A stretch of 64,000 nucleotides of DNA. Origin: Thioalkalivibrio sp. ALJ3. GTDB taxonomy: Bacteria; Pseudomonadota; Gammaproteobacteria; Ectothiorhodospirales; Ectothiorhodospiraceae. Positions within the stretch are counted from its first letter, which is position 1. Every line of letters begins with the position of its first letter. This document shows, in pieces, positions 1 through 64,000 of the stretch. A model generated the notes under the pieces. The model made no database searches and was not told the DNA's origin. It worked only from the letters and a program-made list of their open reading frames with translations. The DNA is taken from the NCBI RefSeq assembly GCF_000377205.1, contig NZ_KB897906.1, positions 402,272-466,271 on the forward strand, in the 5' to 3' direction. The position numbers and the translations under genes are program-made.

Positions 1-725
1 AGCGTCGGGGTCTGGATGCCGTCGATCACACTGGGCGTGTTGTGAACGGGGGCCGGATCGTAATAGCTCAGGAACGCATGGGGTGCGACGTCCAGCTCGC
101 CGCATTGCAGAAAACGCACGCCTTCCAGCATGGAGCCGTCGCCACGATCGTGCTTCTCCTGGGCGCGGGCCAGCACTTCACCCAGCGGCTCGCCGGCCTG
201 CTCTTCGTAATCCGCGGAGACCCTGTCTGCATCAAACGTGGACGGGGCCACCAGCACCATCGCACGAATGTCGTCCGGATCGTGCTCGGTCAGATAGCGC
301 GCCACCTGGTTACCACCGCGCGAGTGCCCGAACAGGGTGACCGGGCCATAGCCTTCACCCTGCAGCCATTCCTGCCAGAGAGCGACCTCCTTCAGGTGCT
401 CGTCCACGCCATGGTGAATCGGCGCGTCACACTCGAACATCCCCTCGCGCTCGTCGATCCCGTAGCTCAGGTTGATCGACAGCGTATTGTGTCCCCGGTC
501 GGCGAGTTGATCCTGAACCGCCTGCATGATCTCCATGCGGCCGTGGGCCAGCGTGCCATGCAGCATCAGCACCACGCCATCTCCAGGCGAGGCACCCGCC
601 CCCTCCTGGAAATGACCGATCAAGGTCAGGTCATCATGTACCAGCGTGACCTTCTCGGCCGCAAACGCCGGGGCGGAGGCCAGGGCAGCGGCCGCACAGG
701 CCGTCGTGATCCACGAATACCGCAT
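1..725 (-). CDS. exported alpha/beta hydrolase, 3' end beyond window
   Basis: The gene reads leftward out of the window, so only about the first 241 codons are present. It starts at the ATG at 725, preceded by a good AAGGAG-type ribosome site. The N-terminus is a Sec signal peptide (MRYSWITTACAAAALASAPAFA, cleavage probably after AFA). The mature part shows the oxyanion-loop motif LMLHGTLAH and the nucleophile elbow GHSRGG (Ser nucleophile), followed by VLVAPSTF, all typical of the alpha/beta hydrolase fold. The protein is therefore probably a periplasmic esterase or related hydrolase; the substrate is not deducible. The acid and His of the catalytic triad would lie partly outside the window. 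It is divergent from the FAD oxidase gene at 950. Confidence 0.8.
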   Translation of the reverse strand, partial: MRYSWITTACAAAALASAPAFAAEKVTLVHDDLTLIGHFQEGAGASPGDGVVLMLHGTLAHGRMEIMQAVQDQLADRGHNTLSINLSYGIDEREGMFECDAPIHHGVDEHLKEVALWQEWLQGEGYGPVTLFGHSRGGNQVARYLTEHDPDDIRAMVLVAPSTFDADRVSADYEEQAGEPLGEVLARAQEKHDRGDGSMLEGVRFLQCGELDVAPHAFLSYYDPAPVHNTPSVIDGIQTPT

Positions 726-949
726 TGCAATCTCCTTTTTCGGAATGGAATCGTTCTAATGATCCCGCGAACGACTAGACCATTGAGGGCTCGAAAAAAT
801 TCCCGACTTCTACTACGCCAAAAGGAACCACCCCAACGTGGCAGCATCGGCTGCGCCGAGAGACAACACGGAACGCCCCGGACATTTCCCGTACCGCTCG
901 CCGCCTGTAACCTGAAGGCTGAATTCGCTCTTGGAAGCCCTTGCCCCTC

Positions 950-2446
950 ATGAGTGCCGAACAGCCCCTGACCCCGGATTCCACTGCGCTGGAAGCGCTG
1001 GCGGCCGCGATCGCGGTCCTGCAGGGGGAGCTGCCCGCGGATCGCCTGATCCTGGAGGCACACGAACGCCGCACCTACGAATGTGACGGGCTGTCCGCCT
1101 ATCGCCAGACCCCCGGCGCGGTCGCGCTCCCCCAGACCCGTGAGGAACTGCTCACCTGCCTGCGGGTCTGCCGCGAGCACCAGGTCCCGATCATTCCCCG
1201 CGGCGCGGGCACGGGGCTCTCGGGCGGAGCGCTGCCCAGTGCCACCGGATTGCTACTGTCGCTGGCACGGTTCAATCGCATCCTGGAGATCGACGCCGAC
1301 AATCGCTGCGCTGTGGTACAACCCGGAGTACGTAACCTCGCAATCTCCGAGGCAGCCGCCCCGCAGGGCCTCTACTACGCCCCCGATCCCTCATCGCAGA
1401 TCGCCTGCTCGATTGGCGGCAACGTCGCCGAGAACGCCGGCGGCGTGCACTGCCTGAAATACGGCCTCACCGTGCACAACGTCCTGGGCCTGGAGATGAT
1501 CACGCTGGATGGCGAGATCATCCGGCTGGGCGGCAAGACGCTGGACACCGCAGGCCCCGATCTGCTGGCGCTGATGATCGGCTCCGAGGGGATGCTTGGC
1601 ATCGTCACCGAGGTCACCGTGCGCCTGCTGCCCCGCCCCGAGCGTACCCAGGTCCTGCTCGCGAGCTTCGACGATGTAGAGGCTGCCGGACGCGCAGTGG
1701 CCGGGATCATCGCGGCCGGGTTGATCCCGGCCGGCCTGGAGATGATGGACAACGCCGCGATCCGCGCGGCCGAGGACTTCGTCCATGCCGGTTATCCGGT
1801 GGATGCCGCCGCGATCCTGCTGTGCGAGCTCGACGGCACTAACGCCGAGGTCTCCGAGGACATTATGGTGGTGCGCCGCAAGCTGCTCGAGTTGGGCGCC
1901 ACAGAGGTGCGCACCGCGCGCGACGCCCAGGAGCAGGCCCTGTTCTGGGCCGGGCGCAAGGCCGCGTTCCCCGCGGCCGGGCGGATCTCGCCGGACTACT
2001 ACTGCATGGACGGGACCATCCCACGCCACCAGCTGGGTACCGTGCTCGAGCGCATCAATGCACTGTCGCACGAACATGGCCTGGGCGTGTGCAACGTTTT
2101 TCATGCCGGCGACGGCAACCTGCACCCCCTGATCCTCTACGACGCCAACCAGGCCGGCCAGCTGGAAACGGCCGAGGCCTTCGGGCAGCAGATTCTGGAG
2201 CTGTGCGTGGCAGTCGGCGGGACCGTCACCGGGGAACACGGCGTGGGCGTCGAAAAGCTCGACGGCATGTGTGTGCAGTTCGCACCCCCCGAGCTCGAAC
2301 AGTTCCACCGGCTGCGGCAGGCCTTCGATCCGCTCGGCCTGCTGAACCCCGGCAAGGCCGTGCCCACACTGGCACGCTGCGCCGAGTTCGGTCGCCAGCA
2401 TGTGCATGGCGGCGAGCTCCCGCACCCCGACCTGCCGCGCCTTTGA
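950..2446 (+). CDS. glcD: FAD-linked oxidase, glycolate/D-lactate oxidase GlcD family
   Basis: A 498-residue flavoprotein of the FAD-binding PCMH/GlcD family, close to the roughly 499 residues of E. coli GlcD. The PCMH-type FAD-binding domain covers about residues 50-230 and contains the pyrophosphate-binding stretch PRGAGTGLSGG (about 83-93). The C-terminal FAD-oxidase C domain has the family motifs FHAGDGNLHP and GEHGVGVEK (about 428). Such enzymes oxidise 2-hydroxyacids (glycolate, D-lactate) and pass electrons on. GlcE and GlcF partners are not adjacent here, so it may act alone as a D-lactate or D-2-hydroxyacid dehydrogenase. I chose the ATG at 950; an in-frame TTG lies at 941. The exact substrate is uncertain. 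Confidence 0.85.
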   Translation: MSAEQPLTPDSTALEALAAAIAVLQGELPADRLILEAHERRTYECDGLSAYRQTPGAVALPQTREELLTCLRVCREHQVPIIPRGAGTGLSGGALPSATGLLLSLARFNRILEIDADNRCAVVQPGVRNLAISEAAAPQGLYYAPDPSSQIACSIGGNVAENAGGVHCLKYGLTVHNVLGLEMITLDGEIIRLGGKTLDTAGPDLLALMIGSEGMLGIVTEVTVRLLPRPERTQVLLASFDDVEAAGRAVAGIIAAGLIPAGLEMMDNAAIRAAEDFVHAGYPVDAAAILLCELDGTNAEVSEDIMVVRRKLLELGATEVRTARDAQEQALFWAGRKAAFPAAGRISPDYYCMDGTIPRHQLGTVLERINALSHEHGLGVCNVFHAGDGNLHPLILYDANQAGQLETAEAFGQQILELCVAVGGTVTGEHGVGVEKLDGMCVQFAPPELEQFHRLRQAFDPLGLLNPGKAVPTLARCAEFGRQHVHGGELPHPDLPRL

Positions 2447-2549
2447 CTGGCCCGGTAACCAATACCGGGTCAAGTGCAGGCCCGGAAACACTCTTGTAAG
2501 GTGGCCCGGAGTCCACAGACCTCGGGCCACAGTCGCCCGTGGAAGACCG

Positions 2550-3524
2550 ATGAAGCGTTCCCAGGATCAGAGCAAGGACAGCGAGGACCCGTTCAATCAG
2601 GGCGTGGATAACACCCTGCGTCTGCTGCACCAGCTCGCCCCGCTCGACACCTGGATGCTGACCCGGGTGGAAGGGAATGAACAAATAGTGGTGCGGGCGA
2701 ACGACCACGGCTACGGCATCAAGGCCGGCACGGCCTTCGACTGGAGCAACTCGTTCTGTATCCGCATGCTGGAAGGCCGAGCGCCCCGGATCGCGCCGGA
2801 TGCCGCAAGCGAACCGGCCTACGCCGAGGCACTGGAAGCCCTCGCGGCGGCCGGCAACGAGACACCGATCAGCAGCTACATCGGCTACCCGGTGCGCGAC
2901 ATCGACCACCAGTTGTACGGCGTACTGTGTGCCATTCACCCGGACAAAATGGATATCTCGTCCGCTGAGCAGGACGCACCGATCCAGGCAGCGGTCGGAG
3001 CGCTTGAGGCACTGATACGGATGCGCCACCAGATTGACTCGCTCGAGCGCGAACGCGAAGCCCTGTTTCTCGAGGCGCATACCGATACCCTGACAGGCGC
3101 CTACAACCGTCGCGGCTGGACGCTCGCGCTCGCGGCCGAGGAAGACCGCTGCGCTCGCCATGGCCTCCCGGCCGGGGTCGTCATAATCGACCTGAACGGC
3201 CTCAAGGCCGTCAATGACACCGAGGGGCACGAGGCCGGCGACCGACTGATCGCCACAGCCGGGCGTACCCTGCGCGAATCCGTGCGGGAAGTCGACACGG
3301 TGGCCCGCCTGGGCGGCGACGAGTTCGCAGCCCTGTTCCCTGAGACCCCCATCGACTACATTCCGGATCTCGCCCGGCGCCTGCGTGACGCGCTCGATCA
3401 GGCCGGCGTCTCCGCTGCACTTGGCGCGTGCTCGCGCGATATGCGTGGCGACCTGCAAACCACTCAGGCCTATGCCGACAAGGCCATGTACGAGGACAAA
3501 CACAGCCAGCGCGCCCCCCACTGA
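2550..3524 (+). CDS. diguanylate cyclase with N-terminal GAF sensor
   Basis: 324 residues. Residues about 20-165 resemble a GAF domain of the kind fused to GGDEF domains, and the C-terminal about 175-320 is a GGDEF domain with an intact GGDEF signature at 255-259. The inhibitory I-site RxxD (REVD, 246-249) lies exactly five residues upstream, so product inhibition by c-di-GMP is expected. It should make c-di-GMP from two GTP in the cytoplasm; no membrane segment is seen. A YcgR-type c-di-GMP effector sits near the right end of the window. The ATG at 2550 was preferred because the longer in-frame extension upstream has no domain content. Confidence 0.88.
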
Positions 3525-3658
3525 CAGCCCAGGGTCAACCCCGTCCGGAATTCCGAAAACCGGCCCGAACGACGCTGCCCGGTGGGTGTCGATGGTTTAC
3601 CATGCTCCTTTTCGACCCCGCGCATTCGGGCGCCCCAGCGAATTTTCGAGGCCGTTTC

Positions 3659-4963
<1,305 letters not shown>

Positions 4964-5011
4964 AAACGCCCGGGGTACTCTCCCTCCCTTGCCCTTCAAC
5001 AGCGCCAGTGC

Positions 5012-5028
5012 TATCTACTGGGTAGATG
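5012..5028. promoter_or_regulatory. short inverted repeat upstream of first DUF2892 gene
   Basis: ATCTAC-TGG-GTAGAT is a perfect 6-bp inverted repeat with 3-bp spacing, about 25 bp before the start codon at 5053. The half-site sequence TATCTA/TAGAT recurs in front of the second DUF2892 gene. This suggests a common operator, but the regulator is unknown and no regulator gene lies nearby. Confidence 0.35.
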
Positions 5029-5052
5029 ACGGACACAAGGGAGGGAACGTCC

Positions 5053-5256
5053 ATGACTATTGATCGCTTTTTCCTGGTGTTTGCCGGAATTGTTGTACTG
5101 ATCAGTGCCCTGCTGGCCTGGGCCGCTAGTGGGTGGTGGCTGTTGCTTACCGTCTTTATCGGCGTCCATCTGATCCAGTCGGCCTTCACCGGGTTCTGCC
5201 CACTGGCCATGGTCCTCCGGAGCCTGGGCATGAAACCTGGCGAGATCTTCCACTGA
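5053..5256 (+). CDS. DUF2892 (YgaP-type) small inner-membrane protein, copy 1
   Basis: 67 residues, from the ATG at 5053, which follows a strong AAGGGAGGG ribosome site. Two adjacent hydrophobic segments (about 5-26 and 29-45) end in the family signature AFTGFCPL, with a conserved Cys, followed by MKPGEIF. DUF2892 proteins are two-helix inner-membrane proteins, often found fused or adjacent to rhodanese or sulfur-oxidation genes, but their function is not established. It is about 67% identical by eye to the second copy at 5358. The two genes are separated by about 100 bp and each has its own upstream palindrome, so they are probably separately transcribed duplicates. Confidence 0.88.
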   Translation: MTIDRFFLVFAGIVVLISALLAWAASGWWLLLTVFIGVHLIQSAFTGFCPLAMVLRSLGMKPGEIFH

Positions 5257-5320
5257 CACTCGACGTGATCGCGGGGTCCATCCATCGGTGGGCCCTTGTA
5301 TTTCCGCGCGCATGGGACCA

Positions 5321-5342
5321 TATTAGTTTTATCTAATAGATA
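5321..5342. promoter_or_regulatory. nested AT-rich palindromes upstream of second DUF2892 gene
   Basis: TATTAG-N6-CTAATA (5321-5338) is a perfect inverted repeat, and TATCT-AAT-AGATA (5330-5342) overlaps it. Both are AT-rich islands in GC-rich DNA, 15-35 bp before the start codon at 5358, where a repressor would cover the promoter. The layout resembles ArsR/BigR-type operators of sulfide-responsive genes, but that identification is inference. Confidence 0.4.
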
Positions 5343-5357
5343 ACCCGGGAGAACCCC

Positions 5358-5561
5358 ATGAGCATCGATCGCATTGTTCTTGCCTTTGCCGGCGCCGTCG
5401 TCATTATCAGTGCCATCCTGGCCTGGGTGTTCAGCCCCTGGTGGCTGCTGCTGACCCTGTTCGTCGGCTTTAACCTGCTGCAGTCCGCGTTCACCGGCTT
5501 CTGCCCGCTGGCGATGATCCTGAAGGCCATGGGCGTCAAGCCCGGCGAAGCCTTCAACTAG
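5358..5561 (+). CDS. DUF2892 (YgaP-type) small inner-membrane protein, copy 2
   Basis: 67 residues with the same two-helix layout as copy 1 and the same AFTGFCPLAM...KPGE signature. A GGGAG ribosome site precedes the ATG at 5358. The last base of its TAG stop codon (5559-5561) is the first base of a transposable element. The sequence beyond the element resumes TAAAGC, so the ancestral stop was evidently TAA. The gene's rho-independent terminator now lies about 300 bp away at 5862, on the far side of the insertion. The protein sequence appears unaffected. Confidence 0.9.
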   Translation: MSIDRIVLAFAGAVVIISAILAWVFSPWWLLLTLFVGFNLLQSAFTGFCPLAMILKAMGVKPGEAFN

Positions 5562-5842
5562 GGAGACGCTGATTTAATCGCACGTCCGCGTTGGTGCCCC
5601 CTGTTTTCCGAGACAAGGCGCGTCGTGTAGCGGGTAGTGGTTCTACCCGCAAGCGGCGCAACGCAGGATCGGGGAACAGGGGGCACCAACCCCACAAGCC
5701 ATTGAAAGCAGGGGCTCGGCCGCTTTTGCGCGGGAACGGCGTTGCGGCTCCTTTGTGCAGAATGACTGCACGGCGGTCACCGCGCCTTGTTCCCACGCAA
5801 AAGCGACTCGAGCGCGGACGCGCGATTAAATCAGCGTCTCCC
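5561..5842. mobile_element. 282-bp MITE-like element, copy 1
   Basis: The element has 30-bp terminal inverted repeats with one mismatch, beginning GGGAGACGCTGATTTAATC, and is flanked by a TA direct repeat (5559-5560 and 5843-5844). Inside are a second inverted pair around GGTGCCCCCTGTT / AACAGGGGGCACC and an 8-bp hairpin (GCGGGTAG / CTACCCGC). A second copy lies at 58388-58669, identical in length with about 6 differences by eye (about 98%). It encodes no transposase. The 84-codon open frame across it has no recognisable domain and is probably not a gene. The TA duplication points to mobilisation by an IS630/Tc1-mariner-like or similar transposase elsewhere in the genome. Confidence 0.88.
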
Positions 5843-5861
5843 TAAAGCAGCCATAAGTGAA

Positions 5862-5889
5862 GGCCCGGGCATGATGCCCGGGCCTTTTT
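5862..5889 (+). terminator. rho-independent terminator of the second DUF2892 gene
   Basis: GGCCCGGGCAT-G-ATGCCCGGGCC is an 11-bp perfect stem followed by TTTTT. It was probably just downstream of the DUF2892 stop codon before the MITE inserted between them. Confidence 0.85.
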
Positions 5890-5958
5890 GCTTTCGGGGC
5901 CTGCAAAATCGCCCAGCCCTGGCGCACAATGGTGAAGTACCCAAACCCGCCTCCCGCG

Positions 5959-6693
5959 ATGCTCTCGCTGATCCCGCGTCTGTTCCAGCGCGCCCCCAAA
6001 CCCGACACCGAGGCCCGCCAGTGGGTCCGCGCCGTGACCCTGTGGGCGCGACGCCAGACCGCCTGGGCGCGCCCGCTCGGCCAGGCCCACCTGGTTCTGC
6101 CGATTCGCGAGCATTTCCCCGGGCAGGCGGATACCCGCCACGGGATGGCGCAGATCGTGTTCGACGCGGTGTGCAGCCACGCCGGCTTTGCCGACGGGCC
6201 GTTTCGGCTCGCGCAGCCAGACGACCTCCTGGACGACCCGGTACCGATGGGCTCGTGGGGCCACGCGCCTCATCTCGAGTCCGTACCGATCCCCTACGAC
6301 CCCCGGCTGGTCGGCGAGAACGAGGCCCTGATCGGGCACTTCGCCCGCGAGATCGCGCTAAGACTGGTCCCGACCGCCGCTGAGCCTGCGCCTTCACAGG
6401 CAGGCAACGAAGGACATGTGGCCGAACTGCTGGCCACACAGATGGGATTCGGTCTGATGCTCGCCAACACGGCTTTCCACGTGCGGGTCGGGGGCTGCGG
6501 ATCCTGTAGCGCGCCGAGCGCGGAGCGCCAGGCCTCGCTCGGCCGCGACGATCTCGTCTATGCGCTGGCCCTGTTCTGCTATCACCAGGGCATCGCACCG
6601 AGCCGCGCCCGCACCTTCCTTAACAAGCCACTGCGCCCGGTTTTCCGCCAAGCCGCCCGCAGCCTTGCACAGCAGGCCCGAGCGTCCGCTTGA
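5959..6693 (+). CDS. conserved hypothetical protein
   Basis: 244 residues from the ATG at 5959; an in-frame ATG at 5929 would add 10 residues. I do not recognise a family. There is no signal peptide or membrane segment. The N-terminal half is rich in Arg and Trp (ARQWVRAVTLWARRQTAWARP). The middle has a proline-rich PHLESVPIPYDPRL stretch, and the C-terminal part contains a Cys pair in GGCGSCSAP followed by a helical segment. Codon use matches its neighbours. It is convergent with the membrane protein gene that ends at 6694, with no spacer at all between the two stop codons. Confidence 0.6.
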   Translation: MLSLIPRLFQRAPKPDTEARQWVRAVTLWARRQTAWARPLGQAHLVLPIREHFPGQADTRHGMAQIVFDAVCSHAGFADGPFRLAQPDDLLDDPVPMGSWGHAPHLESVPIPYDPRLVGENEALIGHFAREIALRLVPTAAEPAPSQAGNEGHVAELLATQMGFGLMLANTAFHVRVGGCGSCSAPSAERQASLGRDDLVYALALFCYHQGIAPSRARTFLNKPLRPVFRQAARSLAQQARASA

Positions 6694-7761
6694 TCAGCGC
6701 TTCGCTGGATCCCTCCACGCCCACGGGACCACCAGCAGGCTCTCCAGCGGCCCCTTGCGGAACACCCGGCGCCATCCGACCGCAAAGAGCATGAACAGCC
6801 CGGTGAATACCGCTGCTACCACCAACGCGGGGCTGACCTCCTGCTTGAAGACCAGTTGGTCGCGCCACACAGCAATCATGACCAGATGCAGCACGTAAAA
6901 GGTCAACGCGAGCTGCCCCGTCGCGACCAATGGCCACACCGCTCGGCCGAGGCGATCGGCCGACACCAGGCACACGGCGAGGACGGCCACGGCGACCCCG
7001 GTGGCATTCAACAACCATAATGGCCGCTGACTGTGCGCCTTCATGTCGGCCAGATCGGCCCAGCGCAGACCTCCACCCGGCTCTCCCCACCAGGCAAAGA
7101 GCCCCACGTGCAAGGCCCAGGCCGCCGCGGCGACCAGGATCCCGACCGACAGCATCCGCATACGCAGCACATCGCTGCGCAGATCGCAGCGGCCAAGCCA
7201 CAGACCCACCAGGAAGGGCACGATCCAGGTGATCAGCGGGTATGGCCCCGAGAACAGCAAGGCGTGCAACATCACGCCGGGCGGGTTGTCCGGCCCGATG
7301 CCAACCCGCTGGAAGGTATCGGGATCCAGCATCTGTCCATACAGATACAGCGGCGGCCCCAACACCAGCGCGAACAGCCCCATCATCAGGAGTACCGTCG
7401 TGTGCAGCCGCACCAGCCCAATGGAGAGCACAAAGAACAGGGCATAGGTCTGCAGGATCACGTTCAGCTCGTCCTGCATCGCCTGCAGCGCCACACCCAG
7501 CGGAAACAACAGCAGGGCACGCCAGAGGAGCTGGCCGGACAGCCCCTCGGCGGCGACGCGCCGCGACGCCGCCAGAAACGAAATGCCAACCCCGGCCACC
7601 AGCATGAACAACACCGAGGCGCGCCCATGAGGCAGCGCATACCACTGGCCCGCAACGGTATCGAGGCGCGTAGGCCCCACATGCACCATCAGCATGCCAA
7701 TCATGGCCAGCGCACGGGCCACATCGACCCCTTCCAGCCGCGCTCGACTAGGGTGCTCCAC
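6694..7761 (-). CDS. multi-pass membrane protein, DUF1624/DUF418 acyltransferase-like
   Basis: 355 residues with about ten hydrophobic segments. The N-terminus RLEGVDVARALAMIGMLMVH, with a His in TM1, and the C-terminal YVLHLVMIAVWRDQL are characteristic of the DUF418/DUF1624 group related to heparan-alpha-glucosaminide N-acetyltransferase. Such proteins are thought to move acyl groups across the inner membrane or modify envelope glycans; the substrate here is unknown. The start is a GTG at 7761, 8 bp after GGAGGA. An overlapping ATG at 7765 is out of frame. No functional partner is adjacent. Confidence 0.72.
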   Translation of the reverse strand: MEHPSRARLEGVDVARALAMIGMLMVHVGPTRLDTVAGQWYALPHGRASVLFMLVAGVGISFLAASRRVAAEGLSGQLLWRALLLFPLGVALQAMQDELNVILQTYALFFVLSIGLVRLHTTVLLMMGLFALVLGPPLYLYGQMLDPDTFQRVGIGPDNPPGVMLHALLFSGPYPLITWIVPFLVGLWLGRCDLRSDVLRMRMLSVGILVAAAAWALHVGLFAWWGEPGGGLRWADLADMKAHSQRPLWLLNATGVAVAVLAVCLVSADRLGRAVWPLVATGQLALTFYVLHLVMIAVWRDQLVFKQEVSPALVVAAVFTGLFMLFAVGWRRVFRKGPLESLLVVPWAWRDPAKR

Positions 7762-7936
7762 CCATCCTCCTCCAATCGCTGCGGTTCATCTTTTTCACGA
7801 CACGACCGTGCCCGATCCGCTCGCAAAGGTCACCCATCCCGAACCCTTTTCCAATCACGCACTTCGCCCTCCGCATTGCGGAATGCTCGATCAATGACTA
7901 GAAAAAAGACGAGACCACAGAGAAGGAGTAGTTCCC

Positions 7937-8440
7937 ATGCGCATGACCAAGCTCACTCCGTTGGTTCTGGCCGGTGCCCTAGCCTTTGCTGCCAATCCGG
8001 CACACAGTAGCGAAGGCACCTTTTCGATCCCGACGCTCATCCCCGAGCTGGCAGTGGAGGCGGTCGAGGCCGCGATGGAAGCCTGCCGCGACAAGGACAC
8101 GCAGGTCGCCGTCGCCGTAGTGGATCGGTTCGGTGTCACCCAGGCCGTCAAGCGCGACCGCTTCGCCGGGGCCCATACGGTCGATACCGCCGTCTCCAAG
8201 GCATGGACAGCGGTCAGCTTCCGCACCGATACCCTGGAGCTGCGGGAATCGACGATGCCGGACGAGACCAGCTACGGCATCCAGCATCTGCCCAACGTGA
8301 GCATCCTCGGCGGTGGCGTGGTGATCACCGATAACGGGCGGATCGTCGGCGGCATCGGCGTCTCCGGCGGACCCAGTGGAGACATCGACCACGAATGCGC
8401 CAATGCGGGCATCGACGCAATCTCGGACGAGCTCTTGTAA
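7937..8440 (+). CDS. secreted GlcG/HbpS-family protein
   Basis: 167 residues with an N-terminal signal peptide (about residues 1-24, ending AHS) and a mature GlcG/HbpS fold. Motifs are VAVAVVDRFGV, AVSKAWTAVSFRTDT and the C-terminal GGIGVSGGPSGDIDHECANAGI. Members bind haem or related small molecules (HbpS) or are co-encoded with glycolate oxidase (GlcG). Here the protein is exported and stands alone, although a GlcD homologue lies 5 kb upstream. A strong AGAAGGAG ribosome site precedes the ATG at 7937. Function beyond probable ligand binding in the periplasm is unknown. Confidence 0.8.
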   Translation: MRMTKLTPLVLAGALAFAANPAHSSEGTFSIPTLIPELAVEAVEAAMEACRDKDTQVAVAVVDRFGVTQAVKRDRFAGAHTVDTAVSKAWTAVSFRTDTLELRESTMPDETSYGIQHLPNVSILGGGVVITDNGRIVGGIGVSGGPSGDIDHECANAGIDAISDELL

Positions 8441-8454
8441 CCAGCCCAGAGAAT

Positions 8455-8484
8455 AAGGCCCTTCCCGCAAGGAAGGGCCTTCTA
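8455..8484 (+). terminator. hairpin terminator between convergent genes
   Basis: AAGGCCCTTCC-CGCAA-GGAAGGGCCTT is an 11-bp perfect stem just after the GlcG-like gene. The T tract is short (TTCT). It sits between convergent genes and may serve both. Confidence 0.7.
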
Positions 8485-8516
8485 CCCACCGAGCATCACG
8501 GACCCGGTCGATCTCT

Positions 8517-9662
8517 CTATCGGGCCTCCATCCGGTAAAGCCCGCCGTCGGATTCGTCCGTCAGCACATAGATATGCCCGTTCGGGCCCTCGCGCACATC
8601 GCGGATACGCCCGATCTTGCCGTGCAGCAGTTCCTCCATATGCACGACCTCGTCGTCCTCGATCACGATTCGCAGGATGCGCTCTGCACGCAGCCCACCG
8701 GCGAGCAGATTGCCCTGCCAGGCCTCGAAACGATTGCTGGTAACCATCGCCAACCCGGAGGGCGCCAGCGTGGGCAGGAATTCATAAACCGGCGGGATGG
8801 TGTCGTCAGACCGGCGGGCCTGGCCGAACTGACGCTCAGTGGGATACTCGCGCCCCTGACTGACATCCGGCCAGCCGTAGTTGCCACCCGCCTCAACGCG
8901 GTTTAGCTCGTCGCCGCCACGCGGGCCATGGTCCGTCAACCAGATGGTGTCATCGGCGGGATCGACTACAAGCCCCTGAGAGTTGCGCAGGCCGTAGGCG
9001 TAGATGTGCGGCTGGGCGTCATCACGGTCGGCGAACGGGTTGTCCGCCGGGGCCTCGCCGTCTTCGGTCAGACGCAGCAGCTTGCCCGTATGAGTGGAGA
9101 GATCCTGGACGCGTTCTTCCTGACGCCGGTCGCCGATCGTCATCAGCAGCGTGCCATCGGAGAGCCAGGCCAGCCTCGAGCCAAAATGACCGTGGTTGCC
9201 GCCACCGCGATCCTGCTCGAAGAGCTTCTCGAACTCGTGCAGTTCGCCACCTTCCAGCAGGCCGCGTCCCAATGCGGTATGGGACTGATCCTCATCGCCG
9301 CTGGAGTAGGTGAGGTAGACCCAGCCATTGTCCTTGAAATCCGGGTGAAGCGACACGTCCAGCAGTCCGCCCTGATCACGGGCCACCACATCCGGCACAC
9401 CCTCGATCGTGCGTACGTCGCCGTTCCTGCGGATATGCTTCAGCGCACCGGTGCGCTCGGTGACCAGGTAGCCACCACCGGGCAGGAACGCCACCGACCA
9501 CGGATGGTCCAGATCGCCCGCGACCCGCACCAGGTCGAACTGTTCGTATTCGGTACTGATGCCGGACTCGACCGTCTCGCCAGCCTGCGCACCACCGGCC
9601 AGCAACGCCGTGGCAACCGCGGCACCCATGAAACTACGCCAGACAGACCCGTATTTCAGCAT
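8517..9662 (-). CDS. secreted PQQ-dependent aldose sugar dehydrogenase (YliI-like)
   Basis: 381 residues from the ATG at 9662, after a GGGAGG-type ribosome site. The signal peptide ends around GGAQA. The mature part is a soluble-glucose-dehydrogenase beta-propeller: LDHPWSVAFLPGGGYLVTERTG at the start, QGGLLDVSLHPDF, GNHGHFGSRLAW and YGLRNSQGLVVDP are the standard motifs of this PQQ/Ca-binding family. It would oxidise aldose sugars in the periplasm. No PQQ synthesis genes are in the window, so it may rely on genes elsewhere or on external cofactor. It lies downstream of lysS on the same strand with a 112-bp gap. Confidence 0.88.
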   Translation of the reverse strand: MLKYGSVWRSFMGAAVATALLAGGAQAGETVESGISTEYEQFDLVRVAGDLDHPWSVAFLPGGGYLVTERTGALKHIRRNGDVRTIEGVPDVVARDQGGLLDVSLHPDFKDNGWVYLTYSSGDEDQSHTALGRGLLEGGELHEFEKLFEQDRGGGNHGHFGSRLAWLSDGTLLMTIGDRRQEERVQDLSTHTGKLLRLTEDGEAPADNPFADRDDAQPHIYAYGLRNSQGLVVDPADDTIWLTDHGPRGGDELNRVEAGGNYGWPDVSQGREYPTERQFGQARRSDDTIPPVYEFLPTLAPSGLAMVTSNRFEAWQGNLLAGGLRAERILRIVIEDDEVVHMEELLHGKIGRIRDVREGPNGHIYVLTDESDGGLYRMEAR

Positions 9663-9774
9663 CACAGCCTCCCGTTCTTTCCATGAAACCACAGCCATGC
9701 GACCGGCATGGTTTACAGGGTGTTCCCGCGATCGTACCACCCGGCGCGCCGACGGAAGCTGAACCGGAGCCGCT

Positions 9775-11265
9775 TCAGGCTTCAGGCCGCAGATGGGGAA
9801 ACAGCAGCACATCGCGGATGGACGGGCTGTTGGTCAGCAGCATCACCAGGCGGTCGATGCCGATGCCCTCGCCGGCCGTGGGCGGCAGGCCGTATTCCAG
9901 CGCGCGGATGTAGTCCGCGTCGTAGTGCATCGCCTCGTCATCGCCGGCGTTCTTCTCCGCGACCTGGGCCTGGAAGCGCTCGGCCTGGTCCTCGGGGTCG
10001 TTGAGCTCGGAGAACCCGTTGGCAATCTCGCGCCCGCCGACGAACAGCTCGAAGCGGTCGGTTACGAACGGGTCGTCGTCGTTGCGCCGCGCCAGCGGCG
10101 AGACCTCGGTCGGATAGGCGGTGATGAACGTCGGGTGGCGCAGTTTGTTTTCGGCGGTGTACTCGAAGATCTCGGTCCACAGCTTGCCAAGGCCAAAGCT
10201 CGCCTTGATCGGGATCTCCAGGCGCTCGCAGTGGGCGCGTACCTTGTCGATGTCCGCCAGGTCCTCGCTACTGATCTCCGGGTTGTGCTCGAGGATCGCC
10301 TCGCGCACGGTCATGCGGGTGAACGGCTGGCCGAAGTCGTAGGTCTCGCCCTGGTACTCGATGGTGGTTGTGCCCAGCACGTCCTCGCACAGCCCGCGCA
10401 GCAGGGTCTCGGTGCGGTCCATCAGCGCGTGGTGGTCCACGAACGCCTCGTAGAACTCGAGCATGGTGAACTCGGGGTTGTGCCGGGTGGACAGCCCCTC
10501 GTTGCGGAAATTGCGGTTGATCTCGAAGACCTTCTCGAAGCCGCCGACGACCAGGCGCTTCAGATACAGCTCCGGCGCGATGCGCAGGTACAGCGGCATG
10601 TCCAGCGCATTGTGGTGGGTGGTGAACGGCCGCGCGGTGGCGCCGCCCGGGATCACCTGCATCATCGGGGTCTCCACCTCGATGAAGTCCTCGCGCTCGA
10701 AGTATTCGCGGATGTAACGCACGATCCGGGTGCGGGTGCGGAACAGTTCGCGGCTGTCCGGGCTGGTGATCAGGTCCACGTAGCGCTGACGGTAGCGCTG
10801 TTCCTGATCGGTCAGGCCGTGGAACTTCTCCGGCAGCGGGCGCAGGCTCTTGGTCAGCAGACGCAGCTCGTCCAGCTGCACCGTCAGCTCGCCGGTCTTG
10901 GTCTTGAACAGCGTGCCCTGCCCGCCGACGATATCGCCCAGGTCCCAGTGCTTGAAGGCCGCGTAGACGCCCTCCGGCAGGCTGTCGCGCTGGGCGAACA
11001 GCTGGATGTCCCCGGACTGGTCGCGCAGGCGGACAAAGCTCGCCTTGCCCATTACGCGCTTGCCGATCATGCGCCCGGCCACAGTCACGCGGATCCCCTG
11101 AACCGCCAGCGGCTCGCCTTCGGTGTCGTCATGCGCGGCGTGCAGATCGGCCGCCAGGGCATCACGGCGGAAGTCGTTGGGGAAGGCCGGGCCGGCCTCG
11201 CGCAGCTCGTTCAGCTTGGCGCGACGCTGGGCAATCAGCTTGTTCTCGTCGGTAATCTCGGTCAT
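9775..11265 (-). CDS. lysS: lysyl-tRNA synthetase, class II
   Basis: 496 residues, close to the 505 of E. coli LysS. The N-terminal OB-fold anticodon-binding domain ([27 protein letters not shown]) is followed by the class II catalytic core with motif 2 ([22 protein letters not shown]) and motif 3 ([18 protein letters not shown]). It charges tRNA-Lys in the cytoplasm. The gene starts 24 bp after the prfB stop, so prfB-lysS form an operon, as in E. coli and many gammaproteobacteria. Confidence 0.98.
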
Positions 11266-11289
11266 CGGGAATCCCGGTAAAAGAAAGCG

Positions 11290-12385
11290 TTACAGCCCAC
11301 TCTTAAGGCTAGCTTCAATGAACTGGTCCAGGTCGCCGTCGAGCACGGCCTGGGTATTGCCAACCTCCACGCCGGTGCGTAGATCCTTGATCCGCGACTG
11401 GTCGAGCACGTAGGAGCGGATCTGGCTGCCCCAGCCGATGTCGGACTTGGCGTCCTCGGCCGCCTGCTTCTCGGCATTGCGCTTCTGGATCTCCATCTCG
11501 TAGAGCTTGGCCTTCAGCTGCTTCATCGCCGTATCGCGGTTCTTGTGCTGCGAACGGTCGTTCTGGCAAGCCACCACGATGCCGGAGGGCTCGTGGGTAA
11601 TGCGGATCGCGGACTCGGTGCGGTTGACGTGCTGCCCGCCCGCCCCGGAGGCGCGGTAGGTGTCCACGCGCAGATCGGCCGGGTTGATCTCGATCTCGAA
11701 GCTGTCGTCCACCTCCGGCGAGGCGAACACCGAGGCGAACGAGGTATGCCGGCGGTTGCCCGAGTCGAACGGCGACTTGCGCACCAGGCGGTGCACACCG
11801 GTCTCGGTGCGCAACCAGCCAAAGGCGTATTCGCCCTCGATGCGCACGGTCGCGCTCTTGATGCCGGCGACCTCGCCCTCGGACAGTTCGATGATCTCGC
11901 TCTTGAAGCCGTGGGCCTCGGCCCAGCGCAGGTACATGCGCAGCAGGATGTTGGCCCAGTCCTGGGCCTCGGTCCCGCCGGAACCGGCCTGGATGTCGAG
12001 ATAGGCGTTGGCCTCGTCCATCTCGCCGGAGAACATGCGCCGGAACTCCAGCGCCTCGACCCTTGCGGTCAGGGCGGCGACGTCGGCCTCCACCGCGGAT
12101 GCCGTCTCGGCATCGTCATCGGCCTCGGCCATTTCCAGCAGGTCGCGGCTGTCGTCCAGCTGCGTGCCAATCTCGCGGATGTTGACGACGATGTTCTCGA
12201 GCTGGGCGCGTTCCTTGCCCAGCGCCTGCGCACGATCCGGGTCGTTCCAGATGTCCGGGTTTTCCAGCTCGCGCTGGACCTCTTCTAGGCGTTCTTCCTT
12301 GACCGGGTAGTCAAAGGTACCCCCTCAGGCCTTCCAAGCGGCCTTGCAAATCGTCGATCTGGGAATACAGCGGGTTGAGTTCCAT
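11290..12385 (-). CDS. prfB: peptide chain release factor 2, with programmed +1 frameshift
   Basis: The gene starts with ATG at 12385, reads 24 codons ([20 protein letters not shown]...), then meets an in-frame TGA at 12313-12311 in the context CTT TGA C. Translation must shift +1 there. The downstream frame gives 340 more residues, total 364, against 365 in E. coli RF2. The downstream part carries the RF2 anticodon-like SPF tripeptide (RKSPFDSG) and the catalytic GGQ loop ([12 protein letters not shown]). It terminates translation at UGA and UAA. A shortage of RF2 favours the frameshift, so the gene regulates its own product. It is co-transcribed with lysS. Confidence 0.97.
12310..12325 (-). 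promoter_or_regulatory. RF2 programmed +1 frameshift signal
   Basis: On the coding strand the sequence is AGGGGGTACCTTTGAC: a Shine-Dalgarno-like AGGGGG three bases before the slippery CTT, then the TGA C stop context. It differs from the E. coli prfB site only in TAC for TAT. The internal SD and the poor UGA-C stop together promote the shift when RF2 is low. Confidence 0.96.
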
Positions 12386-12484
12386 GATGCGTCCGTATCC
12401 GGTGTCCGGGTGGGCGGAAACGCCGCGCAGTATAGCACCCCTGAGCACCCATCTGTCGTGTCCGGGGCAACGGGAAACGGCCCG

Positions 12485-13432
12485 TTACAGGGCGCGCGAA
12501 CGGCGCCAGAAAGCGAAGCTGTTGCGGCGTGTCAGCACCCTTGGCGGCTCGGAGCGCGCCAGCGGATCGTGAAACTCCAGCGCTTCCAGACTTCCTCTGC
12601 GCAACAGGGGCATCAATGGCTGTACAACGTCATCGGCCAGCGACTGCATGAGCTCCGCATGCTGTTCGAGATCGCGCGCGCTGCCCAGGGCATCCAGCAC
12701 CACGACCGTATCACGCGCCATCCCTGCGGCGGACGCTGGATCCGGGGACCAGTCAAGCGCGGTCCAGTCCGCCAGAAAATGCGCGATGGGACCACCACCA
12801 CAGACTGCGCGCACCGGTGTACCCCCCTCGGGTCGCCCAGGCGACCACAGCCACAGCCCATGCACAGGGTCACGCCCGTACTGCTCGCGTGCCTGATTGA
12901 CCGGGTGCTGGAACCATGCCATCTGCAGGGCATTGCCGAGGATCTGCAAGCGTCGCGCGATGTCGCCTTCCATCGATCCGGGGCTCATGGAGCGCCCCAA
13001 GCCTTGTGAGGGGGCGATCCCGGCGCCCATCCCTTCGCCCTCCATTTCCAGGATCCACAGCCCCCCCGAGGACAGCCGCAACGTGGCGCCCACTGCATCC
13101 AGCTCCGGACGGGCGGCCTCCCACAATGCCTCGCGTTCCTCCTGGTGGACCTCGTCGACCGGGTCCGCCACCAGATCTTTCATGCCCGGGGTCAGACGCA
13201 CAGGCCTTGCCAGCCAGAGACGAGGCCCGGAATCCGGCTGCACAAACCCCAGTCGCTTTGCGAGTTGTGTTTCCCACGCATCTCCGGGGTCGGCAGCGCC
13301 GGGTACCAGCGGGCTCGCCCGTCCGAGCCAGCGGGCCAGCTTCCGGATGCCTGGAGGGTCCTCGCCGTTCTTCGGCAAGGCCACCTCGGCGCGCCGGAAA
13401 AGCCCGGGCAGCAAAAGCGTCACCCTTGCCAT
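12485..13432 (-). CDS. conserved hypothetical protein, RpfE/COG4255-like
   Basis: About 315 residues from the ATG at 13432; an in-frame ATG at 13483 with GGGGGG just before it would add 17. The start (M)ARVTLLLPGLF, the central LSSGGLWILEMEG and RRLQILGNALQMAWFQHPVN, and the late VCGGGPIAHFLADWTALD resemble the proteobacterial family that includes Xanthomonas RpfE and is distantly related to phosphoglycerate-mutase-like alkaline phosphatases. The role is unknown. No signal peptide or membrane segment is seen. It lies upstream of prfB on the same strand with a 99-bp gap. The family assignment is from memory of motifs and moderately certain. Confidence 0.6.
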   Translation of the reverse strand: MARVTLLLPGLFRRAEVALPKNGEDPPGIRKLARWLGRASPLVPGAADPGDAWETQLAKRLGFVQPDSGPRLWLARPVRLTPGMKDLVADPVDEVHQEEREALWEAARPELDAVGATLRLSSGGLWILEMEGEGMGAGIAPSQGLGRSMSPGSMEGDIARRLQILGNALQMAWFQHPVNQAREQYGRDPVHGLWLWSPGRPEGGTPVRAVCGGGPIAHFLADWTALDWSPDPASAAGMARDTVVVLDALGSARDLEQHAELMQSLADDVVQPLMPLLRRGSLEALEFHDPLARSEPPRVLTRRNSFAFWRRSRAL

Positions 13433-13598
13433 CTCAGGCCGCCCTCGCACGGCATTTGCTGCCACCCAGACGAAGCATTCCATCTCCCCCCTTTCCTGAC
13501 CGCGACCATGCTACCACCGAGCCCAATGCCGACCCGAGGAACGCCAAACGACAGTTGTGGTCTACCGTAGTAAGCAGCCCAAACGCACTGGAAGCGCC

Positions 13599-15224
13599 AT
13601 GGACGACCGCAACCTTTCCCCAACAAGCTTCCGGGCGACCACCGCGTTCCGCGGCTGGGCCGCCCCCATCATGGGACTCACGTTACTGGCCCTTGCGGCT
13701 CCCGTGGGTGCACAAGGGGCGGCTGGCCCTGCCGAGGCGCCGGATAACGGTCCCGACAACGGCTATGAAGTGGACGATTACCCGGAAGGCTCGCAGATCG
13801 ACTGGCAGTCCTGGGACAGCGCGTTGTTCGAGGAGTCGAAGGAGCGCGAGCGCCCGATCTTCTTCTATTTCCACGGGCAATGGTGCACCTGGTGCCGCGA
13901 CTTCCAGGACGAGTCACTGGAGAATCCCGATGTCGTCGACACCATTGACCGGCACTATATCCCGGTTCTGGTCGACCTCGACGAACGCGCCGATCTGTTC
14001 CGTCGCTACGGGGGCCGAGGCCTGCCCTTCGTGGTGATCGTCAACCACGAGGACGAGATGCTGACCCGCTTTACCGGGCATGTGAATCCGCGCGACCTTC
14101 AGGGCATCCTGGAGGCTCGGCGGGACATGTTCTCGGTCACCGGCCGCGAAATCACCCCGGACGACGCAGACATCAACGACCTCGACAGCTTCCGCGAGAT
14201 GCTCGACGAGGTCTACGACGGATCTGCCCATCGGCTGAGCGGCAGCGCGGCCTTCGGGACACTGAGCAAGCGCCCGCAGCCCTGGACTTACCGCTTCCTG
14301 CTCGACGAGGAGGACTGGGAAGAGCGCATGCCCGCCATGCTTGATCAGGTCGCCGCAGACCTCTACGACGGCGTGGAAGGCGGGTTCTTCTTCTTCCACG
14401 ACTGGGACCAGCGTGATCCGGTTCTGGCACTTGAGACTTCCAAGCGCCTGGATCAGAACGCCGCGTTCCTCTGGCTGTATGCCGATGCCTACGAGCGCTT
14501 CGGCAAGGAGCATCATGCCGAATTCGCTCGCGGGATCCGCGACTACCTGCGCGAGCAGCTGTGGGACGACAATCAAGCCCGCTTCGGCAACAGCCAGTAC
14601 GCGGATCGCGACTACTACCAGCTCGAACCGGAAGAACGGCTCGAGACCGACCCCCCGCGCGTGGACCGCAACACCTATGCGGACACCTCGGGCCAGGCGA
14701 TCGCCGCCCTGGCCAACATGGCGCGGGTCATGGAGGACGAGGACACCCTGGAATGGGCACGCGAGGCCATGCAGGCCCTCGAGCGCTATATGGGTACCGA
14801 GGCCGGTTTCCTGCACGGCATTACCGCCGACGGCCGCCCGGCGATGGAGGGCTACCTGCCCTCCCAGATCTGGCCGGAGATCGCCCGTCTGGAGCTGGCC
14901 CGGGCGATCGAGGCGCTGGAGGGCGAGAAGCCCGACCTGCCCGACCCGGTAGCCACCCTGGACCGCTTGGAGCCGTTCTTTGACGAAGAACTGGATGCGC
15001 ATGCCGAACGGATCGGTACCGAGCTGGAGCCGTGGTCCGAGACCCGTAGCCAGGCCGCCTTGGCCTGGTGGCTGCACCTCCTGCCGGAAGAAGCGGTGGA
15101 AGAATCCCACGTCGACCCGGAGAAGGTCCGCGCCCGCCTGCACATCGAGCCCGGCGCCGATCCCGACGATGTCGCCATCGGCTTCCAGGCCCTGCGCGCC
15201 GGCATCCCGGGACTGGGTAACTGA
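13599..15224 (+). CDS. exported thioredoxin-domain protein (DUF255/YyaL-like)
   Basis: 541 residues. A hydrophobic signal segment (about 27-42, ending VGAQGA) is followed by a thioredoxin-like domain (about 65-190) with the redox motif WCTWC at 95-99 and a cis-Pro region (GLPFVVIV). The remaining 350 residues are helical, with segments such as NTYADTSGQAIAALANMARV and EGYLPSQIWPEIARLELARA, like the alpha/alpha barrel of YyaL/DUF255 proteins. It probably acts in the periplasm in thiol handling; the substrate is unknown. The composition is very acidic (many D and E), in keeping with a halophile. The start is the ATG at 13599, chosen because the signal peptide follows. Confidence 0.7.
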   Translation: MDDRNLSPTSFRATTAFRGWAAPIMGLTLLALAAPVGAQGAAGPAEAPDNGPDNGYEVDDYPEGSQIDWQSWDSALFEESKERERPIFFYFHGQWCTWCRDFQDESLENPDVVDTIDRHYIPVLVDLDERADLFRRYGGRGLPFVVIVNHEDEMLTRFTGHVNPRDLQGILEARRDMFSVTGREITPDDADINDLDSFREMLDEVYDGSAHRLSGSAAFGTLSKRPQPWTYRFLLDEEDWEERMPAMLDQVAADLYDGVEGGFFFFHDWDQRDPVLALETSKRLDQNAAFLWLYADAYERFGKEHHAEFARGIRDYLREQLWDDNQARFGNSQYADRDYYQLEPEERLETDPPRVDRNTYADTSGQAIAALANMARVMEDEDTLEWAREAMQALERYMGTEAGFLHGITADGRPAMEGYLPSQIWPEIARLELARAIEALEGEKPDLPDPVATLDRLEPFFDEELDAHAERIGTELEPWSETRSQAALAWWLHLLPEEAVEESHVDPEKVRARLHIEPGADPDDVAIGFQALRAGIPGLGN

Positions 15225-15225
15225 C

Positions 15226-15399
15226 TCAATCGCCCCCGTCCAGGGGGCGCACGCGGACATCGGCCTCCTCGATCATCTGTGTCCCTCGCTCCGGCAAGGG
15301 TACGTCGGCGTAAGGATCCCCGTTCCAGTGCCCTTGCTGCCAACTCCAGCCAAAAAGTGCCAGATTCGCCAACAGCAGCAGCGCGACAAGCCAGCGCAT
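15226..15399 (-). CDS. small single-span membrane protein
   Basis: 57 residues: MRWLVALLLLANLALFGWSW forms one membrane helix, followed by a short acidic and polar tail ending VRVRPLDGGD. Its ATG overlaps the coaX stop (TGATG), so it is translationally coupled as the last gene of birA-coaX. It resembles the N-terminal anchor of the SPOR-type proteins that often follow coaX, but without the SPOR domain. It may be a remnant or a genuine small protein. It ends one base from the convergent thioredoxin-like gene. Confidence 0.55.
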   Translation of the reverse strand: MRWLVALLLLANLALFGWSWQQGHWNGDPYADVPLPERGTQMIEEADVRVRPLDGGD

Positions 15400-16145
15400 C
15401 ACGAGCCCTCCTCGATACGCGCGATCTGCCACAGGCCCTCAAGTACGAGGTTCTCGCGCAGTGTAAAAAACTCGGTGAGTTGTCCGGCAAGCCAGGACGC
15501 ATCCCCGCCGTGGATCCAGCAGGCGGTATCGCTGCCCAGGTGCGTGCGGGCCTCGACGATCAGGCGGTCGACGGCGCCGGACAAACCGAGCGTCAGGCCT
15601 CGTTCCAGGCCCTGTTCGCTGCCAAGCCCGGGCGTCGAGTCGAAGGTCACGGGCCAGGCACCCGGATCACGCGGGGCCACACGATCGGCCAGCCGGGCTT
15701 GCAGCGATTCCCAACCCAGCTGTCGTCCCGGCAGCAAGTACCCGCCCCGATGCCAACCCTCGGCATCCAGCAGGTCGACCGTAATCGCCGTTCCCGCATC
15801 CACGAGCACGCAGGGTCCCGCACCTTCCGCCCGCGCCGCCACCAGTGCACAGAAACGGTCCACCCCCAGCTGACCCTTGGCATAGTCACTGCGCACGCCA
15901 AAGCGCCCATCGCCCTGCGTACCCACCCAGTGGATGGGTACCGATCCCATCGCGGCCTCCAGCGCCGCCTGGCGCTCCGGGCTGCCGACCCGGGCGGCCC
16001 AGATCGCCACACAGGTGTTATTCAGCGCCTGCTCACAATCCGCGATCGCGAGGCTCGCGCCCTCTTCCAGCACATGGCCCACCCCATCGCGGCGCTGCCA
16101 CTTGATTCGGGTACTGCCAATGTCGACCACCGCACGGTCAGGCAT
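15399..16145 (-). CDS. coaX: type III pantothenate kinase
   Basis: 248 residues. It phosphorylates pantothenate in the first step of coenzyme A synthesis. The ATP-binding motif DIGSTRIKW is at residues 8-16, GVDRFCALVAARA is in the middle, and the acetate-kinase-fold motif VLVDAGTAITVDLL followed by GGYLLPG marks the CoaX family. The ATG at 16145 lies inside the end of birA (8-bp overlap), so the two genes are translationally coupled, a common pairing in gammaproteobacteria. Confidence 0.95.
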   Translation of the reverse strand: MPDRAVVDIGSTRIKWQRRDGVGHVLEEGASLAIADCEQALNNTCVAIWAARVGSPERQAALEAAMGSVPIHWVGTQGDGRFGVRSDYAKGQLGVDRFCALVAARAEGAGPCVLVDAGTAITVDLLDAEGWHRGGYLLPGRQLGWESLQARLADRVAPRDPGAWPVTFDSTPGLGSEQGLERGLTLGLSGAVDRLIVEARTHLGSDTACWIHGGDASWLAGQLTEFFTLRENLVLEGLWQIARIEEGS

Positions 16146-16974
16146 GGCCGGACCTCCTGATGGATACTTCCCCCGCGTCGAGATGATGCAGAACGCCCGT
16201 TTCGTCCTCGACGCGCAGGCGCCCCGAATCCAGGCAAACGCCCCGTGCAACGCCCGACAGGCCCGTATCCGGAACCTGGATCGAACGTCCGGCCAGCACA
16301 TCGAGCCGATCAAGATCGTCCCCCAGCGCCACCAGCCCCTGCGCCATCAGCACCGAATGCAGGCGCATCTGCCAGGTGGCCACCTCGGCCGCCAGCGCCA
16401 GCCAGTCCGGCGCTTGCCCATCTGACAGGGCTTCCAGATCGGTCACCTCTCGATCGAGGCCAAGTGCTCCGGAACCCCGCCGATTGAGTCCAATACCCAC
16501 CACCAGGCATCCGAGTCGGTCCGACCGGGGGAGTCGCTGTTCGACGAGAATACCGCCCAGCTTCGCATCGCCCACCACCACATCGTTCGGCCATTTGAGC
16601 CCGATGCCGGCGAACCCCAGTGCCTCCAGCCCCCGAATAACACCGAGGCCCACCCCGACCGGGTAAGCCGAAGGGACAGGCTGGTCAGACACAATCGGCC
16701 AGGATAATGACAGCGCAAGGCTGGCATCCGGCGAGGCCACCCATGCCCGGCCGCGGCGTCCGCGCCCGGCCATCTGCACCCGCGCCAGGCACACCCTCGG
16801 GCCGCTCTGAGTTGACTCGGACGCAAGCAGACGCGCATTGGTCGAATCCAGCCGTTCCAGCACCTCCACATAGGAAAAGGTCAGCGCGGTTCCTGCCAGG
16901 CGATCGCGCAGCAGCCCTTCCAGTTGCGCGGTTTCCGGCGCCATAATGGGATCGGTCGTCTGGGGAGCGTTCAT
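16138..16974 (-). CDS. birA: biotin--[acetyl-CoA-carboxylase] ligase, monofunctional
   Basis: 278 residues from the ATG at 16974. It attaches biotin to the carboxyl carrier protein AccB through biotinyl-AMP. The ligase domain shows LDSTNARLL (biotin and substrate positioning), the GRGRRGRAWVASPDASLALSL glycine-arginine loop, LKWPNDVVVGDAKLGGILVE and a C-terminal SH3-like domain. The N-terminal winged-helix repressor domain of E. coli BirA is absent, so this enzyme should not regulate transcription. It is divergent from the lytic transglycosylase gene at 17004 and overlaps coaX. Confidence 0.95.
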   Translation of the reverse strand: MNAPQTTDPIMAPETAQLEGLLRDRLAGTALTFSYVEVLERLDSTNARLLASESTQSGPRVCLARVQMAGRGRRGRAWVASPDASLALSLSWPIVSDQPVPSAYPVGVGLGVIRGLEALGFAGIGLKWPNDVVVGDAKLGGILVEQRLPRSDRLGCLVVGIGLNRRGSGALGLDREVTDLEALSDGQAPDWLALAAEVATWQMRLHSVLMAQGLVALGDDLDRLDVLAGRSIQVPDTGLSGVARGVCLDSGRLRVEDETGVLHHLDAGEVSIRRSGHA

Positions 16975-17003
16975 GCGGGCGTGGACGGCAAGGGGGGATT
17001 CGG

Positions 17004-17789
17004 TTGCGCAATCGTGCACATGGTAAGCGTTTCGCGGGCACGCTGCCGGCATTACTGCTGGCCGCTGGTTTCCTCGCGCCGCCCGCCCAGGCCGAGCTGT
17101 ACACCTATTACGACGCCACGGGTGCCCGTGTGATTACGGATCAGCGCCCCGAGGGCATCGAGTACGAGACCGTACCCTCGCCCCAGCGTCCCGGCACCGC
17201 CGCCAGCCCTAGCGGCCCATCCCCGCGTAGTAGCTGGTCGCCCAGCGAGATCTTCGTATTCGAGGGCCCCGACGGACAGCGCCTGGTTACCAATCAGCGC
17301 CAACAGAATGCCAACATGAACCTGATCGCCACCTACGGCCGCCCGACGGCCCAGGCACGCTGCGGCGAGCGGGCCCGCCAGGCGCTGGCGAGTGGCGGAG
17401 GCGAGTTCGCCGACCTGATCCGCGACGCCGCGGGCCACAACGGTGTGGACCCGGCCCTGGTGCAGTCGGTGATTCACGTCGAGTCCTGTTTCGATCCCGA
17501 GGCTGTCTCGCGGGTGGGCGCGCACGGCCTGATGCAGCTGATGCCGGCCACCGCAGCGGATCTGGGCGTGACCGACCGCTTCGACCCGGCCCAGAACATC
17601 CATGGCGGCACCCGCTACCTGGCCGAGATGCTGCAACGCTTCGACGGGGATCTGGATCTGGCCCTGGCCGCCTACAATGCCGGGCCCGGGGCGGTGGAGC
17701 GTCATGGCGGTGTACCCCCCTTCCCGGAAACACAGACCTACATCCAGCGGGTACGGGCCCAGTACGGCTCGGGTAACGGGATTCGCTAG
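17004..17789 (+). CDS. exported lytic transglycosylase with DUF4124 domain
   Basis: 261 residues beginning at a TTG (17004), preceded by the ribosome site AAGGGGGGA. The signal peptide runs to about residue 30 (PPAQA). A short DUF4124 domain (ELYTYYDATGARVITDQRPEG) is followed by a Slt-type lysozyme-like domain: catalytic Glu in HVESCFDPEAVSRVGAHGLMQLMP, then GGTRYLAEML and LALAAYNAGPGAVE. It would cleave peptidoglycan in the periplasm, releasing 1,6-anhydromuropeptides. It stands alone, divergent from birA. The TTG start is supported by the ribosome site and the signal peptide that begins just after it. Confidence 0.88.
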   Translation: MRNRAHGKRFAGTLPALLLAAGFLAPPAQAELYTYYDATGARVITDQRPEGIEYETVPSPQRPGTAASPSGPSPRSSWSPSEIFVFEGPDGQRLVTNQRQQNANMNLIATYGRPTAQARCGERARQALASGGGEFADLIRDAAGHNGVDPALVQSVIHVESCFDPEAVSRVGAHGLMQLMPATAADLGVTDRFDPAQNIHGGTRYLAEMLQRFDGDLDLALAAYNAGPGAVERHGGVPPFPETQTYIQRVRAQYGSGNGIR

Positions 17790-17824
17790 AAAGGCGCGGC
17801 CAGCGCCGCGCAAGTGGTGGAGAA

Positions 17825-18139
17825 TCAGCGCCGCTCGCGCCCGCAGTTCCAGCACTGGGTGAACTGCGGCTCGATCCGCTCGCCACAACGCGAGCACTTC
17901 CATTCCTTCCCGTCGTGCTCCGGCTCGCCTTCGAGGTATTCCACGATCAGCTCGCGGGCCTCCTGGGCCTGGGCCTCGTGCACCACCATCACCCGCCCCC
18001 AGCACTCGTTCGGCGGGATCTCGCCGGCGGCACCATAGAGCCCGGCCTGAGCCACATAGGCGGGGATGCCGGCTTCCTGCAGGAGATTCTCGATAAACCC
18101 GGCCATCACCGGGTCAGCTGCGGTATAAACGGTACGCAT
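17825..18139 (-). CDS. DUF2007 protein with C-terminal zinc ribbon
   Basis: 104 residues. The N-terminal half (MRTVYTAADPVMAGFIENLLQEAGIPAYV ... RVMVVHEAQAQEARELIVEYL) is the DUF2007 putative signal-transducing domain. The C-terminus holds two CxxC pairs (CSRCGERIEPQFTQCWNCG), expected to bind one zinc. This architecture is common in gammaproteobacteria and its function is unknown. It lies 35 bp from the end of the convergent transglycosylase gene; a GC-rich hairpin (GGCGCGGC-CAG-CGCCGCGC type, around 17792-17812) without T tract fills the gap. Confidence 0.82.
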   Translation of the reverse strand: MRTVYTAADPVMAGFIENLLQEAGIPAYVAQAGLYGAAGEIPPNECWGRVMVVHEAQAQEARELIVEYLEGEPEHDGKEWKCSRCGERIEPQFTQCWNCGRERR

Positions 18140-18180
18140 GCCCCGACCCTAACAGCCTGCGTCCTGACGTGCAGTCGCGC

Positions 18181-18807
18181 CTATTGCACCGTGCCCTGGT
18201 TGGCCGCCTGGAAGTACTCCATCGCCTTCTGGATGGCGTAGAACGGTGCCTCGTCCAGGGCCTCGCGGGTGTGCGGTTCGTGCATGTCGGCGTGGAACTT
18301 GCGCATCGCCAGCACATGAATCGGCAGCTCGCGCGCGAACATCGGGTTGTCGAAATTGAAGAACTGCCCGAGGCCCAGTACGAGGTTCTTGCGCTCCTCG
18401 GCCTCCAGCGCCTCCGGGCTGACCGCGACATCCGGCAGCTGGCCGGCCTGGCCGGTCACGGTCACGACGATCTCGCGATCGCCGTCGGCCGCGGCCGGGC
18501 GTTCCTCGTCACCATTGATCAGCTTCAGGTCTTCCGAGAGATCCAGGTAGCCCTTTGCCAGGATATGGCCATGCGGCTGGAACACCTTGCTGGACATGTT
18601 CACTGCCCACAGTTCCAGGGTCTCCTTCAGCTCCTGCGCTGGCTGCGTCTCGCCGAGGGCGAACAGCTGCTGGGCATAGAGGATGTCCCACACCCAGACC
18701 TGACCGTATTCCGGCAACTCTTCCTCCCCGCCCGCGGTCACGGACACGCGCTGAATTTCGGGATCGTCCGCGGCGCGGGCATGCAAGGTGATCGTGAAAC
18801 TGGCCAA
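18181..18807 (-). CDS. conserved hypothetical cytoplasmic protein
   Basis: 208 residues if started at the TTG at 18807, which has an AGGAG ribosome site 8-9 bases before it. The upstream in-frame ATG at 18840 lacks one, so I prefer the TTG. I do not recognise the family. It is acidic, has no signal peptide or membrane segment, and contains LGLGQFFNFDNPMFARELPIHVLAMRKFHADMHEPHTREAL, a helical stretch rich in His and Met. It lies 41 bp before the DUF2007 gene on the same strand and may be co-transcribed with it. Confidence 0.6.
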   Translation of the reverse strand: MASFTITLHARAADDPEIQRVSVTAGGEEELPEYGQVWVWDILYAQQLFALGETQPAQELKETLELWAVNMSSKVFQPHGHILAKGYLDLSEDLKLINGDEERPAAADGDREIVVTVTGQAGQLPDVAVSPEALEAEERKNLVLGLGQFFNFDNPMFARELPIHVLAMRKFHADMHEPHTREALDEAPFYAIQKAMEYFQAANQGTVQ

Positions 18808-18840
18808 GGCGCTTTCTCCTGCCGACGATGGACCAACCAT

Positions 18841-19270
18841 CGCGTAAATGCATTAGCGCCCCAGTATAACGAACACCCCGTACAGCACTCGGTTCTTCCA
18901 CGCGGGCCGGGGGCTTGCCCCCCGTGGCCATCTGCCCGACTCCCTGGCCATGTGCGGGCGCTCGGCATCCACGGATTGCCCGAGCCGTTCCTCAAGGCTC
19001 GCCGCGCGCCCCGCCAGAGACCCCGATACCGCGAACCAGGCCAGTGCACCATCGCAAGAAATTCGAGCTGACTGCCGGAGGGGATGAATTCAGTCTCGAC
19101 CCATTCGCCCCGAGCCGCATCGCCTGGCGGACACACATTCAGCGGCAGGCTCGCGGTCTTCACCTAGACCGTACCGGGCCCGGGCAGGTACTTCGTCACA
19201 TCGCCACTGAGGGTTCGAGCCAGCACTGCCGCCTGGTCGCGCAACGACTCCGCTTGGGGCGCAACCGGCC
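18841..19270. other. intergenic stretch without a recognisable gene
   Basis: About 430 bp between the hypothetical gene and the cynS remnant. Open frames occur on both strands, but none has a ribosome site, a domain or convincing composition. It may include the promoter of the leftward gene and decayed 5' sequence of the cynS locus. Confidence 0.5.
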
Positions 19271-19632
19271 GCCAAACTCACAGCCATCGACAAGGGCACA
19301 GATCGCCGCATCGGAGGTGGCCAGTTGTGCATTCACACGGATACCAAGGCCGAGAAGCTGAGCGGCTTCCTCGGGCTTCGGGCCCGAGGTCGCCCAGGCG
19401 CTGCAGGCGTTCCCGCACAAGCACTGAAACAAGACCCTCCCGACAGACCCGATGATCTGAGGCGATCAACGTCTATGGCGACACGATGAAGGCGCTGATC
19501 CACGAGAAATTCGGCGACGGCATCATGAGCGCGATCGACTTCACCATGGACATCGACAAGGTTGAGGACCCGAAGGGCGACCGCGTCAAGATCACCTGGA
19601 ACGGAAAGGTCCTGCCCTACAAGAGTTGGTAG
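19271..19632 (+). pseudogene. cynS: decayed cyanase (cyanate hydratase) gene
   Basis: The last 58 codons before the TAG at 19630 read [19 protein letters not shown], then IMSAIDF... and end [11 protein letters not shown]: the C-terminal dimerisation and active-site domain of cyanase, including the catalytic Ser of GIMSAIDF. Upstream the homology continues in broken frames. AQIAA-SEV-ASCAF is in one frame (from 19296) and AEKLSGFLGL in another (19349-19378). After a +1 shift comes GPEVAQALQAFPHKH, then an in-frame TGA at 19425 where TGG is expected. PTDPMI is followed by an apparent 11-bp loss that removes the YRLY of YRLYE, including the catalytic Arg. The gene cannot make active cyanase. Intact cyanase converts cyanate and bicarbonate to ammonia and CO2. 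Confidence 0.85.
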
Positions 19633-19657
19633 CGCACCTGCGCCAAGTCACAAACGA

Positions 19658-19688
19658 GAAAAGGCCTGCATCTGCAGGCCTTTTCTTT
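19658..19688. terminator. bidirectional terminator between cynS remnant and tRNA-Ala
   Basis: GAAAAGGCCTGCA-TC-TGCAGGCCTTTTC is a 13-bp perfect stem with T-rich 3' flank on both strands. It would end cynS transcription rightward and tRNA-Ala transcription leftward. Confidence 0.85.
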
Positions 19689-19695
19689 GGGAATG

Positions 19696-19771
<76 letters not shown>

Positions 19772-20142
19772 AATCAAAGCGCGCATTCTAGCAAGTCCGC
19801 GCGGACGCGGGAAGCCCGCTGACCATACCGAACTCCCGCTCTGGCGGTTTCTCGTTGCGGGGCAGGATCCCCCATCAACCCGACATCTAGGGCACAGGGC
19901 GGTCGCAGCGACCCACCGTCCTGGTGAAAACGCGAAACCGAGCACCTTTTTCAGTCGAGGCATGACGCGCAGGTGGCATTTTCATGATGCACGTCACGTC
20001 AAACCTGCTTAGACTTGCTCTAGTCTTAACGTATGTTAGAAGTACGTCGGAAATCCGTCGTATCCGCCGGTTCCTCACAGAGGCGCCCGAGCCGCATGGT
20101 CTGTCGAAACGCTTTCCTCTCCCAATTGCAGCTTGACCCCAC
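19772..20142. other. intergenic region upstream of the phosphodiesterase gene
   Basis: About 370 bp with no supportable gene. It must hold the leftward tRNA-Ala promoter and the rightward promoter of the gene at 20143. An AT-richer patch around 20010-20045 (TTGCTC, TTAACGTATGTTAG) is a possible promoter, but no clear -35/-10 pair is assigned. Confidence 0.4.
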
Positions 20143-20946
20143 ATGAGTCTGTCTGTCCGCATACTGGGCGCTAGCGGCGGGATTGGTCCCAACCGCCGCA
20201 CGACATCGATCCTGATCGACGAAGATATCCTGATCGATGCCGGCAGTGGGGTCGGCGACCTGACTCTGAGCGAATTGCAGAAGATTCGTCACGTATTTCT
20301 GACCCACTCGCATCTGGACCACATCGGTTTTCTGCCGATGCTCGCAGACATGGTGTATTCACCAGACTCGCCGCCGATCCAGATCCACGCGCTGCCGGCC
20401 ACCCTGAAGGCCCTGCGCGAGCACGTGTTCAACTGGGTGATCTGGCCCGATTTCACCTGTCTCCCAACACCCGCGCAGCCCATCCTGGAGTTCCGCCCAA
20501 TCGGGTCGGAAGAACAGGTCACCATCGGGTCGCGCGAGGTTCGCGCACTGCCGGCCCTGCATACCGTTCCCACCGTGGGTTACGGTGTGATTCATCACGA
20601 CGGCATGGGCTTTGCGTTTACCGGCGACACCACGTCGTCGGAGGCCCTTTGGGATGCCCTGAATGCGCTGCCCTATCTGGACTTGCTGATGATCGAGTCC
20701 GGGTTGCCCGACGAGATGGACAGCCTGGCCGATCTGTCCAAGCACTACACCCCACATCGGCTCTCGGACGATCTGGATGCATTGCGTCACGACCCGCGGA
20801 TCGCCATCACCCATCTCAAGCCCGGGCACGAGATGGCCATCCGCCAGCAACTCCAGCAGTCGCAATATGCCAGCCGCATGGTCTTGCTGGAGGGCGCCGA
20901 GCGTTTCGAACTGCACGCCCAGAACAGAACTCTCAAGGCGGGATAG
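20143..20946 (+). CDS. MBL-fold hydrolase, class II cyclic-nucleotide phosphodiesterase-like
   Basis: 267 residues with a metallo-beta-lactamase fold: the metal-binding THSHLDHIGFLP (HxHxDH), GDTTSSEALW (bridging Asp), and a late THLKPGHE His. The layout ILGASGGIGPNRRTTSILID at the N-terminus and HLDHI match class II 3',5'-cyclic-nucleotide phosphodiesterases (yeast PDE1, bacterial CpdP). It would therefore hydrolyse cAMP or a related cyclic nucleotide in the cytoplasm, though MBL specificities drift easily. It lies upstream of phoB with a 117-bp gap that includes a Pho box. Confidence 0.75.
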   Translation: MSLSVRILGASGGIGPNRRTTSILIDEDILIDAGSGVGDLTLSELQKIRHVFLTHSHLDHIGFLPMLADMVYSPDSPPIQIHALPATLKALREHVFNWVIWPDFTCLPTPAQPILEFRPIGSEEQVTIGSREVRALPALHTVPTVGYGVIHHDGMGFAFTGDTTSSEALWDALNALPYLDLLMIESGLPDEMDSLADLSKHYTPHRLSDDLDALRHDPRIAITHLKPGHEMAIRQQLQQSQYASRMVLLEGAERFELHAQNRTLKAG

Positions 20947-21000
20947 GTCCTCATAGGTCCTCAGCCGCGATGCCCCGGCCTGGTGCCGGCCATTCGCTCG

Positions 21001-21018
21001 CCGTCACACAGCTGTAAC
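21001..21018 (+). promoter_or_regulatory. Pho box upstream of phoB
   Basis: CCGTCAC (21001-21007) and CTGTAAC (21012-21018) are two 7-bp PhoB half-sites spaced 11 bp start to start, matching CTGTCAT-N4-CTGTCAT. A possible -10 (TATCTAAT) follows around 21028. PhoB autoregulation of phoBR is the expected consequence. Confidence 0.75.
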
Positions 21019-21063
21019 ATCCCTGCTATCTAATGCAGGGCATCCTGAACTCTGGAATGGGTT

Positions 21064-21753
21064 ATGGCTGTGAAGATTCTGCTGGTCGAGGATGACACCG
21101 CAATCCGCGAAATGCTCCAGCTGCCGCTGCACAAGGCCGGATACGCGGTGCGCGAAGCGGGTGATGTCCGCACCGCCAAGGGCCTGCTATTGGGAGATCC
21201 TCCAGACCTGGTCCTGCTCGACTGGATGCTACCGGACACCAGCGGTCTCGACTGGGCGCGCACGCTGAAGGCCAGCCCGATCACCAAGGACATCCCGATC
21301 ATCATGCTGACCGCCCGCGGCGAGGAAGAAGATCGTGTGCGCGGGCTGGATGTGGGTGCGGACGACTACGTGACCAAACCGTTCTCGCCGCGCGAACTGG
21401 TTGCCCGTATCAAGGCCGTGTTGCGGCGTACCGCGCCGATCACCAGCGAAGAACCGGTGGAGGTCGAGGGTCTGCGCCTGGACCCAGTTTCACATCGTGT
21501 CAGTGGTAACGGCGAGGCCCTTTCAATGGGCCCGACCGAATACAACCTCCTGCACTTCTTCATGACCCACCAGGACCGCGTATTCACCCGCGGCCAGCTA
21601 CTGGACCAGGTCTGGGGCACCAACGTCTACGTCGAGGAACGCACTGTGGACGTGCATATCCGGCGCCTGCGCAAGGCGCTGGCGCTGACCAGGCATGACC
21701 ACCTCGTGCAAACCGTACGCGGATCGGGGTACCGTTTCTCGCAGACTCCCTGA
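21064..21753 (+). CDS. phoB: phosphate regulon response regulator PhoB
   Basis: 229 residues, the length of E. coli PhoB. The receiver domain (1-120) has the acidic pair ED at 9-10, phospho-acceptor Asp53 in [13 protein letters not shown], Thr in MLTARGEE and Lys in [10 protein letters not shown]. The C-terminal OmpR/PhoB winged helix (about 130-229) ends [11 protein letters not shown]. It activates phosphate-starvation genes by binding Pho boxes, several of which occur in this window. It is followed after 45 bp by its kinase gene phoR. Confidence 0.97.
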
Positions 21754-21798
21754 CCGCGGCCGGCGCCGCGGTCTCCCATCACCCCACTCGGTCGTCCG

Positions 21799-23121
21799 AT
21801 GCAATCACGCAACCCCTGGCCTGGTGTCATCGCGGGAACCCTGCTGGTCGGCGTCCCGATCGCGCTGCTTGGCTGGAGCATGGGGCAGTTCTGGGCCACG
21901 ATTGCCTTTCTGCTGGGGGCGGCGCTGTTCTGGAACCTCTCGCATCTGTTGTTGCTGGAGCGCTGGCTGCGCCAGGGTGGGCGCAGCGAACCGCCGGATG
22001 TGCGCGGACTTTGGGGGCTGGCCTTCGACCATCTTTACCGCCGCCGGCGCCGTCACGAACACCGCGTCCATCGGCTGCGCCAATACCTCGAACGCTACCG
22101 TGACTCGGCGCGGGCGATGCCGGACGCAGTCGTCGTGCTGAATGACGATCTGCGCATCGAATGGCTGAACGAAATGGCCACGCAGCTGCTGGGCCTGAAC
22201 TGGCCGGAGGACGAGGGCCAGCGCATCACCCATCTGCTGCGTAATCCAGCGTTCATCGCGTTCATGGAGCGTGCGCGCACCACGCCGGGCAGCGTGACCA
22301 CGCCCTCCCCGCTGTACGACGACCAGCAACTGGAATTCCGGCTGGTCCCCTATGGCGATGCGCAGTACCTGCTGCTGGCACGGGACACCACCCACCTGCA
22401 CCGGCTGGAAGTAATGCGGCGTGACTTCATCGCAAATGTCTCGCACGAGCTGCGCACGCCGCTGACCGTACTGTACGGCGTTGTGGAGACGCTGGAGGAC
22501 GAACTGGCCGACCAGCCGGACAAGGTACGCTCGGTCCAGTTGCTTCGCGAACAGTCCGAACGCATGAAGTTGCTGGTCGACGACTTGCTGACCCTCTCAC
22601 GTCTGGAGACCGGTAGCCCGCAGGGACCACCACAATGGGTCGACGTCGAGGCCATGCTGGACACGCTGAAAGGCGAGGCGGAACTGCTCTCCGGCGACCA
22701 GCGCCATCGTATCGAGATCCACGCGCAGGCCGGACTCGAGTTGCAGGGGACCGAGAGCGAACTGCGCTCGGCCTTCGCCAACCTGTTGTTCAATGCCGTC
22801 AAGTACACGCCTTCGGGCACCCGCATCGAGATCCGCTGGCGGTCCGACCCGGACGGTGCGCGTCTGAGCATGATCGACGAAGGACCGGGGATCGCCCGCC
22901 ACCACCTGCACCGCCTGACCGAACGCTTCTACCGGGTGGACGCCGGCCGCGACCAGCGCCGCGGCGGGACCGGGCTCGGATTGGCCATCGTCAAGCATGT
23001 GCTCGCCCGCCATGGCGGCCATCTGGAGATCGACAGCCAGCTCGGTCGCGGCACACGTTTCACCTGCCTGTTCCCTCTCTCGATCACCCGCACCAAACCG
23101 GCCGAAGCCGCCAGCGGCTGA
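21799..23121 (+). CDS. phoR: phosphate regulon sensor histidine kinase PhoR
   Basis: 440 residues. Two N-terminal membrane segments (about 9-27 and 32-50) lead to an Arg-rich linker, a PAS domain (about 90-195, DAVVVLNDDLRIEWLNEMA), a HisKA domain with the H-box NVSHELRTPLT (His216) and an HATPase domain with NLLFNAVKYTPSG (N box), IDEGPGIA (G1) and GGTGLGLAIVK (G2). It phosphorylates PhoB when the Pst transporter signals phosphate limitation through PhoU. There is no large periplasmic sensor loop, as is usual for PhoR. Confidence 0.96.
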   Translation: MQSRNPWPGVIAGTLLVGVPIALLGWSMGQFWATIAFLLGAALFWNLSHLLLLERWLRQGGRSEPPDVRGLWGLAFDHLYRRRRRHEHRVHRLRQYLERYRDSARAMPDAVVVLNDDLRIEWLNEMATQLLGLNWPEDEGQRITHLLRNPAFIAFMERARTTPGSVTTPSPLYDDQQLEFRLVPYGDAQYLLLARDTTHLHRLEVMRRDFIANVSHELRTPLTVLYGVVETLEDELADQPDKVRSVQLLREQSERMKLLVDDLLTLSRLETGSPQGPPQWVDVEAMLDTLKGEAELLSGDQRHRIEIHAQAGLELQGTESELRSAFANLLFNAVKYTPSGTRIEIRWRSDPDGARLSMIDEGPGIARHHLHRLTERFYRVDAGRDQRRGGTGLGLAIVKHVLARHGGHLEIDSQLGRGTRFTCLFPLSITRTKPAEAASG

Positions 23122-23130
23122 GTCCGCACG

Positions 23131-23170
23131 ATGTCACATGGCTGTCACACGCCCGTCACGGGAGCGTCAA
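23131..23170 (+). promoter_or_regulatory. array of PhoB half-sites upstream of pstS
   Basis: ATGTCAC (23131), CTGTCAC (23142), CCGTCAC (23153) and the weaker GCGTCAA (23164) recur with exact 11-bp spacing, so two PhoB dimers could bind in tandem. A CATAAT -10 element follows at about 23181, placing the array at the -35 position. The pstS start is at 23245. Confidence 0.88.
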
Positions 23171-23244
23171 GCCGGCTGCGCATAATCCCCCACCAAGGTC
23201 GCTCGAGGCGTCCTTGCGAGAATTCCATTCAAGGGGAGATTCCC

Positions 23245-24219
23245 ATGTTGTTGAAGCGCAGCATTCTGGCCCTGGCCACCGCCACTGCACTGGCCGTTAC
23301 GCCGTTTACCGCCTCCGCCGAAGTCGATGCCGACATCCCGGCCTACGAGGCGGTTTCCGGGATTTCCGGCAACCTGTCAAGCATCGGCTCCGACACCCTG
23401 AACAACCTGATGACGCTGTGGGCCGAGGAGTTCCAGAATTTCTACCCGAACGTCAACGTCCAGATCCAGGGCGCCGGCACCTCCACAGCACCGCCGGCCC
23501 TGACCGAGGGCACCGCCGACTTCGGCCCGATGTCGCGCATGCCGCGTGACAGCGAACACGCCGAGTTCGAGCAGCGCCACGGCTACGAGATGACCGCCGT
23601 CCCGGTCGCGATCGACACCATCGCCGTGTACGTGAATCGCGACAACCCGATCGAGGGCCTGACGCTCGAGCAGACCGACGCGATCTTCTCCTCCACCCGT
23701 CGCTGCGGTGGCGCCGAGGACATCACCCGCTGGGGCCAAGTCGGCCTGGACGGTTCCTGGAACAACCGCGACATCACGCTCTACAGCCGTAACGCGGTCT
23801 CCGGCACCTATGGCTTCTTCCGCCAGCACGCCCTGTGCGACGGTGACTTCAAGGATTCGGTCAACGAACAGCCCGGTTCCGCCTCCGTGGTCCAGGGTGT
23901 CTCCGAATCGCTGAACGGCATCGGCTACTCCGGCATCGGCTACATGACCTCCGGCGTGCGCGCCGTCCCGCTGGGTCAAAACGAAGGCGAGTACTACGAA
24001 CCGAACGCCGAAAATGCCTCCACCGGCGATTACCCGCTGGCCCGCTTCCTGTACGTGATGGTCAACAAGCACCCGGAAGACGGTCTGACCCCACGCGCGG
24101 CCGAGTTCCTGAAGATGGTGCTGTCGAAGGAAGGCCAGGAAGTCGTGGTGCGTGACGGGTTCATCCCGCTACCGGCCGCCGTGGCCGAACGCGAGCGCAA
24201 GAACCTCGGCCTGGAATAA
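23245..24219 (+). CDS. pstS: periplasmic phosphate-binding protein PstS
   Basis: 324 residues with a Sec signal peptide (cleavage after about TASA, residue 24) and no lipobox. The mature protein shows the phosphate-binding motifs of Pst[33 protein letters not shown] and [12 protein letters not shown]. It captures phosphate for PstCAB. The ATG at 23245 follows the strong ribosome site AAGGGGAG. A terminator hairpin after it and a separate Pho box before pstC suggest that pstS can be transcribed alone and at a higher level than the permease genes. Confidence 0.96.
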
Positions 24220-24254
24220 TCCAGGTGGCGGGCCGGCCATCTACGGATGGCCCG

Positions 24255-24286
24255 AACCGGGTTCCTCGCGGGGCCCGGTTTTCTTG
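24255..24286 (+). terminator. terminator after pstS
   Basis: AACCGGG ... CCCGGTT followed by TTCTTG, with a second GC-rich hairpin just upstream (CGGGCC ... GGCCCG, 24229-24254). Both lie between pstS and the pstC promoter region. Confidence 0.65.
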
Positions 24287-24338
24287 TGTCCGCCTCATGC
24301 AGTCCGCCTGCTCGACCCGCAATACAGCGTTCAACGGT

Positions 24339-24367
24339 CCGTCACATGGCTGTCACGTTTCTGTCAC
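24339..24367 (+). promoter_or_regulatory. three PhoB half-sites upstream of pstC
   Basis: CCGTCAC (24339), CTGTCAC (24350) and CTGTCAC (24361) are spaced by exactly 11 bp. They lie 61-89 bp before the pstC start and give pstCAB-phoU its own PhoB-dependent promoter, independent of pstS. Confidence 0.88.
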
Positions 24368-24427
24368 GAAGCGGCCGTAGCATGCCGGCCAGTTCCATCC
24401 TACACCTGCCGCATCAGGGGACCCTGA

Positions 24428-26698
24428 ATGTCCAGCCTCACCGCTACCACGACGCTCGGGCGCTTCCAGCGCTGGCGCCGCGCCAAGGACCGTACCGCCC
24501 GTTATACCATCGGCTTTTTCGGTGTGGCCGTGATTGGCGCCCTGACCCTGATGTTCGTGTACCTGGCCAGCGAGACGCTGCCCATGTTCCAGGGGGCGAC
24601 GCTGGAGCCACGCACCGAATACGCGGCCCCTGGCGGCGCCGACACCCGGACCATCCACCTCGCCGTGAACCGCCATCGCGAGATGGCGGTGCGCCTGACC
24701 GAGGACCGGCGCGCTCTGTTCTTCCGCCCCTACAGCGGCGAGATCGTGAAAGAACAGTCACTGCCGATCCCCGAGGATGCGAAGGTCACCACCTTCAGCG
24801 CCGCCGAGCCACGCACGCGCCTGGTGGCCGCGGGCCTGGACAACGGGCAGGTACTTGCCATCGAGTACGAATACAACGAGCGCTTCAGCCCCGAAGGCCG
24901 TCTGTACGACCCGGCGCTGGTCTACCCGCTAGGAGATGAAGACTCCGCGCTGCTGGATGTGGATGACGACGGCCGCGCGATTTCGGTGGTTGGCGTGCAG
25001 CGTGGCTCCAGCGGCATCCGCGTCGCCGCCGCGACGGAAGATGGCGATCTGAAGCTGGTGCGCTTCGAGAAACGCACCTCGATGATGACCGGCGAAACCG
25101 AGGTCCAACGGTCGGCCTACGACCTGCCCTCACTCCCGGATGGCGCAACGCCGACCCGCATCCTGCTCGATATCACGGGCCGCCACATGCTGGTGGGCGA
25201 CGATCAGGGGCAGCTGCACTTCTTCGACATCAACAACCCCGCCCGCGCCAGCCTGGTCGACAGCAAGCGTGTGATCGGCGGCGACGCGGCCGAGGTGACC
25301 TCGCTGGAATATCTGCTGGGCACGGTATCCATCATCGTCGGTGGGTCCGACGGGACGGTCACGCAGTACATGCTGGTGCGCGACGACGACAACGTAAACC
25401 GCATCACCCGCGTCCGCGATTTCCCGTCGCATGCCGGTTCGATCCGCAACATCCAGCCGGAGTACATCCGCAAGGGCTTCCTGACCGCCGACGACCGCGG
25501 CGAGGTCAAGGTCCACTACTCCACCTCGCAGCGGACCCTGATCGAACGCCAGATCACCGACCAGCCGCTGCACCGGGTTTATGTCGACCCGCGCAACCGC
25601 CTGCTGATCGGCATCGACGACCATGAGACCTGGCACCTGCAGGACCTGTCCAACCCGCACCCGGAGGTCTCCTTCCACGTGCTGTGGCAGAAGGTCTGGT
25701 ACGAGGGCCGCTCCGGGGGTGACTACGTCTGGCAGTCGTCCTCGGCCACCGACGAGTTCGAACCGAAGTTCTCGCTGGTACCCCTCACCATCGGCACCAT
25801 CAAGGCCGCGTTCTACGCAATGCTGTTCGCCACTCCGCTGGCAATCATGGGCGCGATCTACAGCGCCTATTTCATGTCGCGGCGCATGCGCAGCATCACC
25901 AAGCCCTCGATCGAGCTGATGGAGGCGCTGCCGACGGTCATCCTCGGCTTCCTGGCCGGATTGTGGCTGGCCCCGTTCATCGAGGCCAATCTGCCGGCGA
26001 TCGCCAGCATCCTGATCCTGATGCCGCTGGGGATGCTGGTCGCTGCGTTCCTATGGACCCGTGTGCTGCCAGAGAATCTGCGCAATCTCGTGCCAGCCGG
26101 CTGGGAGGCCGCCATCCTGATCCCGGTGATCCTGGCCATCGGCTGGCTCTCCGTCTCCATGAGCCCGTTGATCGAGGTCTGGATGTTCGGTGGCGATGCC
26201 CGCCAGTGGCTGACCAACCAGGGCATCACCTACGACCAGCGCAACGCGCTCGTCATCGGCATCGCGATGGGCTTCGCCGTAATCCCGACCATCTACTCGA
26301 TCTCCGAGGACGCGGTCTTCAATGTGCCCAGGCACCTGACCCAGGGCTCGCTGGCGCTGGGCGCGACGCCATGGCAGACGGTCGTGCGCGTGGTGCTACT
26401 GACCGCCAGCCCCGGGATCTTCTCCGCAGTGATGATCGGCTTCGGCCGCGCGGTGGGCGAGACCATGATCGTACTGATGGCGACCGGCAACTCGCCGGTG
26501 GTCAACTTCAACATCTTCGAGGGCATGCGCACGCTCTCCGCGAATATCGCGGTGGAGATGCCGGAGGCCGCCGTCGGCAGCACCCACTTCCGCATCCTGT
26601 TCCTGGCCGCACTGGTCCTGTTCGCGCTGACCTTTGCGGTGAACACGGTCGCCGAGATCGTGCGCCAGCGGCTGCGCCAGAAATACAGCTCCCTTTGA
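24428..26698 (+). CDS. pstC: phosphate ABC transporter permease PstC, enlarged form
   Basis: 756 residues, more than twice E. coli PstC (319). A first membrane helix (about 27-50) is followed by a roughly 390-residue insertion (about 55-445) made of short beta-rich repeats (for example LLDITGRHMLVGDDQGQLHFFDI and GTVSIIVGGSDGTVTQYM), which looks like a beta-propeller and should lie in the periplasm. The C-terminal 300 residues are the permease domain, with the MetI-type loop ([25 protein letters not shown], then GRAVGETMIV). It forms the channel with PstA. Enlarged PstC proteins occur in other gammaproteobacteria; the role of the insertion is not known. Confidence 0.93.
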   Translation: MSSLTATTTLGRFQRWRRAKDRTARYTIGFFGVAVIGALTLMFVYLASETLPMFQGATLEPRTEYAAPGGADTRTIHLAVNRHREMAVRLTEDRRALFFRPYSGEIVKEQSLPIPEDAKVTTFSAAEPRTRLVAAGLDNGQVLAIEYEYNERFSPEGRLYDPALVYPLGDEDSALLDVDDDGRAISVVGVQRGSSGIRVAAATEDGDLKLVRFEKRTSMMTGETEVQRSAYDLPSLPDGATPTRILLDITGRHMLVGDDQGQLHFFDINNPARASLVDSKRVIGGDAAEVTSLEYLLGTVSIIVGGSDGTVTQYMLVRDDDNVNRITRVRDFPSHAGSIRNIQPEYIRKGFLTADDRGEVKVHYSTSQRTLIERQITDQPLHRVYVDPRNRLLIGIDDHETWHLQDLSNPHPEVSFHVLWQKVWYEGRSGGDYVWQSSSATDEFEPKFSLVPLTIGTIKAAFYAMLFATPLAIMGAIYSAYFMSRRMRSITKPSIELMEALPTVILGFLAGLWLAPFIEANLPAIASILILMPLGMLVAAFLWTRVLPENLRNLVPAGWEAAILIPVILAIGWLSVSMSPLIEVWMFGGDARQWLTNQGITYDQRNALVIGIAMGFAVIPTIYSISEDAVFNVPRHLTQGSLALGATPWQTVVRVVLLTASPGIFSAVMIGFGRAVGETMIVLMATGNSPVVNFNIFEGMRTLSANIAVEMPEAAVGSTHFRILFLAALVLFALTFAVNTVAEIVRQRLRQKYSSL

Positions 26699-26708
26699 GG
26701 CATACCCG

Positions 26709-28376
26709 ATGAATCGTTGGTTCAAATCCGGCACCCCGTGGATCTGGCTGAATGCCGGAGCAGTCGCGGCCTCGCTGGTGATGGTCTTCGGCCTGATCCT
26801 GATGATCGCCGTGAACGGCCTCTCCTTCTTCTGGCCCTCCGAGGTTATCGAATTCGAATACCAGACCGAGCAGGACGCCGAGCCCCGACGCATCATGGGC
26901 GAGCTGCAGCGCTCGGAGACGATGACCGCCCAGGCGATGCGCGATGCCGGTTTTGACGTCGCCGAAGGTCAGGACATCGTGGTCCGCCATCTGATCAAGC
27001 GCGGCAACCGCGACCTCGACAGCCGCGACTTCCAGTGGTACCTGGACGACTTCATGTCCGAGTGGGAGCGCCCGCACGACGCGGTGGTGCTGGAACGCCT
27101 GCAATGGGGCGACTTCTACGGCTACATCCGCGAATACCGAGAGGACGGCGAGACGGTCGCCGAGGGTGAGCAGGCGCGCACCGCGTTCGAGGCACGCATG
27201 CCGCAGACCCGCGAGCTGGCCCAGCAGATCGAGCGCATCGAGCGCATCGAGATCGGCCGGGTGAACTTCGATCTGGAGCGGCTGCGCATCGCCCAACGTG
27301 GCGTCGAGCGGGCCACCGACCTGTCGCCCGAAGAACGCGGCCAGCGCCAGGAGGAACTGGACGCCGAACGCGCGGAGCTGGACGCCCGCTACGCCGAACT
27401 CGAGGCCGAACGCAACGCCCTGCGTGACGAACTGGGCCGCTTTGCGATCGTGCTGGAGACCGCCGACGGGCAACACGCGACGATCCCGCTCTCGCGCATC
27501 GTGAACGCCTGGTGGCCGAACGACATGAGCGTGCCAGCCAAGCTGCGCCACTATGTCGTCGCATTCTGGGACTTCATGACCGGCTACCCGCGCGAGGCTA
27601 ACACCGAGGGCGGCATCCTGCCGGCGATCTTCGGCACCGTGCTGATGGTCATCCTGATGTCCATCGTCGTCACCCCGTTCGGCGTGCTCGCCGCGATCTA
27701 CCTGCGCGAATACGCGAAGCAGGGACCGCTGGTGCGCACCATCCGTATCTCGGTCAACAACCTCGCCGGGGTTCCGTCCATCGTATTCGGGGTGTTCGGC
27801 CTCGGGTTCTTCGTCTACCTGATCGGCGGCAACATCGACCAGATCTTCTTCCGCGATGCCCTGCCCTCGCCGACCTTCGGCTCGCCCGCGATCATCTGGG
27901 CCTCGCTGACGCTCGCGCTGCTGACGCTGCCGGTGGTGATCGTCTCCACCGAGGAGGGCCTGACCCGTATCGGCGCCAGCATCCGCCACGGCTCGCTGGC
28001 ACTGGGCGCGACCAAGGCCGAGACCCTGTGGCGCCTGATCGTGCCGCTGTCGGCCCCGGCGATGATGACCGGCCTGATCCTGGCCGTAGCCCGGGCCGCC
28101 GGCGAAGTGGCCCCGCTGATGCTGGTGGGCGTGGTCAAGCTGGCCCCGACCCTGCCGCTGGACGGCAACTTCCCCTATCTGCACCTGGACCGCGCGTTCA
28201 TGCACCTGGGCTTTCACATCTTCGACGTCGGCTTCCAGAGCCCGAACGTCGAGGCTGGCCGCCCGCTGGTCTACGCCACCGCCCTGGTGCTGGTGCTGCT
28301 GATCATCGTGCTCAACCTGACCGCGATCTCGATCCGCAATTACCTGCGCGAGAAATACCGCGCCGACAGCGATTGA
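26709..28376 (+). CDS. pstA: phosphate ABC transporter permease PstA, enlarged form
   Basis: 555 residues against about 296 in E. coli. TM1 (about 14-40) is followed by a roughly 260-residue insertion (41-300) with a charged coiled-coil portion (about 155-245) that includes the repetitive [11 protein letters not shown], encoded by direct repeats of GAGCGCATC near 27231. The permease domain starts at about 301 ([21 protein letters not shown]) and contains the coupling loop [21 protein letters not shown] and [10 protein letters not shown]. It starts 10 bp after pstC. Both permease subunits carry matching enlargements, so the two periplasmic inserts probably interact. Confidence 0.93.
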
Positions 28377-28427
28377 GGTCCGTCATGCGCAGACTTTCAA
28401 GCCCAGCAGCGACGCAGTCAGTCCCGG

Positions 28428-28447
28428 AAGGCCCCTGGAGGCCTTTT
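28428..28447 (+). terminator. weak hairpin between pstA and pstB
   Basis: AAGGCC-CCTGGA-GGCCTT followed by TT. The 6-bp stem with a four-T run is too short to be a strong terminator, but it could attenuate or mark an RNA processing point between pstCA and pstB-phoU. Confidence 0.35.
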
Positions 28448-28488
28448 GGCGGCCCGCGCCGAACCGAATTCCCGATGGAGTACCCGAG

Positions 28489-29319
28489 ATGAGTGACACC
28501 GCTACCCACGCCGTCAACATGACGCAAGGCGACCGACCCGACCGCGGCCTGCGGCTCTCCAGTGAGGAGATCTGCCTGACCGCCGAGGACCTGAAGCTGT
28601 TCTACGACAAGGATCAGGCCCTGAAGGGCATCGACATCCAGATCCCGAAGAACCGGATCACGGCGTTCATCGGCCCCTCCGGCTGCGGAAAATCGACGTT
28701 CCTGCGCTGCTTCAACCGCATGAACGACCTGATCGATGCCGCCCGCATCGAGGGGACGATCCGGCTCGACGGCGACGACATCTACGAAAAAGCCGTGGAT
28801 GTGCCGGAGCTGCGCCGCCGCGTCGGCATGGTGTTCCAGAAGCCGAATCCGTTCCCGAAGTCCATCTACGAGAACGTCGCCTACGGCCTGCGCCTGCAGG
28901 GTGTGAAGAACCGGCGGCGACTGGACGAGGTGGTGGAGAAGTCGCTCAAGCGCGCGGCGCTGTGGGACGAGGTGAAGGATCGCCTGCACGAGAACGCCTT
29001 CGGCCTGTCCGGCGGTCAGCAGCAGCGCCTGGTGATCGCCCGAGCGATCGCGATCGACCCCGAGGTCCTGCTGCTGGACGAGCCCTGCTCCGCGCTGGAC
29101 CCTCTGGCCACGCTGAAGATCGAGGAGCTGATGATCGAGCTGAAGAAGGACTACACGCTGGTCATCGTTACGCACAACATGCAGCAGGCCGCGCGCGTGT
29201 CCGATTACACCGCCTTCATGTACATGGGCGAGCTGATCGAATACGCCGACACCGACACCCTGTTCACCTCGCCTGCCAGAAAGCAGACCGAGGATTACAT
29301 CACTGGCCGCTTCGGTTAG
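28489..29319 (+). CDS. pstB: phosphate ABC transporter ATP-binding protein PstB
   Basis: 276 residues. Walker [10 protein letters not shown] is at 62-70, the Q loop is [21 protein letters not shown], the ABC signature LSGGQQQR, Walker [14 protein letters not shown] and the H-loop His in [10 protein letters not shown]. It energises phosphate uptake by PstCA and is part of the PhoR signalling complex. The spacing of 112 bp from pstA is unusual for this operon and holds a short hairpin. phoU follows after 26 bp. Confidence 0.97.
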
Positions 29320-29345
29320 GCCATTTCGGATCAGGAGTCCGGATC

Positions 29346-30068
29346 ATGGACAAGAGTTTCTTCAAACAGCACATCTCCCAGCAGTTCAATGCCGAGCTGG
29401 AGGACATCATCAAGAAGGTGATGACCATGGGGGGCCTGGTCGAGCAGCAGCTCGGCGACGCGGTGACCGCGATGGTCGAGGGCGACACCGCGCTGGCGGA
29501 AACCGTGATGACCTCCGACTACAAGGTCAACGCGCTCGAGGTCGAGATCGACGAGGAATGCACCCATATCCTCGCCCGGCGCCAGCCCACGGCCTCCGAC
29601 CTGCGCCTGGTGATTGCGGTCATCAAGACCATCACCGACCTGGAACGCATGGGCGATGAGGCCGAGCGTGTGGGTCGTATGGGTCTGCAACTGCAGGAAT
29701 CCGATCGCCGCGAAGCGCCGATGGACGAGATTGCAAAGATGGGCCAACTCGTGCGCGAGATGACGCGCGGCGTGCTGGATGCCTTCGCGCGCATGGACAC
29801 CGAGCAGGCGGTTCGAGTCGCGCAGCAGGACATCCAGATCGACAGCCTGTACGAGGCCATCACGCACAAGCTGATGAAACAGATGACCGCCTCCCCCGAT
29901 GCCGTGCCACGCCTGATGGACATCGTCTGGGCGACCCGCGCGCTGGAACGCATCGGGGACCGCGCGCGCAACATCTGCGAGTACGTGGTGTACTTCGTGA
30001 AGGGCAAGAACGTCCGTCACACCAGTTACGATCAGATGGCGGCCGAAGCCACGGGGGATCGTCACTAG
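29346..30068 (+). CDS. phoU: phosphate signalling protein PhoU
   Basis: 240 residues of two repeated three-helix PhoU units. The metal-binding motifs are VEIDEECTHILARRQPTASDLRLVIAVIK with ITDLERMGDEAERV in the first repeat and ALERIGDRARNICEYVVYFVKGKNVRH in the second. PhoU connects Pst activity to PhoR and represses the Pho regulon in high phosphate. It is the last gene of pstCAB-phoU. Confidence 0.97.
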   Translation: MDKSFFKQHISQQFNAELEDIIKKVMTMGGLVEQQLGDAVTAMVEGDTALAETVMTSDYKVNALEVEIDEECTHILARRQPTASDLRLVIAVIKTITDLERMGDEAERVGRMGLQLQESDRREAPMDEIAKMGQLVREMTRGVLDAFARMDTEQAVRVAQQDIQIDSLYEAITHKLMKQMTASPDAVPRLMDIVWATRALERIGDRARNICEYVVYFVKGKNVRHTSYDQMAAEATGDRH

Positions 30069-30138
30069 GAAAGCGACAAACTCGGCCCGAGTAGACAACG
30101 ACCGGGCAGTCAGGCTCAAAATAGGGTTCAGCACACTC

Positions 30139-30726
30139 ATGCCCGGACCGTGCAACCCGATGCCGCGCTTCCTCTCCACGTTGTTTGCCCTTGCCAGCCT
30201 GCCCCTGTTCATGGCCGTTGGAACTGCTTGGGGTGCGGACGAAATCGAAGAGGCCGCTCCCTCTTCCGAGGTGGTGGACCTGCTCGAGCAGGACGAACTC
30301 CCCAATGGCGTCGCATTCGAGATTGTCGAGAATGACCGTGCGGCCCTGAGCGCCCTGCTGCCCGAAATTCAAGCGAACATCTGGGTGCTGCGCCAGCGCG
30401 AACCGGAGTTGCCGATCGCGGTCGTCACCCACGGGGCCGAGCAGTTCACCCTCACCCGTGCCGAAGCGGTCGCACATGGCTCGCTTCACGCCGAGATCGA
30501 GTCACTGGTGATGGATGACGGGGTCAACGTCGTGGTCTGCGGGACCTTCGCCGGCTGGCGCGATCTCGAACCCGATGCGTTCCCCGAACATGTCGAGGTG
30601 GCCACGGCCGCACCGGACCGGCTGGAGGAGCTGGAGGCCGCCGGCTACACCCTGATCCGCCTGCGCCCGTCCCTGCTGGATACCCCGGCGGAAGACCCCT
30701 GGGAGTTCGACTTCGGCCAGCCCTGA
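30139..30726 (+). CDS. exported DsrE/DsrF-like protein
   Basis: 195 residues (start at 30139; the ATG at 30160 is equally possible). A signal peptide (PRFLSTLFALASLPLFMAVGTAWG) precedes a domain with the DsrE-fold pattern: IAVVTHGAEQFTLTRAE, then VNVVVCGTFAGWRDLEPDAFPEHVEVATAAPDRLEELEAAGYTLIRL. The Cys in VVVCGT occupies the position of the conserved Cys in this family. Secreted DsrE-like proteins are often associated with sulfur oxidation, but the substrate is unknown. It follows phoU after 70 bp, without a Pho box of its own. Confidence 0.65.
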   Translation: MPGPCNPMPRFLSTLFALASLPLFMAVGTAWGADEIEEAAPSSEVVDLLEQDELPNGVAFEIVENDRAALSALLPEIQANIWVLRQREPELPIAVVTHGAEQFTLTRAEAVAHGSLHAEIESLVMDDGVNVVVCGTFAGWRDLEPDAFPEHVEVATAAPDRLEELEAAGYTLIRLRPSLLDTPAEDPWEFDFGQP

Positions 30727-30787
30727 CGTGCGCACGCCCGATGCGGCCTCTGTCACCCGTCAGGGGGCTTGTGGCATCCTTTCGCGC

Positions 30788-31231
30788 ATGCGATTTCTGA
30801 TCCGATGGTTTTTTCGTGGCGTACGCCTGATCCTCACCCCATTCATGCTGATTGGCGAGCGCCTGTCGCGTCCGCGCGGCATCGAGCGCGACCCCGCCGA
30901 CCAGGCCCGCGTTGACGAACAGACGCGGCAGCTCGCGCTTTATCATTTCCCGGCCTGCCCTTTCTGCATCCGGGCACGGCGCACCATGCAGCGCCTTTCC
31001 CTGAATATCGAACTGCGCAACGCCCAGGCGGCCGGCCCGCACCGCGAGGAACTGCAAACCGAGGGCGGCAAACTGCAGGTCCCCTGCCTGCGAATCGAGG
31101 AACCCGACGGCCAGGTGCGCTGGCTGTACGAGTCGGACGTGATCGGCGAATACCTGCGCGAGCGCTTCGACCCGAACCGCCAGGATGGCAACTCCAAGGA
31201 TGCTGCGGTATCCGGTGACTCCCGCACCTGA
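30788..31231 (+). CDS. glutaredoxin/GST-N-like protein with N-terminal membrane anchor
   Basis: 147 residues. A hydrophobic N-terminus (FLIRWFFRGVRLILTPFMLIGERL) is followed by a glutaredoxin-fold domain: LALYHFPACPFCIRARR with the CPFC redox site, then LQVPCLRIEE (cis-Pro) and YESDVIGEYLRERF. Similar proteins are annotated as glutathione S-transferase N-terminal or glutaredoxin family. It probably reduces or glutathionylates thiols near the inner membrane. It starts at the ATG at 30788. Confidence 0.8.
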   Translation: MRFLIRWFFRGVRLILTPFMLIGERLSRPRGIERDPADQARVDEQTRQLALYHFPACPFCIRARRTMQRLSLNIELRNAQAAGPHREELQTEGGKLQVPCLRIEEPDGQVRWLYESDVIGEYLRERFDPNRQDGNSKDAAVSGDSRT

Positions 31232-31325
31232 CGGTGACGCCCGGAAACTTGGGCCACGACTCCAGATCTGGCGGCACGACGCGGTATAAGATTGGGGTTC
31301 CGTACGTACCCTAGGATCCCACTGG

Positions 31326-32195
31326 ATGGCTGCCCCGACCCGCTCTCAAATACTGCCCCGTCTTTTCATTCTGCCGGCCGCGACTCTATTGCTTGGCTCG
31401 CTGCTTGGCGCCGCCTCTGCCCAGGCACTTGAACCCCTGTTCGATGCCCACCTGCACTACCGCGACCGGCAGATGGAACACTTCCCGCCGGAGGCCGTCG
31501 CGCGCACGCTAGAGGAGAATTCGATCCAGTCCGCGATCGTGATGGCACCGCGCGCAAAGCTGATCGAGGCGCTGGAAACGGAGGTGGATGCACGGATCGT
31601 CCCGTTCCTCGAGATCTCCCAGCGTCTGGGGCGCAAGATGGACTGGATGTACGAGGACGGTCTGCGGGAACAGGTCGAGACCATACTCGACCGAAGCTGC
31701 ATCCAGTGGCGCGGGATCGGGGAATTGCACATCCAGGCCGACGACCGCTTTGCCCACGGCTTCGAGGACCTGCTGGAACTGGCAGTCGAACGCGATTTGT
31801 GGATCGTGATCCATGGCGATCCGGCCGTGATCGACCATGCCTACGCCATCCAGCCCGAGGTACGCATCCTCTGGGCGCACGCCGGTTCCTACGCCTACCC
31901 GCCACTGGTGCGTGACTATCTGGACCGGCACCCCAACATGGTCATGGATGTCTCCATGCGCAATCCGCGCATCAACCCAGCCGGCATCATCGACGCCGAC
32001 TGGTTCGAGCTGTTCCTCGACTATCCGGACCGCTTCCTGATCGGCAACGACACCTTCAGCCTGGCCCGCTGGGAGCACTTTACCGTGCTGAAGGACGGCA
32101 CACGGGACTGGCTCGAACAACTGCCGCCCAACGTCCAGCGCATGATCGCCCGGGAGAACGGCGAGCGCCTGTTTCCGCCCGCCGAGAGCCGGTAA
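31326..32195 (+). CDS. exported amidohydrolase-2 family metal-dependent hydrolase
   Basis: 289 residues. A signal peptide (about 1-34, ending ASAQA) is followed by a TIM-barrel amidohydrolase. FDAHLHY supplies HxH, WIVIHGD and WAHAG supply metal-binding or catalytic His, and LIGNDTF provides the Asp. The set is typical of amidohydrolase-2 lactonases and decarboxylases, but the exported form is unusual and its substrate cannot be inferred. It appears monocistronic. Confidence 0.78.
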   Translation: MAAPTRSQILPRLFILPAATLLLGSLLGAASAQALEPLFDAHLHYRDRQMEHFPPEAVARTLEENSIQSAIVMAPRAKLIEALETEVDARIVPFLEISQRLGRKMDWMYEDGLREQVETILDRSCIQWRGIGELHIQADDRFAHGFEDLLELAVERDLWIVIHGDPAVIDHAYAIQPEVRILWAHAGSYAYPPLVRDYLDRHPNMVMDVSMRNPRINPAGIIDADWFELFLDYPDRFLIGNDTFSLARWEHFTVLKDGTRDWLEQLPPNVQRMIARENGERLFPPAESR

Positions 32196-32204
32196 CCCGG
32201 CCAC

Positions 32205-32237
32205 AAAAAAGCCCGGGACCGTTTCCGGACCCGGGCT
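32205..32237 (-). terminator. terminator of the chemoreceptor gene
   Basis: Read leftward, AGCCCGGG ... CCCGGGCT is an 8-bp stem followed by TTTTTT (the A run at 32205-32210). It is placed between two convergent genes; the T run favours the leftward direction. Confidence 0.85.
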
Positions 32238-32258
32238 CAACGTCGGACGGCTCGAGGC

Positions 32259-34169
32259 TTACACCTTGAACTGCCCCACTCGCTGCTGCTGTTCGGAGGC
32301 CAGCTTGGACAGCTCCTCCGAGGCATTGCGGATCTGTTCCGATCCGGCCGCGGTCTGATCCAGCACCTCAGTCACGTTGGCGACGTTGCGGTTGATCTCC
32401 TCGGCCACCGTCGACTGCTCCTCGGCGGCACTGGCGATCTGCGTGTTCATGTCGCTGATGCGGGTGACCGACTGGGTGATCGCGGTCAGCGATTCGCCCG
32501 CCAGATTGACCTGCTCCACGCTCTGATGCGCCTTGGAACGGCCATCTTCCATCGCCTGCACCGCCTCGCGGGTACCGCTTTGCACCCGCTCGATCATCTG
32601 CTGGATCTCGTGGGTCGAGTCCTGCGTGCGACTGGCCAGGGTCCGGACTTCGTCGGCGACCACCGCGAAACCGCGACCCTGTTCGCCCGCACGCGCCGCC
32701 TCGATCGCCGCATTCAGCGCCAGCAGGTTGGTCTGGTCGGCGATGTCGCCGATCACTTCCAGGACCTTGTTGATCTCCTCGGCATCCTGCGACAGACGGC
32801 TGACCACGTCGGCAGCACCATCGACCTGCTGCGACAGCGCATTGATCGCGGCCACGGTGCGCTGCACCACCTGCTGACCCTCGTTGGCGTCCTGGTCGGT
32901 GTTCTGAGCCGCGGCGGCGGCGTCCGCCGCGTTGCGGGCCACCTCCTGCACCGTTGCCGTCATCTCGTTCATGGCCGTGGCCACCTGATCGATCTCCGAC
33001 TTCTGCCGCCGCACCTGCTCGTTGGTTTGCTCGCTGGTGGCGGACAGCTCGTTCGCTGCCGCGGCAACCTGATCGCCACCGGCCGCAACCGTGGACACGA
33101 GGCCCCGGATCTTCGTGACGAAGTTGTTGAACGCCTCCGCCAGCTCTCCGAGTTCGTTCTTTCCAGAGACCTCCAGCGTACGGGTCAGGTCGCCCTCGCC
33201 TCCCGCGATATCGTTCAGGCGGGCCACCGTGCGGTTCAGGGGACGAACGATGCTGCGAGTCAGGAGCCAGGCCAGGAGCGCACCAAGCGCCACGGCAATC
33301 ACGCCGACCGCAACCACGGTACCGGTCGCATTGCGTGCCATCGCCACATATGCGCTACGGTCCACCATGACCTCAAGCACACCCACTACATCACCGGAGA
33401 AGTCTGTAACGGGACGCGCCACCACGGCCATGGGGGTACCTTCATAGGTCACGTTGCGCACCAACTCTTCGCCCTCCATGACCTCACGCATTTCGGCATC
33501 ACTGAAGGTCGGATCACCACTGATCGTGCCGCGGAAACGGCTGAACGAACGGCCATCGCGCAGATAAAGCGCGACCGGCGAGTTCGTATCCGCAGTGAAT
33601 TCCTCGAAGAAGGAGTCGCCGAACGACAGACCAAACTCCACCGAGCCGACGTGGTCGCCGTTGTGTTCGATGGGCACAACCCCGCGAATGCCGAGACCCG
33701 CCACGCCTTCCTCAAGCCCCGAGATCGGGGTGCGCTTCTCGTTGGTGTCGACCACCGTCTGGCGGAAATCGGACAGGTCGTCACCATAGTTGTCGGGCGA
33801 GTGCACGCGCAGGAACGACGTCGCCGGTGGGGTGTGGAACTGGTATTGATGCACCCCGTAGCGCTCGCTCAGCGATGCGAAACTCGGGACGGTCATCTCG
33901 GCCAGGCGCTCGCGATCGCCCGCCGCCATCGCCTCCTCAATGTCGGGGATCTTCGCCACGGTTTCCGCCATCGCAGTGGCCCGCGCGGCCTCCTGGTCCA
34001 GCCGGCCGACCAGCTGCGCGGCCAGATCAGTCAGCTCGCGCTGTTCGGCACGGTCGGCCATGGTGCCAAGGCTGTTCATCACGACCACGAGCGTCAGGAT
34101 CACGGCCAGCAAGACGACCGCGATGATCCCGACCATCAGCCGGACCCCGATTCGGATGTTATCGAACAT
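32259..34169 (-). CDS. methyl-accepting chemotaxis protein with periplasmic Cache-type sensor
   Basis: 636 residues from the ATG at 34169. TM1 spans about 10-32, a periplasmic Cache-type ligand-binding domain covers about 35-282 ([42 protein letters not shown]), TM2 spans about 284-304, then HAMP ([20 protein letters not shown]). The signalling hairpin has its tip [21 protein letters not shown] near residue 480. It senses an unknown ligand and controls CheA. There is no C-terminal CheR-binding pentapeptide (it ends VGQFKV). A sigma-28-type promoter precedes it, in keeping with control by flagellar assembly. Confidence 0.95.
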
Positions 34170-34237
34170 GTTGAAGACTCTCCCCAAGTTAAGGCGTTGC
34201 GGACTCGCGGCATCCTTGCTGCGGCTGTTCACCGACG

Positions 34238-34264
34238 ATAGCGGCGGCGAAGCATAAAACTTGA
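34238..34264 (-). promoter_or_regulatory. sigma-28 (FliA) promoter of the chemoreceptor gene
   Basis: On the reverse strand TCAAGTTT-N11-GCCGCTAT closely matches the FliA consensus TAAAGTTT-N11-GCCGATAA with the exact spacing. It lies about 70 bp before the start codon at 34169. Confidence 0.75.
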
Positions 34265-34301
34265 GGGGCGTCACAGGAAGTCGAGCACCCGGGGAGATGG
34301 C

Positions 34302-35831
34302 CTACTGGCCCATCAGCATCATCTCGGCAAAGGCATATACAGCGAGGGTGACCATGGCAATCGCCACCAGCGAGAGCAGTGCTCCGCCGCGCACCATGTC
34401 CACCACCCGCAGTCGGTTGCTGGCGAACACGATGGCGTTCGGTGGCGTGGCGACCGGCAGCATAAAGGCCACGGAGGCCGCGAATGCCACCGGTAGCGCA
34501 AGAAGCACGACCGGTACTTCCATGCGCATGGCCAGCGCGGCCACCAGCGGTAGCAGCGTGGCGGCCGTGGCCGTATTGCTGGTCACATGCGACAACAGCA
34601 TGGTCACCACGACGGCCCCGGCGATGATCAACAAGAGGGGCCACGTCTGTGCGGCACCGAATCCTTCTGCCGCCAGCTCCGCCAGGCCGCTCGCCTCGAT
34701 GGCCGAACCCAGGCTGAGACCACCGCCGACCAACAGCAGGACGCCCCAGGGCAGCTCGCGCGTGTTGTCCCAGGCCAGAAGCCGGCGCTGCTCCTGCGCT
34801 CCGGAAGGCAGCAGAAACAGCAGCCCGGCCCCCAGGATGGCAATGCCGGCATCGGTCAGGTGGATCGGCAGGACATCTTCCAGGAAGGGGCGCGACAGCC
34901 ACGCCAGCGCCACCAGCAGGAAGACGCTCGCCACGCGGTACTCGGCACGCGACCACGCCCCGATCTCGGCACGCCGTTCGTCCATCATCGCCCTCAGCCC
35001 TTCCAGACGCACACGATGAACCTGGAAGACCCAGCGTGTCAGCAACCACCAGGCCAGCAGCAGCAGACCGATGGCCAGTGGCAGGCCCAGCATCATCCAC
35101 TGGACAAAGCCGATCTCGATCCCGTGCCGATCGCCCAGATAGGCGGCAGTCAGCGCATTCGGTGGAGAGCCAATGATGGTCGCCATACCCCCAATATTGG
35201 CGGCGAATGCGATGCCCAGCAGGAGCGCGAGCGCGGGCCGCCGTGAACCGGAGCCGGCACCGTTTCCCGCAATTTGCGTATCGCGCTCCACCAACGCCAG
35301 GACCGACAGGGCAATCGGCAGCATCAGCGCGGCGGTCGCCGTGTTGCTGACCCACATCGACAGGCCCGCGGTCGCCAGCATGAAGGCCCCAACAAGGAGA
35401 TGCAGGCGATCACCAGCACGGCCGACGATCGAAAGAGCAATGCGCTGATGGAGCCCCCAGCGCTGCACCGCCAGCGCGATCGCAAAGCCCCCCATGAACA
35501 GAAAGATGATGGGATTGGCATAGGGCGCGGTGGCCTCGTCCATCGGCATCACGCCCAGCAGTGGCAGTAGTGCAATGGGCAAAAGTGCCGTCACGGGCAG
35601 CGGAAGGGCTTCGGTAATCCACCAGATGGCCATGAACAGGGTCAGGCCCAGCACCCACCAGGCCTCGCTTCCGATTCCCTCGGGAGGTGGAGCAAGCAGG
35701 AACGCCAGCATGACAAGCGGCCCCAGCACAAGCCCCACGCGGCCGCGCCAGCCGTACGCACTGCGAGGCGGGCTCCTGTCCGCTTCCGGGGTTTCGGCCG
35801 TGGTTTGTCGATCCGTATCGTGCGGGGGCAT
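34302..35831 (-). CDS. DASS/SLC13-family anion:sodium symporter
   Basis: 509 residues with about 11-12 membrane helices. Both sodium-binding signature motifs of the divalent anion:sodium symporter family are present: MWVSNTATAALMLPIA in the first half and TSNTATAATLLPL in the second, together with WWITEALPLPVTALLPIALLPLLG. It takes up a di- or tricarboxylate, or sulfate, with sodium; the substrate cannot be told from sequence alone. The use of sodium would suit a haloalkaliphile. It stands alone on the reverse strand. Confidence 0.88.
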   Translation of the reverse strand: MPPHDTDRQTTAETPEADRSPPRSAYGWRGRVGLVLGPLVMLAFLLAPPPEGIGSEAWWVLGLTLFMAIWWITEALPLPVTALLPIALLPLLGVMPMDEATAPYANPIIFLFMGGFAIALAVQRWGLHQRIALSIVGRAGDRLHLLVGAFMLATAGLSMWVSNTATAALMLPIALSVLALVERDTQIAGNGAGSGSRRPALALLLGIAFAANIGGMATIIGSPPNALTAAYLGDRHGIEIGFVQWMMLGLPLAIGLLLLAWWLLTRWVFQVHRVRLEGLRAMMDERRAEIGAWSRAEYRVASVFLLVALAWLSRPFLEDVLPIHLTDAGIAILGAGLLFLLPSGAQEQRRLLAWDNTRELPWGVLLLVGGGLSLGSAIEASGLAELAAEGFGAAQTWPLLLIIAGAVVVTMLLSHVTSNTATAATLLPLVAALAMRMEVPVVLLALPVAFAASVAFMLPVATPPNAIVFASNRLRVVDMVRGGALLSLVAIAMVTLAVYAFAEMMLMGQ

Positions 35832-35988
35832 ACCCTGGCTCCTTCACACTTCCGCCGACCGATAACCAAGCCACACCATCGGAAATTGCATCGCCCGGGC
35901 AACGTGACTATCGTTGACGGGTTTACTGGCATGGCCGCCAACGGTCGGCCAGCCGCAGTCTCGCATGTTTTTTTACAAGGAGTCTTTC

Positions 35989-36570
35989 ATGGCCTACGAA
36001 CTGCCCGATCTCCCCTATGCCAAGAACGCGCTGGAGCCGCACATCTCCGCCGAGACGCTGGAATACCATCACGACAAGCACCACGCGACCTACGTGACCA
36101 AGCTGAACGGCCTGCTGCCGGGCTCCGAGTTCGAGAATGCCTCGCTGGAGGACATCATCAAGAAGGCCCCGGCCGGCGGGATCTTCAACAATGGTGCCCA
36201 GGTCTGGAATCACACCTTCTATTTCAACTGCATGGGCCCGAACGGCGGCGGCGAGCCGTCCGGCAAGCTGGCTGACGCCATCAACAACGCGTTTGGCTCC
36301 TTTGATGCCTTCAAGGAGAAGTTCAACGAGGCCGCGGTCGGCAATTTTGGCTCCGGCTGGACCTGGCTGGTGCAAAATGGCGACGGTTCGGTCGAAATCG
36401 TCAACACCTCCAATGCGGCGAACCCGATGCGTGATGGCAAGACCCCGCTGCTGACCTGCGATGTCTGGGAGCATGCCTATTACATCGATTACCGCAATGC
36501 GCGTCCGAAGTATCTGGAGAATTTCTGGACCGTGGTGAACTGGGATTTCGTCGCCCAGCAGATGAAATAA
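35989..36570 (+). CDS. sodB: superoxide dismutase [Fe]
   Basis: 193 residues, the same length as E. coli SodB, and a very similar N-terminus (MAYELPDLPYAKNALEPHIS). Metal ligands are His27 (EYHHDKHH), the His of VWNHTFYF, and the Asp and His of DVWEHAYYIDY. The Gln in NNGAQVWNHT is the hallmark of iron enzymes rather than manganese ones. It removes superoxide in the cytoplasm. The ribosome site AAGGAG precedes the ATG, and a terminator follows. Confidence 0.97.
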   Translation: MAYELPDLPYAKNALEPHISAETLEYHHDKHHATYVTKLNGLLPGSEFENASLEDIIKKAPAGGIFNNGAQVWNHTFYFNCMGPNGGGEPSGKLADAINNAFGSFDAFKEKFNEAAVGNFGSGWTWLVQNGDGSVEIVNTSNAANPMRDGKTPLLTCDVWEHAYYIDYRNARPKYLENFWTVVNWDFVAQQMK

Positions 36571-36616
36571 GTCGCGCAAACGCGATCGGGTGCCGCCCAG
36601 GGCGGTACCCCGGGCA

Positions 36617-36648
36617 GAAGCCGGCGGCTCGCTCGCCGGCTTCTTCAT
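36617..36648 (+). terminator. terminator after sodB
   Basis: GAAGCCGGCG-GCTCGCT-CGCCGGCTTC is a 10-bp perfect stem followed by TTCATTT. It separates sodB from argD. Confidence 0.8.
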
Positions 36649-36664
36649 TTGGGAGAAACTTACG

Positions 36665-37861
36665 ATGACTGACGTCCTGCAGAACACTTACAGCCGTCTG
36701 CCGGTCGCCTTCGAACGGGGGGAAGGCGCCTGGCTCTGGGATACCGAGGGCAATCGCTACCTTGATGCCCTGTCCGGCATTGCGGTCTGCGGCCTTGGAC
36801 ACGCTCACCCGAAAGTGGCGCATGCGATCTGCGACCAGGCCCAGACGCTGGTACATACCTCGAACCTGTTCCGCATCCCCTTGCAAGAGCAGCTGGCGCG
36901 CCGGCTGTGTGCACTGTCCGACATGAACCAGGCCTTCTTCTGCAACTCTGGCGCAGAGGCCAACGAAGCGGCGATCAAGCTGGCTCGCCTGCATGCCCGC
37001 CGCCGGGGTGTCGAAAAGCCCAAGGTCATTGTGATGCATGGCAGCTTCCACGGCCGCACCCTTGCAACCCTGTCGGCCACCGGCAACGAAAAGATCCACG
37101 CCGGCTTCGAGCCTCTGGTGGAAGGGTTTGTGCACATACCCCATGGTGACGCCGACGCTGTCGAGGCCCTGGCGAACGATCCGGACGTGGTCGCCATCCT
37201 GGTGGAGCCCATCACCGGTGAAGGCGGCATCCACGTACCCCCGCCCGGATATCTGAGACGCCTGCGCGAGCTGGCCGACCAGTACGACTGGCTGCTGATG
37301 CTGGACGAAATCCAGGCCGGGATCGGCCGCACCGGACACTGGTTTGCATTCCAGCACGAAGGCATCACGCCCGACGTCGTGTCACTCGCCAAGGGTCTGG
37401 GTAACGGCATCCCGATCGGGGCCAACCTGGTGGCCGGCCGTGCGTCCGGACTGTTCACGCCAGGTACCCACGGCACCACCTTCGGCGGCAATCCGCTGGT
37501 CTGCCGGGCGGCCCTGGCCGTGCTCGATGTGATGCAGGACGAGGGCCTGTGCGAGGAGGCCGCACGTCAGGGCGAAACCCTGCGTCGGCGACTGGCCGAC
37601 CGGCTGGAGGGCAAGGCCGGGGTGGTCGCCGTGCGCGGCCGAGGCCTGATGATCGGCGTCGAACTGGATCGCCCTGCCGGGTCCCTGGTCCAGGCGGCTT
37701 TGGCCGAGGGGCTGATCCTCAACGTGACGGCGCAGCGAGTGATCCGGCTACTCCCGCCACTCATTGTGGACGACGCCCAGGTCGAGCAGATCGCCAGCAC
37801 CGTGGCCGCGCTGGTCGACTCGCTGCTCGCGTCCGAAGTATCCCAGGAGGCACAGGCATGA
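36665..37861 (+). CDS. argD: acetylornithine aminotransferase
   Basis: 398 residues, a class III PLP aminotransferase. It has [17 protein letters not shown] (PLP phosphate binding), [29 protein letters not shown] and the Schiff-base Lys243 in [14 protein letters not shown]. It converts N-acetylglutamate semialdehyde to N-acetylornithine in arginine synthesis and may also act on succinyldiaminopimelate. The assignment to ArgD rather than another class III transaminase is supported by the four-base ATGA overlap with argF. Confidence 0.95.
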
Positions 37862-38772
37862 AACCCCGCCATTTCCTGTCGTTCAAAGACCTCTCCGCGG
37901 ACGAGACGCGCGCCGTGCTGGCACGTGCCGTCGAACTGAAGCGCCAGACCCACGCGGGCGAGCACCACGACACCATCCTGCGCGGCAAGACGCTGGGGAT
38001 GATCTTCGAGAAGTCCTCCACCCGGACGCGCGTCTCGTTCGAGGTCGGCATGCAGCAGTTGGGCGGCAACGCCCTGTTCCTCTCCCCCCGCGACACGCAG
38101 CTGGGCCGCGGGGAGCCGATCGAGGACACCGCCCGCGTTCTTTCGCGCATGATCGACTGCGTGATGATCCGCACTTACGAACACGAGAAGATTGAGTTGT
38201 TCGCCCAGCACTCCTCGGTCCCCGTGATCAACGGCCTGACCGACCGGGAGCACCCCGCGCAGCTCCTGGCCGACCTGCAGACCTACCTGGAGCACCGGGG
38301 CGATATCCGGGGCAAGCGCGTGGCCTGGATTGGCGATGGCAACAACATGTGCCACAGCTACATGTATGCGGCTCACCTGCTGGACTTTCAGCTGGTGGCG
38401 GCCTGTCCCGAGGGCTACGACCCGGAAGAGGATGTCGTAGAGGCCACGCGCGACCATTTCGAGCTCACGCGCGATGCGCGCGCGGCGGCCGAGGGCGCGG
38501 ACCTCGTGGTCACCGATGTCTGGGCCAGCATGGGCCAGGAACAGGAGAAGAGTGCCCGCCGCCGGGCCTTTGCCGGGTTCTTCGTGGACGCCGACCTGAT
38601 GCGTCTGGCCAACGACGACGCCCTGTTCATGCACTGCCTGCCCGCGCACCGCGAGGAAGAGGTCTCCACCGAAGTCCTCGAAGGCCCGCAAAGCGTGGTC
38701 TGGGACGAGGCGGAAAACCGCCTGCATGCACAGAAGGCCCTGATGGAATTCCTGCTGACCCGCGGCAGCTGA
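37858..38772 (+). CDS. argF: ornithine carbamoyltransferase
   Basis: 304 residues. It joins ornithine and carbamoyl phosphate to citrulline. Carbamoyl-phosphate site [17 protein letters not shown], the ornithine-binding DVWASMGQE and the catalytic HCLPAHR are all present. Its ATG overlaps the argD stop (ATGA), indicating translational coupling. It is followed after 76 bp by ppk, which has its own Pho box. Confidence 0.97.
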
Positions 38773-38785
38773 TCCAGAGCCGGCC

Positions 38786-38803
38786 CCGTCACGAAACTGA
38801 CAT
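38786..38803 (+). promoter_or_regulatory. Pho box upstream of ppk
   Basis: CCGTCAC (38786-38792) and CTGACAT (38797-38803) are spaced by 11 bp as in the pst and phoB sites. A possible -10 (CATACA) follows at 38812. It links polyphosphate synthesis to phosphate starvation. Only two half-sites are present and the second is imperfect. Confidence 0.6.
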
Positions 38804-38848
38804 AATGCCCGCATACACTCCGGCCCCACATTCTGGCCGGAGTCATGC

Positions 38849-40921
38849 ATGCCGGATACCGACGTGACCGATACCGAGCTCTTCCTCAACCGCGAGCTGT
38901 CACTGCTGGAGTTCAACCGGCGCGTGCTGGATCTGGCGCGCGATCCGGACTTTCCCCTGCTGGAGCGCCTGCGCTACTTGAGCATCTCCTCCACCAATCT
39001 CGACGAGTTCTTCGAGGTCCGCGTGGGCTCGCTGCGCCAACAGATCGACCTGAACGTCCAGACGCCCGGACCGGACGGCCTGTCCGCGCCCGAGCAGTTG
39101 CGCCAGATCGCGCCCCGGGCCCACGCCCTGGTCGACGACCAGTATCGCGCACTCAACGACGAACTGATCCCGGCGCTGGCCGAGGAAGGCATCCATTTTG
39201 TGCGTCGCTCACACTGGAGCGAGCAGCAGAAGGCCTGGGTACGCCAGTTTTTTCACGAGCAGCTGCAGCCGGTCCTGAGCCCGATCGGGCTCGACCCCGC
39301 ACACCCATTCCCGCGCATCCTGAACAAGAGCCTGAACTTTATCGTCACGCTCAAGGGCAAGGATGCGTTCGGCCGCGAGTCCGGGCGCGCTGTGGTCCAG
39401 GCGCCACGCTCGCTCCCGCGCCTGGTAAAGCTCCCGCGCGAAGTGGCTAGCGGCGATTCCGATTTCGTGCTGCTGTCGTCCATCCTGCACGCCCATGTCG
39501 GCGAGCTGTTCAAGGGCATGAAGGTCACCGGCTGCTACCAGTTCCGGCTGACCCGCAACTCTGATCTGTTCGTGCAAGAAGAAGAGATCGACGACCTGCT
39601 GAACGCCCTGGAGGGGGAGTTGCCAAGCCGCAACTACGGCGCCGGGGTACGTCTGGAAGTCGCGGACAACTGCCCGGACGAGGCTGCCCAGTTTCTGCTG
39701 CAGGAATTCCATCTGGAGGCGGACGACCTCTACCAGGTCACCGGTCTGGTCAATCTGAACCGCATGATGGCCGTGTACGACCTGGTCGACCGACCCGATC
39801 TCAAGTTTCCCCCGTTCATCCCCGCCCTGCCGCGCACGGAAGCCAGCGGAGAAAGCATTTTTGCCTCCATACGCGAGCAGGACCTGCTGCTGCATCATCC
39901 CTACCAGTCGTTCATGCCAGTGGTGGATTTCCTGCGCCAGGCCGCCAGCGACCCGCGCGTGCTGGCGATCAAGCAGACGCTTTATCGCACGGGTACCCAG
40001 TCGCCGCTGGTGGAGACGCTGATCGAGGCCGCACAGTCAGGCAAGGAAGTGACGGTGGTCATCGAGCTGCGCGCCCGCTTCGACGAGGCCGACAACATCG
40101 AGCTGGCCAACCGCATGCAGGATGCGGGCGTGCATGTGACCTACGGGGTGGTCGGCTACAAGACGCATGCGAAGCTCGCGCTGGTGGTGCGTCGTAACGG
40201 CGACAAGCTCGTGCGCTACGCCCACCTGGGCACGGGCAACTACCACTCGGGCACCGCCAAGGCCTATACCGATTACGGCCTGCTGACGGCCGATCCGGTC
40301 CTCACTGAGGACGTCCATCGCGTGTTTCAGCAGCTCACGGGCCTTGGCAAGGTGGAGCGCCTGCGCGAGCTGATCCAGGCGCCTTTCCGTCTGCACGATG
40401 CGATGTGCGAGAAGATCGAACGCGAGGCCGAGAACGCGCGCGAAGGCCGCCCCGCGCGGATCGTCGCGCGAATGAACTCGCTGAACGAGACCGGCATCAT
40501 CCAGGCGCTTTATTACGCATCACAGGCGGGCGTGAAGATTCAGCTGATCGTGCGCGGCATCTGCAGTCTGCGACCCGGCGTGCCGGGCATCTCCGAGAAC
40601 ATCGAGGTGCGCTCGGTCCTCGGCCGTTTTCTGGAGCACTCGCGGGTGTTCTATTTCGAGAACGGGGGCGAGCCCGAGCTGTATCTGTCCAGCGCCGACT
40701 GGATGCCCCGCAACTTCTTCCGCCGCGTGGAAGTCGCCTTTCCGATTCGCGACGCCGTCATGCGGGAGCGCGTTGCGGAGGAGTCGCTGTTCAACTACCT
40801 GCGGGACACCGCCAGCGCCTGGACCCTGCAGCCCGACGGGAGTTACCAGCGGGTCGAGCCGCCCACGGACGAGCCCCCCCATTCCGCACAACAGCAGTTG
40901 CTCACGACCCTCGCTAGCTGA
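38849..40921 (+). CDS. ppk: polyphosphate kinase 1
   Basis: 690 residues, the same size as E. coli PPK1. It polymerises the gamma-phosphate of ATP into inorganic polyphosphate. The N-terminus ELFLNRELSLLEFNRRVLDLA and the phospholipase-D-like catalytic domains with YKTHAKLALVVRR (autophosphorylated His) and HLGTGNYHSGTAKAYTDYGLLT are diagnostic. The final 8 bp overlap the end of the convergent ppx gene. Placement after a Pho box suggests induction when phosphate is scarce. Confidence 0.97.
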   Translation: MPDTDVTDTELFLNRELSLLEFNRRVLDLARDPDFPLLERLRYLSISSTNLDEFFEVRVGSLRQQIDLNVQTPGPDGLSAPEQLRQIAPRAHALVDDQYRALNDELIPALAEEGIHFVRRSHWSEQQKAWVRQFFHEQLQPVLSPIGLDPAHPFPRILNKSLNFIVTLKGKDAFGRESGRAVVQAPRSLPRLVKLPREVASGDSDFVLLSSILHAHVGELFKGMKVTGCYQFRLTRNSDLFVQEEEIDDLLNALEGELPSRNYGAGVRLEVADNCPDEAAQFLLQEFHLEADDLYQVTGLVNLNRMMAVYDLVDRPDLKFPPFIPALPRTEASGESIFASIREQDLLLHHPYQSFMPVVDFLRQAASDPRVLAIKQTLYRTGTQSPLVETLIEAAQSGKEVTVVIELRARFDEADNIELANRMQDAGVHVTYGVVGYKTHAKLALVVRRNGDKLVRYAHLGTGNYHSGTAKAYTDYGLLTADPVLTEDVHRVFQQLTGLGKVERLRELIQAPFRLHDAMCEKIEREAENAREGRPARIVARMNSLNETGIIQALYYASQAGVKIQLIVRGICSLRPGVPGISENIEVRSVLGRFLEHSRVFYFENGGEPELYLSSADWMPRNFFRRVEVAFPIRDAVMRERVAEESLFNYLRDTASAWTLQPDGSYQRVEPPTDEPPHSAQQQLLTTLAS

Positions 40922-42413
40922 ACGCCAGCTCCAGGTCGTGGCGCGCCCACTGCCCGGCCTCCTCCTCCAGATCTGCTCGCGTCAGCGGATGCGCATCCAG
41001 CCAGCCCGCGGCAAAACCCAGCACCAGCCCGCGCTCGCGCGCCTCGATCCGTTCCAGTGGCGGGGGCTCCGGCGCACGCGAACGATGCAGCAGCACTGCC
41101 AGTCGCAGCAGACTGGCTAGACGCAACAGGGGCTCGACCCGCGCCTGACGTACGTCATTCAGCAGCTTCGGCTTGAACGCGCGGCGGTGCAGGCGCACCA
41201 GCAGCGCCAGCTCGTGCTGCTCGGGTTGCGAGAAGCCCGGCAGATCGGCCCAGTTGAGGATGTATTCGCCATGCTTGTGATACTTGCTGTGCGCGAGTGC
41301 CAGCCCCACCTCGTGCAGCTCGGCCGCCCAGTCCAGACGCTCGCCGTCACTCTCGTCCAACCCCCAGCGGGCCCGGACCGCCCCCAGCAGGCGTGCCGCC
41401 ATAGCCTGTACCCGCGCGGCCTGAGCCTCGTCCACCGCAAAACGACGGCGCAGGTTGTGAATCGTCAGACCACGGACATCCTCGTGCCGGAATCGGCCCA
41501 GCAGATCGTGGATGACCCCCTCGCGCAGTGCACCATCCGAAGGATGCAACCGCTCGATCCCCAGCGCCTCGAACGCCCCGCTCAGCACTGCCAGCCCGCC
41601 CGCAATCACCGGAACCCGGTCTTCGGACAGCCCCGGCAGGTCCAGCTTGTCCAGGCGCCCGACTTCGATCATTTGATCGCGCAGGGTGCGCAACGCATCA
41701 AGCGTCATGCCCGGTGCCTCGTCAATCCCGGCCTCGCGCACAATTCGATCCAGCGCCAAGATCGTACCGGAGGCTCCCAACGCCTGATCCCACCCAGCTT
41801 CCCGGTACGTAGCGGCAATCGGTTGCAGTTCCTGGCCAGCATGCAGCTCGGCAGCGGCAAACGCCCGGGGCGTCAGGCGGCCGTCGGAGAAGTGCCTGCG
41901 GGTGAAGGTCACGCAGCCCATCTCCAGGCTCTCCGCGAGCATGGGCTGGAAGCGCTCGCCAATAACGAACTCGGTGCTGCCGCCACCGATATCCATCACC
42001 AGACGCCGCCCCTCGTCATCGGCGAGCGTATGAGCCACGCCCAGATAGATCAGCCGCGCCTCTTCACGCCCGGCGATGATCTCCACTGGATGCCCGAGCG
42101 CCTGCTCCGCGGCGGCCAGAAAACGTTGACTGTCGGCCATTTGACGCAGGGTATTGGTGCCCACGACGCGCACACTGCCCTGGCGTAGCTGGCGCAGCCG
42201 CTGGCCGAACCGTTCCAGGCAGTCCAGCGCGCGACGTTCGACCGTCGCATCAAGGCGGCCGCGGGCATCCAGACCGCTCGCCAGTCGCACCGTCTCCTTC
42301 AGGCGGTCCAACTTCAGGACCTCGCCGTCGTGACGCCGGGCCACGATCATGTGGAAGCTGTTGGACCCCAGATCGACCGCTGCGACAGTCTCGCCCTGCC
42401 CGTCCATCGCCAT
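40914..42413 (-). CDS. ppx: exopolyphosphatase / guanosine pentaphosphate phosphatase family
   Basis: 499 residues, close to E. coli PPX (513). The N-terminal actin-like ATPase-fold domain has VAAVDLGSNSFHMIVAR and VMDIGGGSTEFVIGE; the C-terminal half is an HD-like helical domain (ELHEVGLALAHSKYHKHGEYIL). It releases phosphate from polyphosphate chains and may hydrolyse pppGpp. Its ATG at 42413 immediately follows the sixA stop codon. It is convergent with ppk, an arrangement that differs from the ppk-ppx operon of E. coli. Confidence 0.95.
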   Translation of the reverse strand: MAMDGQGETVAAVDLGSNSFHMIVARRHDGEVLKLDRLKETVRLASGLDARGRLDATVERRALDCLERFGQRLRQLRQGSVRVVGTNTLRQMADSQRFLAAAEQALGHPVEIIAGREEARLIYLGVAHTLADDEGRRLVMDIGGGSTEFVIGERFQPMLAESLEMGCVTFTRRHFSDGRLTPRAFAAAELHAGQELQPIAATYREAGWDQALGASGTILALDRIVREAGIDEAPGMTLDALRTLRDQMIEVGRLDKLDLPGLSEDRVPVIAGGLAVLSGAFEALGIERLHPSDGALREGVIHDLLGRFRHEDVRGLTIHNLRRRFAVDEAQAARVQAMAARLLGAVRARWGLDESDGERLDWAAELHEVGLALAHSKYHKHGEYILNWADLPGFSQPEQHELALLVRLHRRAFKPKLLNDVRQARVEPLLRLASLLRLAVLLHRSRAPEPPPLERIEARERGLVLGFAAGWLDAHPLTRADLEEEAGQWARHDLELAFS

Positions 42414-42926
42414 CTACCCGTGCTCTCCCGAGAGACCTTCCAGCACCCGGCGCGGCAACAGCCAGAGCAATTGCATTGGGCCGGGAAGACCGCCCCCCAG
42501 GGCGCAGACCGAACCCTTGCCCATATGCACCCCGGCAGCCGCGGACGGACAGCCCATCAGGCGCCCCGCCAGCGAGGAGAGGTCCGGCTCATGGCCGACC
42601 ACCACCAGACTGCCGTCGGCCGGCAGCCGCGCCGCCAGGGCCTCCAGCTCCACCCCGGCCACCTGCCCAGGTGCCAGCCATTTCTTCTGGCGCACCGGGA
42701 CGCCCAGTGCTTCGGCGATGGGTGACGCCGTTTGACGCGCACGCAGGTAAGGGCTGGTTAGCAGTTCCACATGCCCGTAAAGCAAACCGGTCAGCGAGGC
42801 GGCCATGCGCCGGGCGCTCACCTGGCCGGCCTCGCTCAACGGCCGATCCCGGTCGGCGCCTTCCCAGTCCCCTGCGTTGCCCGCCTGGGCGTGGCGGACC
42901 AGCACGAGACGCGGGCTCCGGCTCAT
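42414..42926 (-). CDS. sixA: phosphohistidine phosphatase SixA
   Basis: 170 residues. The histidine-phosphatase motif VRHAQAG (residues 9-15) holds the nucleophilic His, with a second catalytic site in VVVGHEPDLSSLAG. SixA removes phosphate from phosphohistidine in proteins (PTS components in E. coli). It sits between egtD (2-bp gap) and ppx (no gap), so the order egtD-sixA-ppx is probably one transcription unit. Confidence 0.92.
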   Translation of the reverse strand: MSRSPRLVLVRHAQAGNAGDWEGADRDRPLSEAGQVSARRMAASLTGLLYGHVELLTSPYLRARQTASPIAEALGVPVRQKKWLAPGQVAGVELEALAARLPADGSLVVVGHEPDLSSLAGRLMGCPSAAAGVHMGKGSVCALGGGLPGPMQLLWLLPRRVLEGLSGEHG

Positions 42927-42928
42927 GC

Positions 42929-43939
42929 TTATGCGCCCCCCGGGGCCAGCAGGAACAGGCTGTAGGCCTCATCCGGCGCTGACCACTCCGCCACCTGTGC
43001 CAGTCCGGCGCTGGACAGCAGTTGCTGCACCATCGGGCGCGTAAACTTGCGCGAGATCTCGGTGCGAATGGACTCGCCATCGGCGAACTGGAGAGTGGTC
43101 GCGGGTTCGGAGACCTGGACGGTCTGGTCACCCTCGGCGACCAGGTGCATCTCGATGCGCGAATGCGCCTCGACGAACGGGGCGCGATGGCGGAAACCAT
43201 CGGGATCAAAGTCGGCTCCCAACTCACGATTGAGGACGGACAGCAGGTTCAGGTTAAACGCTGCCGTCACACCAGCCGCGTCGTTGTAGGCCGCCTCCAG
43301 AACAGGGATGGCCTTGACCCGGTCCAGCCCGAGCAGGACCCGATCCTCCGCACCCATGGCCGCGCGAATCTGTGACAGCAGGGCGATCGCCTCCGCGTCC
43401 TCGAAATTCCCCAGGCTGCCGCCGAGAAAGCTGAACAGGCGCGGGGCCGCTGGAACGGATGTCAGCGTCGACAGGGCCGCAAGATAGTCACCACACAGGG
43501 CCTCGATCACGAGCGAAGGGAATCGTCTCAGCAGGCGCTCGGCCGCTTCGTCGAGGATCTCGCCACAGACATCATTGGCGACGTAATACGGATCGTCGAC
43601 ACGCTCGTTCAGCGCGGCGATCAGGTACTCGGTCTTGCGCGAGGTCCCGCTGCCGAGTTCGATCAGCGTATGGGCACCCGAAGTCTCGATGATCTCGGCC
43701 GCTCGAGATTCCAGCAGGGCGGATTCCAGACGCGTCGGGTAATACTCCGGTGTGTCACAAATGGCATCAAACAGCTGCGAACCACGGGCATCGTAGAAAT
43801 ACTTTGGCGGAAGCCAGCGTGGTGCCTCCAGCATGCCCTCACAAAAGTCCGCCACCAGTTCCGCATGGGGATCACGCACCTGCACCACATGACGGCTATA
43901 ACGCTCCGGGAGCGGTATGGCGGGACTCTCGGGCTTCAT
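42929..43939 (-). CDS. egtD: L-histidine N-alpha-methyltransferase (ergothioneine synthesis)
   Basis: 336 residues from the ATG at 43939. It trimethylates histidine to hercynine using SAM. EgtD-family features are LPPKYFYDARGSQLFDAICDTPEYYPTRLE, the SAM-binding IELGSGTSRKTEYL (about 95), FLGGSLGNFE and the C-terminal TRTEISRKFTR type segment (here RTEISRKFTRPMVQQLL). It is divergently transcribed from egtC-egtB with a 74-bp shared promoter region. The upstream in-frame extension to 44014 lacks domain content. Confidence 0.95.
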   Translation of the reverse strand: MKPESPAIPLPERYSRHVVQVRDPHAELVADFCEGMLEAPRWLPPKYFYDARGSQLFDAICDTPEYYPTRLESALLESRAAEIIETSGAHTLIELGSGTSRKTEYLIAALNERVDDPYYVANDVCGEILDEAAERLLRRFPSLVIEALCGDYLAALSTLTSVPAAPRLFSFLGGSLGNFEDAEAIALLSQIRAAMGAEDRVLLGLDRVKAIPVLEAAYNDAAGVTAAFNLNLLSVLNRELGADFDPDGFRHRAPFVEAHSRIEMHLVAEGDQTVQVSEPATTLQFADGESIRTEISRKFTRPMVQQLLSSAGLAQVAEWSAPDEAYSLFLLAPGGA

Positions 43940-44013
43940 TGGCACATCCGTGCTTCGGGGTTCCCGGCACGCTACCATGAAACTTCTGGCCTCCCAACCG
44001 CGAGTCTGCGCCA

Positions 44014-44796
44014 ATGTGTCGCCATCTAGCCTATCTGGGCCCGCCGCTGGTACTCAGGCGGGTACTGCTGGATCCACCGCACAATCTGATCGAGCAGGCG
44101 ATCGCGCCGCAGGAATTGGTCTACGCCCGGGTCAACGCGGACGGATTCGGCTTTGGCTGGTTCGGTGAAGACGGTCACGCCCGTTGCTATCGTCGCGCCG
44201 ATCCCCTGTGGCAGGACCCGAACCTGCAAACGCTGGCCGATACACTGGAGGAGCCGCTCTGGATGGCAGCCATACGCAGCGCAACTCCCGGGTTTGGCGG
44301 CGATACGGTCAATGCCCAGCCCTTCTGCATGGACGGTTTGCTCTACAGCCACAACGGGCTCATTGGAGGATTCAGGCCACAGATCCGCCGCCAGGTCGAG
44401 AACCTGCTGGCGCCCGAGATCGAGGCGGGCATCCAGGGAACCACGGATTCCGAGTACCTGTTCGCCCTGGTCCGCCAGTTCCTGGCGGACGACGAGAACG
44501 CCACGCTGGAAGGCGCCCTGGGCGAGGCCTTCTCAACATTGGAAACCTGGCTGGGCGAGGACATGGCTCTGCTCAACGTCCTCCTGTCCGACGGGCGCCG
44601 GCTGGTCGCCAGTCGCCATGCGATCAACAGCCCCTGTCCCAGCCTGTACTACACCTCGGACGATGATGACTTCCCCGAGGACTCGGTAGTGGTCGCCTCG
44701 GAGCCACTGACGGACCGGGAACGCTGGCGCCCCGTTCCTTCGGGACACATCCTGATCCTGGACCCTGAAGAACCCCCGGAACTACTCGCCCTGTAG
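44014..44796 (+). CDS. egtC: gamma-glutamyl-hercynylcysteine sulfoxide amidohydrolase EgtC
   Basis: 260 residues of the class II glutamine amidotransferase fold. The nucleophile is Cys2 (MCRHLAYLGPP), followed by NADGFGFGWF, AIRSATPG, QPFCMDGLLYSHNGLIGGF and TDSEYLFAL. In ergothioneine synthesis it removes glutamate from gamma-glutamyl-hercynylcysteine sulfoxide. Its presence indicates that EgtB here uses gamma-glutamylcysteine as sulfur donor. It lies 14 bp before egtB. Without this context it could have been called YafJ-like. Confidence 0.88.
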   Translation: MCRHLAYLGPPLVLRRVLLDPPHNLIEQAIAPQELVYARVNADGFGFGWFGEDGHARCYRRADPLWQDPNLQTLADTLEEPLWMAAIRSATPGFGGDTVNAQPFCMDGLLYSHNGLIGGFRPQIRRQVENLLAPEIEAGIQGTTDSEYLFALVRQFLADDENATLEGALGEAFSTLETWLGEDMALLNVLLSDGRRLVASRHAINSPCPSLYYTSDDDDFPEDSVVVASEPLTDRERWRPVPSGHILILDPEEPPELLAL

Positions 44797-44810
44797 TCGC
44801 TCCACCCGGT

Positions 44811-46013
44811 ATGAGCACCCCGAACTGCGAGCTAACCGCAACCCCTGCATCTTCCACAGACATGCTGGATGCCCTTGTCCGTCAGCACCACCGCCTCAAC
44901 GCGGCACTGGAAGCGACACCGGCTCGCGTGTGGCGCAACCAGTACCACCCGGACCTCAGCCCGATCGGCTGGCATTACGCCCACTGCCACTTCATCGAGG
45001 CCGTCTGGCTACGCGAACGTATTCTGGGGCTCGTGCCACCCCGCACGCAGGACTGGCATGACCTCTATTTCCCCGAGCTGAGTCCCAAATGGCGCCGGGG
45101 TGGTCGTTTGCCCGCCCTGGATCCGCTCCTCCGATGGGGACGTGAACTCCAGTGCCGCCATCGCGACTGGCTCGCCAGCCACGCGGACATCCGCAACCAT
45201 CCACTGATGGCCGACGAGTACCTCATCGGGTTTCTCGCCCAGCACCACGCGATGCATCTGGAGACTCTGGCCCAGGTACGCTGGTTTGCCCGTCTTCAGG
45301 GGCCCGTCCCTGCTCATCCGGAGCCCATCCGGCAAGAGCCCGAAGTCCCCTCGCAATCCTGGCTCGAATGGGATGCCGTACAGACCATTGTCGGCAGCGA
45401 CGATGTACTGGCGTTCGACAATGAACAGCGCATTCACGGGAAAAAGCTCAACCCCTTTGCCATTCGGCGGGATCCCGTCACCAACGCTGAATGGCTGGCG
45501 TTCATCCAGGAGGACGGCTATCGCCGCCCCGAACTATGGAGTCGCGAGGGGTGGGACTGGCGCAACGCAAACGGAATCCAGGCCCCGCTCGGGTGGTTGC
45601 GGCCAGGAACCGACATTGACCTGCAGGTTCTGCCGGAGGGTACGGTCCAGCGCAACCCGAACGCCCCGGTGGTGGGCGTATCCCGCTTCGAGGCCGACGC
45701 CTTTGCGCGGTGGGCGGGCGCCCGACTGCCCCACGAACACGAATGGGAACATGCCCAGCTCGAGGGAGCCCTGCGAGGCACCGGGCGGGTTTGGGAATGG
45801 TGCGAGAATCCGTTCGCGCCCTACCCCGGGTTCCGCCCGTTCCCCTACGACGAATACTCGGCGCCCTGGTTCGACGGCCATCACTACGTGCTGCGCGGTG
45901 GAAGCGACTGGAGCGACCCCCTGCTGAAACGGCCGAGCATGCGCAACTTCTTCACCCCGGAGAAGCGCCATGTCTTTGCCGGCGTGCGCCTCGCGCGTAC
46001 GATAAAACCCTGA
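44811..46013 (+). CDS. egtB: iron-dependent hercynine sulfoxide synthase EgtB
   Basis: 400 residues. The N-terminal DinB-like domain carries the iron ligands SPIGWHYAHCHFIE and HHAMHLE (HxxxHxE). The C-terminal FGE-sulfatase domain (about 190-398) ends with the EgtB hallmarks GRVWEWCENPFAPYPGF, PYDEYS, VLRGGSDW and RNFFTPEKRHVFAGVRLAR. It forms the C-S bond between hercynine and a thiol donor with O2. It is slightly shorter than mycobacterial EgtB. With egtD and egtC adjacent, ergothioneine is the best-supported product; EgtA and EgtE homologues are not in the window. Confidence 0.9.
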   Translation: MSTPNCELTATPASSTDMLDALVRQHHRLNAALEATPARVWRNQYHPDLSPIGWHYAHCHFIEAVWLRERILGLVPPRTQDWHDLYFPELSPKWRRGGRLPALDPLLRWGRELQCRHRDWLASHADIRNHPLMADEYLIGFLAQHHAMHLETLAQVRWFARLQGPVPAHPEPIRQEPEVPSQSWLEWDAVQTIVGSDDVLAFDNEQRIHGKKLNPFAIRRDPVTNAEWLAFIQEDGYRRPELWSREGWDWRNANGIQAPLGWLRPGTDIDLQVLPEGTVQRNPNAPVVGVSRFEADAFARWAGARLPHEHEWEHAQLEGALRGTGRVWEWCENPFAPYPGFRPFPYDEYSAPWFDGHHYVLRGGSDWSDPLLKRPSMRNFFTPEKRHVFAGVRLARTIKP

Positions 46014-46032
46014 TCTCACCGGATACTGCCCC

Positions 46033-46764
46033 ATGACCCGCACTGCTTCCCTGCGTCCCCTCCTCGCATGCCTCTGGCTCGGTGCCTGGCTGCTACTGCC
46101 GGCCGTCGCCATGGCGGATGGCAACACGACACTGACGCTTTCCGGCCACGCCGAGCGGCAGGTGGAAAACGACCGCATGACGGTACAGATGCAGGCCCAG
46201 GCCCGGGCGCCGGACGCACGCGACGCCGCCGCAACAGTCAATCGCCGTATGGAACAGGCCCTGGCTCGGGCAGAGGAGTATGACGCGGTCGAGGCCTCGA
46301 CCCGCAGCTACACGACACAGGCCATCCATGACCGCAAGGAACCCGGCCAGATCACTGCCTGGGAGGTCCAGCAGACCCTGGAGCTGGTGAGCGATGATTT
46401 CGAAGGCCTCACCGAACTGGTGGGGGTCCTCCAGGGAGACGAACTAACCGTCGGGCAGATTCGCTTTTCCCTCAGCCGCGAGAAACAACAGGAGCACCGT
46501 GAGGCGTTGCTCGAGGCTGCCATGGAGGACTGGAAGGAACAGGCACGCGCGATCGCACGCTCACTGGGGGCCACTCACTTGCGCCCGGTGGAAATCGAGC
46601 TCGTCGACAGCGGCTATGACCGCCCGCAGCCGATGATGGCCATGCGTGCGATGGAGGAATCCGTCAGCCAGCCTGCACTGGAGGCCGGGACCTCCACGGT
46701 ATCTGTCACCGTCCGGGCCAAAGTCGAGGCCTTGGGAGGCGAGACGCTGCGCGTCGTCCCGTAA
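46033..46764 (+). CDS. periplasmic SIMPL-domain (DUF541) protein
   Basis: 243 residues. A signal peptide (about 1-33, VAMADG) is followed by a SIMPL domain: TTLTLSGHAERQVENDRMTVQMQAQAR, ASTRSYTTQA, WEVQQTLELVSDDFEGLTELVGVLQ and a C-terminal VSVTVRAKVEAL. The family (E. coli YggE) is linked to oxidative-stress tolerance in an unknown way. It starts 19 bp after egtB and may be co-transcribed with the ergothioneine genes, which would fit a protective role. Confidence 0.85.
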   Translation: MTRTASLRPLLACLWLGAWLLLPAVAMADGNTTLTLSGHAERQVENDRMTVQMQAQARAPDARDAAATVNRRMEQALARAEEYDAVEASTRSYTTQAIHDRKEPGQITAWEVQQTLELVSDDFEGLTELVGVLQGDELTVGQIRFSLSREKQQEHREALLEAAMEDWKEQARAIARSLGATHLRPVEIELVDSGYDRPQPMMAMRAMEESVSQPALEAGTSTVSVTVRAKVEALGGETLRVVP

Positions 46765-46782
46765 GCGGTCTGCACCCGCTCA

Positions 46783-47469
46783 CTACCGCGCGAGATGCAG
46801 GGCCAGTTCCCCTTCGCGCACATCGATACTCTCGATCCCGGCACGAAGGTGCTGGAAGGGCTCCAGCGCCAGCAGGTCCTCGTCTTTCAGGCCACCCAGC
46901 CATGCATCCGGCAGAGGGATGCCGGCGACGGACACGCCGACGAGTCGCGCCTGCAATTCTTCGCCCTCGGTCTCGAAGCGCACACCGGAGCGCACGTTCA
47001 GCACACGCCCGCCCATGAGCGGCACGTCCGCCGGTACGTCGATGCGCACGCGCGTGCTCACCTGCCCCGGTGTCAGGCGGACCGCCACCCGGCCGGCCAG
47101 GTCCGGATCGCGCGCGATCAGGGCATTCAACTCGCGCTCGCTGAACTGAACGATCCGGGCCTCGTCGGTTTCCTCGTAGAGCTCGGGGATCAGCGGCTCC
47201 GCGTCGGCTTCGAGATCAATAATCGGCTCACTGGGGGCCTGATCGGGGCGCGGCGCGTCGGGTGCGGAGATCGCCTGCAGCTTGGCCTCGAGCTCCACCT
47301 GCTCCTGCTCGCTCAGGATCACGGGTTTCGGCTCGCCGGACTGCAACATGACCACACCCCAGAACCCGGCCCAGATGACCGCGAGCACCAGCAGGACGAT
47401 CAGATAGCGCGGGGGCCGCCCGGTGGAGCGGTACTGGATCGGGGCGGAGGGTTCCTGGGATTTGGCCAT
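46783..47469 (-). CDS. membrane-anchored periplasmic protein of unknown function
   Basis: 228 residues. One membrane helix (YLIVLLVLAVIWAGFWGVVML, about 22-42) near the N-terminus leaves about 185 residues outside. These begin with an acidic, proline-rich linker and continue with a beta-rich domain (FSERELNALIARDPDLAGRVAVRLTPGQVSTRVRIDVP, VSVAGIPLPDAWLGGL) that resembles DUF2140/YpmS-like lipid-binding folds only loosely. It is downstream of flgL on the same strand (84-bp gap) and might be transcribed with the flagellar genes, but a flagellar role is not shown. Confidence 0.6.
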   Translation of the reverse strand: MAKSQEPSAPIQYRSTGRPPRYLIVLLVLAVIWAGFWGVVMLQSGEPKPVILSEQEQVELEAKLQAISAPDAPRPDQAPSEPIIDLEADAEPLIPELYEETDEARIVQFSERELNALIARDPDLAGRVAVRLTPGQVSTRVRIDVPADVPLMGGRVLNVRSGVRFETEGEELQARLVGVSVAGIPLPDAWLGGLKDEDLLALEPFQHLRAGIESIDVREGELALHLAR

Positions 47470-47553
47470 TACTAGGTCCCGTCCTTGCTGGACGCATCAT
47501 GGGGATCGCAATATGGTCGCACAGACGCCCACGCGTGTGCGCAGGCGCGCTCG

Positions 47554-48804
47554 CTAGATAAAGTCGAACAGCGAGAGGCGGTTGACCTGCGTATAGGTCT
47601 GCTGGGCCGCCTGAAGTGCCACCTGCTGCTGGTTGAACCGGCTGATTGCCTCGGCGTAGTCCAGATCGCGAATCTGCGAGACGGCGCTTTCCAGATCCAG
47701 CAAGCGATCTTCGTTCAGCTCCTTCTGCTGATCGAACGCCTTCAGCTTGCCCCCCAGGTCGGCGCGCTGGTCGCTGAAATTTCCGAGTATGGCATCCAGA
47801 TTGGCCAGGGCCGTATTGGTGGCACTGGCCAGATCGGCCCGGGCGCTGGCGGAATCGCCACTGCGCTCCAGCGCATCGATGATGCGGTCCAGGGTTTCGA
47901 ACACGCTTGCGTTCTCCGCCGGCCGCGAGACCACCGCGTCGCCCGGCTCGGGCGTACCACTGATAGTGACGCTGCGTCCGGCGAACTCGATTGACTCGCG
48001 CGGCACGTAGGGATACTGAACCGGGTCGCCCTCTGCGTCTTCTTCCAGCGAAACGACGTCGCCGTCATCGTTGACGTACGTAATGGTGTAGACCAGATCG
48101 CCATCTTCGTTCTCGTCGAAGGCGATGGTGTACTCGCGATCATCCAGCTCGGAAACGCTGGTGACACCGGTTTTCTCCAGGACCATGGACCCATTGTTCT
48201 GGACGACCCCGGCCCCGACACGGCCGTCGTTCTCCGGGATATCCATGAACACGGCCGCACCATCGTGGCCCACCGCAATCTTGCGATCGGCCGAAACGGC
48301 GACCTCGCGCACACTGCCCGCGCCGGATGCACCTTCGTAGCGGATATTGCCTTCGCCATCCTGCCGGAAGGGCTGATTCTGGGACTTGGTACCGGCAAAG
48401 ATGTATTCGCCATTGGGGTCTTTGGTATTGGCCATATCCAGCAGCCCGTCACGAATCTGCCGCAACTCGTCCGCCAGATACCCACGCGTCTCGCGCGTCT
48501 GGCTGTCGTTGTTGCCGGTGACCACCAACTCACGTGCCCGCTGCAGGGAATCGGTACCCTGCTGCAGCAGCGACTCCTGCTGCTGCATGCGCGGCTGCGT
48601 GTTATCCATGTTGCGCTGGAACTGCTTGGTCGCCTTGATGATGCGTTCGAACTGATTGATCTGGGTGGTCCCGCTGGGGTCGTCCGATGGCGACAGGATG
48701 CGCTTGCCAGAGCCCAGCTGCAGCGAGGTACGGCTAAGCTCGCCCTGGCCCGCCTGGATCTGGTTAATGCCGCTCTGGAAGATCTGGGTCGTGGAGATAC
48801 GCAT
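47554..48804 (-). CDS. flgL: flagellar hook-associated protein 3 (hook-filament junction)
   Basis: 416 residues. The N-terminal D0 helix (MRISTTQIFQSGINQIQAGQGELSRT, with the flagellin-like LGSGKRILSPSDDP) and the C-terminal D0 helix (RFNQQQVALQAAQQTYTQVNRLSLFDFI) are typical of FlgL. The acidic beta-rich centre is the exposed D1/D2 region. It links FlgK to the flagellin filament. It is the last recognised gene of the leftward flg run, 26 bp after flgK. Confidence 0.95.
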   Translation of the reverse strand: MRISTTQIFQSGINQIQAGQGELSRTSLQLGSGKRILSPSDDPSGTTQINQFERIIKATKQFQRNMDNTQPRMQQQESLLQQGTDSLQRARELVVTGNNDSQTRETRGYLADELRQIRDGLLDMANTKDPNGEYIFAGTKSQNQPFRQDGEGNIRYEGASGAGSVREVAVSADRKIAVGHDGAAVFMDIPENDGRVGAGVVQNNGSMVLEKTGVTSVSELDDREYTIAFDENEDGDLVYTITYVNDDGDVVSLEEDAEGDPVQYPYVPRESIEFAGRSVTISGTPEPGDAVVSRPAENASVFETLDRIIDALERSGDSASARADLASATNTALANLDAILGNFSDQRADLGGKLKAFDQQKELNEDRLLDLESAVSQIRDLDYAEAISRFNQQQVALQAAQQTYTQVNRLSLFDFI

Positions 48805-48830
48805 CGGGGTTCCCTCGAATTGCCAGCTGC

Positions 48831-50753
48831 CTAGCGGCGGAACGCGCCCAGCAGGCTGTCGAACAGCGAGTTGCTGACCTGGATCACCTGGGCGGCGGCC
48901 TGATAGGCCTGCTGGTAGCGGATCAGGTCGGCGGCCTCTTCATCCAGATTCACGCCCGAGATCGACTCGCGCTGGGCCTTGGCCTGCTCCAGCTGCGCAT
49001 TCGCGGAGTCCAGCGCCACATTGGCCTGTCGCGTGCGCGTGCCGACGTTCGCGATCAGGCTGTTGTAGGCGTCGCCAAAGCCCGGGACGCGGCGCTCACC
49101 ATTTTCCGTCTGGATCGTTCGGGTTTCGGACAGATCGGCCATTTCGAGCATGTTGCGGTTGTCGCCGGGCCGGTCACGGTCGAGTTCGACAACGAACTCG
49201 TCGCCCTCCTGGGGCTCCCCGGCGAGCGTGAGCTCCCAGCCGTCCATCTCGATGACCGTCGGGCCGTCATCCGCCACCGCGAACTGCTCGCCGTTGACCT
49301 CGTAGTACAGGTCGCCGTCGTCCTCCACCACCGTGACGGTCAGCGGCTCATCCAGAACGGCGGGATCGAAATCGTCGCCCGTGACCTGGATTCCCTCGAT
49401 TACTGCGTCGCCTTCATTCCCGTCGACAGCGGATGCCTGCAGGGTGACCCCCGCGGCCGCGATACCCGAGGGATCATCGAGAACGACTTCGAGGTCACGC
49501 GCGCCATATCGCGTCGGCTGGATCAGCCAGTTGTCTCCCGCCTCGGCGTCGTCCAGCCCGCTTACATCCACAACCAGACCGTCCGCCTCAAGCGTATCCC
49601 CGTCCTCCGGATCCAGTTCCGCGACGACCTGGTTATTGGACAAACGCACCAGCTGGAAGTCGCCATCGTCGTTGACCCTCAGTCGGTAGTCCGAGGTGGT
49701 CAAGGCGTTGACGTCACCAAAACCGACCGTGGGCACATCGCTGGTGCTGTTACTGGAGCGGCCCCAGACTGTCGGTTCCGCAATCCCGAAGATGTCACCT
49801 CCAATCTGGCCGTCGGCATCGAGCCCCTTGGCATTCTGGTCGTTAAAGGCCTGGCCGAGCTGGGTGGCAATCTGGCCGAGCGAATTCTGCGCGGTGTCAA
49901 TTACCGAGTCGCGAATCTCCAGCAGCCCCCCGAGCTCGCCCCCCTGCAGGAAACGGGTGATGTTGGCCACGCTACCACCCGACTGGAGCCCAACCTCCAC
50001 CCTGCCGGGGTCGCCGGAGAAGGAATCGGCCACCAGCGACTGGTTGTTTCCGCCCAGCACCAGCGCCTGACCATTACCGATGAAGACATTCAGCGCACCA
50101 TCGTCCTGCTCGACCGTCGTGACGTCGATCTTCTCCGCCAGCTGGTTCAGCACACGATCGCGCTGGTCCAGCAGATCGTTCGGTGTACCTTGAGTGCTCT
50201 TGGAGACGATCTCGCGGTTGAGTCCGGCCAGCGACTCGGCGAGCTGGTTGATCTCCTTGACGTTGGTCTCGATCTGCCCATTCAGGATGCGGCGCTGTTC
50301 CTCCAGACGCCCGTTGATGGCCTTGAAGCGTTCAGCCAGGGATTCCGCCTCGGTGAGAAAGACCGTGCGTGCGGCATTGGAGGTCGGATCATTGGCCACG
50401 TCGGAAGCCGCATCGAAGAAATCCTGCAGCACCGGCGCGAGGCCACTGGCCTCGTCCGCCAGGAGGCTGTCGATACGCTTGGCCAGATCCGCCTTCGCCT
50501 GGGCGTTGGACTGCTCGGAGATGCTCGTACGCAACTGGGTGTTGACGAAGTCATCCGAGATTCGACGAATGGCATCCACGCCCACACCCTGGCCCTGATA
50601 GGAACCACCCAGGAACTGCGGGCTCAGGTTGCCCAGTTCGGTGCGCTGACGGCTGTAGCCCTCGGTCGCGGAGTTGGCAATGTTGTTGCTGGTCGTGCCG
50701 ATCGCACGCTGAAACGCCAGCAGTGCAGAGGTCCCAATACCGGAGACGCTCAT
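48831..50753 (-). CDS. flgK: flagellar hook-associated protein 1
   Basis: 640 residues. The start LLAFQRAIGTTSNNIANSATEGYSRQR and the end EEAADLIRYQQAYQAAAQVIQVSNSLFDSLLG form the coiled D0/D1 helices found in all FlgK. The middle (about 300-560) is acidic and beta-rich (for example VTVVEDDGDLYYEVNGEQFAV). FlgK caps the hook and joins it to FlgL. FlgN, its export chaperone, is encoded at 62147. Confidence 0.95.
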   Translation of the reverse strand: MSVSGIGTSALLAFQRAIGTTSNNIANSATEGYSRQRTELGNLSPQFLGGSYQGQGVGVDAIRRISDDFVNTQLRTSISEQSNAQAKADLAKRIDSLLADEASGLAPVLQDFFDAASDVANDPTSNAARTVFLTEAESLAERFKAINGRLEEQRRILNGQIETNVKEINQLAESLAGLNREIVSKSTQGTPNDLLDQRDRVLNQLAEKIDVTTVEQDDGALNVFIGNGQALVLGGNNQSLVADSFSGDPGRVEVGLQSGGSVANITRFLQGGELGGLLEIRDSVIDTAQNSLGQIATQLGQAFNDQNAKGLDADGQIGGDIFGIAEPTVWGRSSNSTSDVPTVGFGDVNALTTSDYRLRVNDDGDFQLVRLSNNQVVAELDPEDGDTLEADGLVVDVSGLDDAEAGDNWLIQPTRYGARDLEVVLDDPSGIAAAGVTLQASAVDGNEGDAVIEGIQVTGDDFDPAVLDEPLTVTVVEDDGDLYYEVNGEQFAVADDGPTVIEMDGWELTLAGEPQEGDEFVVELDRDRPGDNRNMLEMADLSETRTIQTENGERRVPGFGDAYNSLIANVGTRTRQANVALDSANAQLEQAKAQRESISGVNLDEEAADLIRYQQAYQAAAQVIQVSNSLFDSLLGAFRR

Positions 50754-50809
50754 ACCCGGCCCCTCCCGGTCAGGCTCACCCAGCTGGATTTACGTGTCTG
50801 CGACATGGT

Positions 50810-51865
50810 CTACCCCTCGTCTCGGGTAACGGCCGGCTCGGCCAATGCTTGAGTCGGTGCGGAATTCACGTAGCCCGACAACTGTTCGCGCACCCGCAGC
50901 ACCTTGTCCGCATAGGCGGGATCGGTCGCGTAGCCGGCGGCCTGCAACTCGCGGATGTACTGGACATCGTCGCCAGCCTGCAGAGCACGGTGATAGCGCG
51001 GGTTATTACGAATGAAATCGACATAGTCGGCGAAGGAATCCGCCGGGTCGGCATAGGCCCGGAAACGCGCCTGCTCGCGCTGGGCCACGCCATCGCGGTA
51101 TTCCAGGGTGCCCACGGCGACCTGATCACCATCCCAGCGGGAATCGGCCTTGATCCCGAACAGGTTGAAGGTCGGCTGGCCGTTGTCGCGCGAGGGCACG
51201 TGGCGGCCCCAGCCCGTCTCCAGCGCACTTTGCGCCAGCAAAATTCCGGGCTCCACGCCCAGGTCGGCGGCCGCTTCCCGCGCCAGGGGTTCCAGGGTCG
51301 CGACAAACTCCGACGGGTCGCGTGGCGGCCAGTCGATCGCCAGCGGACCCGCCTCGCCGCCCAGCCGCCGGAATCCACCGGCCTGCGCCCCGGGATCATC
51401 CCGCACAGGTCGCATGGGCGCGACCGGTTCGAGCTCGCGTTGCTCGTCGGAAAAACGCCGAAAGTCCAGATCACCCCGGCGTTGCGGGAGGTCCAGGGCC
51501 GCCAGGCGCTCGGGATCCCGAAGGGTCTGTCCGTCCTGCGGCTGACTCTGCTGCGACAGCTGCTGCATCAGCACTTCGCGCAGGCCGATCCCGTCGCCCT
51601 GACTCATGGCCTTGGCGAATTCCTGATCCTGCATCTCGAGGTACATCTTGCTCTGTTCATTGTCGAACAGCCCATCGCCCAGCGAGGCCTCGCGCATCTG
51701 CTTGAGCATCTGGCCGATCAGCATCGCCTCGAACTCGCGCGCGACTGCCTCCAGCGCCTCGTCTCCCCCCGCCTGGGCCGCACGCCCGAGGTCACGCAGG
51801 CCGCTCGGATCACTGGCCAGCGCCGAGCGTGCCTGCATGGAGAGATCATGGCCGGAGGAGATCAT
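50810..51865 (-). CDS. flgJ: flagellar rod assembly protein / peptidoglycan hydrolase FlgJ
   Basis: 351 residues with two parts. The N-terminal rod-binding domain (about 35-110, AREFEAMLIGQMLKQMREASLGDGLFDNEQSKMYLEMQD) helps rod assembly. The C-terminal glucosaminidase domain (about 190-340, catalytic Glu in ILLAQSALETGWGRHVP, then NLFGIKADSRW and FRAYADPADSFADYVDFI) opens the peptidoglycan for the rod. Its ATG overlaps the flgI stop (TGATG). Confidence 0.95.
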   Translation of the reverse strand: MISSGHDLSMQARSALASDPSGLRDLGRAAQAGGDEALEAVAREFEAMLIGQMLKQMREASLGDGLFDNEQSKMYLEMQDQEFAKAMSQGDGIGLREVLMQQLSQQSQPQDGQTLRDPERLAALDLPQRRGDLDFRRFSDEQRELEPVAPMRPVRDDPGAQAGGFRRLGGEAGPLAIDWPPRDPSEFVATLEPLAREAAADLGVEPGILLAQSALETGWGRHVPSRDNGQPTFNLFGIKADSRWDGDQVAVGTLEYRDGVAQREQARFRAYADPADSFADYVDFIRNNPRYHRALQAGDDVQYIRELQAAGYATDPAYADKVLRVREQLSGYVNSAPTQALAEPAVTRDEG

Positions 51866-53070
51866 CAGATGACCACCAGCTCCGCGCGCAGGGCGCCCGC
51901 CTCGCGCAGTGCCTCGAGGATGGCCACCAGATCACCCGGAGCCGCCCCCACGTTGTTCACCGCGCGCACGATCTCGTCCAGCGAGGTGCCGGGGTCGAAC
52001 AGGAACATGGTGCTGTCATCCTGCTGGATGGCGATGTCGGTCTGCGGCTGCACTGCGGTCTCGCCCTCGGCAAAGGGCATCGGCTGCACCACCTGTGGTG
52101 CCTCGCTGATGGTGACGGTCAGGCTGCCATGGGAGACCGCTGCCGGGGTCACCTGCACGCTCGAGCCAATCACCACAGTCCCGGTGCGCGAGTTCACGAT
52201 TACCCGGGCCGGGGGTGCCCCACGTTCGATGGGCAGGTTCTCCAGTTCCGCAACGAAACCCACCCGCTGATCCGGGTTCTGGGGTGCACGCACACGCACC
52301 GAAGAGCCGTCCAGCGCATGAGCCACACCGGGCCCGAAGGTATCGTTGACCGTCTCCACCAGGCGGTTGGCTGTCGTAAAGTCCGGACGGTTCAGGTTCA
52401 GGGTCACATGGTCGCCCTGGGCAAAGGCAGTCGGCACCTCGCGCTCCACCGTCGCGCCGTTCGGTATACGCCCCACGCTGGGAACGTTCACGGTGATGCG
52501 TGACCCGTCCTGCCCCTCCGCACCGAAGCCGCCCACGATCAGGTTGCCCTGGGCGATGCTGTAGGTCTGACCGTCCGCACCCTTCAGCGGCGTCATCAGC
52601 AGGGTCCCGCCCCTCAGGCTGGTCGCGTTCCCCATCGAGGAGACGGTCACATCGATGCGCTGACCGGGCTTGGAGAACGGGGGCAGGTCGGCCGTGACCA
52701 TGACGGCCGCGACATTGCGCAGCTGCGGGTTGCCGGCGTCCGGGGTCAGGCCCAGCTGCCCGAGCATGTTGTTGAGGCTCTGGATGGTGAACGGCGTCTG
52801 CGTGGTCTGGTCACCTGTGCCGTCCAGCCCCACGACCAGGCCATAGCCCACCAACTGGTTCTCGCGCACGCCGAACACACTGGCCACATCCTTGACCCGC
52901 TCGGTGTAGGTGCGCTCCTGCATTGCCGCCTGTTGCTGGATCGCTGTCTGGGCCTGCGCGCCGGCAATCCCGCCTAGCAGCAGCCCCATGGCGGCAATCA
53001 AGCCGGGGAGCGCACGGCCTGCGTGGCGACGCCTGCTGTACCGATCCGTCTTGTACCCTGTTCGCTGCAT
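51865..53070 (-). CDS. flgI: flagellar P-ring protein
   Basis: 401 residues from the ATG at 53070, which has GGGAG 8 bases before it; the in-frame start at 53097 lacks a comparable site. A signal peptide (to about AGAQA) precedes the mature P-ring protein with [31 protein letters not shown] and [36 protein letters not shown]. It assembles around the rod in the periplasm at the peptidoglycan layer. Confidence 0.96.
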
Positions 53071-53084
53071 CTCGGCTCTCCCGC

Positions 53085-53783
53085 TCAGAACGGCCACCAG
53101 GGGCTATTGAAGAAGCGGGTGATCCACCCGGGCGTGTTGCTGTCGGCCAGCATCCCGGTGCCGCCATAATAGACACGCGCATTGGCCACCTGCGTCGACA
53201 GGACGGTGTTGTTTGTAGTCACGTCCACCGGGCGCACGATCCCGCGAAAGCGCACATATTCCTCGCCCTGGTTGATACCCAGCCACTTCTCGCCCTGCAC
53301 CACGAGATTGCCGTTCGGCAGCACCTCGGCCACGGTCACGGTGATCTCGCCATCCAGCTGATTGCTCTGGGACGAGTCGCCGGAGCCGTCAAAGTCCCGG
53401 CTGCTGGTATTGCTGGCGCCGAACAACGGCCGGCCACGGTGAGTCGCCTGGCCACCAAAGGCCTGCAGGTTGCCGAGATCCAGATTCGAGTCCTTCTGCG
53501 TAGAGGTCGACGCGGACTTTTGGGCCTGGGTGCTCTCGGCCAGAATCACCGTCAGAATGTCGCCCACCTGGCGTGCCTTGTAGTCCTCGAACAGGCCCTG
53601 GGGCTGAGCGACCTGGAAGATTCCCCCGTTGTTCTGGGCCTGTGGCACCGGTTGCGGCGGCATCACGGGGTTGTAGTCCGGATTGTCCCCGGGCATCGTC
53701 GGCTGGGTGGCAGCGCAGGCGGACAGTACCACCACGGCCGCCAGGCCCAGGATCGGTCGCATCAGGGTCTCAAGGCGGTTCAT
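53085..53783 (-). CDS. flgH: flagellar L-ring lipoprotein
   Basis: 232 residues. The lipoprotein signal has the lipobox LSAC (Cys about 23). Family motifs are [17 protein letters not shown] type (here [19 protein letters not shown]), [51 protein letters not shown] and ARVYYGGTG. It forms the outer-membrane ring of the basal body. It lies 14 bp upstream of the flgI start and 4 bp after flgG. Confidence 0.96.
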
Positions 53784-53787
53784 GGCG

Positions 53788-54576
53788 TTACCCGATCGTC
53801 TGATTGACGAACTGCAGCGACTGGTCGGCTGCGGAGATCGCCTTGGAGTTGACCTCGTAGGCGCGCTGGGTCTCGATCATGTTCACCAGCTCCTCGGCGA
53901 TATTCACGTTCGAGGTCTCCAGCGAGCCCTGCACCAGGGTGCCGGTGCCGTTCAGGCCAGGCTGGGCCTGCTGGGCCACGCCGGAGGCGGCCGTCTCCTG
54001 GAACAGGTTCTCGCCGATCGCCTGCAGCCCCGCCGGATTCACGAAGTCCGCGAGCTGGATGTTCCCCAGTTCCACCGGATCGGCCTGCCCCGGAATTTGT
54101 GCAGTGACGGTCCCGTCCTTGCCAATCGCCAGCGACTGGGTGTCCTGCGGCACGAACAGGCCCGGCTGCAGCGGATAGCCATTGGACATCACCACCTCGC
54201 CATCGGCATTGAGCTGGAAGCTGCCGTCACGCGTGTAGCCAATGTCCCCATTGGGCATCAGGACCTGGAAGAAGCCACGGCCCTCGATCGCGACATCCAG
54301 CGAATTGTCGGTCTGTTGCAGGTTGCCCTGGGTAAACATCTTCTCGGTGGACACGGCGCGCACGCCGGTACCGATCTGCAGCCCCGAGGGCAATTGCTGA
54401 TCCTGGGTGGCCTGCGCGCCTGGCTGACGCACGGTCTGGTAGATCAGATCCTCGAACACCGCGCGGTCCTTCTTGAAACCGGTGGTGTTCACGTTGGCCA
54501 GGTTGTTCGAGACCGTCGACATGCGCGTGTGCTGCGCGTCGAGGCCGGTCTTGGCAATCCACAGTGCCTGGTTCAT
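53788..54576 (-). CDS. flgG: flagellar distal rod protein
   Basis: 262 residues (E. coli 260). N-terminal ALWIAKTGLDAQHTRMSTVSNNLANVNTTGFK and C-terminal LVNMIETQRAYEVNSKAISAADQSLQFVNQTI are the conserved axial D0 helices. DSLQ-type segment GAVDNSLDVAIEGRGFFQV is represented by TDNSLDVAIEGRGFFQVL. It builds the distal rod between the FlgF proximal rod and the FlgE hook. Confidence 0.96.
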   Translation of the reverse strand: MNQALWIAKTGLDAQHTRMSTVSNNLANVNTTGFKKDRAVFEDLIYQTVRQPGAQATQDQQLPSGLQIGTGVRAVSTEKMFTQGNLQQTDNSLDVAIEGRGFFQVLMPNGDIGYTRDGSFQLNADGEVVMSNGYPLQPGLFVPQDTQSLAIGKDGTVTAQIPGQADPVELGNIQLADFVNPAGLQAIGENLFQETAASGVAQQAQPGLNGTGTLVQGSLETSNVNIAEELVNMIETQRAYEVNSKAISAADQSLQFVNQTIG

Positions 54577-54622
54577 GGTGTTCTCCTGTTATCTCTAAAG
54601 GGCGGCGCCAGCCAGTGCTGCG

Positions 54623-55363
54623 CTAGCCGATACCCAGCAGCCGATTGCTGCTTTGTTCCAGCGTGTTGGCGCTGTCCATCATCTTCACCTGCATCTCGAA
54701 GTGGCGGGACAGCTCGATCATCCGCGTCAGCGCCTCGACGGTATTCACGTTGCTGCCCTCGAGCATGCCCGAGACCACCCGCACTTCGGCATCCGGCGGC
54801 GCCTCGCTGCCATCGGCCATGCGGAACAGGCCGTCATCACCCCGTTCCAGCTCGCTCACTTCGGGATTCACCAGCCGAATACGCTCGATCGCAGCCAGCG
54901 CCTCCGGCCCCACGCCCTGCGGGCGGACGCTGATGGTGCCATCCGTGCCGATCTCGATCTTCTCCGCCGGCGGGATCGCGATCGGGCCGCCATCCCCCAG
55001 GACCTGGTGCCCTTGCGCCGTTCGCAAGAGCCCGAAGGCATCCACATGCAGGGAGCCCGCGCGGGTGTACCCTTCCTCCCCGTTCGGCCCCTGCACCGCG
55101 ATGAAGCCCCGATCCTCGATCGCGATATCCAGATCACGCCCGGTGCTTTGCATCTGGCCCTTGGAGAAGTCCGTGCCATCGGTGCCCAGCTGTGCATAGT
55201 CGCGCGAGGCGAACACCGGCCCGCGTACAGGGACGGTATTGGCATTGGCCAGAGCCTGGCGAAAGCCGTCGGTATTGGCATTCGCCAGGTTGTGGTTGTT
55301 GACTGCCTGCGCGTGCATGGTCTCCTTCGCGCCGGACATCGCGATGTAGAGGAATCGATCCAT
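54623..55363 (-). CDS. flgF: flagellar proximal rod protein
   Basis: 246 residues (E. coli 251). It starts MDRFLYIAMSGAKETMHAQAVNNHNLANANTDGFRQAL, has the characteristic RDLDIAIEDRGFIAVQ and GYTRAGSLHVDAFGLL, and ends EALTRMIELSRHFEMQVKMMDSANTLEQ. It forms part of the proximal rod. It is 46 bp before flgG. Confidence 0.96.
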   Translation of the reverse strand: MDRFLYIAMSGAKETMHAQAVNNHNLANANTDGFRQALANANTVPVRGPVFASRDYAQLGTDGTDFSKGQMQSTGRDLDIAIEDRGFIAVQGPNGEEGYTRAGSLHVDAFGLLRTAQGHQVLGDGGPIAIPPAEKIEIGTDGTISVRPQGVGPEALAAIERIRLVNPEVSELERGDDGLFRMADGSEAPPDAEVRVVSGMLEGSNVNTVEALTRMIELSRHFEMQVKMMDSANTLEQSSNRLLGIG

Positions 55364-55392
55364 GCCTGTGCCCTCGTGTCCCTGTCCCTGAC

Positions 55393-56637
55393 CTAGCGGA
55401 TGTTGATGATGGTCTGGGTAACCTGATCGGCCGTGGAGATCGTCTGTGCATTCGCTTGAAAGTTGCGCTGCGCGGTGATCAGGTTCACCAGCTCCTGAGC
55501 GATATCCACATTGGATGACTCCAGCGCCCCGGACTGAATCTGGCCCAGGTTGCCCGTACCGGGCGACGCGAACACTGGATCACCGGCGGCGAAGGTCTCG
55601 GCCCAGTTGTTGTTGCCGAGCTGCTCCAGACCCTGCGGGTTGGTGAAGTTGGCCAGCGCCACCTGTCCCAGCACGGACGACTGGCCATTGGTGAAGCGCG
55701 CAAACACCACACCACTGGAGTCGATGTCGACCCCCGTCAGGCGGCCCGATGCAAAGCCATTCTGCCCCAGGTCATTGACGGCGAAATCGCCACCGAACTG
55801 CGTGGTACCGGAAAAGTCGATCGTTCCTTCAATCGGGTCGGCACCGTTATCGAAACCGCCGCGTACAAAGTCGAACTCCGTATCCCCGGTCAACTGACCG
55901 GAACCGTCGAACTCGAGCCCGAACGCAGCCGGGTCGCCCTCGTCATCCACCGCCGGCTCGCCGTCGATGGTCATGAACGCAGTCCATTCACGGTCCGCGC
56001 CCTCGTTCTTCACAAAGTAGATGCGTGCATCTCGCGAGGTCCCCAGCGAGTCGTACACGGTCAGCGAGGTCGAATAGTTGTAGGTGTCGGGATCATCGAA
56101 ATCGAAGGCATCCGGATCCAGCCCCTGGGCGCTCGACTGCAGGTTGACCAGCGCCTCGATCTCGCTGGTGGCCTGGGGCGACGAGGCACCCGTTTGCAAG
56201 CGCAGATCGCCCAACTGCCCGGTATTGAATTCGGTATCGGTACTGCCGGGGTTGATCGGTGGATAGCCCTGCAACTGCTGACCCTGGTTGTTCACCAGAT
56301 TGCCGTCACGGTTCACCTGAAACTCGCCCGCGCGGGTATAGACACGATTGCCACCATCATTCATGACGAAGAAGCCCTCTCCATCGATGGCCAGGTCGAG
56401 CCCGTTCTCGGTGAACTCCATCCGCCCCTGGGAGAACTGCTGAGTGACCGCCATCAGGCGCGATCCGCCACCAGTGGCGGTCTGGCTGACACCGCCGAAG
56501 CTCTGGGCAAAGACGTCACCGAACTCCGCCCGCGAGCGCTTGAACCCGGTGGTTCCTGCGTTGGAGACATTGTTACCGGTGGCCTGCAAATCGGCCTGCG
56601 CCGAATTCAGTCCGCTCAATCCGATATTGAAGGGCAT
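55393..56637 (-). CDS. flgE: flagellar hook protein
   Basis: 414 residues (E. coli 402). The N-terminus MPFNIGLSGLNSAQADLQATGNNVSNAGTTGFKRSR and C-terminus VDIAQELVNLITAQRNFQANAQTISTADQVTQTIINIR are the axial D0 regions. The NGLDLAIDGEGFFVM motif and an acidic, Gly-rich centre complete the hook subunit. It is polymerised onto the rod under the FlgD cap. Confidence 0.97.
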   Translation of the reverse strand: MPFNIGLSGLNSAQADLQATGNNVSNAGTTGFKRSRAEFGDVFAQSFGGVSQTATGGGSRLMAVTQQFSQGRMEFTENGLDLAIDGEGFFVMNDGGNRVYTRAGEFQVNRDGNLVNNQGQQLQGYPPINPGSTDTEFNTGQLGDLRLQTGASSPQATSEIEALVNLQSSAQGLDPDAFDFDDPDTYNYSTSLTVYDSLGTSRDARIYFVKNEGADREWTAFMTIDGEPAVDDEGDPAAFGLEFDGSGQLTGDTEFDFVRGGFDNGADPIEGTIDFSGTTQFGGDFAVNDLGQNGFASGRLTGVDIDSSGVVFARFTNGQSSVLGQVALANFTNPQGLEQLGNNNWAETFAAGDPVFASPGTGNLGQIQSGALESSNVDIAQELVNLITAQRNFQANAQTISTADQVTQTIINIR

Positions 56638-56674
56638 GCTCGTCTACCTCCTGTCCATCCACCATTGGTGTCCG

Positions 56675-57346
56675 TCAACTGCTGATGCGTCGGACATCCG
56701 AGAAATTGATCTCGCCCAGGCCCCGGACCATCAGGCCGAGTCTGGAGTCGTCACCTACCGAAACGCTCTCGACGCGGGCGTCGAGAAAGACATCCACTGA
56801 TTCGCTACCGGAACCGCTCTGGGCCGAGGCCCGAAACTCGTACACGCCCGGGGCCGCAGGCGTTCCGTCATCGCGCAACCCGTCCCAGGTAAACTCCTGC
56901 AGCCCTTCCCCGGCCGAGCCCAGATTCATGCTCCGTATGCGCTCACCCGTTGGGCTGTACACCTCCAGTTGCAACTGGCCGGTGGACTGATCGAGATCGA
57001 CTGCCCCGCGCACCACGCCGTCCGGCCCCAGCTCACTGAAGTCCGTCGGGACCAGCACGTCCTTGCCAACCAGGGAGGCTGCCTGCAGCGTCTGGCTCTG
57101 TCCCATGGACTGCGCCAGTTTCTCGAATGACTTGGACAGTTCCTCGATCCCGGTAACCGTCGAGAACTGCGCCATCTGCCCGATGAATTCGCCGTTCTCC
57201 ATTGGCTCGAACGGATCCTGGTTCTGTAGCTGAGTCACCATCAGCTTCAGGAAATCATCCTGGCCCAGACGATCGGTCTGCTTGTCGTCCTGTCGGGTCC
57301 GGGAAAGGCCCAGCCGATCCAGAATGTCCGGTGAAATCTGTGTCAT
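56675..57346 (-). CDS. flgD: flagellar hook cap / assembly protein
   Basis: 223 residues. The N-terminal signature DFLKLMVTQLQNQDPFEPMEN and the FLIGQMAQFSTVTGIEEL segment (here FIGQMAQFSTVTGIEEL) are diagnostic. The C-terminal half holds the FlgD Ig-like and Tudor-like domains (QEFTWDGLRDDGTPAAPGVYEFRASAQ). It caps the growing hook and is replaced by FlgK. Confidence 0.95.
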   Translation of the reverse strand: MTQISPDILDRLGLSRTRQDDKQTDRLGQDDFLKLMVTQLQNQDPFEPMENGEFIGQMAQFSTVTGIEELSKSFEKLAQSMGQSQTLQAASLVGKDVLVPTDFSELGPDGVVRGAVDLDQSTGQLQLEVYSPTGERIRSMNLGSAGEGLQEFTWDGLRDDGTPAAPGVYEFRASAQSGSGSESVDVFLDARVESVSVGDDSRLGLMVRGLGEINFSDVRRISS

Positions 57347-57359
57347 GGGGCGCTCCGGT

Positions 57360-57779
57360 TTAGCCCTGGCCGATCTGCAACGTGCGCTGCAGCAGCTGGC
57401 GCGAGGTCTCCATCACCTCGACGTTCGCTTCGTAGTTGCGCGAGGCCGACATCATGTTGGCCATCTCCTCCACCACGCTGATCGCGGGTCGGAAGATGTA
57501 GCCGTCTTCATTGGCCTGCGGGTGGTTCGGCTCGTAGTGCGCCTGTGGCGGCGCGCGTGACTCGTCAATGCCCGCCACCCGTACGCCGTTAGAGGCACCG
57601 TTCGGGTCGGCCTGGTTCATCACGGTCTGAAACAGCACCTGCTTCGCTCGGTAGGCCTCGTCAGGGTTGCTCGCCACGGTATTGGCGTTCGCAAGATTCG
57701 AGGCCACCGTATTCAGTCGTACCGACTGCGCGGTCAGCGCGGAGGCCGAGGTGTTGAACAGCTTGAACAGATCACTCAC
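57360..57779 (-). CDS. flgC: flagellar proximal rod protein
   Basis: 139 residues (E. coli 134). It begins at a GTG (57779) with the ribosome site AGGAG upstream. Motifs are FNTSASALTAQSVRLNTVASNLANANTVA at the N-terminus and ISVVEEMANMMSASRNYEANVEVMETSRQLLQRTLQIG at the C-terminus. It forms the proximal rod with FlgB and FlgF. Confidence 0.96.
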   Translation of the reverse strand: MSDLFKLFNTSASALTAQSVRLNTVASNLANANTVASNPDEAYRAKQVLFQTVMNQADPNGASNGVRVAGIDESRAPPQAHYEPNHPQANEDGYIFRPAISVVEEMANMMSASRNYEANVEVMETSRQLLQRTLQIGQG

Positions 57780-57815
57780 GACATCACTCTCCTGGTCCCG
57801 TCGTTGGCGCTCGCA

Positions 57816-58226
57816 CTAGCGCTCGCCTCGCAGGGCATCGCGGATACCGGAAACCCGGCGGTTCAGGAACTCGAGACTGCTCTGGTACTGCAGGGAATTC
57901 TCGGCAAAGGCCGCTCGCTCGAGCTGCGGGTCCACCGTGTTGCCATCCAGAGAGGGCTGCGACGGCACGCGATAAAGCGTCTCCAGTGACCCGTTGGCAC
58001 TGCCCGTCCCGCCGGGGCCGATGTGGCCCTGCTGCGTACGCGCCATCGGCAGGTTCCCGCCCTCGCCGGCCGCCGCCTGCAGCACCGACCGAAAGTCGAT
58101 GTCGCGCGCCTTGTAGTTGGGCGTGTCGGCATTCGCGATGTTCGAGGCCAACAGTTCCATCCGCTTCGCACGGACGTTAACCGCCTCCGGGAGAATACCC
58201 ATCGCCTTGTCGAGAGAGAGACTCAT
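57816..58226 (-). CDS. flgB: flagellar proximal rod protein, first gene of the flg operon
   Basis: 136 residues (E. coli 138) from the ATG at 58226. The motif LLASNIANADTPNYKARDIDFRSVL is typical, and the C-terminal NSLQYQSSLEFLNRRVSGIRDAL is the axial helix. It is the first rod subunit near the MS ring. A near-consensus sigma-54 promoter lies about 80-95 bp upstream, between this gene and the MITE copy, so the insertion should not cut off its transcription. Confidence 0.96.
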   Translation of the reverse strand: MSLSLDKAMGILPEAVNVRAKRMELLASNIANADTPNYKARDIDFRSVLQAAAGEGGNLPMARTQQGHIGPGGTGSANGSLETLYRVPSQPSLDGNTVDPQLERAAFAENSLQYQSSLEFLNRRVSGIRDALRGER

Positions 58227-58303
58227 CCGTCGTACCCCGTCCGCCACTGGCGAACTTCAGGTTCCTCGGGACGAAACCGCTTCGCCCCGTATGACAGGGA
58301 CGA

Positions 58304-58319
58304 AGCAATTGGTGTGCCA
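58304..58319 (-). promoter_or_regulatory. sigma-54 promoter of flgB
   Basis: On the reverse strand TGGCAC-ACCAA-TTGCT matches the sigma-54 -24/-12 consensus (TGGCACG-N4-TTGCW) at nearly every base, with the correct GG-N10-GC spacing. Early flagellar operons of Pseudomonas- and Vibrio-type bacteria are sigma-54/FleQ dependent, so this is the expected promoter class. Confidence 0.88.
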
Positions 58320-58387
58320 CTATGGGATGTCGGATATCTGAAGAGGGGCGCCGAGGTCGCGAGGGACGACCGTATGGCGAGACGCTA

Positions 58388-58669
58388 GGGAGACGCTGAT
58401 TTAATCGCACGTCCGCGTTGGTGCCCCCTGTTTTCCGAGACAAGGCGCGTCGTGCAGCGGGTAGTGGTTCTACCCGCAAGCGGCGCAACGCAGGATCGGG
58501 GAACAGGGGGCACCAACCCCACAAGCCATTGAAAGCAGGGGCTCGGCCGCCCTTGCGCGCGAACGGCGTTGCGGCTCCCTTGTGCAGAATGACTGCACGG
58601 CAGTCACCGCGCCTTGTTCCCACGCAAAAGCGACTCGAGCGCGGACGCGCGATTAAATCAGCGTCTCCC
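58388..58669. mobile_element. 282-bp MITE-like element, copy 2
   Basis: Same length, orientation of internal features and 30-bp terminal inverted repeats as the copy at 5561-5842, with about 6 substitutions by eye. It is flanked by TA repeats (58386-58387 and 58670-58671). It sits 9 bp beyond the cheR stop and about 70 bp upstream of the flgB sigma-54 promoter, so it separates cheR from flgBCDEFGHIJKL, which are often contiguous in related bacteria. Its hairpins might reduce read-through from cheR. Confidence 0.88.
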
Positions 58670-58678
58670 TAGGGCGTG

Positions 58679-59494
58679 TCAGCCCTTCAGGCGAAGGACG
58701 GAGCCGTACTCGGTGCGAACGGTTTCGAAGGCCTGGGTATAAGGACCCGCGGTCTCGGAAGCGCCAAGAAACAGATAGCCACCCGGGTTCATCTGACGGG
58801 CGATTCCGTCAAGAACCTGTCGCTTGGTCTCGGCGGAGAAGTAGATCAGCACATTGCGACAGAACACGATGTCGAACTTGCCCAGAGCCGCATAACTGTC
58901 GATCAGGTTGAGTTTCTGGAAACGACAGCGGCGCTGGATCTCCGGGCGCACGCGATGGCCCTCCGCCACGGTCTCGAAGAAGCGCGCCCGCCGCGCCTCG
59001 CTCAGGCCACGCACAATGCTCAGGCCGTCGTAAACGGCCCGGCGGGCGTCGTCCAGGATCTTCTCCGAAAGGTCCGTACCCATGATGGATACCGGCACGA
59101 CGCGCCTGGGCCGTGACTCCTCCCACTCGGATACCACCATGGAGATGCTGTAGGCCTCCTGTCCGCTGGAGCAACCGGACGACCAGACCTTGATCCCTGC
59201 ACCCTTCTCCGCGCGCTCCGGGAGCAGGACATGACGCAGAATCTCGAAGGGGAACCCATCGCGAAACCAGGAAGTTTCATTCGTGGTCATCGCGTCGATC
59301 ACACGCGTACGCAGACGCGGATTGGGCGCCTGACGCATCGCATGCAACAGCTCCGGGACACTCTTGTAACCGAACTCGTCCAGCAATCGTGAAAGGCGAC
59401 TGGACACCAGGTACTGGCGGCTGTCGCCCAGCACCAGGCCACAGCATTCGGAAAGGAAACGCGAGAACTCCTCGTAGTCGCGCGAATCGATCAC
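58679..59494 (-). CDS. cheR: chemotaxis protein methyltransferase
   Basis: 271 residues if started at the GTG at 59494, which has AGGGA 7 bases before it; Pseudomonas CheR has about 274. The longer open frame upstream has no conserved content. The N-terminal helical domain (DYEEFSRFLSECCGLVLGDSRQYLVSSRL) is followed by the SAM-binding domain with KVWSSGCSSGQEAYSISMVV, NLIDSYAALGKFDIVFCRNVLIYFS and GGYLFLGASE. It methylates glutamates of chemoreceptors such as that at 32259. Confidence 0.95.
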   Translation of the reverse strand: MIDSRDYEEFSRFLSECCGLVLGDSRQYLVSSRLSRLLDEFGYKSVPELLHAMRQAPNPRLRTRVIDAMTTNETSWFRDGFPFEILRHVLLPERAEKGAGIKVWSSGCSSGQEAYSISMVVSEWEESRPRRVVPVSIMGTDLSEKILDDARRAVYDGLSIVRGLSEARRARFFETVAEGHRVRPEIQRRCRFQKLNLIDSYAALGKFDIVFCRNVLIYFSAETKRQVLDGIARQMNPGGYLFLGASETAGPYTQAFETVRTEYGSVLRLKG

Positions 59495-59767
59495 GAAGTC
59501 ATCCCTGAAAGTCGACGATACGGGCAGACGGGCACGTTGATGACGAATCCTTGACAGCGTGTCGGAAAACCCGGCCGGGGAACAAGCGCGTCCCCGTGCC
59601 GCACGGGTGCAGTATACGTGCAACCACATGGACGCCGACAGCTTCCCGACGGGCGATGGATGCGGCGCGCCATGGCCGCTGATGCCCAGGTGCCCGGCAA
59701 TCCGTTACCGCTCCCATGCCGCCGGGGTCGAATCGGTCGATTAACGCCAACCGCGCAGGCACCGGCT

Positions 59768-60697
59768 TCAATCCCTGCGGGTTTGGTCAAGCACGGCTTC
59801 GGCCAGTTCGTCGGGGTTGAACTTGGACAGAAACGCATCTGCCCCGGCGCGCTTGACCATATCCGTATTGAACTCGCCACTGAGCGATGAGTGGAGCAAC
59901 ACCCGCAGATCTTTCAACTGATCGTTCGCACGGATCCGGGCGGTGAGGGTATAGCCGTCCATCCGCGGCATCTCGATATCCGATATCACCATCTCGATCA
60001 CTTCGTCGACGGTACCGGCCTGCGCCTGTTCCTCAAGGAAATCCAGCGCCTCGCGACCATCCTTGAACACCAGGTACTCCCAACCCAGCCCCTTGATCGC
60101 ACCCTCGATCTGCTTGCGTGCAACCACCGAGTCATCCACGATCACGATCTTTCGCTGACCGTGCCGGGCCCGCTCCTCCTCGGCCTCCGCACGCACCTCG
60201 TCGGATACACGTGACGGCAACGGATTGACGATCGACAGCACCCGCTCGACGTCAATAATCTCGACCAGCTTGTTGTCGATCTCGGTGACGGCCACCAGGA
60301 AGGATTCACGTCCGGTCCCGCGTGGCGGCGATTTCACATCTTCCCAGTTCACGTTGACGATGCGGTCGACGGCCGACACCCAGAAGCCCTGGACCGATCG
60401 GTTGAATTCGGTCACGACCACCTTGTGGTCGTCCGTCTCGCCCACCGCGGTACGCAACCCCATCGCGCGCGCCAGATCGATGATGGGGACGGTCCCGCCT
60501 CGCAGGGTGGCCACACCGCGCACAACACTCAGGGATCCCGGGATCTGCCGCAGCGGCGGAGACGGGATGACCTCGCGCACCTTGAATACGTTGATCCCGA
60601 AGGTCTGCGAACTCCCCAGGTGAAACAGCAGCAGTTCCATGCGGTTCTGCCCCACCAGTTGAGTACGCTGATTCACGTCGTCAATGAATTGACTCAT
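59768..60697 (-). CDS. cheV: chemotaxis adaptor CheV
   Basis: 309 residues from the ATG at 60697. The N-terminal CheW domain (about 15-165, ELLLFHLGSSQTFGINVFKVREVIPSP, GVATLRGGTVPIIDLARAMGL) couples receptors to CheA. The C-terminal receiver domain (about 185-309) has IVIVDDSVVARKQIEGA, the phospho-acceptor Asp in MVISDIEMPRMDGYTL and Lys in FLSKFNPDEL. It lies upstream of cheR on the same strand with a 273-bp gap, which holds no supportable gene. Confidence 0.96.
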   Translation of the reverse strand: MSQFIDDVNQRTQLVGQNRMELLLFHLGSSQTFGINVFKVREVIPSPPLRQIPGSLSVVRGVATLRGGTVPIIDLARAMGLRTAVGETDDHKVVVTEFNRSVQGFWVSAVDRIVNVNWEDVKSPPRGTGRESFLVAVTEIDNKLVEIIDVERVLSIVNPLPSRVSDEVRAEAEEERARHGQRKIVIVDDSVVARKQIEGAIKGLGWEYLVFKDGREALDFLEEQAQAGTVDEVIEMVISDIEMPRMDGYTLTARIRANDQLKDLRVLLHSSLSGEFNTDMVKRAGADAFLSKFNPDELAEAVLDQTRRD

Positions 60698-60870
60698 TGT
60701 CCTGTTCTCCCCCTCGCCCGGCGGCCGGCCACACCGACCCACCGGGCCCAGTGTGCACCGCCGGGACTGGCGCTGTCATGCCACAAACCGCCGCTACATG
60801 CCGATTGCATGCGTTCTTGCCTCCATAACGGCCGCCCGTCGCCACTCTTGAGAGGACAGACCCAACCCTC

Positions 60871-60887
60871 TGGCATGTTTTCTGCTT
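60871..60887 (+). promoter_or_regulatory. probable sigma-54 promoter of flgA
   Basis: TGGCATG-TTTTC-TGCTT keeps the GG and GC pairs with the required 10-bp spacing and lies about 55 bp before the flgA start at 60941. It is a weaker match than the flgB promoter. Confidence 0.6.
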
Positions 60888-60940
60888 GCACAAGGACCAG
60901 AAGCCTCTTGAAGACCGACGAGCCGGTACGCACCCAGACC

Positions 60941-61675
60941 ATGAATCAGCCCATACCTCAACCTTTCGTTCGCTCCCGGTGGCTCACGGCCGTAGTGGGT
61001 CTCATTCTGGCCGTGGTCTCCGTGACGGCACAGGCCGAGATCGAGGCAGTGGATAACATCCGTCTGGCGGCGGAGCGTTTTATCCAGGAGGAGCTCAACA
61101 TTACACCGGGCGACGAAGCGGTAGAGATTCAGATCGGGCGGCTGGACAACCGCCTGCGCCTGGCCCGATGCAGCCAGGCACTGGAGACCCGGTTCCCGCC
61201 CGGAGGACGGCGCGATGGCAATACGGCGGTCCAGGTTCAGTGCGAGGCCCCGGTGAGCTGGTCGATCTTCGTCCCGGTCACGGTCGAGCGCTATGCGGAG
61301 GTCCTGGTCGCCAGCCGCACCCTGCGGCGCCAGCACACGATCCTTCCAGGGGATCTGCGCACCAAGCGAATTCAGACTTCGCGCCATGCAGGAAGCTATT
61401 TCGAGAACAAGAATGAGCTGGTGGGGCTGCAAACACGGCGCAATATTCGACCGGGCCAGATCCTGGGCCAGCAGCACGTCACCCAACGCGAGGTGGTCAG
61501 CCGCGGCCAACGTGTCACGATTCTGGCCGAAAATGGCTCGGTGGTGATCCGCATGCAGGGCGAGGCACTGGAAAATGGCATCCTGGGCGATCGCGTCCGG
61601 GTCAAAAACACCTCTTCCGGGCGCGTCGTGGAAGGCGAGGTACTGGAGTCCGGACATGTACGCGTCGCGCTGTAG
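60941..61675 (+). CDS. flgA: flagellar P-ring assembly chaperone FlgA
   Basis: 244 residues from the ATG at 60941. A signal peptide (LTAVVGLILAVVSVTAQA) is followed by an N-terminal domain (IQIGRLDNRLRLARCSQALE) and a C-terminal SAF domain (VLVASRTLRRQHTILPGDLRTKRI, GLQTRRNIRPGQILGQQHV, GLGDRVRVKNTSSGRVVEG type end). It helps FlgI assemble in the periplasm. It is divergent from cheV. Confidence 0.95.
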   Translation: MNQPIPQPFVRSRWLTAVVGLILAVVSVTAQAEIEAVDNIRLAAERFIQEELNITPGDEAVEIQIGRLDNRLRLARCSQALETRFPPGGRRDGNTAVQVQCEAPVSWSIFVPVTVERYAEVLVASRTLRRQHTILPGDLRTKRIQTSRHAGSYFENKNELVGLQTRRNIRPGQILGQQHVTQREVVSRGQRVTILAENGSVVIRMQGEALENGILGDRVRVKNTSSGRVVEGEVLESGHVRVAL

Positions 61676-61742
61676 AATGGCGAGATGACCCACAACCATC
61701 CACAAACTGTGAAGCGACTCGAATATTCACGGCTCAAGGGAC

Positions 61743-61769
61743 TACAGTTTCAGCTGATGCTGCCGCTAA
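61743..61769 (+). promoter_or_regulatory. sigma-28 (FliA) promoter of flgM
   Basis: TACAGTTT-N11-GCCGCTAA differs from the FliA consensus TAAAGTTT-N11-GCCGATAA at only two positions and has exact spacing. It lies 35 bp before the flgM start, giving FliA-dependent production of its own anti-sigma factor. Confidence 0.82.
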
Positions 61770-61803
61770 CCCCTGCAGTAGAATTGCAAAAACAGGAAAT
61801 CGA

Positions 61804-62121
61804 ATGATGGATATCAAAGGCCCGAACTCACCCGGCCTGCGCCCGGATGGCAATACCTCGAGCGTAAAGGGCCGCGAAGAGACGTCCCGGCCCGATGCAG
61901 GTGCCAAAGGCAATGCCTCGGCACCCGTACGTCAGGATGACTCCGTTACCCTGACCGGTGCGGCGCAGGCGATGAACGCCGCCTCCGAGGCTGCCAACAA
62001 CGCCCCGTTCGACGAGGCGCGTGTCGCCGAACTGCGCGAAGCGATCTCCAATGGCCAGTACCCGGTGGACAACGAGCAGTTGGCCGATCGCATGATCGAG
62101 CTGGAAAGCCTGTTGCGCTAA
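61804..62121 (+). CDS. flgM: anti-sigma-28 factor FlgM
   Basis: 105 residues. The N-terminal half is disordered and polar (NSPGLRPDGNTSSVKGREE). The C-terminal half has the FlgM pattern DSVTLTGAAQ and FDEARVAELREAISNGQYPVDNEQLADRMIELESLL, which binds FliA. It keeps FliA inactive until it is exported through the finished hook-basal body. It is followed 25 bp later by flgN. Confidence 0.92.
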   Translation: MMDIKGPNSPGLRPDGNTSSVKGREETSRPDAGAKGNASAPVRQDDSVTLTGAAQAMNAASEAANNAPFDEARVAELREAISNGQYPVDNEQLADRMIELESLLR

Positions 62122-62146
62122 GAGCCACTGACAGAGAACCCCGACG

Positions 62147-62632
62147 ATGTCGCCCGAACAACGCCACGCTTTCCTCCGCTCGCTGGAGGCCTCGATTCGC
62201 CTGAGCCATCAGCTGGAAGAGATCCTGCTGCAGGAGACCCGGGCCGTGGAATCGCGGGCAGCTGACAACCTGCACGACGTCGTCGCCCAGAAACAGACAC
62301 TCCTGCAGGACCTGGAGACCGAGAGTCGCCGACAACGCGAGACACTCGAGGCCGCTGGCGAAACCTACACGCCCGAGGGCATCGCACGACTGTTCAACCG
62401 CCTGGAGGGCGGCGCCGAGCTGGAGGATCACTGGCAGGCCCTGCGCCGCTCGGTGGAGCGCTGCAACACCCTCAACCAGGGAAATGCCCGCCTGATCGAT
62501 CGTGACCGTCGCCGCGTGGAGCTTTCGATTCAGATCCTGCGCGGCGAGGAGCCTGGCCCGGCCCCCACCTACGACCCCTACGGCCGCACACAGTCCGGCA
62601 GCCGGACTGGTCGGCGCATCACTCGCGCATGA
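62147..62632 (+). CDS. flgN: flagellar export chaperone FlgN
   Basis: 161 residues, helical throughout, with FlgN features: LEEILLQETRAVESRAADNLHDVVAQKQTLLQDLE near the N-terminus and RCNTLNQGNARLIDRDRRRVELSIQILRG later, then a flexible Gly/Ser/Arg tail. It is the export chaperone for FlgK and FlgL. It is in an operon with flgM. Confidence 0.9.
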   Translation: MSPEQRHAFLRSLEASIRLSHQLEEILLQETRAVESRAADNLHDVVAQKQTLLQDLETESRRQRETLEAAGETYTPEGIARLFNRLEGGAELEDHWQALRRSVERCNTLNQGNARLIDRDRRRVELSIQILRGEEPGPAPTYDPYGRTQSGSRTGRRITRA

Positions 62633-62750
62633 CCCGCGCGCGCTCTGCGCGACACTCTTTCACCCTTCTCCGACCCGCACGCGGGGCTAGTATTCCGGGC
62701 CGCCGGACAGTACCGTGCGGCTTGGCCCAATAACGACAACTACGCCACGC

Positions 62751-63467
62751 ATGGACGAGACCGACTATACCGTCGACCGGCCGGAGCGGATCGCCGGCAT
62801 CCTCAAGGATCTGGACCACAAGCTCACCCTCGTCAATGTCCGGCTCGATGACGATGGTCCGCTGTACAACTCCGCGTTGGTCCGCCTCGATTCCGAAACA
62901 CGCGAACTCTTCCTCGACGAACTCACCCCCATCGAAGCCAATCGTCATGTAAAGGAAGGCACCCGCATCCGGGTGTTCGCCAGTCTGCGCGGCGTTGCCG
63001 TGCGTTTTTCGGCCGTCGTCTCGCGCACCGAACGCGAGGACGCTGGAGCCCTGTACGTCTGCCCCTACCCGGAAACACTGCAATACCTCCAGCGTCGCGA
63101 GACCTTTCGCGTGCACATCCCCATCAGTCAGCGCCCGGGCGTGGAATTGCAGTACGGCGACTGGGACGAACCCGGGATCGGCGATCTGGCCGACCTCTCG
63201 GTCCAGGGAATGTGCGTGGAGGTACCGCAGGAATGGGTAGACGACCTCGAGATCGGAAGCCCAATGCGTTTCGAGAACCTGCTCTTGCCGGATGTCAGTG
63301 AGCGCCTGGGCGGCGATCTCCGACTGGCCAACCGCCGCCGCAGCCCACGCGATGGCTACGTGTATGCCGGGTTCCAGATAACCGGGATGAACCAGTGGCT
63401 GGAGCGCCAGATCAACATCGCCCTGCTCTACTACCAGCGCGAGGCACGACGACGTTCGATGGAGTGA
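62751..63467 (+). CDS. ycgR: flagellar brake protein YcgR (PilZ domain)
   Basis: 238 residues from the ATG at 62751. The N-terminal YcgR domain (about 10-108, REL-type SALVRLDSETRELFLDEL) is followed by a PilZ domain starting at RRETFRVHIP (about 114), with the second c-di-GMP motif DLSVQGMCVEV (DxSxxG). When bound to c-di-GMP it slows the flagellar motor. Location after flgMN is common in gammaproteobacteria. The diguanylate cyclase at 2550 is one possible c-di-GMP source. Confidence 0.93.
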   Translation: MDETDYTVDRPERIAGILKDLDHKLTLVNVRLDDDGPLYNSALVRLDSETRELFLDELTPIEANRHVKEGTRIRVFASLRGVAVRFSAVVSRTEREDAGALYVCPYPETLQYLQRRETFRVHIPISQRPGVELQYGDWDEPGIGDLADLSVQGMCVEVPQEWVDDLEIGSPMRFENLLLPDVSERLGGDLRLANRRRSPRDGYVYAGFQITGMNQWLERQINIALLYYQREARRRSME

Positions 63468-63500
63468 CCGCTCAACCCACGCGGATATACCCCGGACACG

Positions 63501-63528
63501 AAAAAAGGCCGCTTGAAGCGGCCTTTTT
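63501..63528. terminator. bidirectional terminator between ycgR and tRNA-Pro
   Basis: AAAAAGGCCGCT-TGA-AGCGGCCTTTTT forms a perfect stem with A and T runs on both sides. It can end both ycgR (rightward) and tRNA-Pro (leftward) transcripts. Confidence 0.9.
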
Positions 63529-63564
63529 AATTCACTTGAAACACTTTCTACAAGTGATTGATAT

Positions 63565-63641
63565 TGGTCGGGACGGCAGGATTTGAACCTGCGACCCTCT
63601 GCACCCCATGCAGATGCGCTACCAGACTGCGCTACGCCCCG
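63565..63641 (-). tRNA. tRNA-Pro (anticodon GGG)
   Basis: The 77-nt reverse-strand sequence begins CGGGGCGTAGCGCAGTCTGG and ends with an encoded CCA. The anticodon stem TCTGC/GCAGA encloses ATGGGGT, giving anticodon GGG (codons CCC/CCU). The D arm GCGC and T arm with GTTCGAATC are normal. It lies downstream of the MerR-type gene, a conserved neighbourhood in gammaproteobacteria. Confidence 0.96.
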
Positions 63642-63698
63642 AAGCCGCGAATCATATCCGATTCCCCGCCCTCACGAAAGAACCCGGTCCGCGGGGAA

Positions 63699-64000
63699 TC
63701 AGGCCCGTAGCACGCGTAGAACCGATTCCAGTTCCGAGATTGTGTCCTGGATGATCTGGCGCGCCTGCTGGCGATCGCCCTTGGCCTCGTCGCCCGAGAG
63801 CTTCTGCCGGGCGCCGTTGATCGTATAGCCCTCTTCGTACAGCAGGGCCCGGATCTGGCGGATCAGGATCACGTCCTGGCGCTGGTAGTAGCGCCGATTG
63901 CCCCGCCGCTTGACCGGTTCGAGCATCGGAAACTCCTGCTCCCAGTAGCGCAGCACATGGGGCTTTACCTGGCACAGTTCGGCGACTTCGCCAATGGTGA
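63699..64000 (-). CDS. MerR-family transcriptional regulator, 5' end beyond window
   Basis: About 100 C-terminal codons are present. The visible N-terminal part (TIGEVAELCQVKPHVLRYWEQEF, then RRGNRRYYQRQDVILIRQIRALLYEEGYTINGARQKL) is the MerR winged-helix domain, followed by a short helical dimerisation tail. No metal-binding Cys are visible. In Pseudomonas and relatives the homologue lies next to ihfA and is followed by tRNA-Pro, exactly as here, so ihfA is likely just outside the window. The regulated genes are unknown. Confidence 0.9.
   Translation of the reverse strand, partial: TIGEVAELCQVKPHVLRYWEQEFPMLEPVKRRGNRRYYQRQDVILIRQIRALLYEEGYTINGARQKLSGDEAKGDRQQARQIIQDTISELESVLRVLRA

Follow-up and report, generated by a model that had tools for sequence, protein, structure and literature searches.

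The window analysed here is a stretch of 64,000 nucleotides from the genome G000 of Thioalkalivibrio, a genus of sulfur bacteria from soda lakes. At the locus under study the ends of two genes on opposite strands, a rubredoxin/FAD reductase and the cyanase gene cynS, meet at a common hexamer and are followed by a terminator-like repeat and a tRNA-Ala gene (Table 1). The genome of the window is a draft assembly of 2.63 Mb in 12 contigs and is 99.95% complete. It was compared within a set of 30 Thioalkalivibrio genomes (G000 and 29 other congeners), of which 23 are at least 90% complete (three with thiocyanate dehydrogenase, TcDH, and 20 without it). Trees place G000, G020, G025, G029 and G001 in a tight group within the genus, and the last four are referred to as its close relatives.

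Table 1. Features of the locus in the window and of the loci in close relatives that bear on it
Feature	Location	Strand	Basis
Rubredoxin/FAD reductase relic, C-terminal part from about codon 340 of 477	18940..19352	-	alignment to G029, G001, G025
Deletion junction, 6-bp AGGCCG common to both ancestral ends	19347..19352	+	BLAST overlap and alignment
cynS pseudogene, codons 51-148 and stop, codons 1-50 deleted	19347..19632	+	profile search, tblastn, alignment to relatives
1-bp insertion, placement ambiguous	19371..19376	+	alignment to G029, G001, G025
In-frame TGA replacing TGG (Trp)	19425..19427	+	alignment to G029, G001, G025
11-bp deletion site, Tyr-Arg-Phe-Tyr codons removed	19458..19459	+	alignment to relatives
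Open C-terminal segment EAINVYGD...KVLPYKSW*, 57 codons (19459-19629) and stop	19459..19632	+	read from sequence
Terminator-like inverted repeat with T run, downstream of cynS	19660..19688	+	read directly; also in G029 and G001 (alignment)
tRNA-Ala (cgc), neighbour of the cynS locus	19696..19771	-	ARAGORN
Cyanate-cluster ABC ATPase relic in G020, cynS gone	L161 (G020:C61), ~7200-7560	reverse complement	
805-aa gene in G020	L161, 7643-10060	reverse complement	
805-aa gene in G025	L189, 16807-19224	reverse complement	
TcDH gene of G020	L222 (G020:C48), 9790-11436		

The cyanase remnant

The plus-strand remnant is a decayed cyanase gene, as a sequence-only reading of the window had recognised. 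The profile PF02560 matches window positions 19450-19623 with E 4.7e-29 and 101.7 bits (cut-off 25), covers profile positions 11-68 of 69, and includes one TGA that the search read through. With 16 cyanases of congeners or the outgroup as tblastn queries, the C-terminal piece at ~19459-19629 was matched by all 16, and a second piece in a different frame, at ~19374-19457, was matched by 15, two of them weak (L024, E 0.013; L025, E 0.002). Judged on the sequence, cyanase similarity in two frames of the window is far beyond chance, and similarity upstream of 19456, for which the sequence-only reading had proposed a tblastn check, is present. Intact orthologues of the pseudogene occupy the syntenic place in G029, G001 and G025.

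The relic retains 98 of 148 codons, about two thirds of the gene. The C-terminal third is still open, as had been described, but the relic is larger than this part. Its left limit, earlier put at 19271, is displaced to the junction. Survival of codons 1-50 out of frame at 19271-19346 was considered and rejected; the antisense end of another gene aligns there. The frame changes earlier placed upstream of the open segment therefore hold for the 1-bp insertion and the 11-bp deletion and not for 19271-19346, because that stretch is minus-strand reductase sequence. A single open frame of ~150 codons is absent at the locus: the first 50 codons are gone, and an insertion of one base, a TGA and a loss of 11 bases follow.

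The lesions were read against the three closest intact copies, those of G029, G001 and G025. The TGG-to-TGA change and the 11-bp deletion that takes the Arg segment, both proposed before, are seen in this alignment, and the codon after the TGA has changed from GAC to AAC. Three residues of cyanase, Arg96, Glu99 and Ser122, are taken here to be catalytic. Alignment to the E. coli cyanase (1dw9) identifies the Arg lost through the 11-bp deletion as residue 96, and the equivalents of Glu99 and Ser122 are retained. The relic is similar to CynS (cyanate hydratase, PF02560) in that its surviving segment aligns to the catalytic domain with these two residues in place. It differs from the E. coli enzyme in having no N-terminal domain, in the deletion of the Arg96 equivalent, and in carrying a stop and two frame changes. 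The relic is not a working enzyme. Sequencing error might in principle account for the single-base lesions, on which neither the 12-kb deletion described below nor the truncation of the two genes depends.

The sequence-only reading had also suggested looking for a second intact cynS. A PF02560 search of the 99.95%-complete genome, with all three candidates scored, found no second cyanase in G000. A copy elsewhere in the genome was rejected, since the search gave only the match in the window.

The 12-kb deletion and the cluster in close relatives

On the left of the junction, window positions 17800-19350 match, at 87-89% and on the same strand, a place ~12 kb upstream of cynS in G029, G001 and G025. 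On the right, window 19347-28377 is collinear with G001 at ~90%, and 19374-28388 with G029 at 89%, with no break; upstream of 19347 the collinear alignment with these two genomes ends. The left and right BLAST alignments overlap by the six bases of the hexamer in G001 and G025, and the right alignment to G029 begins later. Calculated from the coordinates, the window lacks 12,053 bp relative to G001, 12,056 bp relative to G029 and 12,049 bp relative to G025. This deletion, and not the frameshifts to which the decay had been attributed, is the chief lesion; the sequence-only reading did not contain it. The reductase stump is the last 29% of its gene. It carries two 1-bp deletions (~19053 and ~19257, placement approximate) and a nonsense change from CAG to TAG at plus-strand positions 19164-19166, and it has lost its stop codon. 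The intact reductase of the relatives was identified by the Pfam families Rubredoxin, Pyr_redox_2 and Rbx_binding.

In G029, the corresponding interval starts with most of the reductase gene on the minus strand, then an acyl-CoA-dehydrogenase-like gene and an OsmC-like gene. Next come an ABC ATPase, a binding protein that weakly matches a Tat signal, a permease and a NifA-like sigma-54 activator, and then a second binding protein, an NtrB-type permease, an NtrCD-type ATPase and the first 50 codons of cynS. Against NCBIfam cut-offs of 209 and 292 bits, the NtrB-type permease and the NtrCD-type ATPase of G029 score 222 and 322 bits, respectively; the first ABC set falls under the cut-offs. NCBIfam labels the second set as nitrate transporters, and cyanate is suggested as its substrate because it adjoins cynS. 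G025 alone has an extra small gene after the reductase, presumably DUF302-like. We take the cluster in G029, G001 and G025 to be a cynABDS or nrtABCD-type cluster for uptake of cyanate or nitrate. The window shares with it the locus beside tRNA-Ala; unlike G029, where NtrB- and NtrCD-type subunits lie directly upstream of cynS, it has none of the transporter and regulator genes.

Parts of this arrangement recur in the genus. A copy of the second binding protein, 71-100% identical, lies within ~4 kb of cynS in 15 of the 18 cynS-bearing congeners, and cynS is within ~3 kb of tRNA-Ala in nine of these 18. In G000 and G020, the second binding protein is represented by a single 37%-identical paralogue, which is also present in many congeners.

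Relaxed constraint in both stumps

A substitution was counted as a unique change if the window alone differed and G029, G001 and G025 agreed at the site. Of the 12 unique changes in the cynS stump, 8 fall on codon position 1 or 2, as do 27 of the 50 in the reductase stump. Taken together, this is 35 of 62 in the stumps, whereas five intact neighbour genes have 56 of 228 (Fisher p ~5e-6), a comparison that is conservative because the neighbour at 20143-20946 has a high count at position 1 (24 of 72 changes). Selection is relaxed in both stumps. The number of unique changes per site is higher in the reductase stump (50/369) than in the cynS stump (12/258; p ~2e-4), which is not predicted by a single simultaneous loss. 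Constraint on the reductase may have been weaker before the deletion, or the gene may already have been broken by then. The deletion is left without a date because the substitution counts of the two stumps disagree.

These data bear on the possibility that the cluster is intact in the true genome and the junction a misassembly. The assembly is a draft in 12 contigs, but the junction sits inside a contig of 484,658 bases, both stumps have several lesions and raised substitution at positions 1 and 2, the second binding protein occurs in the genome only as the 37% paralogue, and no copy of cynS was found on another contig. Such an artefact is very improbable. It is equally hard to credit that the C-terminal piece of cynS still functions as a small protein or a regulatory RNA. 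Its 57 codons remain open; against this, it is without the N-terminal domain and the Arg96 equivalent, and two thirds of the unique substitutions of the whole cynS stump (8 of 12) affect position 1 or 2.

The locus is very probably a dead remnant, in which a deletion of ~12.05 kb between two AGGCCG hexamers fused the stumps of the reductase gene and cynS, which then drifted. The ancestor would have had the complete cluster beside tRNA-Ala, with the reductase, the acyl-CoA-dehydrogenase-like and OsmC genes, two ABC sets of nitrate/cyanate type, the NifA-like activator and cynS. A single deletion, which probably arose by slippage or end-joining at the short homology, would have taken everything from the inside of the reductase gene through codon 50 of cynS, and uptake, regulation and the start of the cyanase would have been removed together. 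Both stumps would then have gained stops and frameshifts without selection. The gene content indicates a cell that should no longer be able to import and hydrolyse cyanate by this route; loss of the hydrolysing route is supported because cynS is decayed and the search gave no second copy. The sequence-only reading had offered a change in nitrogen or sulfur metabolism; one in nitrogen metabolism, through loss of nitrate/cyanate-type uptake together with cyanase, is plausible.

TcDH, cyanase and the relic in G020

Among the 29 other congeners, 18 have cynS. With G000 scored as a genome without the gene, the count for genomes at least 90% complete is 16 of 23. A protein search found TcDH in three of the 30 genomes, G009, G011 and G020, and the search over the order (47 genomes) found the same three only. 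All three are without cynS. TcDH was first located through a Tat motif printed in the available part of PMC5328954. The motif pattern matches 3 of the 30 genomes and the reversed control pattern 5 of the 30, so the pattern alone proves nothing and the protein search is the evidence. The TcDH of G020 was confirmed by its match to the solved enzyme 5f75, with E 0 across 548 residues. The nitrile-hydratase-type thiocyanate hydrolase (PF02979), which would mark thiocyanate use by the carbonyl sulfide pathway, was matched in 0 of the 30 genomes and in 0 of 14 controls; because no control matched, this result is not taken to show that the enzyme is absent.

According to the available portions of PMC5744179 and PMC6504805, TcDH-bearing, thiocyanate-oxidising Thioalkalivibrio lack or suppress cyanase, and avoidance of ammonia poisoning was suggested as the reason. 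This is opposite to the sequence-only reading, in which relatives were said to use cyanase during thiocyanate or cyanate use. Its link between the loss and thiocyanate use is also not borne out in G000, where the protein search gave 0 matches to TcDH. As far as the accessible text of PMC5328954, PMC5744179 and PMC6504805 goes, the window resembles TcDH-bearing Thioalkalivibrio (T. paradoxus, T. thiocyanoxidans and others) in having no working cyanase; unlike them, G000 has no TcDH that we found and still carries the remains of the cyanase gene.

Loss of the cluster might nevertheless have been favoured. If ammonia released from cyanate is harmful at high pH, strains that gain TcDH would drop cyanase, and the lineage of G000 would have lost TcDH later. 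The ammonia idea itself is stated in the part of PMC5744179 available. Among genomes at least 90% complete, cynS occurs in 0 of 3 with TcDH and 16 of 20 without it (Fisher p 0.02, kinship ignored). This association is suggestive only; the rpoB tree pairs G009 with G011, which leaves no more than two independent TcDH cases behind the p value. The close relative G020 combines TcDH with a remnant of this cluster, and in two overlapping data sets it is sister to G000 (58 and 63% support). The accessible text of PMC6382920 implies that T. nitratis includes strains with and without TcDH, which perhaps is readily gained or lost. On the other side, a sister relation of G000 and G020 is not recovered in the rpoB tree or the 29-kb tree, and four genomes at least 90% complete (G000, G015, G017 and G027) have neither gene. 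With 20 kb around the G020 TcDH as query, and 40 of 70 candidate places scored, G000 gave a 1.5-kb stretch at 74% and short matches, and no TcDH relic among them. The 1.5-kb match corresponds to a stretch located before TcDH, probably fccAB by analogy with the layout given in the available part of PMC5328954. A favoured loss in G000 is unlikely. Neutral loss is the simpler reading because no TcDH was found in G000, and, as far as a single genome can show, the deletion would have been tolerated rather than selected.

In G020, the place of cynS is occupied by a damaged stretch of the last ABC ATPase of the cluster with internal deletions, followed by an 805-aa gene and tRNA-Ala. A single loss shared by G000 and G020 would agree with their grouping at 58 and 63% in the two overlapping data sets, but the two genomes do not fall together in the rpoB tree or the 29-kb tree. 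Moreover, G020 retains part of the last ABC ATPase, which G000 lacks, and G000 retains the end of the reductase gene and about two thirds of cynS, both absent in G020. A shared event is therefore quite improbable; because of this reciprocal retention of cluster parts the two deletions are taken as independent, neither being derived from the other. An earlier inactivating mutation may be common to both genomes.

The relationships among the close relatives depend on the data used. The placement of G000 among G020, G025, G029 and G001 differs between rpoB, the 5.6-kb flank (with and without rpoB) and a 29-kb alignment, with support at the critical nodes of 0.30-0.77 for rpoB, 58 and 63 for the 5.6-kb flank sets and 76 for the 29-kb alignment. 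Of 37 one-kb tiles, the latter comprises the 29 for which each of the four close relatives gave a hit longer than 850 bases. The rpoB gene was found in 28 of the 30 genomes, and its tree has 27 rows, in which a partial copy of G017 was kept and a partial copy of G013 and a second, partial copy of G007 were dropped. The 805-aa gene between the cynS place and tRNA-Ala occurs in G025 and G020 but is missing from G000, G029 and G001; its product, assigned by eye, is a putative periplasmic binding domain joined to a histidine kinase. It is not used as proof of kinship because it conflicts with some of the trees.

The stretch around the TcDH of G020 (L222, ~5,900-19,900) has short matches only in G000, G029, G001 and G025 (40 candidate places scored per genome), and its left end (2-865) matches G001 at 92%. 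From this pattern of matches, TcDH and the genes that follow it are probably an acquired island. It is conceivable, though unlikely, that favoured loss of the cluster, driven by the harm done by ammonia at high pH, has recurred in haloalkaliphilic Thioalkalivibrio after gain of TcDH, in which case the relics of G020 and the window would be two independent records of it and the lineage of G000 would since have become TcDH-free.

As a single feature, a pseudogene formed by deletion is common and ordinary. The value of the locus lies in two independent relics, in G000 and in the TcDH-bearing G020, beside an ammonia-avoidance idea published in the sources cited above, as far as their accessible text shows. 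In the literature outside subscription journals, and in the portions of it available, we found no description of cyanate-cluster relics in Thioalkalivibrio. The idea can now be tested on strain collections, by asking whether TcDH was gained before or after cynS was lost and how fit TcDH-bearing strains are when given cyanase.

Elsewhere in the window, a 287-bp dispersed palindromic element occurs twice (5558-5844 and 58386-58672), and the two copies are 98% identical. It has 42 matches in G000 and 7-51 in 15 other congeners, and none in the remaining 14 of the 30 genomes. Its ends fold onto one another, with a DNA fold z-score of -9.4, and it is presumably a non-autonomous element of the MITE type.
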